IMG/VR virus record: IMGVR_UViG_3300017734_001485
Span: 1 to 30,758 of that record
Origin: a virus
Strand: one strand, 5' to 3'
Length of the DNA: 30,758 nucleotides
Below the pieces are notes generated by a model that was not told the origin of the DNA, made no database searches, and saw nothing but the letters and a program-made list of their open reading frames with translations. Both the position numbers and the translations under genes were made by a program. Positions 1 through 30,758 of this stretch are shown in pieces. Within the stretch, counting starts at the first letter, position 1, and the number at the start of each line of letters is the position of its first letter.

Positions 1-336
1 CAGACCACTCGTTCTGGTTATGGTAGCTCTGACGTTGACCTTACTGACACTAGTGAGTCCTTTGGTCTCCCTGCTACTGCTGATCTTATGTTTGCCCTTA
101 TTAGCACTGAGGAACTTGAACAACTCGGACAGATTATGGTGAAGCAATTGAAGAATAGGTATAACGATGGAAATGTTAATAAGAGATTTGTGGTTGGTAT
201 TGATCGTGCCAAGATGAGACTGTATGACTGTGAGCAATCTGCTCAGAACGATATCCTTGACAGTGGGCAGGATGAGGAGTATAATAATGAGGAAGCAAAA
301 CCAAAAAAATCATTTGAGGGATTTAAGTTCTCATGA
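1..336 (+). CDS. 41: Replicative DNA helicase, T4 gp41-like (3' end only)
   Basis: This is the C-terminal 111 residues of a gene that begins before the window; frame 1 is open from base 1 to the TGA at 334-336. The segment SFGLPATADLMFAL matches the end of DnaB/gp41-type RecA-fold helicases (GLPATAD), followed by a KNRYND motif and an acidic, Lys-containing tail ending in FEGFKFS. In T4-like phages gp41 is the hexameric 5'-3' helicase that works with the gp61 primase; a gp61 homologue lies at 8780. The next gene starts inside the stop codon (ATGA), indicating coupled translation. The identification rests on the short conserved C-terminal motif and the gene neighbourhood, so the family is likely but the Walker motifs are outside the window. 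Confidence 0.8.
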   Translation, partial: QTTRSGYGSSDVDLTDTSESFGLPATADLMFALISTEELEQLGQIMVKQLKNRYNDGNVNKRFVVGIDRAKMRLYDCEQSAQNDILDSGQDEEYNNEEAKPKKSFEGFKFS

Positions 337-635
337 GAGGTTACTATTCTGTATTCAATCCCAGAGGTCAAAAAATTGCTGACTGTGGCATAGAAAGAGA
401 TGCAGTCAATCTCATGAGTATGAGAAACCGTCGTTGGGACGGACACTACTTTACTTTCATTCCTCTGCCTGGTGACATTGTTAATGTTACCTCTTCTAAG
501 CAATTACCTACAAAAGATATCGTCGTCAATATGGACGGTGGTGTTGGTGGTAGTTGGAAGCAAGTAGAGTACATTGAAATCAATGGACAGAAACTACCAA
601 TTCAACAATCCAAACAATCTAAATTAGACTTATGA
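333..635 (+). CDS. Conserved cyanophage protein of unknown function
   Basis: 100 aa, starting at an ATG that overlaps the helicase stop by 4 nt and ending with a 4-nt overlap into mazG. The N-terminus reads MRGYYSVFNPRGQKIADCGIERDAV, rich in aromatic residues, with a later PLPGDIVNV segment and a Gly-rich stretch. No signal peptide or membrane segment is visible. I recognise no functional domain. Position between helicase and mazG suggests an early or middle gene translated with them. Confidence 0.75.
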   Translation: MRGYYSVFNPRGQKIADCGIERDAVNLMSMRNRRWDGHYFTFIPLPGDIVNVTSSKQLPTKDIVVNMDGGVGGSWKQVEYIEINGQKLPIQQSKQSKLDL

Positions 636-1039
636 GTAATGTAAACACTGATGCATATCTTGAGTTTGTGAATGCCGTCACATCTCAACCAAGTAAAGAT
701 GCTGATGCATTTGAGTATCGTATTCAAGAACTTCGTGGAGAAGGATTTGAAACACATCGACTTCTTACTGCTGCTGTAGGAATGTCTGCTGAGGCAGGTG
801 AGTTTACTGAAGTCGTTAAGAAGATTATCTTCCAAGGCAAACCAGTAAATGAAGAGAATATGTTTCATCTGAAACGTGAACTTGGTGACATCATGTGGTA
901 TGTTGCACAGGCATGTATTGGTCTCAATATTTCTCTTGATGAAGTCATTGAGATGAATGTTGAGAAACTGATGGCTCGTTACCCTGGGGGTGAGTTTGAT
1001 GTTACTAAATCAGAAAACCGTAAAGAAGGAGATGTCTGA
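632..1039 (+). CDS. mazG: MazG-like nucleotide pyrophosphohydrolase
   Basis: 135 aa. The all-alpha NTP pyrophosphohydrolase signature is present: SAEAGEFTEVVKK carries the first metal-binding E-x-x-E motif, and RELGDIMWYVAQ carries the E-x-x-D motif. MazG enzymes hydrolyse (d)NTPs to NMP and PPi. Cyanophage MazG was first proposed to act on host (p)ppGpp, and some family members instead act on dGTP/dCTP; the sequence does not decide the substrate. Single-domain length is typical of phage MazG, shorter than two-domain bacterial MazG. It overlaps both neighbours (ATGA upstream; 1 nt downstream), so it sits in a coupled cluster after the helicase. Confidence 0.93.
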   Translation: MSNVNTDAYLEFVNAVTSQPSKDADAFEYRIQELRGEGFETHRLLTAAVGMSAEAGEFTEVVKKIIFQGKPVNEENMFHLKRELGDIMWYVAQACIGLNISLDEVIEMNVEKLMARYPGGEFDVTKSENRKEGDV

Positions 1040-1194
1040 TGGATAGTGCAGTAGAAGCATGGAACACTATGGGGTGGTTTGAGGGTTTCCTCTTTACCGC
1101 CTGGATTGTTGCTCTTTATGTGGGTAAACTTAAGATTGATCAAAGGTTTGCTCGTCGCACTGTTTATCGTGTAAAACTTGAGGAGAATAAATGA
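1039..1194 (+). CDS. Small single-span membrane protein
   Basis: 51 aa, ATG overlapping the mazG stop by one base (TGATG). It has one hydrophobic segment around residues 14-29 (FEGFLFTAWIVALYVG) followed by a basic, charged tail with several Arg and Lys, which predicts the tail in the cytoplasm by the positive-inside rule. The function is unknown. The overlap with both neighbours and continuous coding structure support it as a real gene. Confidence 0.65.
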   Translation: MDSAVEAWNTMGWFEGFLFTAWIVALYVGKLKIDQRFARRTVYRVKLEENK

Positions 1195-1340
1195 GTAAAA
1201 AGAAAAAGTCAAAGGACGAATGGTCCTATGAGAAAACAGCAGAAACTGAAGAAGCAATTAAACGACTACATGAATCAATTCGTATGCGTAAATTGAAAGA
1301 ACACGACGACAAAATGGGTTACGACACAGGAGGAAAATGA
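1191..1340 (+). CDS. Small Lys/Glu-rich protein of unknown function
   Basis: 49 aa. ATG overlaps the previous stop by 4 nt and is preceded by a strong GAGGAG ribosome-binding site near 1180. The protein is highly charged and probably alpha-helical: N-terminal MSKKKKSKDEW, then a Glu/Lys/Arg helix, ending DTGGK. It overlaps the next gene by 4 nt. No domain recognised. Confidence 0.6.
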   Translation: MSKKKKSKDEWSYEKTAETEEAIKRLHESIRMRKLKEHDDKMGYDTGGK

Positions 1341-1564
1341 AATTACTTACACTTGAAGATTATGAATTAGCAGGTCAAACATTTTGGCCTAAGTATTGGT
1401 ACATTGCTAAAGAACTTGGTGAAGGTGCTAAGACAGAAGACATCCTAAAAGTTATGGAAGCTGTTGGTGGTGTTGCTCTTAAATTGGCACTAGAAGAGAA
1501 AGGTGCGGGTCCATTCGGTTTTAATAAAAACAAGGAGGAGACAGAAGATGTTGGGCAAACTTGA
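1337..1564 (+). CDS. Conserved small protein of unknown function
   Basis: 75 aa. A perfect AGGAGG sits just ahead of the ATG. Opening residues MKLLTLEDYELAG are followed by a predicted helical core (DILKVMEAVGGVALKLAL) and an acidic tail. No membrane span or known motif. It overlaps the following gene by 17 nt, continuing the operon-like packing after mazG. Confidence 0.7.
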   Translation: MKLLTLEDYELAGQTFWPKYWYIAKELGEGAKTEDILKVMEAVGGVALKLALEEKGAGPFGFNKNKEETEDVGQT

Positions 1565-1931
1565 TCCAGAAGAAAACGTTATGAAAGATATTCCTCTTGA
1601 GGATATTCCCAGACACGATTGGACAAAAAATACCGATCGGTTCTTTGCCTGGGAAGATAATGGAGTCATGGATCGCATTCAAGATTTCATTGAAACTCTT
1701 AGTTGGGAAGAAGGTGATGACATTGTAGTTGAGATTGGAGGCACTGTTGTCTCTGGTATTCATCAGGGTGAGAACTACAACAAGAAGTGGGCAACACCTT
1801 ATGGTGTGCGTAAGTACAACAAAGATGCGTTTATCATTATCAGTAATCAATCTCGTAGAGATTTGACTAGATCTCAACCTATGGATAGAGAGCACAAACC
1901 TCAACACCCATATTCTCCACCAAAACAATAA
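1548..1931 (+). CDS. Conserved cyanophage protein of unknown function
   Basis: 127 aa from the ATG at 1548, chosen because AAGGAGGAG lies about 8 nt upstream; the open frame itself reaches back to 1503. Features: an acidic N-terminal part with repeated DIPLEDIPRHDW, a central FIETLSWEEGDDIVVEIGGTV stretch predicted to form beta strands, and a Pro/His/Arg-rich tail ending SPPKQ. No domain recognised. It is the last gene of the mazG cluster; a late promoter follows immediately. Confidence 0.7.
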   Translation: MLGKLDPEENVMKDIPLEDIPRHDWTKNTDRFFAWEDNGVMDRIQDFIETLSWEEGDDIVVEIGGTVVSGIHQGENYNKKWATPYGVRKYNKDAFIIISNQSRRDLTRSQPMDREHKPQHPYSPPKQ

Positions 1932-1939
1932 TATTTTTT

Positions 1940-1947
1940 TATAAATA
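1940..1947 (+). promoter_or_regulatory. T4-type late promoter TATAAATA
   Basis: Exact match to the T4 late promoter -10 element in the short gap between two genes, 21 nt before the ATG at 1969. It marks the switch from the mazG cluster to virion-type genes and would be read by the host RNA polymerase carrying the phage gp55-type sigma factor. Confidence 0.75.
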
Positions 1948-1968
1948 AAAGAAAGTATTTAGATTAAG

Positions 1969-2718
1969 ATGGACAGCAAGACCTTTAACTCTCTTTCTGA
2001 AGCATACTCATCAGTATATACTGAAACTGTTGATGAAGCAATGACTGTTACTAATGCTGATAAGAAAGGAAATACTCCTGCATATCAAGCATATAAAGCA
2101 GGCAAAAAAGATAAAGGTGGCAAAGCAATGTATAAGGCTGCCGATCACATGAAAGAAGGTGATGGTGATCCTTGCTGGGATTCCCACAAGCAAGTTGGAA
2201 TGAAGAAGAAAGGTGGTAAGATGGTTCCCAACTGCGTTCCCAAGAACGAAGAGGTTGAGACTGAAGTTGAAGAGGGTTACAAAGAACTCTCAAGAGACAA
2301 GAGAAACAACATGTTCCGTAAGGCAGGAAACTTGTCACGTACAGCACTACAAGGTGGTGACAAAGGAACTGAAGCACATAAGAAGTCTGGTAAGATTGTC
2401 AAGGCACTGAACAAAGATGCTGAGAAATATGATAGAAACGACGTGAAGAAAGAGGAACTAGAAGCAACTGGTCTCTTTACAGAAGAGGAGATTAATGCTA
2501 TCCTAGAAGCTGACGAGCAGTTTGACGAAGCAATGAGTTCTTATGACCGCAATCGCAAGAGAGCAGCACAGAGAGCAGCAGACAGAAATGCAGCAAGAGC
2601 AGCAGGTAAAACTGGTGTAGTTCCTGGTGTAGGATATGTTACTCCCAGAAAGGAGAAAGAATCATATACCGATGAGAAGGGAACCGAACGTCATAAGTCG
2701 GGAGCAAAGGCTGCCTAG
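1969..2718 (+). CDS. Putative internal head protein, Lys/Arg-rich
   Basis: 249 aa behind a late promoter. The N-terminus MDSKTFNSLSEAYSSVY resembles the amphipathic capsid-targeting sequences of T4 internal proteins and contains LSE|A, a match to the T4 prohead protease (gp21) cleavage rule (L/I)-x-E|. Next come a Gly/Lys-rich block (residues about 25-90), an acidic middle and a strongly basic Arg/Ala-rich region with KRAAQRAADRNAARAAG, as expected of a DNA-associated core protein. No enzymatic motif seen. Packaging into the head is inferred from the late promoter, composition and N-terminus, not demonstrated. Confidence 0.6.
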   Translation: MDSKTFNSLSEAYSSVYTETVDEAMTVTNADKKGNTPAYQAYKAGKKDKGGKAMYKAADHMKEGDGDPCWDSHKQVGMKKKGGKMVPNCVPKNEEVETEVEEGYKELSRDKRNNMFRKAGNLSRTALQGGDKGTEAHKKSGKIVKALNKDAEKYDRNDVKKEELEATGLFTEEEINAILEADEQFDEAMSSYDRNRKRAAQRAADRNAARAAGKTGVVPGVGYVTPRKEKESYTDEKGTERHKSGAKAA

Positions 2719-2725
2719 TATTGTC

Positions 2726-2733
2726 CATAAATA
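2726..2733 (+). promoter_or_regulatory. T4-type late promoter CATAAATA
   Basis: Exact ATAAATA core in the 24-nt gap after the previous gene, 9 nt before the ATG at 2743. The very short leader implies a transcript starting close to or within the start region, so this could be a weak or leaderless arrangement, or the gene may rely on readthrough. Confidence 0.55.
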
Positions 2734-2742
2734 AAAATAAAA

Positions 2743-4077
2743 ATGGCAACTGTCGCAGAAACATTACTTGCCCTTAATGAGATTCTTCAGGATTATGACA
2801 CTGAAGTAAAGAGTGCTGGATCTAGGGTTACAACTCTTCATGTCCGCACTAAAGAAAGGTCGGAAGCAAGGGAAGAAATTAAGGCAGCATTTGCTAAGAA
2901 GGGTATAGAGGTAGAACAAACTAAAGTTCCTGGATCTACTTTTGAAGGTCTAAAGGTATCTGAGAGTTCTTCCACATACTTAAATATTGTATTCAAACCA
3001 AAAGCAGGTGGTGGATCTGGTGCTGGTGCAGCTGTCACTAAAATGGCAGAATCTGCACAAGCAGTTTATGCTGCAGTGGCATTTGGTCTTGGAAGAAAGA
3101 TAACGCACTCAGACATTACTCCAGATAATGTTAATGCAAATAAAGATAAGTTTGATATTGATGAAAATATTGAGAAGATCTTGAATGAACTCCCTGATGA
3201 TTGGATTGAATCCTCAGTCCTAGGTGCCAATGAGTTATGGGAGAAATTTAAAGGTATTAAAAATGGAATAGTATTTCATAGGGGATCGAAGACAGTAGAT
3301 CATATTGAAAATCAATTTAAGAGAATTAAAAAGATTGAAGGTATAAGAATTGATATTAATAAGTGGTCTCCAGCAGACATATATGTAACAACACCAAAGT
3401 ACGATCCTGACTGTTTGGAAAATGAGAAATCAATCAAAGGATTGAATCAATGTATGAATGAAAGAATCAATCCATCCGATCCAAAGATGTTTGGAGTTTC
3501 TCTCAAAAAGATGTCTAGAACTTCTAATCTAAAGGTTCTTAATTATGATAAAAAAGATTCTTTGGAGAAAGAGTTTACGAACTTCACCATGAACTATGAT
3601 AGTATTGACACGTATTTGAATTTTAAAGATGGTACAAAGATTCAGTTTAGATCTTTTGGTGGTGCTAATGCATTAACTGGATGGCAAGGTGAGGTGAAAG
3701 GTCAAAAGGCAAATCAAGGAAAAATATCTTTGGGACCAGTTAACCTTCTTCTCAAGATGCATGGTGTTCCTCAGATAGACACTACATATGCCAAAAAGAT
3801 AAAGTCAGATCCAGCAGGTATTATAAAATATGTTACTGATGGTTTAGATAAATATTCAACAGGATACACAGTTGAAAAATTTGCTAAATTGCAATTAGAT
3901 AAGACTAAGAAAAATCATTTTGATTCTTGGTTATATTCAAAAGTCCATTGCATTGCGATTATAGATGCTATTAATGGTATAAAAAATTCTGAAAAACAGA
4001 AGCAGGTTTGTGAAGATTTTTATCTCTATGCAAATTCTAGATCATCATTGTCAGCCCCGTATTGGAAATTGGAATAA
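2743..4077 (+). CDS. Unknown late protein; possible PD-(D/E)XK-like nuclease
   Basis: 444 aa. The N-terminal 90 residues form a predicted alpha/beta domain ending with a Gly-rich linker (FKPKAGGGSGAGA). A central segment contains KWSPADIYV (W208-V215) and, about 40 residues on, FGVSLKKM (K255, K256). This D...S-x-K layout resembles PD-(D/E)XK phosphodiesterase cores, where a strand-borne D is followed by (D/E/S)-x-K. The C-terminus ends in a Tyr/Ser-rich FYLYANSRSSLSAPYWKL. The nuclease reading is an inference from two short motifs. It has a late promoter upstream and sits among putative head proteins, so a virion-associated role is possible. It lacks the capsid-targeting N-terminus of its neighbours. 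Confidence 0.6.
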   Translation: MATVAETLLALNEILQDYDTEVKSAGSRVTTLHVRTKERSEAREEIKAAFAKKGIEVEQTKVPGSTFEGLKVSESSSTYLNIVFKPKAGGGSGAGAAVTKMAESAQAVYAAVAFGLGRKITHSDITPDNVNANKDKFDIDENIEKILNELPDDWIESSVLGANELWEKFKGIKNGIVFHRGSKTVDHIENQFKRIKKIEGIRIDINKWSPADIYVTTPKYDPDCLENEKSIKGLNQCMNERINPSDPKMFGVSLKKMSRTSNLKVLNYDKKDSLEKEFTNFTMNYDSIDTYLNFKDGTKIQFRSFGGANALTGWQGEVKGQKANQGKISLGPVNLLLKMHGVPQIDTTYAKKIKSDPAGIIKYVTDGLDKYSTGYTVEKFAKLQLDKTKKNHFDSWLYSKVHCIAIIDAINGIKNSEKQKQVCEDFYLYANSRSSLSAPYWKLE

Positions 4078-4080
4078 ATA
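4073..4080 (+). promoter_or_regulatory. T4-type late promoter AATAAATA
   Basis: The ATAAATA core overlaps the stop codon of the preceding gene and lies 23 nt before the ATG at 4104, the usual distance for late promoters in this window. Confidence 0.6.
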
Positions 4081-4103
4081 ATACATAAGGACTAATAATA
4101 TAA

Positions 4104-5327
4104 ATGAAAAGTTTTCTACAGTTCCTAAAAGAAGCAGGTGAGGGTGCCTCAGCACAGGCAAAGAAACTCAACCTAAAGAGTGATGGGCATGGTGGTTGGT
4201 ATGACTCCCGTGGAGAATTTGTTGCGAAAACTGAAAGTGGTAAACTAAAGTTTTATAATAAGAACCAGAAGGTTGGTGAGAGAGACGGTAATCAAGATAC
4301 AAATCAGGTTTCACAAAAGCAAGACGAAACTAAGAAGAAGCAAAAGAAAGAAGAACCCAAAGGTGATTCTAAGAAAGAATCACCAGAAGAAGATAAAGAT
4401 GAGCAGTCTGATACCTTAACTATTGTATTTGGTAGGTTTAATCCACCAACAGTTGGTCATGAAAAACTTCTGAGTATGGCAAAGAAATCTTCTACTGGTG
4501 GAGATTATAAAGTATACCCTTCACGTTCTCAGGATCCTAAGAAGAATCCTCTTGACCCTGATATGAAGATTTCATTTATGAAGAAGATGTTCCCTGATTA
4601 TGAAGAGAACATTGTCAATGATCCAAAAATGAAAAATATCTTTGATGTTCTGGTAGCAGCAAATGAAGATGGATATGGAAATGTAAACATTGTTGTTGGT
4701 TCAGATCGACAAGCAGAGTTTGAGAATCTTGCTCAGAAATATAATGGTCAACTTTATGAGTTTGATTTGATTCGTGTCATCTCTGCTGGTGTAAGAGATG
4801 CAGATGCTGAAGGTGTAGAAGGAATGTCTGCATCCAAGATGCGTAAAGCAGTTATTGCTGATGACTTTGAATCATTCCGTAAAGGAACACCTAAGAAACT
4901 TGATGATGGTGATACTAAGGCACTCTTCAATGCAGTTCGTACTGGTATGAAACTGAAGAGTAAAGAAAAAGTCACTGCAGAGATGTGGGAAATTGCTCCT
5001 AAGTATGATCATAAAGGACTTCGTGAAAACTATATCTCTGGGAAAATTTTTAGTCTTGGAGATATTGTAGAGAATCTAAACACTGGATTGGTTGGTGAAA
5101 TTATTCGTAGAGGAACTAATCATCTCATTTGTGTTACTAAAGAAAACTATATGTTCAAGTCTTGGATTAAGGATGTGATGGAAGCAGTTGTAAATTATCC
5201 TGGACCTTCTGGTGTACCTGGTCCAGAGAGAGAAGTTGGAACTGATGCAAATAGAAACTATACTATGAGGATGACAGGAACTAGTGCTATTAAGAATTTC
5301 ATAAATAAATACAAGGCTAAAAAGTAA
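4104..5327 (+). CDS. Virion-type protein with NMNAT/cytidylyltransferase-like domain
   Basis: 407 aa. The start MKSFLQFLKEAGEG closely resembles the capsid-targeting sequence of T4 internal proteins (MKTYQEF-type) and contains LKE|A, a fit to the gp21 protease site. Residues 40-100 are a Lys/Glu/Gln-rich linker. From about 104 there is an HxGH-type nucleotidyltransferase fold: VFGRFNPPTVGHEKLL (T116-x-G-H119) and GMSASKMRKA (S242-A-S-K-M-R247, the ISSTxxR motif). Such domains transfer AMP or CMP to mononucleotides (NMN adenylyltransferase, cytidylyltransferase). Substrate is not determined here. Residues 290-407 are an additional domain without known motif. A late promoter precedes it, so the enzyme domain is probably expressed late and may be packaged. 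Confidence 0.75.
   Translation: MKSFLQFLKEAGEGASAQAKKLNLKSDGHGGWYDSRGEFVAKTESGKLKFYNKNQKVGERDGNQDTNQVSQKQDETKKKQKKEEPKGDSKKESPEEDKDEQSDTLTIVFGRFNPPTVGHEKLLSMAKKSSTGGDYKVYPSRSQDPKKNPLDPDMKISFMKKMFPDYEENIVNDPKMKNIFDVLVAANEDGYGNVNIVVGSDRQAEFENLAQKYNGQLYEFDLIRVISAGVRDADAEGVEGMSASKMRKAVIADDFESFRKGTPKKLDDGDTKALFNAVRTGMKLKSKEKVTAEMWEIAPKYDHKGLRENYISGKIFSLGDIVENLNTGLVGEIIRRGTNHLICVTKENYMFKSWIKDVMEAVVNYPGPSGVPGPEREVGTDANRNYTMRMTGTSAIKNFINKYKAKK
5300..5307 (+). promoter_or_regulatory. T4-type late promoter CATAAATA
   Basis: Located inside the 3' end of the nucleotidyltransferase gene, 34 nt before the ATG at 5342. Exact ATAAATA core. Confidence 0.6.
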
Positions 5328-5341
5328 AACATTTTATACTC

Positions 5342-6694
5342 ATGTCAATGAATCCTCTTAACGACATTTCTCAAGTGTATCTTGAGAAGGTAGCAAACGT
5401 TTCCGAAAAGAAAGATGATTCATATCTTGAACCAGATATGAAAAAACGTCAGACGAATAATGAGAAAGCCCGTAAGGAAATGGCAAAGGTGAAGGGTCAG
5501 AAGAACCCTCATTTTGAAGAAACTCAAGTTGTTGAGAAACTTGATCCTGTAGGCAAGGAAGATGGTGACGTTGATAATGATGGTGATAAGGATAAGTCAG
5601 ATAAGTATTTGTTGAAACGTCGTAAAGCAATTGGTAAGGCAATTTTAAATAAAAAAGTATCTGAAGGAACTAGTAAGGATGTTGAAGTTCCATCTAAAGA
5701 TATTGTAAACCTTGCAAAAAAAGCAGCAAAGAGAATTGATACTAATGTAAGTGGTGATGTTGATAAAAAAGATAAATCTATGGGAGATTATGGTGAGTTT
5801 GTTCCTTCTCCTGACGGTAAGAAGAAAATAACTACTAAGATTGGTGAAGGATATTCAAACTGGAGAGATGATCTTCGTGAAGTTGTTGGTGAAGATGGTG
5901 AAGACAAGAAGCAAGTAAAGGAAAAGAATGTAAAGAATACTATTAAGATTAATCCTAAGATTTCTGAGGAAGTTACGATCCTAGAAAGCACTGAGATGGA
6001 TGAAGTAGATCTTGCTGCTTATACTGTGTACGATGAACTAGTTCATGAAGGATTTGATGTATATGATGTAGAAGATGCTATTGAGTATGCGATTATTGAA
6101 GCAACAGTAACTTTCGGTCATGATACCGAGAAACCACATGAGAAAGATACTTCTACTGGTCGCATGGTGAAGGCAGTTGGTAGACTTGCAAGACAGAAAC
6201 TTAAGTCTACTGGTAAGAAAGCAAGACTAAAGTCTGCCCAAGCACAAGTTGCTGCTTACAATAAAGGTAGAGAAGTCAAACAAAAAGTAGGTGATAAAGC
6301 AAGAGGTGCAAAATCTGGTATCAAAGCAAAGATCAGAAAGGCAGCACAGAAAGTTGTTAATCGTATGAGTGAGGAGACTTCTATGTCAATGACTCCTCAA
6401 GAAGTTGCTCTCCAGAAAAAGAAAGCAATGGTTGATCAGCAAATTGCACAGAAGAGAAAGCAGTCTTTAAATAAAGTTACAAAGGAAGAAACCGAAGATT
6501 CTTTGAAGGATCGTCGCATGGAACGTGGTGGTGTTGATGGAAACAACCGTTATAATAAAGCACCTGGTAAACCAAATACATTTGGTAAGAAACCTGGTAA
6601 AAAATATGATGGCATGTCTGCCGTCGAGAAAGTAAAGGCAAGTATCCGTGCCAAGCATGGACAGGGTGCCATTATTGATACCAAGAAGAAGTAA
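5342..6694 (+). CDS. Putative virion protein, Lys-rich with dockerin/EF-hand-like loop
   Basis: 450 aa, strongly charged (Lys, Glu, Asp), low complexity in places and probably extended or helical. Residues 76-87 read DVDNDGDKDKSD, matching the DxDxDGxxDxxD calcium-loop pattern of dockerin/EF-hand motifs, and are followed by a basic YLLKRRKAIGKAI. A central acidic patch (about 218-256) lies between basic blocks; a second basic stretch around 275-345 is Lys/Arg/Ala rich. The start MSMNPLNDISQVYLEKV is amphipathic but lacks a clean protease site. Late promoter upstream and gene context point to a virion protein, perhaps an internal one. No catalytic motif is seen. Confidence 0.6.
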   Translation: MSMNPLNDISQVYLEKVANVSEKKDDSYLEPDMKKRQTNNEKARKEMAKVKGQKNPHFEETQVVEKLDPVGKEDGDVDNDGDKDKSDKYLLKRRKAIGKAILNKKVSEGTSKDVEVPSKDIVNLAKKAAKRIDTNVSGDVDKKDKSMGDYGEFVPSPDGKKKITTKIGEGYSNWRDDLREVVGEDGEDKKQVKEKNVKNTIKINPKISEEVTILESTEMDEVDLAAYTVYDELVHEGFDVYDVEDAIEYAIIEATVTFGHDTEKPHEKDTSTGRMVKAVGRLARQKLKSTGKKARLKSAQAQVAAYNKGREVKQKVGDKARGAKSGIKAKIRKAAQKVVNRMSEETSMSMTPQEVALQKKKAMVDQQIAQKRKQSLNKVTKEETEDSLKDRRMERGGVDGNNRYNKAPGKPNTFGKKPGKKYDGMSAVEKVKASIRAKHGQGAIIDTKKK

Positions 6695-6900
6695 TGCCTG
6701 CCGTATCTAAGGCACAGCAAAGATTTATGGGTATGGTTTATGCCACCAAGAAAGGTGACATGACCAATCCTTCTCCTGAGGTTGCTCAAGCAGCAGCATC
6801 AATGAAGAAGAGTGATGCGAAAGATTTTGCTTCTACTAAGCATGAAAAATTACCTGAGAAAAAGAAAAAATCTCTTAAGGAATTTTTAGAGAATATATAG
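6694..6900 (+). CDS. DUF3008 family small protein
   Basis: 68 aa. The sequence MPAVSKAQQRFMGMVYATKKGD and SDAKDFASTKHEKLPEKKK matches the DUF3008 family as I know it (start MPA.SKAQQR.MGMV, later DAKDFASTKH..LPEK). Family function is unknown; members are small, basic and occur in bacteria and phages. The ATG overlaps the last base of the preceding stop (TAATG). The C-terminal addition KKKSLKEFLENI resembles the short amphipathic segment found at the N-terminus of the protein at 4104. Confidence 0.85.
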   Translation: MPAVSKAQQRFMGMVYATKKGDMTNPSPEVAQAAASMKKSDAKDFASTKHEKLPEKKKKSLKEFLENI

Positions 6901-6921
6901 TATTAACAACTGAGGTTTACT

Positions 6922-7134
6922 ATGCTTGCATTCCTACTCCCAATCGCATCAAAAATTATCAAAGATGCTGTTTCAAATATTCCAGAAAATGAAGAACTCG
7001 GTGAGAAGATGGTTGAGATCTGTCTTGTTATTCTTGCTAAAGCAGTTAAGTTGACCAAGACTGATATGGATGATCAACTTCTAGAGGTTGTTTCTAAAGC
7101 AATTCTTGCAAGGGATGACGCACCTGCGGAATAA
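6922..7134 (+). CDS. Conserved small protein of unknown function
   Basis: 70 aa, with a modest GAGG ribosome site upstream. The first 18 residues are hydrophobic (MLAFLLPIASKIIKDAV) and the rest is predicted helical with PENEELGEKMVEICLVILAKAVKLTKTDMDDQLL. It could be a peripheral membrane or helical-bundle protein; the hydrophobic N-terminus is too short and interrupted by Lys to call a secure membrane span. It is the last gene before a terminator at 7158. Confidence 0.65.
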   Translation: MLAFLLPIASKIIKDAVSNIPENEELGEKMVEICLVILAKAVKLTKTDMDDQLLEVVSKAILARDDAPAE

Positions 7135-7135
7135 G

Positions 7136-7143
7136 TATAAATA
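7136..7143 (+). promoter_or_regulatory. TATAAATA late-promoter-like motif ahead of a terminator
   Basis: Exact TATAAATA directly after the stop of the previous gene, but a hairpin terminator begins 15 nt downstream, so it may be non-productive or make a very short RNA. Confidence 0.4.
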
Positions 7144-7157
7144 AGAAAATAAATGAT

Positions 7158-7187
7158 ATGGAGATCATTTCGTGGTCTCCATTTTTT
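7158..7187 (+). terminator. Intrinsic terminator
   Basis: Inverted repeat ATGGAGA (7158-7164) and TCTCCAT (7176-7182) with extra inner CA/TG pairing, followed by a T run to 7187. It separates the head-protein cluster from the structural gene at 7228. Confidence 0.8.
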
Positions 7188-7194
7188 ATAAATA
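7187..7194 (+). promoter_or_regulatory. T4-type late promoter TATAAATA
   Basis: Begins in the last T of the terminator T run and lies 33 nt before the ATG at 7228, giving the following structural gene its own late transcript. Confidence 0.75.
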
Positions 7195-7227
7195 TCTAAT
7201 AGCAAATGTATTCAAAGGAAAAGAAAC

Positions 7228-7761
7228 ATGGCACTTTGGGGAAATAGTGATAATGTAACCTCTGCTGGCACCGTTAGTCTTAATTACGCTACCCGTGTTG
7301 TGACAGGTTCTACCACTGGATTTGGCAATGCTGGATCTATTCAAGCAGGTGATGTAATCAGATTCGGTGATGATCCTGTATCTGGTGTTTATTTTGGTGA
7401 TGCTGTCGTCGCATCTATTACAAGCACCACACAACTAACTATTGCTTCTACTGCTGGACTCAGTGGTGCTGCAATTGCTGCAACTAACTTCTCTGCAAGT
7501 CAGTGTCCTTCATACACTGTTGGAGACGTTAAGTATAGTGAGTCTTCTAGTGGCACTTCTGATGCTTATGTCTACGGTGTAGCAAAGCAGGGTGCTCAGA
7601 ACGCAAACGGAACTGTGTTTGAGACTGGTGTTGGTTGGGTTGGAGTTACCACCTATAATGATCAACATGGTAACTATAGAGTTAAGAAAGAAGTTCTAGT
7701 TGCAATGTCTGGTATTACTACAGGCAATGCTCCAATTTATGACGCAGACCCACTAAGCTGA
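7228..7761 (+). CDS. Virion structural protein, Gly/Ser/Thr-rich beta-type
   Basis: 177 aa with start MALWGNSDNVTSAGTVSLNY, an opening I recognise from cyanomyovirus structural proteins. The composition is rich in Gly, Ser, Thr, Ala and Val with alternating hydrophobic residues (ATRVVTGSTTGFG, GDVIRFGD), predicting an all-beta fold. No signal peptide, membrane span or enzyme motif. A dedicated late promoter (7187) and an AAAGGAAAAG ribosome site precede it. A decoration or tail-structure role is possible but cannot be assigned. Confidence 0.75.
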   Translation: MALWGNSDNVTSAGTVSLNYATRVVTGSTTGFGNAGSIQAGDVIRFGDDPVSGVYFGDAVVASITSTTQLTIASTAGLSGAAIAATNFSASQCPSYTVGDVKYSESSSGTSDAYVYGVAKQGAQNANGTVFETGVGWVGVTTYNDQHGNYRVKKEVLVAMSGITTGNAPIYDADPLS

Positions 7762-7772
7762 TAACTTGAGAT

Positions 7773-8159
7773 ATGTTATTTGATGAATTGAATGAGGAAA
7801 ATTTCTTATTATTTGCTATAAAGAATTATGAGAATCCTCAAGCCATTACTAAAGATGATTTTCATCGTGACTTGAATCATTTCAAGTACATTAAAAGGCT
7901 TATGAGGAAGTACAAGAATACTGGTGAATTAAAGGTACATTTGCTTCTTAATCACTTTATTATTTTGTATAATATATTTGATGATGCAACGACACCAATG
8001 CTCTTCTATAAACTTGAAGAGGATCTTTGGTCAACAACAAAAACATTTATACATTTTTTGAATAGGTTGCCAGAGTATCCAAAATGTTATATTCATGATA
8101 TTGAAAGTGATGTCATTGCTCTAAAAAAATTGCAAATCTTATATAACGAAAATGGATAG
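7773..8159 (+). CDS. Conserved T4-like phage protein of unknown function
   Basis: 128 aa, mostly helical, rich in Leu, Phe, Tyr, Asn and Lys (MLFDELNEENFLLFAIKNY). It lacks membrane spans and known catalytic motifs. It resembles a small conserved family of T4-like cyanophages whose members sit near structural genes, but I cannot name a T4 counterpart. It overlaps the next gene by 8 nt. Confidence 0.7.
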   Translation: MLFDELNEENFLLFAIKNYENPQAITKDDFHRDLNHFKYIKRLMRKYKNTGELKVHLLLNHFIILYNIFDDATTPMLFYKLEEDLWSTTKTFIHFLNRLPEYPKCYIHDIESDVIALKKLQILYNENG

Positions 8160-8355
8160 GACTGATCGGTTCATACAACTTATTCGTGAAATGATTGCAG
8201 TAGGTGCTGGTGGATTTACTGGTTCTTCTGCAGCACAAGGACCAACTGCAGGTTATGATCCTCTGATTAAATTTCAGAGACGTGGAAATACAGATTATAG
8301 AAAAGTTCCAAAGACTTATAAAAAGTGGGTAAAATCTTTAGACAAAAAAAAGTAA
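8152..8355 (+). CDS. Conserved small cyanophage protein
   Basis: 67 aa, starting inside the end of the previous gene. N-terminal helix (MDRTDRFIQLIREMIAVG), a Gly/Ser/Ala stretch (AGGFTGSSAAQGPTAGYDP) and a basic tail with KVPKTYKKWVKSLDKKK. The Gly-rich part followed by basic residues suggests a flexible binding segment. Function unknown. Confidence 0.65.
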   Translation: MDRTDRFIQLIREMIAVGAGGFTGSSAAQGPTAGYDPLIKFQRRGNTDYRKVPKTYKKWVKSLDKKK

Positions 8356-8793
8356 ATGCTAGGTCTAGGTAAATTAGCAGTTTTGGAAAGTAAACTGGAC
8401 ATTTATGAAGATCTCTCTAAAGAGATGCTTGACAAACTTGAAAGAGCAGTAGGAACAATCTCTGAAAATAGCAACCGAGTTGCTATTATTCTAGAGCGCC
8501 ATGAAAATCGTTTAGATGAATCGGATCGTGCTGATAAACTTATCATCGGTATGCTGGAAGAGATGAAAGAAAGGCATGATAAGGATCATGAACTGGTTCA
8601 AACTAGGATCAGTAAGATCCAGAAGAAAGTGGATTCCAACGCAAAGTTTGTTATCGGTACAACAGCAGTCCTTGCGACCCTTGTGGCAGTATTACAAGTG
8701 GTTCCACCTATCTTCAAACTCTTGACACCATCAGCAAATGCGGGTAATATGGTAGAAGCAGAAATACTATCTTTCGTAAATGGATCAAATTGA
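8356..8793 (+). CDS. Coiled-coil protein with C-terminal membrane segment
   Basis: 145 aa, starting at the base after the previous stop. Residues about 8-92 show heptad-like charged helix (LERAVGTISENSNRVAIILERHENRLDESD), consistent with a coiled coil. A hydrophobic segment around 97-122 (FVIGTTAVLATLVAVLQVVPP) is a plausible transmembrane helix. The layout resembles small membrane-anchored phage proteins such as lysis accessory or holin-like ones, but nothing identifies it as such. It overlaps the primase start by 14 nt. Confidence 0.65.
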   Translation: MLGLGKLAVLESKLDIYEDLSKEMLDKLERAVGTISENSNRVAIILERHENRLDESDRADKLIIGMLEEMKERHDKDHELVQTRISKIQKKVDSNAKFVIGTTAVLATLVAVLQVVPPIFKLLTPSANAGNMVEAEILSFVNGSN

Positions 8794-9748
8794 TGCAAAA
8801 TATATTTCTTTAGTTTCTTCTAGACTACAAAAATTTAAAAGAGTAAAGGCAAACCTCTATAACTTTAGATGTCCTATCTGTGGAGATTCTCAGAGGAATA
8901 AGAGTAAGGCAAGAGGGTACATTTACGCAGTAAAGACTAATGCTAACTTTAAGTGCCACAACTGTGGTGCTTCTATGTCACTTAACAACTTTCTTAAACA
9001 TATGGATGTTGTTTTGTATAAGAGTTATTGTCTTGATAAATTTAAGGACGGTCATACTGGTAGGAATTTTGTAGCAGACGAACCTGAATTTGTTTTTGAG
9101 AAACCTAAGTTTGCACAGAGGATCGATCTTCCTCTATGCAGTGAGGTAGAACTTGCTAGAACATATCTTCAAAATCGTAAGATCGATCCCACTAAATTTT
9201 ATTATGCAGAAAATTTTGATGAGTTTGTTCATACGTTTAAGGGATTGAATCATGGGTATATGGGTAAAGAACCTAGAATCATCATCCCATTATATTGTGA
9301 TAAAGGTCTTATCGGATTTCAAGGGAGAAGTCTAAATTCCAAATCTATTAAATATATTACTGTAATGCTTAAAGATGGAGCACCGAAAATATATGGACTT
9401 GATAACATCAGAAAAGGTACTAGTGTCTACATTACAGAAGGACCATTTGACAGCACGTTCATTCGCAACTCGATTGCTATGTGTGGAGCTGATCTTGATA
9501 TCAGCAATTGGGGGATTAGCAATCCTGTCTGGGTCTATGATAATGAACCACGGAACAGAGAAATCCTTAGCAGAATCAGTCGAACAATCGATAGTGGCGA
9601 CTCCATAGTTATTTGGCCATCACATATTATGGAAAAGGACATAAATGATATGGTCCTTGCTGGACATGATGTCCAAAATCTGATAGAATTAAATACTTAC
9701 TCTGGTTTAGAAGCAAAACTAAAATTTACCACCTGGAAGAGAATATGA
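8780..9748 (+). CDS. 61: DNA primase, T4 gp61-like
   Basis: 322 aa (T4 gp61 is 342). The N-terminal zinc ribbon is clear: CPICGDSQ and, about 30 residues later, CHNCGAS (four Cys). A TOPRIM-type catalytic part follows, with YITEGPFDSTFIRN carrying the conserved acidic motif and VWVYDNEPRN the DxD-type metal site. gp61 makes RNA primers for lagging-strand synthesis and associates with the gp41 helicase, whose end is at the start of the window. The gene overlaps the coiled-coil protein upstream by 14 nt and nrdA downstream by 4 nt (ATGA). Confidence 0.93.
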   Translation: MDQIDAKYISLVSSRLQKFKRVKANLYNFRCPICGDSQRNKSKARGYIYAVKTNANFKCHNCGASMSLNNFLKHMDVVLYKSYCLDKFKDGHTGRNFVADEPEFVFEKPKFAQRIDLPLCSEVELARTYLQNRKIDPTKFYYAENFDEFVHTFKGLNHGYMGKEPRIIIPLYCDKGLIGFQGRSLNSKSIKYITVMLKDGAPKIYGLDNIRKGTSVYITEGPFDSTFIRNSIAMCGADLDISNWGISNPVWVYDNEPRNREILSRISRTIDSGDSIVIWPSHIMEKDINDMVLAGHDVQNLIELNTYSGLEAKLKFTTWKRI

Positions 9749-12042
9749 GCAACGGTATCAAGGTTAAAAAACGTAATGGGACTATTGAGGTACTGAACCT
9801 AGAAAAGATGCACAAGATGGTTGAGGCTGCTTGTGAGGGTCTCTCTGGTGTGTCTGCAAGTCAAGTAGAGATCCAATCTGGAATTCAATTCTATGATGGT
9901 GTTACTACTGACGAAATCCAAGAGATTTTGGTTCGTTCTGCTTCAGATCTAATTGATTTGGAGCATCCTAATTATCAATATGCAGCAGCAAGATTGCTCT
10001 TATTTTCTATCCGTAAGCAACTTGCGGTGAGTTTTAAAAGAAGTCCTACTCTTCTAGAGCAGATTAAATATTGTATTGATAATAATGTTTATGATGCAGA
10101 AGTACTGACAAAGTATACTGAAGAGGAACTTGAAAAGGTAAACTCATTTATCTATCATGATCGTGACTACTTGTTTACCTATGCTGGTCTTAGGCAGGTT
10201 ACTGATAAATATTTGGTACAGGATAGAAGTACTGGTGAGGTATTTGAGACACCTCAGTTCATGTATATAATGATTGCTCTAACAATTTTTTCAGAATACC
10301 CAGAGGAAACAAGACTCTCATATGTCAAAAGATACTACGACGCAATCAGCAAACACAAAATCAACATTCCCACACCTATCATGGCGGGAGTGCGAACTCC
10401 ACTGCGACAATTTGCTAGCTGTGTTCTTATTGATGTTGATGACACCCTCGATAGCATCTTTAGTTCTGATATGGCTATCGGCAGATATGTTGCACAAAGG
10501 GCGGGAATCGGTATCAACGCAGGTAGAATCCGTGGAATCAACTCTAAAATCAGAGGTGGAGAAGTTCAACACACTGGTGTTGTACCATTCCTTAAAAAGT
10601 TTGAATCGACTGTCAGATGCTGCACTCAAAATGGCATACGAGGTGGAAGTGCGACTGTCCACTTCCCAATCTGGCACCAAGAAATAGAAGACATTATTGT
10701 TCTCAAGAACAACAAAGGCACAGAAGACAATCGGGTACGCAAACTTGACTACTCAATCCAACTTTCAAAACTTTTCTACGAACGTTTCATTAACAATGAA
10801 GAGATTAGCCTCTTCTCACCGAATGACGTACCAGGTCTCTATGATGCTTTTGGTACTGATTCATTTGATGATCTCTATGTACGTTATGAATCAGATGAGT
10901 TTACTCCAAGAAAGACTATCGGGGCTCAGGAACTTATCCTAGATCTACTAAAGGAGAGAGCAGAGACTGGTCGTTTGTACCTTATGAATATCGATCACTG
11001 CAATAGTCACTCTTCATTCAAAGACAAGGTTAACATGAGCAACCTATGTCAGGAGATCACTTTACCTACAGATCCTCTTCAACATATTGATGGTGAGGGT
11101 GAGATTGCTCTATGCATTCTTTCTGCTATCAATGTTGGTAAAGTTAAGTCTGACTCTGAACTAGAGAACCTGTGTGATCTTTCTGTCCGTGGTCTAGAAG
11201 AACTCATTGACTATCAGAAGTATCCTATTCTTGCTGCAGAACTTGCTACAAAGGCACGTAGGTCCCTTGGAATTGGTTTTATTGGTCTTGCACATTATCT
11301 TGCTAAACTTGGATTTAGTTATGGTGATCAAGAGGCATGGGATGCTGTTCATGGATTATCGGAGTCCTTTCAATATTTTCTTCTTAAGTCTTCTAATCAG
11401 ATTGCAAAAGAGAAAGGTGCTTGTGAAGGTTTCTCACGAACAAAATATGCAGATGGAATTCTTCCAATCGATACATACAAGAAGGATCTAGATGAAGTTA
11501 CTTCTATTGCACTGCAGTATGATTGGGATAGTCTTAGGGAATCTATCAAAGAGTTCGGATTGCGACACAGCACATTGTCCGCACAAATGCCTTCAGAGAG
11601 CAGTTCCGTTGTGTCAAATGCAACCAATGGAATCGAACCACCTAGAGGATATCTGTCCGTTAAAAAATCAAAGAAGGGACCTCTTAAGCAGATTGTTCCG
11701 CAGTACAATACACTGAAAAATAACTATACATTATTGTGGGACATGCCCGACAATAAGGGTTATATAAATGTGGTGTCTGTTATGCAAAAATTCTTTGATC
11801 AAGCTATATCTGGTAACTGGTCCTATAATCCTGAGAACTATCCTGACAATGAGGTTCCAGTTTCTGTCATGGCAAATGATTTTCTAACTACATACAAGTA
11901 TGGTTGGAAGACTTCTTATTATCAAAATACATATGATAACAAGACCGATGAGGTCGATGAAGACAAAAAAGAACAACTAAACGCAATTTTAGAAGAATTA
12001 AGTCAATCCGAGGAGGGAGAGTGTGAATCCTGTGCAGTTTAA
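9745..12042 (+). CDS. nrdA: Class Ia ribonucleotide reductase, alpha subunit
   Basis: 765 aa, full length (E. coli NrdA is 761). It converts ribonucleoside diphosphates to deoxy forms for phage DNA synthesis. The N-terminal ATP-cone (KVKKRNGTIEVLNLEKM) occupies about residues 5-90. Catalytic residues are in place: C226 (FASCVLIDV) and C457 form the substrate-reducing pair, N433/C435/E437 (NLCQE) is the thiyl-radical site, and the C-terminal CESCAV supplies the C760/C763 shuttle pair. Neighbours are gp61 (4-nt overlap) and nrdB, whose likely GTG start lies inside the 3' end. No intein or intron is seen. Confidence 0.97.
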   Translation: MSNGIKVKKRNGTIEVLNLEKMHKMVEAACEGLSGVSASQVEIQSGIQFYDGVTTDEIQEILVRSASDLIDLEHPNYQYAAARLLLFSIRKQLAVSFKRSPTLLEQIKYCIDNNVYDAEVLTKYTEEELEKVNSFIYHDRDYLFTYAGLRQVTDKYLVQDRSTGEVFETPQFMYIMIALTIFSEYPEETRLSYVKRYYDAISKHKINIPTPIMAGVRTPLRQFASCVLIDVDDTLDSIFSSDMAIGRYVAQRAGIGINAGRIRGINSKIRGGEVQHTGVVPFLKKFESTVRCCTQNGIRGGSATVHFPIWHQEIEDIIVLKNNKGTEDNRVRKLDYSIQLSKLFYERFINNEEISLFSPNDVPGLYDAFGTDSFDDLYVRYESDEFTPRKTIGAQELILDLLKERAETGRLYLMNIDHCNSHSSFKDKVNMSNLCQEITLPTDPLQHIDGEGEIALCILSAINVGKVKSDSELENLCDLSVRGLEELIDYQKYPILAAELATKARRSLGIGFIGLAHYLAKLGFSYGDQEAWDAVHGLSESFQYFLLKSSNQIAKEKGACEGFSRTKYADGILPIDTYKKDLDEVTSIALQYDWDSLRESIKEFGLRHSTLSAQMPSESSSVVSNATNGIEPPRGYLSVKKSKKGPLKQIVPQYNTLKNNYTLLWDMPDNKGYINVVSVMQKFFDQAISGNWSYNPENYPDNEVPVSVMANDFLTTYKYGWKTSYYQNTYDNKTDEVDEDKKEQLNAILEELSQSEEGECESCAV

Positions 12043-13213
12043 GATGTCATCCGTAGAGGAAACTAAAATTAAAATTGAAGGCATGACTGTCTTCAATACT
12101 GAACAAGTAAATACGAAGAAGCAACCAATGTTTTTTGGTAAACCTCTGGGAATTCAGAGGTATGATTCATACAAGTATCCAATTTTTGACAAACTAACAA
12201 CTCAACAATTGGGTTACTTCTGGAGACCAGAAGAAGTTTCATTGCAGAAAGACCGTGGAGATTATCAACTACTTCGTCCAGAACAAAAGCATATCTATAC
12301 AAGTAACCTCAAGTATCAGATTATGCTTGACTCCATACAAGGGCGTGGTCCTGGGATGGCTTTTATACCTTATTGCAGTCTACCCGAACTAGAAGCATGT
12401 ATGGAGGTCTGGGGATTTATGGAGATGATCCATAGTCGTTCTTACACATACATTATCAAGAACATCTATTCAGATCCTTCTGAGGTATTTGATAAGATCG
12501 TCACTGATGAACGCATTCTAGAACGTGCTGCGAGTGTCACAGGTGCTTATGATGACTTCATCAATAGTGCCCAAACTTGGGGCAATGGTAGTATGTGGCA
12601 AGAAGATTTTAGAGACTCACCTTCATCCAAATGGGAAATCAAAGATGTCAAAAGAAAACTCTACAGAGCAGTTGCAAACGTTAACGTTCTTGAGGGTATT
12701 AGGTTCTACGTTAGTTTTGCTTGTTCTTTCGCCTTTGGTGAACTCAAGCTCATGGAAGGATCAGCAAAAATTATTTCACTCATTGCAAGAGACGAAAATC
12801 AACATCTAGGTATCACTCAGAATATTCTGAATAAGTGGAGATCAGGTGATGATCCTGAGATGATGCAGATTATGAAGGAAGAGGAAGAGTGGACCTATAG
12901 TATGTTTAAGAATGCTGTAGATGAAGAAAAGAAGTGGGCAGAGTATCTGTTCAAAGATGGTAGTATGATCGGTTTGAATGACAAATTACTCAAGAACTAT
13001 GTTGAGTGGATTGCAAATCGTCGTATGAAGTCTATTGGTCTTAAACCAATCTATGATATTTCTGCTAAGGCAAATCCACTACCATGGACTGAGCATTGGA
13101 TCTCTTCTAAAGGACTCCAGGTGGCACCACAAGAGACTGAAGTAGAGTCATATGTTGTGGGAGGCATTAAGCAGGATGTCAAAGCAGATACGTTCTCTCA
13201 ATTTAAACTATGA
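12023..13213 (+). CDS. nrdB: Class Ia ribonucleotide reductase, beta subunit
   Basis: 396 aa from the GTG at 12023. It houses the di-iron/tyrosyl radical cofactor. Ligand motifs: LDSIQ (D), FMEMIHSRSY with E-x-x-H and the radical Tyr four residues after His (Tyr141 in this numbering), then the later E-x-x-H motif (DENQHLG). Three starts are possible: GTG 12023, with an AGGAGG 6 nt upstream; ATG 12044, without a clear ribosome site; and ATG 12083, where MTVFNTEQ aligns best with the T4 NrdB N-terminus and puts the radical Tyr at 121. The GTG has the best ribosome site, but it lies within nrdA coding sequence and may be fortuitous. The reading is secure, the exact start is not. Confidence 0.95.
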   Translation: MNPVQFKMSSVEETKIKIEGMTVFNTEQVNTKKQPMFFGKPLGIQRYDSYKYPIFDKLTTQQLGYFWRPEEVSLQKDRGDYQLLRPEQKHIYTSNLKYQIMLDSIQGRGPGMAFIPYCSLPELEACMEVWGFMEMIHSRSYTYIIKNIYSDPSEVFDKIVTDERILERAASVTGAYDDFINSAQTWGNGSMWQEDFRDSPSSKWEIKDVKRKLYRAVANVNVLEGIRFYVSFACSFAFGELKLMEGSAKIISLIARDENQHLGITQNILNKWRSGDDPEMMQIMKEEEEWTYSMFKNAVDEEKKWAEYLFKDGSMIGLNDKLLKNYVEWIANRRMKSIGLKPIYDISAKANPLPWTEHWISSKGLQVAPQETEVESYVVGGIKQDVKADTFSQFKL

Positions 13214-13362
13214 TGACACAATGGGCAATCAAATTACTGTCGGATAATACTATCGAATTATCCGATGATGATATTAGGTTATTGAGATTTGGACCTCAAC
13301 CTTGGTTGCCTCATGAAGTTTTAAGGTATAACCTATTAAGACTCAAAGTTAAATCTGATTAA
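13210..13362 (+). CDS. Small ORF after nrdB, unknown function
   Basis: 50 aa, ATG overlapping the nrdB stop (ATGA). Sequence begins MMTQWAIKLLSDNTIELSDDD and continues FGPQPWLPHEVLRYNLLRLK. It runs directly into a UUCG-loop terminator, which fits it as the last gene of the gp61-nrdA-nrdB transcription unit. No domain recognised. Confidence 0.6.
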   Translation: MMTQWAIKLLSDNTIELSDDDIRLLRFGPQPWLPHEVLRYNLLRLKVKSD

Positions 13363-13366
13363 TTTT

Positions 13367-13387
13367 AAGACCTTCGGGTCTTTTTTT
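13367..13387 (+). terminator. Intrinsic terminator with UUCG loop
   Basis: AAGACC, loop TTCG, GGTCTT, then a run of seven T. A textbook stable tetraloop terminator at the end of the nrdAB unit. Confidence 0.93.
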
Positions 13388-13435
13388 GTAGGTATATACT
13401 CGTAGGCATAAATTTTTATTGCTAAAATGTATTGA

Positions 13436-13465
13436 TTTACACACAAACTGTATACATAGTATAGA
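13436..13465 (+). promoter_or_regulatory. Sigma70-like early promoter
   Basis: TTTACA, 18-nt spacer, TATAGA (5/6 matches for each box), located between two terminators and about 15 nt before the GGAGG site at 13471. It would drive the small genes at 13481-13706. Host-sigma recognition is inferred. Confidence 0.55.
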
Positions 13466-13480
13466 ATAACGGAGGTTAAG

Positions 13481-13582
13481 ATGACTCTCTCTTGTCTACA
13501 TTATGGATCTACTTTTTTACAGGAGAATGAATATGCACAACTTACTATCAAAATCTCAACTAGATCAGTGGCGATCTTTTGA
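13481..13582 (+). CDS. Tiny ORF, possibly a leader peptide
   Basis: 33 aa (MTLSCLHYGSTFLQENEYAQ...). The ATG has a good GGAGG 5 nt upstream, better than most genes nearby. It overlaps the start of the next ORF at 13533 by 50 nt in a different frame, so translation may be coupled. No homology recognised, and it may be only a leader. Confidence 0.4.
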   Translation: MTLSCLHYGSTFLQENEYAQLTIKISTRSVAIF

Positions 13583-13706
13583 ATCCACATTAGATGCATC
13601 GGAGGTGGAAAATCAAGCAATCAATGACTACTACGAGTGTTTAATAGAATGCGATACACTAAAACAAAACGAATGTAAACGTATATGCAGGAGGATTTTA
13701 AATTAA
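13533..13706 (+). CDS. Small Cys-containing protein of unknown function
   Basis: 57 aa from the ATG at 13533, chosen because AGGAG lies 7 nt upstream; the frame is open from 13503. It begins MHNLLSKSQLDQWRSFESTL and ends with four Cys within about 20 residues (YECLIECDTLKQNECKRICR), suggesting disulphides or a metal site. Promoter at 13436 and terminator at 13719 bracket it, giving a compact one- or two-gene early unit. Confidence 0.6.
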   Translation: MHNLLSKSQLDQWRSFESTLDASEVENQAINDYYECLIECDTLKQNECKRICRRILN

Positions 13707-13718
13707 ATATTGTATTTT

Positions 13719-13741
13719 GAGACCTTAAGGTCTCTTTTTTT
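13719..13741 (+). terminator. Intrinsic terminator
   Basis: GAGACC, loop TTAA, GGTCTC followed by seven T. Ends the short unit at 13481-13706. Confidence 0.93.
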
Positions 13742-13742
13742 G

Positions 13743-13750
13743 TCTAAATA
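13743..13750 (+). promoter_or_regulatory. Late-promoter variant TCTAAATA
   Basis: CTAAATA, a one-base variant of the ATAAATA late element, just after a terminator T run and 22 nt before the ATG at 13773. The same variant recurs before 15577 and 21832. Confidence 0.5.
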
Positions 13751-13772
13751 TGCTAGACTATGGAAAATATGA

Positions 13773-14201
13773 ATGGTCGATTATGAAAATCCCTGGATCT
13801 ATTTGGAGCGGCCTTTTAGTTCTGACGATGTTCTGGACTACTTTGGTTTTGTTTATAATATTACCAATCTCACCAACCAACGACAGTACATTGGGAGAAA
13901 GTATTTTTGGTCGTTCAGAACTCCAAAGGGAAAAAAGAGAAAGGTAAAGCAGGAATCTGACTGGAAGAAGTATTATGGGTCTTGTCCAGAACTAAAAGAA
14001 GATATAGAAAAAATAGGTAGAGATAAATTTAAGAGGAAAATATTATCACTACATAAAACAAAAGGAAAAACAAACTTTGAAGAGACGCGTCAACTGTTCG
14101 CATATAATGTTCTTACAGAATCTCTTAATGGAGAACCAGCATACTATAACAGTAATATTTTAAGTCGATACTTCAGAAAAGATTATTATGGAAACGATTG
14201 A
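13773..14201 (+). CDS. GIY-YIG-type endonuclease (Seg-like)
   Basis: 142 aa. FGFVYNITNLTNQRQYIGRKYFW is the divergent GIY-YIG pair (FVY...YIG) with the catalytic Arg directly after (GRK); further on KESDWKKYYGS, DIEKIGRDKFKRKIL and a Glu-bearing NFEETRQLF match the common phage family of small SegE-like GIY-YIG proteins. Such proteins are homing or free-standing nucleases. The protein stands free, with no intron or split gene visible nearby. A second open frame overlaps it at 13750-13947 but has no recognisable content. It overlaps the next gene by 14 nt. Confidence 0.75.
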   Translation: MVDYENPWIYLERPFSSDDVLDYFGFVYNITNLTNQRQYIGRKYFWSFRTPKGKKRKVKQESDWKKYYGSCPELKEDIEKIGRDKFKRKILSLHKTKGKTNFEETRQLFAYNVLTESLNGEPAYYNSNILSRYFRKDYYGND

Positions 14202-14907
14202 TACTTATTTTAGATACTGTGCAGAGATAAGTAAAGATCATCAACGGACTAAACGTTCTGGTGAGATAACATATGTCAAGAATGTCTTTGAGGATCCATA
14301 TAGGATGCTTAAGTTTCAATCTCTATTGACCAAATGGGAATCGTGTCAGAATTCTAAACCAGGAATTATGTCTTTAAAGATTCCATATTGGACTGCAGAT
14401 ATTATTGGAGATGAACTACTTGAATTGTCAGAACATGACAGTTATAAGAATGAATCTGAGTTTTATTATTTTTATTACAATAATACTTGTATGGAAATGA
14501 ATATTGATAACTTAGTTAGTAATAATTGTGTTCTTCCACACACTGATCCTTCTACTGACAGATCAGTGTCAACTATAATTGGATTAATTAATTTGAATCA
14601 TAGAGATGTATCTACTGCATTTTGGAGATTCAAAGGAAGACTTATGGAGGACACTGATGATTTTGCTGATGAATATAATGAGTACGTTGATGATATAAAT
14701 TATGATAATTATGATGAGAAGGCACGTTGCCCAACATTATATAAAGCATTTGAAATGACTTATGGATTTAACGAAGCAATTTTTTATGACTCTAGACTTT
14801 TTCATTCACCAGTTATTGATAAACATTATACAAGAGAAAACCCACGCATCATGATGAGGGTGTCATATATGCTTGACGAAGAAGGTGAGGAGTGCTATGA
14901 TGAGTGA
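14188..14907 (+). CDS. Candidate Fe(II)/2-oxoglutarate oxygenase-like protein
   Basis: 239 aa. A double-stranded beta-helix oxygenase triad can be read: H118-T-D120 (LPHTDPST), a distal H206 (RLFHSPV) and a following Arg (ENPRIMMRVSYML) that could bind 2-oxoglutarate. N-terminal 100 residues are helical; an acidic loop (DEYNEYVDDINYDNYDEK) precedes the distal motif. Spacing between HxD and the distal His is longer than usual. Three clearer oxygenase-like proteins are nearby, which supports the reading but does not prove it. Substrate unknown. It overlaps the GIY-YIG gene by 14 nt. Confidence 0.6.
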   Translation: METIDTYFRYCAEISKDHQRTKRSGEITYVKNVFEDPYRMLKFQSLLTKWESCQNSKPGIMSLKIPYWTADIIGDELLELSEHDSYKNESEFYYFYYNNTCMEMNIDNLVSNNCVLPHTDPSTDRSVSTIIGLINLNHRDVSTAFWRFKGRLMEDTDDFADEYNEYVDDINYDNYDEKARCPTLYKAFEMTYGFNEAIFYDSRLFHSPVIDKHYTRENPRIMMRVSYMLDEEGEECYDE

Positions 14908-15089
14908 GTTGCAAAAGACTCATGGAAGAAAAAGTAATCGATTGCGTTTCGGATGTTATTGATTGGGCACATGAACGTATAGCTTCACAAGATATTGAGT
15001 GGGAGGATGCAGCAGCATTATCCTTAGAATTTAAAGAGTGGTTAGAAGAAGATGAAATTGATCTCTTATACCTTGACAGACTTGACTAG
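14904..15089 (+). CDS. Small acidic protein of unknown function
   Basis: 61 aa from a GTG overlapping the previous stop; an ATG at 14922 (MEEKVIDCVSDVIDW) is an alternative and gives 55 aa. The protein is strongly acidic (Glu, Asp, Trp), probably helical, ending LDRLD. The end of the gene carries the -35 box of the promoter at 15073. Confidence 0.55.
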   Translation: MSCKRLMEEKVIDCVSDVIDWAHERIASQDIEWEDAAALSLEFKEWLEEDEIDLLYLDRLD

Positions 15090-15101
15090 ATGATCTATAA
15101 T
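15073..15101 (+). promoter_or_regulatory. Perfect-consensus sigma70 promoter
   Basis: TTGACA (15073-15078), exactly 17-nt spacer, TATAAT (15096-15101). All twelve consensus bases match. Predicted transcription start is near 15108, directly at a GAAA-loop hairpin and upstream of tRNA-Arg, making this an early, host-polymerase promoter for the RNA/tRNA unit. Confidence 0.85.
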
Positions 15102-15106
15102 TTAAG

Positions 15107-15175
15107 AGTTGAGAAATCAACTGCGGTAACTCCCTTGGTAGTTTAGAGTTAGCGGCGATAGGAACTACCACCATT
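15107..15175 (+). ncRNA. Candidate structured leader RNA before tRNA-Arg
   Basis: Two hairpins lie between the promoter and the tRNA. The first is AGTTGA-GAAA-TCAACT (15107-15122), a 6-bp stem capped with a GNRA tetraloop at the predicted 5' end of the transcript. The second is TGGTAGTT (15136-15143) pairing with AACTACCA (15163-15170), an 8-bp stem with a 19-nt loop. It contains no T-arm and is not a tRNA. It could be a 5' leader removed by RNase P or a small RNA of its own. Function is unknown. Confidence 0.4.
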
Positions 15176-15249
15176 GGTTCAGTAGCTCAGATGGATAGAG
15201 CCACGCACTTCTAATGCGTTGGTCGCAGGTTCGAGTCCTGCCTGAATCG
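15176..15249 (+). tRNA. tRNA-Arg (anticodon TCT)
   Basis: All four arms fold: acceptor GGTTCAG/CTGAATC with one G-T pair, D-arm GCTC/GAGC, anticodon stem ACGCA/TGCGT with loop CTTCTAA, T-arm GCAGG/CCTGC with TTCGAGT loop. Discriminator G; CCA is not encoded. It reads AGA/AGG codons, which are frequent in this AT-rich genome. Confidence 0.96.
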
Positions 15250-15265
15250 TTGCCTTTCTTCTTTT

Positions 15266-15466
15266 ATGGGTAAATATGATTTTGGTGGGCAACCACCAGT
15301 AGCAGTCAATATACTCAGACTCATTAGTGAGTTGGAAGGTTCTTCTCAAATGCTTAAATATATGGGATTTGAAGAAGATATGAATGCTATCAATGAAATG
15401 AAGAAGAGATACTATAAACTCTACTTCAAAACCAATAAGGAAGAAAAGGCAAACAATCCTCTATAG
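15266..15466 (+). CDS. Small protein of unknown function between two tRNAs
   Basis: 66 aa (MGKYDFGGQPPVAVNILRLI...). A helical, Lys/Glu-rich C-terminal half (INEMKKRYYKLYFKTNKEEK) follows a Gly/Pro start. The stop codon TAG lies within the next tRNA, formed by its positions 8-10, so the gene and tRNA-Asn overlap by 10 nt. No clear ribosome site. Function unknown. Confidence 0.6.
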   Translation: MGKYDFGGQPPVAVNILRLISELEGSSQMLKYMGFEEDMNAINEMKKRYYKLYFKTNKEEKANNPL

Positions 15467-15529
15467 CTCAGTTGGTAGAGCAGGTGACTGTTAATCACCC
15501 TGTCCCTGGTTCGAGTCCAGGTGGAGGAG
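15457..15529 (+). tRNA. tRNA-Asn (anticodon GTT)
   Basis: Acceptor TCCTCTA/TGGAGGA (one T-G pair), D-arm GCTC/GAGC, anticodon stem GGTGA/TCACC with loop CTGTTAA, T-arm CCTGG/CCAGG with TTCGAGT loop, discriminator G. CCA is not encoded. Confidence 0.96.
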
Positions 15530-15536
15530 TTCTTAG

Positions 15537-15563
15537 TAACAATACTAAATATAGTTATTGTTA
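15537..15563 (+). other. Inverted repeat downstream of tRNA-Asn containing CTAAATA
   Basis: TAACAATA (15537-15544) pairs with TATTGTTA (15556-15563); the loop holds CTAAATA (late-promoter variant, 15545-15551) 25 nt before the ATG at 15577. There is no T run after it, so it is not a canonical terminator. It may act in tRNA 3' processing, as a promoter, or by chance. Confidence 0.45.
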
Positions 15564-15576
15564 ATTTAATTTGACC

Positions 15577-15825
15577 ATGATATCTGTACAATGTAAGATT
15601 TGCAGGACAGAATTATCAAGTACGTCTAAATCTCAATGCTGTGGTTGTCCAAATCAAATGGTATTGAAAGACGACAAAGTGACTGCAGTTAATCTGGGTG
15701 ATGTAATCATAACAAAAAACAATAAAAGTATTAACAATCACATCTCATTATCAAAGTCAGACTTAGAATATCAAGAGAACCGTAGACGAAGAAAGGTTCG
15801 TAAACTTGATTTTGAGGTGAAGTAG
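15577..15825 (+). CDS. Small zinc-ribbon-like protein
   Basis: 82 aa from the ATG at 15577; a TTG six bases earlier is less likely. Four Cys in two pairs (CKIC, then CCGC about 18 residues later) suggest a zinc ribbon near the N-terminus. The C-terminal part is basic (ENRRRRKVRKLDFEVK). The ribbon plus basic tail could bind nucleic acid. It overlaps the next gene by one base. Confidence 0.65.
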   Translation: MISVQCKICRTELSSTSKSQCCGCPNQMVLKDDKVTAVNLGDVIITKNNKSINNHISLSKSDLEYQENRRRRKVRKLDFEVK

Positions 15826-16043
15826 TGAGTTCTATCTACTATACATCATATCTTGTCTTGTTAATTTTCCTTGCACTTGTTGTAATTGGTGGTTACGAGT
15901 CTACAATACGGTTAGTTCGTTATCTTGATCTACAACTTAGAATGGGATTTATTCAAATTCAAGTGTTTTTTATGCGACGTAAACTAGAAAAGGAGATGAG
16001 ATCTTTTCGTAAAAAATATGGAGATAAAAATGTCGGAAACTAA
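15825..16043 (+). CDS. Small single-span membrane protein
   Basis: 72 aa, GTG start overlapping the preceding TAG by one base, with GAGGTGAAG upstream. Hydrophobic span at about residues 5-24 (YYTSYLVLLIFLALVVIGGY), followed by a basic helix rich in Arg and Lys. This topology predicts a membrane anchor with a cytoplasmic tail. Function unknown. Confidence 0.6.
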   Translation: MSSIYYTSYLVLLIFLALVVIGGYESTIRLVRYLDLQLRMGFIQIQVFFMRRKLEKEMRSFRKKYGDKNVGN

Positions 16044-16257
16044 AACGTGTACTAAGTGTGGTGCTACTTGGATAGAAGGACAACACTATTGGGGTGGCAC
16101 TGGAGCATTGGGAAACGAAGATGATCTTGCGGGATTAGTCTGCAATAAGTTAGGAAACGATGACTGTATTAATCCAAAACGTGGTTCTGAAGAAGGAATT
16201 ACTTGGAACGATAGGATGGATAGTCTAAATAAAAAGCAAAATGAATTGGATCAGTGA
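16030..16257 (+). CDS. Small zinc-ribbon-like protein
   Basis: 75 aa from the ATG at 16030, with GGAG 6 nt upstream; an in-frame ATG at 16018 is the longer option. CTKCGATW near the N-terminus and CNKLGNDDC later supply four Cys for a zinc site; the middle is Gly-rich (WGGTGALGNEDD). C-terminus acidic and helical. It overlaps the preceding gene in another frame. Function unknown. Confidence 0.65.
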   Translation: MSETKTCTKCGATWIEGQHYWGGTGALGNEDDLAGLVCNKLGNDDCINPKRGSEEGITWNDRMDSLNKKQNELDQ

Positions 16258-16259
16258 TA

Positions 16260-16424
16260 ATGCCTAGAAGTAGAGTGACTAAAATTGACATTGAAGCAAG
16301 AGTATTAAAGTTGAAAAATGAAGTTTGTAATGATGTATACAATAATCATAATGAGGATTGGTTAAAGGGTGCCAATTATAGTTTGAATAAAATTCTAGAC
16401 ACGTTACAAGAATACAGTAGTTAA
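16260..16424 (+). CDS. Small protein of unknown function
   Basis: 54 aa, ATG two bases after the previous stop. MPRSRVTKIDIEARVLKLKNEV continues into a helical DWLKGANYSLNKILDTLQEYSS. No domain. The next gene starts on its last base (TAATG). Confidence 0.55.
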   Translation: MPRSRVTKIDIEARVLKLKNEVCNDVYNNHNEDWLKGANYSLNKILDTLQEYSS

Positions 16425-16600
16425 TGAATCCAGAAGAGAAAAGGGAATTCTATAAATCTTTGAGAGAAAGAATTCATCAATTGCGGATGGGTCATCTCTT
16501 TGAAGAACCTTGCCCACTCTATGAACCAGAGTGGGATGATGATCTTTGGGACTGTCGTCTTAGTTATGATTTTAATGACGATGATTTGACAGATGGTTAG
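16424..16600 (+). CDS. Small acidic protein of unknown function
   Basis: 58 aa, translationally coupled to the previous gene. N-terminal helix (MNPEEKREFYKSLRERIHQL) then a very acidic Trp-rich end (PEWDDDLWDCRLSYDFNDDDLTDG). The final codons contain the -35 box of the promoter at 16586. Confidence 0.55.
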   Translation: MNPEEKREFYKSLRERIHQLRMGHLFEEPCPLYEPEWDDDLWDCRLSYDFNDDDLTDG

Positions 16601-16614
16601 GAAAGTCTTATAAT
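16586..16614 (+). promoter_or_regulatory. Perfect-consensus sigma70 promoter
   Basis: TTGACA (16586-16591), 17-nt spacer, TATAAT (16609-16614), a second full-consensus promoter. The -35 lies in the end of the upstream gene. It would start the transcript for the oxygenase and O-fucosyltransferase-like genes that follow, predicting strong early expression. Confidence 0.85.
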
Positions 16615-16641
16615 TAGTATGTTCGGAATTTTTTGATAATA

Positions 16642-17226
16642 ATGGAACCTAGTAATAAGCATCAAGTTGCCGAAGATCCTTTCGTTTTCTATGAGCAGAT
16701 CATTCCTGAGAAACTAATAGATCTGATGGTAGAAGAACTACCAAAGTATGATGGATCATATGCAGAAGCAGAGATTGGAGATCTTCAGACAGGAGCATTA
16801 TTTGAAAATAAAAGAAACTCTAAAGTCTCTTGGATGTATGAAGACGATTGGGTTTCATCTATGTTTGCACACTATTTTCACTTAGCAAATAAAGAGTATT
16901 GGGAATACGACCTTAATTGTTTAGATGGCATCCAAATCACTCGTTATGATGAGGGAGATCATTACACCTGGCATTCTGATTATGGAACTGCAGAAGATAA
17001 TCGTTTTACCAGGAAGCTAAGTGCAACTCTTCTAGTCACTGATCCTAGTGAGTATGAGGGTGGTGAACTAGAGTTTATTGATTACCATAATAATCTAGTT
17101 GTTGCACCTTCCATCAAAGGAACAATGATTGTATTTGATTCTCGCATTCCACATCGTGTTCGACCTGTGACTAAGGGTACTAGAATTTCTCTTGTAACTT
17201 GGATGCTTGGTCCTAAACTAGTGTAA
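16642..17226 (+). CDS. Fe(II)/2OG dioxygenase, prolyl-4-hydroxylase/PKHD-like
   Basis: 194 aa from ATG 16642. The full oxygenase signature is visible: H111-S-D113 (YTWHSDYG), distal H171 (SRIPHRV) and R181 (TRISLVTWML) for 2-oxoglutarate, with GGELEFID and KGTMIVFDS around the beta-helix core as in prolyl-4-hydroxylase/PKHD proteins. These enzymes hydroxylate protein side chains or small molecules. Directly downstream of a strong early promoter and one base before the O-fucosyltransferase-like gene. No clear ribosome site. Substrate unknown; protein or sugar are both possible. Confidence 0.88.
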   Translation: MEPSNKHQVAEDPFVFYEQIIPEKLIDLMVEELPKYDGSYAEAEIGDLQTGALFENKRNSKVSWMYEDDWVSSMFAHYFHLANKEYWEYDLNCLDGIQITRYDEGDHYTWHSDYGTAEDNRFTRKLSATLLVTDPSEYEGGELEFIDYHNNLVVAPSIKGTMIVFDSRIPHRVRPVTKGTRISLVTWMLGPKLV

Positions 17227-17227
17227 G

Positions 17228-18367
17228 ATGGTTAGATATATTTCTTTTAGTCCTTATTATTCTGGACTAGTGAACATTATAATGTCATATGAAATGTTCT
17301 TGGCAATTGCAGCAATCACTAAGAGGAAGGTTATTCTTCCTCCAGATTGTTGGATGCTTTTCCTGTCTAAGAGTCAAAAGAAAGAAGACTGGATTGACTT
17401 CTGGAAGATCTTTGATAAGGAAGTCCTTCTAGAAGAATTTGATTGTATTGAACATAAAGATGTACCAGAGTTCCGAGGAAAACTGGGAAAGATGCAGGGA
17501 AAGGATTCTTATACGAAAGACCTTGGAAAGTGTGGATTGGATCTTGCTGAAATCTTTTTTGACTCATCTACAGTATCTGATGAACATACTGTATTTGTAA
17601 ATGAAGAAATTGATACTCAAGACTTTCATGATTTCTGTCACGATAGAACTGTGATGGAACTTGATTGTGATGAGAAGTTTATGCACTTTGAGAACAATCT
17701 GTTTGGCCATTACTGGTATCATGTTTATCCTGGTGGTGAAAATCTTAGGAATAAACTAAAGGATAAAGTGAATAGAGTTTTGAGATATAATGATAAATTT
17801 TATTTCTATGCAGATACGGTCCACCAAGAACTTGGACCATTCAATTCTATTCACGTCAGACGAAACGATTTCTTAGATGCAAGAGAGGATGAGATTCAAT
17901 GCGTAAATGCTCCCGAGAAGATTTTGGAGATGGTAGATAGACTTCCATTCTATGATAAGTCTTTACCTCTTTATATTGCTACTGACGAGCAAGATAGATC
18001 ATTTTTTGATTTACTTGGGGAGAAGTATGATATTCACTTTTATGAAGATTTTGATTATAAGTTTGGTGATGACTTTGAGGAAGATGATCTTCATATTGCG
18101 GTATTGGAACAAACAATATGTTCACAGTCTGAGAACTTCTTTGGAACTTATCTATCAACATTCTCGAAAAGAATTAATATTATGAGAGGTCTTGAGAATA
18201 GACAAGCAGAAGATCATTTAGGTATTAATCATCTACCAGAAGAACCAGATGAGAACTTAGTAGATGTGTTTCCTTGGAGAAAGATGTCTGATAATACTTG
18301 GCAATGGAATTCATCATCACACTTGCAGTGGATGCATGAAGAGAATGGTAAATTGGTTGAATTATGA
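17228..18367 (+). CDS. O-fucosyltransferase-like GT-B glycosyltransferase
   Basis: 379 aa. SIHVRRNDF (H209-x-R211-R212-x-D214) is the GDP-fucose-binding motif shared by O-fucosyltransferase-like and alpha-fucosyltransferase families, followed by a helical region and ENFFGTYLSTFSKR near residues 300-315, which matches the C-terminal motif of protein O-fucosyltransferase-type enzymes. N-terminal SPYYSGLVNIIMSYEMFLAIA resembles the family's GG(L/F)NNQ-type opening. With GDP-fucose synthesis genes downstream, transfer of L-fucose is the likely activity. Acceptor unknown. It overlaps the next oxygenase gene by 4 nt (ATGA). Confidence 0.75.
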   Translation: MVRYISFSPYYSGLVNIIMSYEMFLAIAAITKRKVILPPDCWMLFLSKSQKKEDWIDFWKIFDKEVLLEEFDCIEHKDVPEFRGKLGKMQGKDSYTKDLGKCGLDLAEIFFDSSTVSDEHTVFVNEEIDTQDFHDFCHDRTVMELDCDEKFMHFENNLFGHYWYHVYPGGENLRNKLKDKVNRVLRYNDKFYFYADTVHQELGPFNSIHVRRNDFLDAREDEIQCVNAPEKILEMVDRLPFYDKSLPLYIATDEQDRSFFDLLGEKYDIHFYEDFDYKFGDDFEEDDLHIAVLEQTICSQSENFFGTYLSTFSKRINIMRGLENRQAEDHLGINHLPEEPDENLVDVFPWRKMSDNTWQWNSSSHLQWMHEENGKLVEL

Positions 18368-19059
18368 AAGACGTTTTACAACCTATATTCAATGATGTCC
18401 CTTTTATAAAAGTAAAGGTTCCTGATAATCTTTATTCGTTCATGATGGATGAATATAAGAATCTAGTCTTTGATATCAAAGATCAAGACATTACTTATGA
18501 TAGAAATTATCAAACATATACGAGTGGTGGAATTTCAATTAAAGGTTCTAGAACACCTTTTTGTATGAAGACTGAGATATCTCAGGAACTTTATAATATG
18601 TGTTATGAAGAGATCACTCCTATGATTGAGGAATGGTCTGGTCAAGAGTTGGAAATGACTTGGGCATATGGTATTAGAAATTATGTTCGGGATTCCATAC
18701 TTCATCTTCACAGAGACCGAATTGAAACTCATATAATTAGTTGTATAATTTATGTTGACCAACAATCTAAAGAGAATTGGGCATTGGATTTTTTTGATCA
18801 TGAACATAATCATCACAAAGTTCTTTTTGAACCTGGTGATATGCTCTTCTACGAAAGTCTATGTTTGCATGGAAGAATTGATCCTTTCCAAGGAGACTAT
18901 TATAGAAACATGTATTTCCACTGGAAACCAATCGATTGGTGGTATGAAGATTTGTATGACCTGAGAACCGATTTTAGAGATGGAGCAGAATTTAGAAACT
19001 ACTATGGACAAGAATATCTCTACAACAGAGAAGAAAGAGTCATCCCTAGAACTATTTGA
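18364..19059 (+). CDS. Fe(II)/2OG oxygenase
   Basis: 231 aa, coupled by ATGA overlap to the fucosyltransferase-like gene. Oxygenase ligands: H116-R-D118 (LHLHRDRIETH), distal H169 (SLCLHGR, preceded by FEPGDMLFYES) and R181 (YRNMYFHW). N-terminal domain begins MKDVLQPIFNDVPFIKVKVP, and the tail is rich in Tyr and acidic residues. Likely hydroxylates a protein or glycan, possibly the acceptor or product of the adjacent glycosyltransferase (inference from adjacency). Confidence 0.85.
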   Translation: MKDVLQPIFNDVPFIKVKVPDNLYSFMMDEYKNLVFDIKDQDITYDRNYQTYTSGGISIKGSRTPFCMKTEISQELYNMCYEEITPMIEEWSGQELEMTWAYGIRNYVRDSILHLHRDRIETHIISCIIYVDQQSKENWALDFFDHEHNHHKVLFEPGDMLFYESLCLHGRIDPFQGDYYRNMYFHWKPIDWWYEDLYDLRTDFRDGAEFRNYYGQEYLYNREERVIPRTI

Positions 19060-19138
19060 ACCACCTGACGAACTGGCACAGGTGGAAGATGACGAGGACT
19101 ACATCCTATGGTATCATAATCATAACCAGGGTTCTTGA
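19004..19138 (+). CDS. Small acidic ORF overlapping the oxygenase end
   Basis: 44 aa in a different frame, overlapping the 3' end of the preceding gene by 56 nt. It starts MDKNISTTEKKESSLELFEPP and ends QVEDDEDYILWYHNHNQGS. I think I recall similar small acidic proteins in cyanophages, but that is not checked. Reading continues past the oxygenase stop without interruption up to 7 nt before the tRNA. Confidence 0.5.
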   Translation: MDKNISTTEKKESSLELFEPPDELAQVEDDEDYILWYHNHNQGS

Positions 19139-19145
19139 TACCACT

Positions 19146-19218
19146 GCTTCCTTAGCAATCTGGTGAATGCAGCAAACTCATAATTTGCCTAAGGTGAGTT
19201 CGATCCTCACAGGAAGCA
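19146..19218 (+). tRNA. tRNA with CAT anticodon (Met elongator, or Ile2)
   Basis: Acceptor GCTTCCT/AGGAAGC, D-stem GCA/TGC with GG in the loop, anticodon stem GCAAA/TTTGC with loop CTCATAA, T-arm GTGAG/CTCAC with TTCGATC loop, discriminator A. G1-C72 pairing excludes a standard initiator. Elongator Met is the simplest call; an Ile tRNA carrying lysidine cannot be excluded from sequence. Confidence 0.92.
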
Positions 19219-19241
19219 TTGGGATTGACTTTCAGTCCCAA
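19219..19241 (+). other. Hairpin just downstream of the tRNA
   Basis: TTGGGA paired with TCCCAA, extended inward by GTGA-type pairs to about 10 bp with a tiny loop. No T run follows. It abuts the tRNA 3' end, so it may be a processing signal; its inner TTGACT also serves as a possible -35 box. Confidence 0.5.
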
Positions 19242-19253
19242 ATCTGATAAACT
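19225..19253 (+). promoter_or_regulatory. Possible sigma70 promoter
   Basis: TTGACT, 17-nt spacer, TAAACT. Five of six and four of six matches; weaker than the promoters at 15073 and 16586. It precedes the ATG at 19277 by 23 nt. Confidence 0.35.
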
Positions 19254-19276
19254 ATTCGAGTAATTTACACAAGACC

Positions 19277-19492
19277 ATGACTATCACTGCTAAGTTCAAG
19301 AAGGATCTCAATACCCTTCGTTCTGCTGCAAACGGTGAAATTCTTCTAGACGTGAAGAATCCAAAACTTTTTAAAAAAGTACGTCGTTATTATGAGAACG
19401 ATGGTGTTGTATTCTCTGGTGATCCACTTGATGACTATGATATCCTGATGGAACAAGTTGCTATTGATCTTGAGTCTGTGGAGGTTGCGTGA
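19277..19492 (+). CDS. Conserved cyanophage protein of unknown function
   Basis: 71 aa. Begins MTITAKFKKDLNTLRSAANG and contains LFKKVRRYYENDGVVFSGDPLDDYDILMEQV, a mix of basic and acidic patches with predicted alpha/beta content. No domain recognised. Its end overlaps the GTG start of the following gene by 4 nt. Confidence 0.65.
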   Translation: MTITAKFKKDLNTLRSAANGEILLDVKNPKLFKKVRRYYENDGVVFSGDPLDDYDILMEQVAIDLESVEVA

Positions 19493-19764
19493 ACGATCTA
19501 GATCCTAAGTCTGTTGCTTCAACAAAGACTATTGTTATTCATGAACGATTTCCTTATCGTTTTGTTCAACGAGGATATATTCAATTGAATGGTAAACCAG
19601 ATTTTCGTATGCAAAAAGCAAATGAGTATACTAAAAAATACTCTGATGTTTATTTGTTTGACAATGGTGATCAAATGCTTCTTGCAATTGAAGACCCAGA
19701 ATATCCTAAATGGTTAGATCCAGATGGTGTACCTTGTTATGTTAAAGACTCGGCAAGTCGTTAA
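19489..19764 (+). CDS. Conserved cyanophage protein of unknown function
   Basis: 91 aa with a GTG start overlapping the preceding gene's TGA (GTGA). It contains TIVIHERFPYRFVQRGYIQLN, a basic middle (MQKANEYTKKY) and a Pro/Asp-rich tail (DPEYPKWLDPDGVPCYV). No membrane span or catalytic motif. Position at the head of the glycan locus is the only hint of role. Confidence 0.65.
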   Translation: MNDLDPKSVASTKTIVIHERFPYRFVQRGYIQLNGKPDFRMQKANEYTKKYSDVYLFDNGDQMLLAIEDPEYPKWLDPDGVPCYVKDSASR

Positions 19765-19799
19765 ACTGGCCCTGGTCGGAGTATTATTTTAAATCAAAT

Positions 19800-21350
19800 A
19801 TGTTTAACCTGGGTATTCATGGTTCTCACAATGCAACACTTGCATTGTCTTATGAAGATGAAGTTTTAGAAGTAGTAGAACTTGAGAGATTTATCTCTCA
19901 TAAAAATGCTGCTCTATATTTCTATGAGAAACCTCCCCATAGAATTAACTATGTGAGAGAGATTAGTGAATACTTTAAAAGAAAATATAATTTTGATAAG
20001 TATGATTTGATTGCTATCAATTCTATATCGGAAGAAGTATTTCCTTGGAAAGATGTATTTGGTGATGCTCATATTGAGTATTGTGATCACCATGTTGCTC
20101 ATACTTGCTGTGCCTTTTATCAGTCACCATATAGAGAAGCACTAGTTGTTTCTTTTGATGGTGGTTCTGATGAAGGGTTCTTCAATGTTTATACTATGAA
20201 GAGAGGTGAAGACCCAGTAAGAATTCATCATGGAGAAAAAGACTATGCAGTGTCTTACATGGCACCAGGACACTTCATCCCTGCTATTCATAATGAAGAA
20301 GATATTTACCAGGGTAATCTAGTTTATCCTGGTAAGTTGATGGGGTATGTTGGGTATGGTAACTATCGTAAAGATCTTGCTGAAAAATTAATTGAATTCT
20401 ATGAATCGAATACTTATGATGATGTTCCAGATGCTGTCTGTAGATTTGTAGAAAAGTTTGGACTAGAAGATTGGTCTCAACAATTCGGACTACAAGATGC
20501 ACAGGATATTGCAACAACTAATCAAATTGTATTTGAGAAGTTGTTCAAAGAAGAGATACAACCATTCTTAGATGAGTATTCAGATTTGCCTCTGATTTTG
20601 ACTGGTGGTTGTGCTCTGAATATTATCAATAACACTAACATTGCAAGAGAACGTAGAGTTTTCGTTCCACCAAATCCTAGTGATTGTGGTATTGCATTGG
20701 GTGCATTATTATTCATTATTAAACCAGAACGTCAGATTGATATCACTTATTCTGGTCCACCTGTGTGGGATAGAATGGAGATTGGTCGATACTTGCGTGA
20801 ACGGGAAAATGCACAAGACATCTCTGCCAAAGAAGTTGCAAAGATTATTCTTGATGGTGGTATTGTTGGTGTAGTTCGTGGTGGATCTGAGCATGGTCCT
20901 AGAGCACTAGGGAATAGAAGTCTCTTATGTGATGCGACTAATCCCGATATGAAAGATATTATGAATCTTGATGTGAAGAATCGGGAATCATTTAGACCCT
21001 TTTCTCCAATTGTAAGACTTGAAGATTTGAACAAGTATTTTGATTGGGAAAAAGAGTCTAGACATATGACTTTTTCACCAGAGGTAAGACCAGAGTATCG
21101 CAAATTGCTATCTTCTGTTACTCATGTAGACGGAACTGCAAGAGTTCAAACAGTTACTAGAAAGCAGAATGAATATATCTACCAGATTTTGGGTGAACTA
21201 GATACTTTATCTGGTCATGGAGTTCTACTTAATACTTCTTTTAATGTAGCAGGTAAACCAATCTTGAATACATATAAGGAAGCATTTAAAGTTCTTGACA
21301 CAAAACCCATAACTGGGTTAGTCCTAGAAGATTACTATTTTCCAAAATGA
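19800..21350 (+). CDS. NodU/CmcH-type carbamoyltransferase
   Basis: 516 aa. Family motifs: GIHGSHNATLALSYED at the N-terminus, DHHVAHTCCAFYQSP and VVSFDGGSDEGFFNVY in the Kae1/ASKHA-like domain (residues about 1-310), LTGGCALNIINNTNI, then GGSEHGPRALGNRSLL and RESFRPFSPIV in the C-terminal YrdC-like domain. Such enzymes carry carbamoyl from carbamoyl phosphate, through carbamoyl adenylate, to a sugar hydroxyl (for example on Nod factors or antibiotic sugars). Somewhat shorter than typical 560-600 aa members. It overlaps the cupin gene by 4 nt. A glycan in this locus is the probable acceptor (inference). Confidence 0.92.
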   Translation: MFNLGIHGSHNATLALSYEDEVLEVVELERFISHKNAALYFYEKPPHRINYVREISEYFKRKYNFDKYDLIAINSISEEVFPWKDVFGDAHIEYCDHHVAHTCCAFYQSPYREALVVSFDGGSDEGFFNVYTMKRGEDPVRIHHGEKDYAVSYMAPGHFIPAIHNEEDIYQGNLVYPGKLMGYVGYGNYRKDLAEKLIEFYESNTYDDVPDAVCRFVEKFGLEDWSQQFGLQDAQDIATTNQIVFEKLFKEEIQPFLDEYSDLPLILTGGCALNIINNTNIARERRVFVPPNPSDCGIALGALLFIIKPERQIDITYSGPPVWDRMEIGRYLRERENAQDISAKEVAKIILDGGIVGVVRGGSEHGPRALGNRSLLCDATNPDMKDIMNLDVKNRESFRPFSPIVRLEDLNKYFDWEKESRHMTFSPEVRPEYRKLLSSVTHVDGTARVQTVTRKQNEYIYQILGELDTLSGHGVLLNTSFNVAGKPILNTYKEAFKVLDTKPITGLVLEDYYFPK

Positions 21351-21694
21351 ATCATGTAACTAAACCGTGGGGTTGGTATAAAGATCTTGAAAGACACCAT
21401 AATATGGTAATTAAAAAGATTTACATCAAACCTTTTCAGAGAATTTCTCTTCAAAAACATGCTTACAGAGATGAGTTTTGGTATATTATTTCTGGTTCTG
21501 GAAAGGTACTAGTTGGTAATGAAAATCTTTTAGCAGATCCAGGTGTAACTTTTACTATTGGTAGAGGTGAAATTCATAGAATCGAAGCATGTGCCGATGG
21601 CATTACCTTCTTAGAAGTTCAGGAAGGTGAATGTAAAGAGGACGATATTGTTCGTTTAGATGATGATTATAATAGAGTCACGGACGGACTGTAA
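21347..21694 (+). CDS. Cupin, mannose-6-phosphate isomerase type II-like
   Basis: 115 aa single cupin. KPWGWYKDLER opens it; KPFQRISLQKHAYRDEFWYIISGSGKV carries the metal-binding HxxxxxE motif and later IGRGEIHRIEA the second His, as in the isomerase domain of bifunctional ManA/GMP enzymes; GECKEDDIVRLDDDYNR matches the domain end. It would interconvert fructose-6-P and mannose-6-P, the first step towards GDP-mannose, which the gmd, fcl and epimerase genes use. Phosphomannomutase and GDP-mannose pyrophosphorylase are not in the window and could come from the host or elsewhere in the phage. Confidence 0.8.
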   Translation: MNHVTKPWGWYKDLERHHNMVIKKIYIKPFQRISLQKHAYRDEFWYIISGSGKVLVGNENLLADPGVTFTIGRGEIHRIEACADGITFLEVQEGECKEDDIVRLDDDYNRVTDGL

Positions 21695-21729
21695 CAGTAC
21701 TGGTGGAGTCAATTGACCCTATTAGGTTT

Positions 21730-21750
21730 CTTGTTTCCTTAAAAAACAAG
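21730..21750 (+). other. Hairpin in the intergenic gap
   Basis: CTTGTTT (21730-21736) and AAACAAG (21744-21750) form a 7-bp stem. It lies upstream of the terminator in a 137-nt gap that also holds the perfect palindrome GTCAATTGAC (21708-21717). I see no gene or tRNA in this gap. Role unknown. Confidence 0.4.
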
Positions 21751-21769
21751 TGGCGAGCCTGCAAGACCC

Positions 21770-21795
21770 AGAGGGAATATTTTCCCTCTTTTTTT
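21770..21795 (+). terminator. Intrinsic terminator
   Basis: AGAGGGAA, loop TATT, TTCCCTCT and a T run. Ends the carbamoyltransferase-cupin unit. Confidence 0.93.
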
Positions 21796-21797
21796 AT

Positions 21798-21805
21798 TCT
21801 AAATA
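21798..21805 (+). promoter_or_regulatory. Late-promoter variant TCTAAATA
   Basis: Same TCTAAATA form as at 13743, again just after a terminator, and 26 nt before the ATG at 21832. Confidence 0.5.
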
Positions 21806-21831
21806 TTACATGACGTTCAAATCAAATTAAA

Positions 21832-22149
21832 ATGGCATACAAAGGAACAGCAGCAAAATCTTCAAGTGGTGCATCTATGTCAAAGTATGACGTAGAAGTC
21901 GAAGCAAGACTAACAGCACTAGAATCAGAAGCACATGCAAAACCAACTGGTGCTACCGCAGCAAAAGTTGAAGAAAGACTATCTGCTCTAGAAGCAAAAG
22001 CACATGCACCTTCTTCTGGTGGTGGTAAAGGTGCTAAACTGGATGCAGCAGCACTTCCAGCAACAGCAGCTAGAAAGATAACTCCTGCACAAGGAAGGAT
22101 CGACGCACTAGAAGCAAGACTTGAGGCATTGATTGCACAACTTTCCTGA
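21832..22149 (+). CDS. Ala/Glu-rich coiled-coil protein, probably structural
   Basis: 105 aa. Heptad-like repeats of the form VEARLTALESEAHA, VEERLSALEAKAHA and IDALEARLEALIAQL recur three times, joined by Gly/Ser/Pro linkers (SSGGGKGAKL), predicting a coiled coil with flexible joints. A late-promoter variant precedes it, so it is likely a virion or late protein rather than a glycan enzyme. It resembles short coiled-coil proteins of cyanophage virions. No catalytic motif. Confidence 0.7.
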   Translation: MAYKGTAAKSSSGASMSKYDVEVEARLTALESEAHAKPTGATAAKVEERLSALEAKAHAPSSGGGKGAKLDAAALPATAARKITPAQGRIDALEARLEALIAQLS

Positions 22150-22155
22150 TAACTT

Positions 22156-22770
22156 ATGTCAATTGAATTGATTCCTTTATTTTCTGTCCCTGTTATTAAG
22201 TTTAAGTTTAGTAAGCATAATAAGTATAACTTCCCAATCATCGAAAGGAAAGAACGTATTCCTGATGGTTGGGAAGTTTCGCTTAATAGTTCTTTCCCTC
22301 GTATTGAAGATGATGATCCATATATTTTTCCTGAGACTAGGGATTGTATAGAAAAGGATTTATTTGCGGATATACGAGTAGTATTAAAACGTCTCGGAAT
22401 ATCATATGAGGGTGCTTTCTTCGACAGTTTTTGGTATAATGTATATCATGATAATCAAGGTCAAGAACCTCATGATCATATAGTAAGTGCTGGAGATACT
22501 AATACATATTGGTCTGGAATTTATTATAATGTGGGAGCATCACCAACAAAGTTTCATAATGCACATAGATATATGAAACTTTGTATACCACCAGAGGTTC
22601 ATCCAGACTCACCGATTTCAGATATGTATTCCGATATGTGTGATCAAGAAGTTGAAGATGGTGATGTAATTTTATTTCCACCCTGGTTGGTTCATGAGGT
22701 AATTCAAGACAAAACTAGAACTGACATGAGATTGACATTTACCTTTAATGTAGGATATAATCATGAGTAA
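22156..22770 (+). CDS. Putative 2OG-Fe(II) oxygenase (PF13759-like)
   Basis: 204 aa. [23 protein letters not shown] carries H106-x-H108, the form seen in the PF13759 oxygenase group (PHxHxxS); [10 protein letters not shown] follows; then [11 protein letters not shown] with H180 and MRLTFTFNV with R192 for 2-oxoglutarate. N-terminus [16 protein letters not shown] is the usual family opening. These enzymes are common in cyanophage genomes; substrates are unknown. It overlaps gmd by 8 nt. Confidence 0.85.
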
Positions 22771-23791
22771 TGCAAAAAAGAAAATGAAAACGGCATTAAT
22801 TACTGGTATCACTGGACAGGATGGTTCTTATCTTGCTGAGTTGTTACTTGAGATGGGTTATATGGTGCATGGCATTGTTCGGAGAGCATCTCTAATCAAC
22901 ACTGCTCGTATTGATCATATCTTTGATCATGAACGAGTTAAGTTGCATTATGGGGATCTATCTGATTCTGCAAATATTGTTCATATACTTCAGAAGTGTC
23001 AACCTGATGAGATTTATAATCTTGCAGCACAGAGTCATGTTAAGGTATCTTTTGAGATGCCTGAGTACACAGGTAATGTTGATGGTCTAGGAACACTTCG
23101 TATCCTTGAGGCAGTCCGTATTTTAGGTATGGAGAAGAAGTGCCGTATCTATCAAGCATCAACGTCTGAGATGTATGGTCTTGTTCAGGAGTCTCCTCAG
23201 ACTGAGACCACACCTTTCTATCCACGTTCTCCATATGGATGTGCAAAGGTTTACTCCTATTGGATCACAAAGAACTATCGTGAATCCTATGGAATGTATG
23301 CTTGTACTGGCATTCTATTCAATCATGAATCACCTCGTCGTGGTGAGACCTTTGTAACTCGTAAGATCACTCGTGGTCTTTCTCGTATTTCTGTTGGAGA
23401 GCAAAAGGTTCTCTATCTTGGAAACCTAGATGCAAAACGAGATTGGGGACATGCAAAGGATTATGTTCGTGCTATGTGGTTAATGCTGCAACAGGATGAA
23501 CCTGATGATTTTGTGATTGCTACTGGAAAGCAGTATTCAGTTCGTGAATTTGTAGAAAGAGTTGCTCCTTACTTTGGAATTACAATTGAATGGGTTGGTG
23601 AGGGTGATGATGAGATTGGTATGGATAAGCATACTAGGAAAACAATTATTGCTGTCCATCCTAAATATTATCGTCCTGCTGAAGTTGAAACTCTTCTTGG
23701 TGATGCCACCAAAGCAAAAGAGAAACTAGGATGGGAACCTGAAATTTCTTTCGATGAACTAATTGAGGATATGTGTATCTATGGACAATGA
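22763..23791 (+). CDS. gmd: GDP-mannose 4,6-dehydratase
   Basis: 342 aa SDR-fold enzyme. [21 protein letters not shown] is the NADP-binding GxxGxxG start; [35 protein letters not shown] and ASTSEMYG are GMD-specific; Y158-x-x-x-K162 (YGCAKVY) is the catalytic pair; [16 protein letters not shown] and [20 protein letters not shown] complete the GDP-sugar site. It converts GDP-mannose to GDP-4-dehydro-6-deoxymannose. The start at 22763 overlaps the oxygenase stop region; a second ATG at 22784 begins the conserved sequence. It overlaps the next gene, fcl, by 11 nt. Confidence 0.97.
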
Positions 23792-24788
23792 TTCAAGAAT
23801 TTTTCTTGCTGGTCATAATGGTTTAGTTGGGTCAGCAATTCTTAGAAAGTTAAGGGCAGAAGGATATAATAATATTATTCTTGCTGATAGATCTGTTGAT
23901 CTTAGGTATGCTGATCAAGTACGTTCATTCATTAGTGAATCAACACCAGATTATGTTATCTGTGCTGCAGCTAAAGTTGGTGGCATTCTCGGTAATAGAG
24001 ATTATAAAGCAGATATCATCTGGGATAATCTAATGATTCAATCAAATCTGATTGATCAATCATGGGATTGGAATGTTAAAAAACTTCTTTTCCTTGGATC
24101 ATCATGCATCTATCCAAAACATGCTCCGATTCCAATCAAAGAGGAATCTCTATTGACTGGTCTTTTGGAACCAACGAATGATGCTTATGCAATTGCAAAG
24201 ATTGCAGGTATCAAGATGTGTCAATCATATCATGAGCAGTATGGATGCAACTTTATTAGTGCAATGCCTTGCAATCTGTATGGTCCTGGTGATAATTTTC
24301 ATCCAGAAAAATCTCATGTTCTTCCTGGATTGATTCGTAGATTCCAAGAAGCAAAGGAACAGAAATTGCCAACAGTAACTTGCTGGGGTGATGGTTCACC
24401 TTTACGTGAGTTCTTGCATGTCGATGATCTTGCTGATGCTTGTTTATATTTGATGAATAATTATGATGATCCTCAAAATATTATTAATGTTGGATCTGGA
24501 ATTGAAGTTTCAATTAAAGAACTTGCTGAGACTATTGCTGATGTAGTGGGATATAAAGGTCTTATTATGTGGGACACTGAAAAACCAAACGGAACGATGC
24601 GTAAGGTAATGGATGTCTCTAGAATCAAAGCAACTGGATGGGAACCAAAGATTGGTTTGCGTGAAGGTATTGAATCTACCTACAAATGGTTCATTGATTA
24701 TCGAGGTGAAGCCAGAGGTATGGATGATCTTGAAGGTGAAGTGGATGAGATTCTTAAAAATAATTGTTGTAAAGGATGTAGTGAATAA
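23781..24788 (+). CDS. fcl: GDP-L-fucose synthase
   Basis: 335 aa from ATG 23781 (frame open from 23763). It carries [13 protein letters not shown] (NADP site), [15 protein letters not shown] (catalytic Cys), Y136-x-x-x-K140 (YAIAKIAG) and [20 protein letters not shown]136 and K140 have the same numbers as in E. coli GDP-fucose synthase. The enzyme epimerises and reduces the gmd product to GDP-L-fucose. The gene overlaps gmd by 11 nt and the epimerase gene by one base, forming one coupled unit. Confidence 0.97.
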
Positions 24789-25777
24789 TGAAAACAGCAT
24801 TAGTATGTGGAGCAGGTGGCTTTATTGGAAGTCACATGGTTCGTCGTCTCAAGAAAGAAGGGTATTGGGTTCGTGGTGTTGATCTAAAGTATCCAGAGTT
24901 TTCAGAAACAGAAGCAGATGAGTTTATTATTGGTGATTTGACTGATGATGCATTAGCATTAAATGTTTGTAATCGATCCTTTGATGAGATATATCAGTTT
25001 GCTGCTGATATGGGTGGAGCAGGTTATCTCTTTACGGGTGAGAACGATGCAAATATTATGCATAACTCTGTTCAGATTAATCTGAATGTTTTAAGAGCAG
25101 CATCAATTACATCGATTGATACTACAAAGATTTTCTATTCATCTTCTGCTTGCGTTTATTCAGAATTAAACCAGGAGGATGTGAATCATATTGATACATC
25201 TGAGGCAAGTGTATATCCTGCACAACCAGATTCTGAGTATGGGTGGGAGAAACTATTCAGTGAGAGACTCTTCTTTGCATTCGCAAGGCAGTATGATCTA
25301 GATGTAAAGGTTGCTCGTTATCATAATGTATTTGGTCCTGAGGGAACCTGGACTGGTGGTAAGGAGAAAGTACCTGCTGCTATGTGTCGCAAGGTTGCAG
25401 AGGTTCCTGAAGTTGGTGGACATGTCCAGGTTTGGGGTAATGGTGAGCAGACAAGATCATTTCTATTCATTGATGAATGTATTGAAGCAACATATCGTTT
25501 GATGCAATCTGATTGGAGTGGACCAGTTAATATTGGTTCTGAAGAGATGGTTACTATCAATCAACTTGTAGATATTGTTTCTAATGTTTCTGGAAAACCA
25601 GTTCGTAGAGTTCATAAGATTGATGCCAACTGTATTGGTGTTAAGGCACGTAACTCTAATAATGATTTAATTCGTAAGATGCTAGAATGGGACTATACGA
25701 TGTCTTTGAAAGAAGGTATTGAAATTACTTACGATTGGATTAGTACACAAGTTCGGGAGTCTAATAAATGTTCTTAG
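24788..25777 (+). CDS. GDP-mannose 3,5-epimerase homologue
   Basis: 329 aa SDR-fold protein. Start [34 protein letters not shown] and IMHNSVQINLNVL follow; SSACVYSE has C122; Y151-x-x-x-K155 (YGWEKL); HNVFGPEGTWTGGKEKVPAA has K194; then WGNGEQTRSFLFIDECIE and VKARNSNN. Distances C122-Y151 (29) and Y151-K194 (43) equal those of the plant GDP-mannose 3,5-epimerase residues C145, Y174 and K217. That enzyme makes GDP-L-galactose (and L-gulose) from GDP-mannose. A phage version next to gmd/fcl is unusual. It overlaps the next gene by 10 nt. Confidence 0.9.
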   Translation: MKTALVCGAGGFIGSHMVRRLKKEGYWVRGVDLKYPEFSETEADEFIIGDLTDDALALNVCNRSFDEIYQFAADMGGAGYLFTGENDANIMHNSVQINLNVLRAASITSIDTTKIFYSSSACVYSELNQEDVNHIDTSEASVYPAQPDSEYGWEKLFSERLFFAFARQYDLDVKVARYHNVFGPEGTWTGGKEKVPAAMCRKVAEVPEVGGHVQVWGNGEQTRSFLFIDECIEATYRLMQSDWSGPVNIGSEEMVTINQLVDIVSNVSGKPVRRVHKIDANCIGVKARNSNNDLIRKMLEWDYTMSLKEGIEITYDWISTQVRESNKCS

Positions 25778-26616
25778 TAGCAACAACACGGTCGGTATTA
25801 TATGTTCGTGAAGATAATGTGATCACTCCTGTAGATCGTGGTAAAGGTCTTTATTACGGTCTAACAAAAAACTTTGGTAAGTATTATGTTGCTTGCCGTA
25901 ATAGTGATCCCACAAATACTAATACTTTTATTCCTCCTGAAGAAGAGAGTGGAGATATTATTGTATTAGATAATAGATTACGAGCAGATACAATTCTTGA
26001 ACCAGAAGATTTCAAATTGCAAGATCTTCATGGTATTGGATTCTGGTCTGGTAAACTTCTCTGCACCTCAAGTTATGGTGATTACATTGCAATCTATGAT
26101 GGTGAGAAGTGGGACAGATGGCAACCGATTCCACCAAGACGTAACTGCAGTTATCGAGATAGTCATCACTTAAATACTATCTACGGAACAGACAATCGTT
26201 TATATATCCTTGCACATAACTGGGATAATGGTAGTTTTATTCTTGAGTTTGATGGTATTGGTCAACCACCAAGAAAGATTCATAATAATATGGGTATTCA
26301 ATGTCATGATCTTTGGTTGTATAAGGGTGATATCTATACTCTGAGTTCTAAAGAGGGATGTGTAAGATCTACTGGTGGTTTTGTAAAAGATCTGGGTGGA
26401 TGGGTACGTGGTTTTGCTCATGTTGATGATCACTTCTGGGTCGGTGTTTCACCTACAGCAAAGAGAAGTGATAGGGCATTTGGTGATGCTCTCATTCGTA
26501 AGTATGATGAGAACTGGAATCAAGTTGATGAACTTATTTTAGAAGACGAGGGTCAAGTCCTAGCAATCCTTGATATTGGACGCAAGGCATCTAATCCACA
26601 ATTGGCAATGATATGA
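25768..26616 (+). CDS. Beta-propeller-like protein (DUF4915-related)
   Basis: 282 aa with repeated short beta-strand blocks: LYYGLTKNFGKYYVACRN, HGIGFWSGKLLCTSSYG, NRLYILAHNW, CHDLWLYKGDIYTLSS and GWVRGFAHVDDHFWVGVS. This is the pattern of a small beta-propeller and resembles DUF4915-type proteins found beside glycosyltransferases. No catalytic residues are evident. Its position between sugar-nucleotide enzymes and glycosyltransferases suggests glycan recognition or handling, but the role is unproven. It overlaps both neighbours by a few bases. Confidence 0.65.
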   Translation: MFLVATTRSVLYVREDNVITPVDRGKGLYYGLTKNFGKYYVACRNSDPTNTNTFIPPEEESGDIIVLDNRLRADTILEPEDFKLQDLHGIGFWSGKLLCTSSYGDYIAIYDGEKWDRWQPIPPRRNCSYRDSHHLNTIYGTDNRLYILAHNWDNGSFILEFDGIGQPPRKIHNNMGIQCHDLWLYKGDIYTLSSKEGCVRSTGGFVKDLGGWVRGFAHVDDHFWVGVSPTAKRSDRAFGDALIRKYDENWNQVDELILEDEGQVLAILDIGRKASNPQLAMI

Positions 26617-27482
26617 AAATTTATATTTGGGGTCATAAACTCCACGAACATACTCATAGTTACATTCATGCCTCATACTGTAAGGCATTTGAATATCTTG
26701 GACATGAAGTATATTGGATTGATTCAAGAGATGATCTAAGTCAGTATGATTTTAATGATTCAGTTTTCTTTACGGAAAATTTTGTAAAAGGTGGAATGCC
26801 ACTTCGTAAAGATTGTAAGTATATTACTCATCATATTGACACAAAGTATTTGACTAATTCTGGTGTTCTATATGAGAATGTTTTGAAGTTGGGGAACTAC
26901 TTGCCAAGTTTAGAAGTTCATGAAAAGGTAGATCACTTAGCATATTGGGATGAATCTACTCGAACTCTTTATCAACCTTGGGGAACTGACTTGTTACCTA
27001 ATGAAATTGATGAGAATAATCCTGCTAAGTTTGATCATAATAATAAATCTTTAAATTATATTGGAATGCTTTATGAGCAAGGACCATGGTGGGCACAATT
27101 ATTTGCGGATATTCTTTGGGAAAATAAACGAGTAGAATTTAAAGTCTTCACACAGAACGCATCGTTTGAAGAAAACCTACAGATGGTCAGGTCATCTTAT
27201 TTGTGTCCTGACTTTAGAAGTGATTGGCACTTGCAATGTGGATACATTCCGTGTAGAATATTCAAGAACATTAGTTATGGTAGAGTGACTGGAACCAATT
27301 CACCTTTTGTAAAACGTGCATTTGGTGATTATGTTGCATACGGTGGCACACCAGATACCTTATATTCAAATCTGCTAGAAGCTGATGCTGGCGGAGATAT
27401 TGACATCAGATCAGCAATGCTTTTTGTCAAAGAAAATCATACATTCATTAACAGAGTTAACACTATCTTGAAGTTCTTATGA
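26613..27482 (+). CDS. CgeB-like GT-B glycosyltransferase
   Basis: 289 aa. The N-terminal half carries MKIYIWGHKLHEHTH and GHEVYWIDSRDD (nucleotide-like Rossmann segments); the C-terminal half has LNYIGMLYEQGPWW, CPDFRSDWH and IPCRIFKNISYGRVTGTNS, which aligns with the (R)xFExxxxGxxxxxN region of CgeB/GT1-type proteins. Donor and acceptor are unknown. No Gly-rich phosphate loop is clear, so activity is probable rather than proven. It overlaps the GT11 gene by 4 nt. Confidence 0.7.
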   Translation: MKIYIWGHKLHEHTHSYIHASYCKAFEYLGHEVYWIDSRDDLSQYDFNDSVFFTENFVKGGMPLRKDCKYITHHIDTKYLTNSGVLYENVLKLGNYLPSLEVHEKVDHLAYWDESTRTLYQPWGTDLLPNEIDENNPAKFDHNNKSLNYIGMLYEQGPWWAQLFADILWENKRVEFKVFTQNASFEENLQMVRSSYLCPDFRSDWHLQCGYIPCRIFKNISYGRVTGTNSPFVKRAFGDYVAYGGTPDTLYSNLLEADAGGDIDIRSAMLFVKENHTFINRVNTILKFL

Positions 27483-28267
27483 TCGGTTTTAATCATTTAG
27501 GTCAACACGGAAGACTTGGTAATCAAATGTTTCAATATGCCGCACTTCGTGGTATTTGTGCAGCACGTGGATATGATTTCTGCATTCCTCAATCTGATTT
27601 TGTAGATGAGTGGAAGGACCATCAGTTGTTTGAGACTTTTAAACTTCAGCATAATAAAAATCGTGGGTATCAACTTCAACCAGATTATTATCAGGAGAAG
27701 CAATTTCATTATGATCAGGAGTATGTAGATAACTGTCCTGATCAGATTTGCCTATATGGTTATTTTCAAACTGAAAGGTATTTTGAAAACATTGCTGATA
27801 GTATTAGAGAAGATTTCACTTTCCATGATGAGATTGTAGAAACCTGTCAAGGTTTTATTAGTCAAGTGGATAATCCTATTGCACTTCATGTTCGCAGGAC
27901 TGATTATGTTTCTAAGTCTGCAGATCATCCACCATGTAGTTCTGAATATTATGAAGATGCACTGTCTAAGTTTGATGGTGATCGTAATGTAATTGTATTC
28001 TCTGATGATCCCGAGTGGTGTAAAGAGCAAGAACTATTTGAATCTGATCGATTTATGGTTGCTGAAGGGAATGATAATCGTTATGATATGTGCTTAATTT
28101 CATTGTGTGATGACTTTATTATTGCAAACTCCTCTTTCTCTTGGTGGGGTGCCTGGTTGGCAAATCGTGGATCTGTGATTGCACCTTCCCGTTGGTTTGG
28201 TGATGATGGATACACTGCAAAGAATGACACCTGTGATATTGTTCCCAAGAGGTGGATCAAACTATGA
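27479..28267 (+). CDS. Alpha-1,2-fucosyltransferase, GT11 family
   Basis: 262 aa. GRLGNQMFQYAALRG at the N-terminus, LYGYFQTERYF, ALHVRRTDYVSK (H137-x-R139-R140-x-D142) and ANSSFSWWGAWLANRGSVIAP with a final PSRWFG are the GT11 motifs seen in bacterial FutC/WbsJ enzymes. It transfers L-fucose from GDP-L-fucose in alpha-1,2 linkage, so it is the direct user of the gmd/fcl product. Slightly shorter than the usual 280-300 aa. It is followed, with 4 nt overlap, by a GT2 gene. Confidence 0.93.
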   Translation: MIGFNHLGQHGRLGNQMFQYAALRGICAARGYDFCIPQSDFVDEWKDHQLFETFKLQHNKNRGYQLQPDYYQEKQFHYDQEYVDNCPDQICLYGYFQTERYFENIADSIREDFTFHDEIVETCQGFISQVDNPIALHVRRTDYVSKSADHPPCSSEYYEDALSKFDGDRNVIVFSDDPEWCKEQELFESDRFMVAEGNDNRYDMCLISLCDDFIIANSSFSWWGAWLANRGSVIAPSRWFGDDGYTAKNDTCDIVPKRWIKL

Positions 28268-28992
28268 TTGATTTATCAATTGCTATTCCCACATATGAGA
28301 TGGGTGGAGTAGGTCCTGAATATCTTAGGGAACTTTTTACTAGTATTGCAAGTCAAACTTATAAAAACTTTGAGGTCTGCATCTCAGATCATTCTAAGGA
28401 TGATTCTACTCTTGAAGTATGTGAAGAGTATTCTCAAGACTTTACGATTCAATACTTTAAGAATGAAGAGGATCGTGGTAATGGTCCAGCAAATACAAAC
28501 TCCGCAGTTGAGATGTGTTCTGGTCATTACACCAAACTCATCTTTTCTGATGATCTTTTTATTGATGAGAATGCTTTTGATATCATTGTTAGAACACTTA
28601 AAGAAACTGATTGTAAGTGGTTATTCAGTGGGTTCAAACACACATCAGACGGCAGAAATTTTGTAAGACCCATGATTCCTAGATGGTGTGATATGATGTT
28701 AGAGGGTAGAAACCTTCTTGGTTCACCTTCTTGTGTTGCATTTGAAACGGAGAGTTTTGTGGGATTTGATTCTAAATTAAAATTGCTAATGGATACCGAC
28801 TTCTATCACAGAATGAAGTGTCAAAATGGTGATCCTGGATTAGTTGAACAATACTTAGTTGCTAATCGTGAACACCCAAATAGAATTAGTTCTTCTAATG
28901 TGGACTACAACTATCGATTCGATCATCCAGAAGGATCATGGGTTGTAAATAAAGAGGAATTAGATTACGTTTTAGAAAAAAATAAAAGATGA
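28264..28992 (+). CDS. Family 2-type (GT-A) glycosyltransferase
   Basis: 242 aa from the ATG at 28264, which overlaps the GT11 stop (ATGA); an in-frame GTG at 28252 is less likely. LSIAIPTYEMGGVGPEYLRELF and SIASQTYKNFEVCISDHSKDDST are the GT2 opening, then KLIFSDDLFID (acidic metal motif) and MDTDFYHRM in the acceptor-side region. Likely adds a sugar to the glycan; donor is undetermined. Part of the coupled run of glycosyltransferases. Confidence 0.88.
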   Translation: MIDLSIAIPTYEMGGVGPEYLRELFTSIASQTYKNFEVCISDHSKDDSTLEVCEEYSQDFTIQYFKNEEDRGNGPANTNSAVEMCSGHYTKLIFSDDLFIDENAFDIIVRTLKETDCKWLFSGFKHTSDGRNFVRPMIPRWCDMMLEGRNLLGSPSCVAFETESFVGFDSKLKLLMDTDFYHRMKCQNGDPGLVEQYLVANREHPNRISSSNVDYNYRFDHPEGSWVVNKEELDYVLEKNKR

Positions 28993-29822
28993 AAAAGATC
29001 GACCTATCTAATGCAACCTTCATTGTTCCAATCAGATTAGAATCTGATGATCGATTGAGGAATGTAATTACGAGTTTGTGTTATATTCTTGCAAACTTTA
29101 AAACAAATGTAATAGTACATGAAGTTGATTCCGAGTCTGTATTTGCAGAAAGTGCTTTACCACAGATTACGGAATTTCTTGATGGGGATGTAGGAGATCT
29201 TAAACATATTTTTGAGCAGTCTGATGCACCATCATTTCATAGACAGAGAGTTCTCAATGATATGATTATGATGTCAACTACTAAAGTAGTTGTGAATTAT
29301 GATTGTGATGTTCTACTTCCCAGAGAAACATATCAACATGCATATGAGATCATTAACAATGATCATGCAGATGTAATCTATCCATATGGTGATGGTAATT
29401 GGCAGTATCAAGTCTTTGCTGACGATGAACTTGTTACGGAATTCCTTACCAATGATTTCAACATGAAGATTCTAAATAAGAAGACTAAAGTCTACATGTC
29501 TAAGTATGGGTTTTGTCAGTTCTTCAATAGAGACATCTATATCGAAGGTGGACTGGAAAATGAAAACTTTGTAGCATACGCTCCAGAAGATGTAGAAAGA
29601 TATCATAGGTTTACAACTCTTGGTTACAGAGTTGGCAGAGTTCCTGATTGGGTTTACCATTTGGAACATGCCAGGACTCCAAATTCATGGGTTAATAATC
29701 CACACATGCAAGAAAATAATGCAGAGTGGGAAAAGATACAGAAAATGCAACCTAATGAATTAAGAGAGTATATCGATAGTCAAGAGTATTATCAGAAAAG
29801 ATTATGTCAAACACAACAATAG
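28989..29822 (+). CDS. GT-A glycosyltransferase (galactosyltransferase-like)
   Basis: 277 aa. Beta-strand opening NATFIVPIRLESDDRLRNV, VVNYDCDVLLPRETY (DxD-type motif), CQFFNRDIYIEGGLENENF followed by APEDVERYHRFTTLGYRVGRVP and YHLEHARTPNSW. This layout matches capsule-type GT2/galactosyltransferase proteins of the Glyco_tranf_2_2 kind. Donor is unknown; a galactose-type donor would fit the epimerase in this locus (speculative). It overlaps neighbours by 4 and 19 nt. Confidence 0.8.
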   Translation: MKKIDLSNATFIVPIRLESDDRLRNVITSLCYILANFKTNVIVHEVDSESVFAESALPQITEFLDGDVGDLKHIFEQSDAPSFHRQRVLNDMIMMSTTKVVVNYDCDVLLPRETYQHAYEIINNDHADVIYPYGDGNWQYQVFADDELVTEFLTNDFNMKILNKKTKVYMSKYGFCQFFNRDIYIEGGLENENFVAYAPEDVERYHRFTTLGYRVGRVPDWVYHLEHARTPNSWVNNPHMQENNAEWEKIQKMQPNELREYIDSQEYYQKRLCQTQQ

Positions 29823-30496
29823 CAGTAGTTACTTCGTCTATCGGAACGAATAATTTAATTACTCCAGAGAAATGGTTGGATAAAGTTGACTACCATGCTT
29901 TTGTAGAACCACATCAACTATCCGTTGGTGACATGTGGCATAGACATGAGTACGTTAGTTTTTCATTAGACACAAAATATAAGAATAGGAGAGACGCAAA
30001 GATCTATAAAATATGTCCTCATCTATTTCTTCCAGGATATGATTATTATATTTGGATGGATTCTACACATACTTTAGAAGCAGATCCAGAAGAACTGATT
30101 GAAGATTATTTGAAAGGTTCTGAAATTGCAGTCTTCCAACATCCCGAAAGGGATTGTGTATATGAAGAGGGAAATCTAGTCAAACAGATTGGGTTTGATC
30201 ATGCTAACTTAATAGAAGATCAACTTGACTTCTATAGAGAGATGAAGTATCCTGAACATAATGGTTTATATGAACTTCCTGTACGAATTCAAAAGAACAA
30301 TGGCCGAACAAAACAACTTGGTTTGATGTGGTGGGAACAAATCTGTATGTTCTCGTCAAGAGATCAAATTAGTTTTCCTTTTGTTTGTGAGCAGTTAAAT
30401 ATTAAACCAAATATTATTCCTGGAAGAGCAAACACTATTCGAGGAAACAAATATATACCACAAGTCGTAAGTTCTCATCATAGTAGAGTTGGTTAA
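29804..30496 (+). CDS. DUF616/TOD1-MUCI70-like glycosyltransferase
   Basis: 230 aa. AVVTSSIGTNN start, then DAKIYKICPHLFLPGYDYYIWMDSTHTLEADPEELIEDYL and AVFQHPERDCVYEEG, the characteristic DUF616 core (RDAKIYKI-P...YDYYIWMD). Plant relatives (TOD1/MUCI70) act in cell-wall glycan synthesis. A GT-A-like fold with the MDST motif as metal site is expected. Overlaps the preceding gene by 19 nt. Acceptor and donor unknown. Confidence 0.85.
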   Translation: MSNTTIAVVTSSIGTNNLITPEKWLDKVDYHAFVEPHQLSVGDMWHRHEYVSFSLDTKYKNRRDAKIYKICPHLFLPGYDYYIWMDSTHTLEADPEELIEDYLKGSEIAVFQHPERDCVYEEGNLVKQIGFDHANLIEDQLDFYREMKYPEHNGLYELPVRIQKNNGRTKQLGLMWWEQICMFSSRDQISFPFVCEQLNIKPNIIPGRANTIRGNKYIPQVVSSHHSRVG

Positions 30497-30758
30497 TGTG
30501 TAGTTTTCTTTTTACGGATAAAGAAGTAAATGATTTTGATTATACAAATCATTATATGAGATTCCGTGGACCTGATGAAACAAATAGTATTAATGTTAAT
30601 GAGTATACAATTGCCCATAACATCCTCTCTATCACTGGAGTTTTTGCATCACAACCATTTATAGATCACGATGATGAGATTGTGTGTGTCTATAATGGTC
30701 AGATTTATAATCATAGAGATTTTGGTGATTATGGATCTGATGGCAGATGTATTATTCC
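30496..30758 (+). CDS. Asparagine synthetase-type amidotransferase (5' part)
   Basis: The first 87 residues of a gene running off the window. Start MCSF gives the N-terminal nucleophile Cys2 of class II glutamine amidotransferases; YMRFRGPDETNS carries the RGPD motif and VCVYNGQIYNHRDFGDYGSDGR matches the FNGEIYNH and S/D substrate-site motifs of AsnB-like enzymes. The synthetase half is outside the window. In glycan loci AsnB-type enzymes can amidate sugars or other acids, so a glycan role is plausible here. ATG overlaps the preceding stop by one base. Confidence 0.88.
   Translation, partial: MCSFLFTDKEVNDFDYTNHYMRFRGPDETNSINVNEYTIAHNILSITGVFASQPFIDHDDEIVCVYNGQIYNHRDFGDYGSDGRCII

Follow-up and report, generated by a model that had tools for sequence, protein, structure and literature searches.

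The glycan island at 17228–30758 on the + strand of the stretch of DNA analysed here (the window; 30,758 nucleotides, IMG/VR record IMGVR_UViG_3300017734_001485) raises the question of which sugar donors a T4-like cyanophage would make from its own genes, which of its transferases would use them, and on what acceptor. A preliminary description had read the island as an unusually complete fucosylation module with matching donors and transferases. Its inventory was borne out: gmd, fcl, GT11, the O-fucosyltransferase-like gene, the cupin, and other glycosyltransferases all lie where it had placed them on the + strand, and donor synthesis shares one phage locus with two fucosyltransferase-type families, PF10250 and GT11 (PF01531), both far above their profile cut-offs. 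It overlooked GME, a NodU-like carbamoyltransferase, three 2OG-Fe(II) oxygenases, a GT-B-fold glycosyltransferase, a beta-propeller protein, and a sub-threshold wcaG RNA. Over 99% of its length the island matches Synechococcus phage S-SCSM1 at 85.6% DNA identity, and all 19 tested window genes keep their order in locus L002; judged by sequence, the island is a further example of the already published S-SCSM1-type island. The novelty claimed for a set with two fucosyltransferase families does not hold, as the 2022 S-SCSM1 paper already lists GMD, FCL, GME, and three fucosyltransferases (PMC9602691). A chance or artefactual origin was ruled out by profiles far above cut-offs and by the gene order conserved in a named phage. 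Gene identities, motif conservation, gene order, and co-occurrence were computed, and from these we infer activities, donor choice, acceptor, and purpose. The island's genes are tightly packed with short overlaps, and the features are as follows.

16633–17226, + strand, 2OG-Fe(II) oxygenase "oxA" (PF13640, 65 bits vs. cut-off 27)
17228–18367, + strand, PF10250 O-fucosyltransferase-like enzyme (60.3 bits vs. cut-off 31.5)
18364–19059, + strand, 2OG-Fe(II) oxygenase-like "oxB" (PF13640, 17.2 bits, below cut-off 27)
19145–19219, + strand, tRNA-Met(cat) (ARAGORN; absent from the Rfam report at gathering score)
19800–21350, + strand, NodU/NolO-like carbamoyltransferase (PF16861, 190 bits; PF02543, 65 bits; phrog_1601)
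21347–21694, + strand, cupin, type II mannose-6-phosphate isomerase domain (PF01050, 75.8 bits vs. cut-off 23.6)
21678–21764, + strand, wcaG cis-regulatory RNA (RF01761, 35.8 bits, below gathering score 42; E 5e-5)
21832–22149, + strand, small Ala/Ser/Thr-rich protein (ORF upstream of the donor genes)
22156–22770, + strand, 2OG-Fe(II) oxygenase "oxC" (PF13759, 40.2 bits vs. cut-off 27)
22763–23791, + strand, gmd, GDP-mannose 4,6-dehydratase (TIGR01472, 564.4 bits vs. cut-off 415)
23781–24788, + strand, fcl, GDP-L-fucose synthase (NF047922, 456.3 bits, under the equivalog cut-off of 500; best solved relative GDP-fucose synthetase 1e6u, 5.3e-103; start taken from the S-SCSM1 match, the listed ORF beginning at 23763)
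24788–25777, + strand, gme, predicted GDP-mannose 3,5-epimerase (GME 2c59, 9e-79)
25768–26616, + strand, predicted beta-propeller protein (AlphaFold2 pLDDT 87, pTM 0.87, 10 sequences)
26613–27482, + strand, predicted GT-B-fold glycosyltransferase (AlphaFold2 pLDDT 92.6, pTM 0.89)
27479–28267, + strand, GT11 glycosyltransferase, alpha-1,2-fucosyl- or L-galactosyltransferase (PF01531, 110.8 bits vs. cut-off 23.9)
28264–28992, + strand, GT2 glycosyltransferase (PF00535, 58.8 bits; start from S-SCSM1 synteny, ORF from 28252)
28989–29822, + strand, GT2-like protein (phrog_15655, which carries no function label, 407 bits; PF00535, 18 bits, below cut-off 23.3)
29804–30496, + strand, TOD1/MUCI70-type glycosyltransferase (PF04765, 69.2 bits vs. 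cut-off 21.4)
30496–30758, + strand, start of an asparagine-synthase-type glutamine amidotransferase (GATase_6, 25.8 bits, just below cut-off 27)

In the relatives that were aligned, the motif residues hardly vary. In the 18 aligned GMD sequences the T, Y, and K (YxxxK) are invariant and the E is present in 17, with a single change to A. The catalytic residues of GDP-fucose synthetase are S, C, Y, K, and H, all of which are found in the window FCL; C, Y, K, and H are invariant and S is kept in 16 of 17 sequences. The NF047922 cut-off, which the window FCL misses, was passed by none of the seven FCL genes found in 28 phages. The residues that characterise GME are S, C, Y, K, K, and R, none of which varies across 22 sequences, and the window gme is accordingly a predicted GDP-mannose 3,5-epimerase whose product would be GDP-L-galactose. 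The cupin retains Q, H, R, E, W, and H in all eight sequences aligned; its S-SCSM1 counterpart is labelled MPI. Calling the set complete was too strong: neither phosphomannomutase nor GDP-mannose pyrophosphorylase was recognised by Pfam in 20 window proteins, neither is annotated in a 49.5-kb stretch of S-SCSM1, and the scanned proteins included no recognisable initiating transferase, flippase, or ligase. The matching of donor to transferase fared unevenly, in that donor synthesis is indeed in the locus and the match is doubtful for GT11, GME having been overlooked.

GT11 enzymes carry the motifs HxRRxD and GNQxFQ. Among 24 sequences HxRRxD is invariant and GNQxFQ and SFSWW nearly so, the G of GNQ being A in three. 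The company kept by GT11 was examined in 28 phage genomes hand-picked for variety after GT11, FCL, and GME listings (40 of 104 GT11 phage records and 60 of 78 for FCL), such that their proportions are not population rates; 19 came from the GT11 list, one from the GME list, and three from the FCL list, five were controls, and all were titled complete except S-SKS1 and AG-345-L05, titled genomic sequence. GT11 was present in 22, of which 15 had GME only, five had GMD and FCL only, one had both routes, and one neither; of the six lacking GT11, S-SKS1 has GMD and FCL and the five controls have no donor gene. Fisher's test of GT11 against GME in these chosen phages gave p 0.0025, uncorrected for kinship and choice. 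There is an overlap between the two genes, of 4 bp in Bellamy, S-CAM9, S-8S55, and S-PRM1 and of 14 bp in SynMITS9220M01. IMG/VR was scanned for GT11 and for GME, the 80 best loci being kept out of some 600 in each scan, and near-identical loci were merged, 258 loci becoming 153 groups that include the window fragment (L001) and S-SCSM1. One GT11-scan locus was taken per group from those best 80, provided that its upstream sequence reached 8 kb or more: gme was present in 19 of these 28, gmd with fcl in two, both of which also have gme, and neither donor in nine; combined donor counts that included loci fetched via GME itself were set aside. In the phages examined, GT11 is thus usually accompanied by GDP-L-galactose synthesis through GME and not by GMD/FCL.

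The window and S-SCSM1 hold both donor routes, and their close kin are mixed. A quick GT11 tree, which includes some genes twice because loci overlap and has a very long branch leading to one row, shows at least 10 switches of donor type between its GME-only and FCL-only rows; when independent pairs were compared by sign test, the result was not significant (median p 0.25). An assignment of the window GT11 to a clear GME-partner lineage was not kept, since its group of 10 rows on the tree mixes donor types. In 101 genomes of a Synechococcus family, which is assumed to contain the phage's host, FCL turned up in 72, whereas GME, sought with one query at the same limit of E 1e-60, turned up in none. 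By these counts GDP-fucose supply would often be a host capacity already, and L-galactose may be a sugar that the host cannot make. Most likely, GT11 takes GDP-L-galactose as its donor or works with both. The consulted parts of the S-SCSM1 paper name GME and do not treat GME–GT11 pairing or host GME absence (PMC9602691); by title, that paper alone was phage-themed in the GDP-L-galactose and phage literature found, and our search found no literature joining L-galactosyltransferase, fucosyltransferase, and GDP-L-galactose.

The reading that we lean towards, by a modest degree of confidence, is that the island remodels a glycan, with the phage splitting GDP-mannose into fucose and L-galactose donors and a host envelope glycoconjugate as the likeliest acceptor. 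Host GDP-mannose would pass through GMD and then FCL to GDP-L-fucose and, on a parallel branch, through GME to GDP-L-galactose; the GT11, GT-B, GT2, TOD1-type, and PF10250 enzymes, acting in the cytosol, would assemble or cap an oligosaccharide, which carbamoylation and perhaps hydroxylation could then modify further. The putative wcaG RNA element precedes the donor genes. It scores 37.2 bits in S-SCSM1 (gathering score 42) and 84–94 bits in four relatives, flanked there by the cupin/carbamoyltransferase side and the small ORF, and among scanned records it stands upstream of the donor genes in eight of 12 with gmd and fcl and in two of seven gme-only loci. Relatives of the small Ala/Ser/Thr-rich ORF are likewise found upstream of gmd or gme. 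The beta-propeller model gave LRP6/BtuG2-type matches (E ~1e-7, TM ~0.6), and the full-length S-SCSM1 copy of the amidotransferase gene matches Asn_synthase.

That GT11 and PF10250 both draw on phage GDP-L-fucose, with GME serving something else, is possible, if doubtful. Both are fucosyltransferase families, gmd and fcl lie within the same gene run, and fcl occurs beside or near GT11 in DSL-LC03, ACG-2014f, and the L250/L252 loci. Among the closest relatives of the window GT11, those of L101 (86%) and L102 (72%) are kept with fcl, and gme was not found in their 44–53 kb, for which reason the window GT11 may use GDP-fucose; such loci belong to 48 hand-picked IMG/VR records, mostly fragments, some of which (L102, L146, L250, L252, L257) were chosen for having fcl. 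A NodZ-named gene that lies downstream in S-SCSM1 and has relatives in eight other locus groups also points this way, and its protein falls below the PF10250 cut-off and matches no other Pfam family; NodZ is unusable as a marker of fucose use because tblastn with this protein returned only S-SCSM1's own two records, though a NodZ match is listed for S-SRM01 in the paper on that phage (PMC8557907). These points must be weighed against the more frequent occurrence of GT11 with gme and without gmd/fcl in the phages examined, and against the FCL count in the host family, given which phage genes may be unneeded for GDP-fucose. PF10250 is likelier than GT11 to be a strict fucosyltransferase. Its match spans the whole domain (profile 10–324 of 326), HxRRxD is invariant in the aligned relatives, and its best solved relative by sequence is POFUT2 (2e-8), a protein O-fucosyltransferase; the residue corresponding to the POFUT2 catalytic glutamate appears to be Ser. 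A weak scan of bacterial and archaeal genomes with two short peptide patterns found no relatives of the PF10250 protein. The 22-kb record L123 holds PF10250 and gme, fcl not being found, which speaks against a strict fucose role of PF10250. We consider it quite improbable that oxA and oxB hydroxylate a protein residue to which PF10250 then adds L-fucose, as a unit separate from the GT11 polysaccharide genes. The kinship to POFUT2 fits such a unit, both oxygenases retain HxD, H, and R throughout the 11 sequences aligned for each, and oxB accompanies PF10250 in all nine locus groups having it and did not turn up in the remaining 144, many of which are fragments that need not extend to oxB; however, the nine groups are akin and the genes close, so linkage alone could suffice, oxA is present in five groups without PF10250, 533 bp separate oxB from PF10250 in L123, and with 24 such oxygenase genes in S-SCSM1 an oxygenase beside any gene is not rare.

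Regarding the acceptor, sequence does not separate a virion from a cell-surface target, and we favour the envelope, with a virion protein second. Glycosylation of phage structural proteins by these enzymes is unlikely, though the cytosol is both the site of structural protein synthesis and where the enzymes are expected to act, the S-SCSM1 island has genes named as virion proteins ~9–16 kb upstream, chloroviruses, whose major capsid protein is fucosylated, have genes for GMD and GMER (PMC5408694), and capsid glycosylation by phage glycosyltransferases has been proposed for a mycobacteriophage (PMC11256854). In the S-SCSM1 record no protein of the island bears a virion protein name, the virion proteome section of the S-SCSM1 paper mentions no glycan modification, though one may not have been looked for (PMC9602691), and the NodU-like carbamoyltransferase, GT2, and wcaG RNA point to polysaccharide-type synthesis. 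DNA glucosylation by the 26613–27482 protein was also considered, its S-SCSM1 relative being named a DNA beta-glucosyltransferase and DNA alpha- and beta-glucosyltransferases appearing at Foldseek ranks 13, 17, 23, and lower; other bacterial glycosyltransferases rank above these (best matches E ~1e-5, TM ~0.55), and the gene sits in a glycan gene run.

A broader and tentative proposal, which we regard as doubtful, is that cyanophage GT11s named alpha-1,2-fucosyltransferases are mostly L-galactosyltransferases, which with phage GME would mark the infected cell or virion with L-galactose from a donor that the host cannot make, the window adding host-type fucose via a separate, oxygenase-coupled PF10250 enzyme. 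Should the pairing of GME with GT11 mirror the donor used, the names of many phage genes would be wrong and cyanophages would be marking surfaces with a host-foreign sugar; an L-galactose mark, if true, would matter for superinfection exclusion, for grazing, and for the recognition of virions. With a fucose-only GT11, the locus would be nothing beyond an ordinary island of the published kind.

Among known systems, the closest is the S-SCSM1 island itself (MK867354, ORF112–135), whose genes and gene order the window shares, with the difference that the window ends within the asparagine synthase gene that S-SCSM1 has in full. The LPS gene clusters of P-SSM2, also a T4-like cyanophage (PMC2984593), share gmd, fcl, and a GT11 match with the window, whereas GME and PF10250 matches, both present in the window, were not found in P-SSM2. 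Nod factors are decorated by NodZ/NodU-type enzymes, and the island resembles that system in its NodU/NolO-kind carbamoyltransferase and in the NodZ-named gene downstream in S-SCSM1, and differs in that a chitin-oligomer synthase was not recognised in the scanned proteins. Chloroviruses, like the island, encode GDP-L-fucose synthesis, for which in vitro activity has been reported there; they infect eukaryotic algae and carry the glycan on the major capsid protein (PMC5408694), whereas both activity and acceptor are predictions for the island.

The 30,758-base window is a complete virus record and a piece of a T4-like cyanophage genome. Synechococcus phage S-SCSM1 (MK867354; Kyanoviridae, Zhoulongquanvirus in its record) matches positions 17228-30758 (DNA identity 85.6%, coverage 99%) and positions 1-16600 (84.5%, coverage 79%). 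All genes named in the preliminary description of the glycan island were found, with PF10250, GT11, GMD and the cupin matched by profile, and its two predicted fucosyltransferases both scored above their family cut-offs (PF10250, 60.3 bits against 31.5 with almost the full profile covered; GT11, 110.8 against 23.9). GMD reached 564 bits against an equivalog cut-off of 415, and the cupin matched the C-terminal mannose-6-phosphate isomerase domain. FCL scored 456 bits, below the strict 500-bit equivalog cut-off that none of the seven FCL genes from 28 phages passed, and its nearest solved relatives are GDP-fucose synthetases (5e-103). That description overlooked several genes. A third short-chain dehydrogenase, located 3′ of fcl, has GDP-mannose 3,5-epimerases (GME; 9e-79) as its closest relatives of solved structure. 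Also present are a carbamoyltransferase resembling NodU, three oxygenases of the 2OG-Fe(II) type (oxB scoring under its family cut-off) and two products to which no family could be assigned with confidence. The genes are as follows, those within 17228-30758 lying on the plus strand:

16633-17226, oxA, oxygenase
17228-18367, PF10250 gene
18364-19059, oxB, oxygenase
19800-21350, carbamoyltransferase
21347-21694, cupin
22156-22770, oxC, oxygenase
22763-23791, gmd
about 23781-24788, fcl
24788-25777, gme
25768-26616, beta-propeller protein
26613-27482, putative GT-B glycosyltransferase
27479-28267, GT11

For GMD, FCL, GME, GT11, PF10250, the cupin and two of the oxygenases, motif columns were compared among relatives and were almost all invariant, with exceptions in GMD (E to A in 1/18 sequences), FCL (S to A in 1/17) and GT11 (G to A in 3/24, S to T in 1/24); the GME residues S, C, Y, K, K and R were kept in all 22 sequences. 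The AlphaFold2 model of 26613-27482 was confident (pLDDT 92.6) and nearest to bacterial glycosyltransferases (Gtf3, GtfC, SenB; E about 1e-5, TM about 0.55), from which we read the product as a probable GT-B fold glycosyltransferase. Its relative in S-SCSM1 bears the name DNA beta-glucosyltransferase, which may mislead given that other bacterial glycosyltransferases resemble the model more. The product of 25768-26616 was modelled as a beta-propeller (pLDDT 87); it is called coatomer subunit alpha in S-SCSM1, its sole match among phage records, and has eight close IMG/VR loci and more distant copies in records L102 and L103.

The locus had been proposed to match a fucose donor with its transferases. 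Donor genes and transferases are indeed present, but the fucose-only reading is incomplete. In the phages examined, GT11 mostly occurs with GME only. Of 28 hand-picked phage genomes, 26 are labelled complete in their titles and two (S-SKS1, AG-345-L05) carry the title genomic sequence. GT11 was found in 22, comprising 15 with GME only, five with GMD and FCL only (DSL-LC02, S-SRM01, ACG-2014f, P-SSM2, DSL-LC03), one with both routes (S-SCSM1) and one with neither (B23). GME was present at 61% identity or more in 16 genomes, all with GT11, while GMD was over cut-off in seven and FCL exceeded 420 bits in the identical seven; of the six genomes without GT11, S-SKS1 has GMD and FCL and five controls have neither route. 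A subset of 19 genomes from the GT11 list, picked after the GME and FCL listings had been seen, divided into 14, three, one and one (GME only, GMD and FCL only, both, neither). The gme and GT11 reading frames overlap by 4 bases in four phages and by 14 in SynMITS9220M01. Among IMG/VR loci fetched by GT11 (best 80 of about 600) with at least 8 kb upstream, gme was found in 19/28, gmd and fcl in 2/28 (both also with gme) and neither in 9/28; loci fetched by the GT-B protein had gme in 13/24 and fcl in 9/24. Forty-eight hand-picked IMG/VR records, some chosen because of fcl, gave 25 with GME only, 10 with FCL only, six with both and seven with neither. The GME-GT11 link is the part of the locus deserving test.

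Some evidence speaks against pairing GT11 with GME. On a GT11 tree of 98 rows, built by a quick method and with certain genes present twice, donor type clusters (GME-only rows require 18 changes versus a shuffled mean of 28.9), yet it switches at least 10 times between GME-only and FCL-only rows. For independent pairs, the sign test leans to GME/FCL exclusion but is not significant (median p 0.25). The window sits in a supported group of ten rows, six with both donors, two with FCL only, one with GME only (a fragment starting at gme) and one with neither (record L100, which has gmd), and two of its close GT11 relatives carry fcl, with gme not found across 44-53 kb of sequence. GDP-L-fucose and GDP-L-galactose differ at carbon 6 only, and GT11 may accept both. 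L100 (8052-9068) is a close relative with gmd (91%) and the GT11 run; neither fcl nor gme was found in its 21.8 kb, and its donor may therefore be a different 6-deoxy sugar or be supplied from another source.

Host capacity was surveyed in the family that includes Synechococcus sp. CCY 9618, assumed to hold the hosts of such phages. Of its 101 genomes searched at a limit of E 1e-60, 72 had FCL, 70 of these at an identity of 48% or more, and none had GME. The GME query works, since it matched 16/28 phages and 31/48 virus records, but a divergent GME could fall below the limit. Taken at face value, these searches suggest that GDP-fucose would be a common product in the family and that the phage would contribute GDP-L-galactose.

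The PF10250 gene is rare, occurring in 1/28 phage genomes (S-SCSM1), in 2/50,697 phage records by tblastn with the window protein (both S-SCSM1), over cut-off in 6/48 IMG/VR records and in 10 near loci in a scan for relatives. Across 153 locus groups, oxA and oxB accompany it in all nine PF10250 groups; oxA occurs in five more, and oxB in none of the remaining groups, many of which are fragments. In eight of the nine, the gene overlaps oxB or is separated from it by no more than 10 bases; in L123 the spacing is 533 bases. This arrangement suggests a functional pair, perhaps hydroxylating and then fucosylating, but shared descent of the nine groups suffices to explain the linkage. A NodZ-named protein lies downstream of the S-SCSM1 island (34483-35274 of locus L002; 22 bits to PF10250 against the cut-off of 31.5) and has relatives in eight other locus groups; such a gene perhaps also sits just past the window's end.

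In the gap upstream of gmd, a wcaG RNA at 21678-21764 scored 35.8 bits, below the gathering score of 42 (S-SCSM1, 37.2); in four relatives the equivalent gap scored 84-94. The 3′ half of the window copy fits well, and its first hairpin deviates from the consensus and overlaps the cupin gene end. At the gathering score, wcaG lay upstream in 8/12 IMG/VR records with gmd and fcl in view (present in L096, L101, L102 = L258, L103, L146, L152, L250 and L252; absent from L005, L007, L009 and L257), a count that leaves out L143 and L105, in which the sequence before fcl is truncated, as well as the sub-threshold window and S-SCSM1. Among seven gme-only loci showing 1.6 to 6 kb of sequence ahead of gme, two (L114, L123) also had it upstream. 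Elsewhere, a group I intron (80.7 bits) at 19333-19535 of L016, a 258-kb virus record, lies near a PhotoRC-II RNA. A tRNA-Met within the island (19145-19219) shares about 74 bases, at 97-100% identity, with a stretch present in several cyanophages, ACG-2014e and S-CAM4 among them, and is a possible recombination point.

We propose that the cupin isomerase may pull in host fructose-6-phosphate, that phosphomannomutase and GDP-mannose pyrophosphorylase would probably be host-supplied, and that two GDP-L-sugars, made by GMD/FCL and by GME, would be assembled into a glycan by cytosolic transferases. No flippase, polymerase or initiating transferase was recognised among the proteins scanned, and therefore the phage probably modifies either proteins or an intermediate made by the host. 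Directly before the donor genes, 21832-22149 encodes a small Ala/Ser/Thr-rich protein that could serve as a glycoprotein acceptor or have a structural role. Its relatives also precede gme in GME-only loci, and the one in S-SCSM1 carries no virion-protein name. In the S-SCSM1 record, several virion-named proteins lie upstream of the nrd genes and no island protein carries such a name.

Much of this has precedent. Weinberg 2010 (PMC2864571) describes wcaG RNAs in cyanophages, the review PMC2984593 gives P-SSM2 24 LPS genes with the idea of host-surface alteration, and the island type of S-SCSM1 appears in PMC9602691, which names GMD, FCL, GME and three fucosyltransferases. The window adds one more member to a published kind of phage glycan/LPS gene set that is mostly known already.
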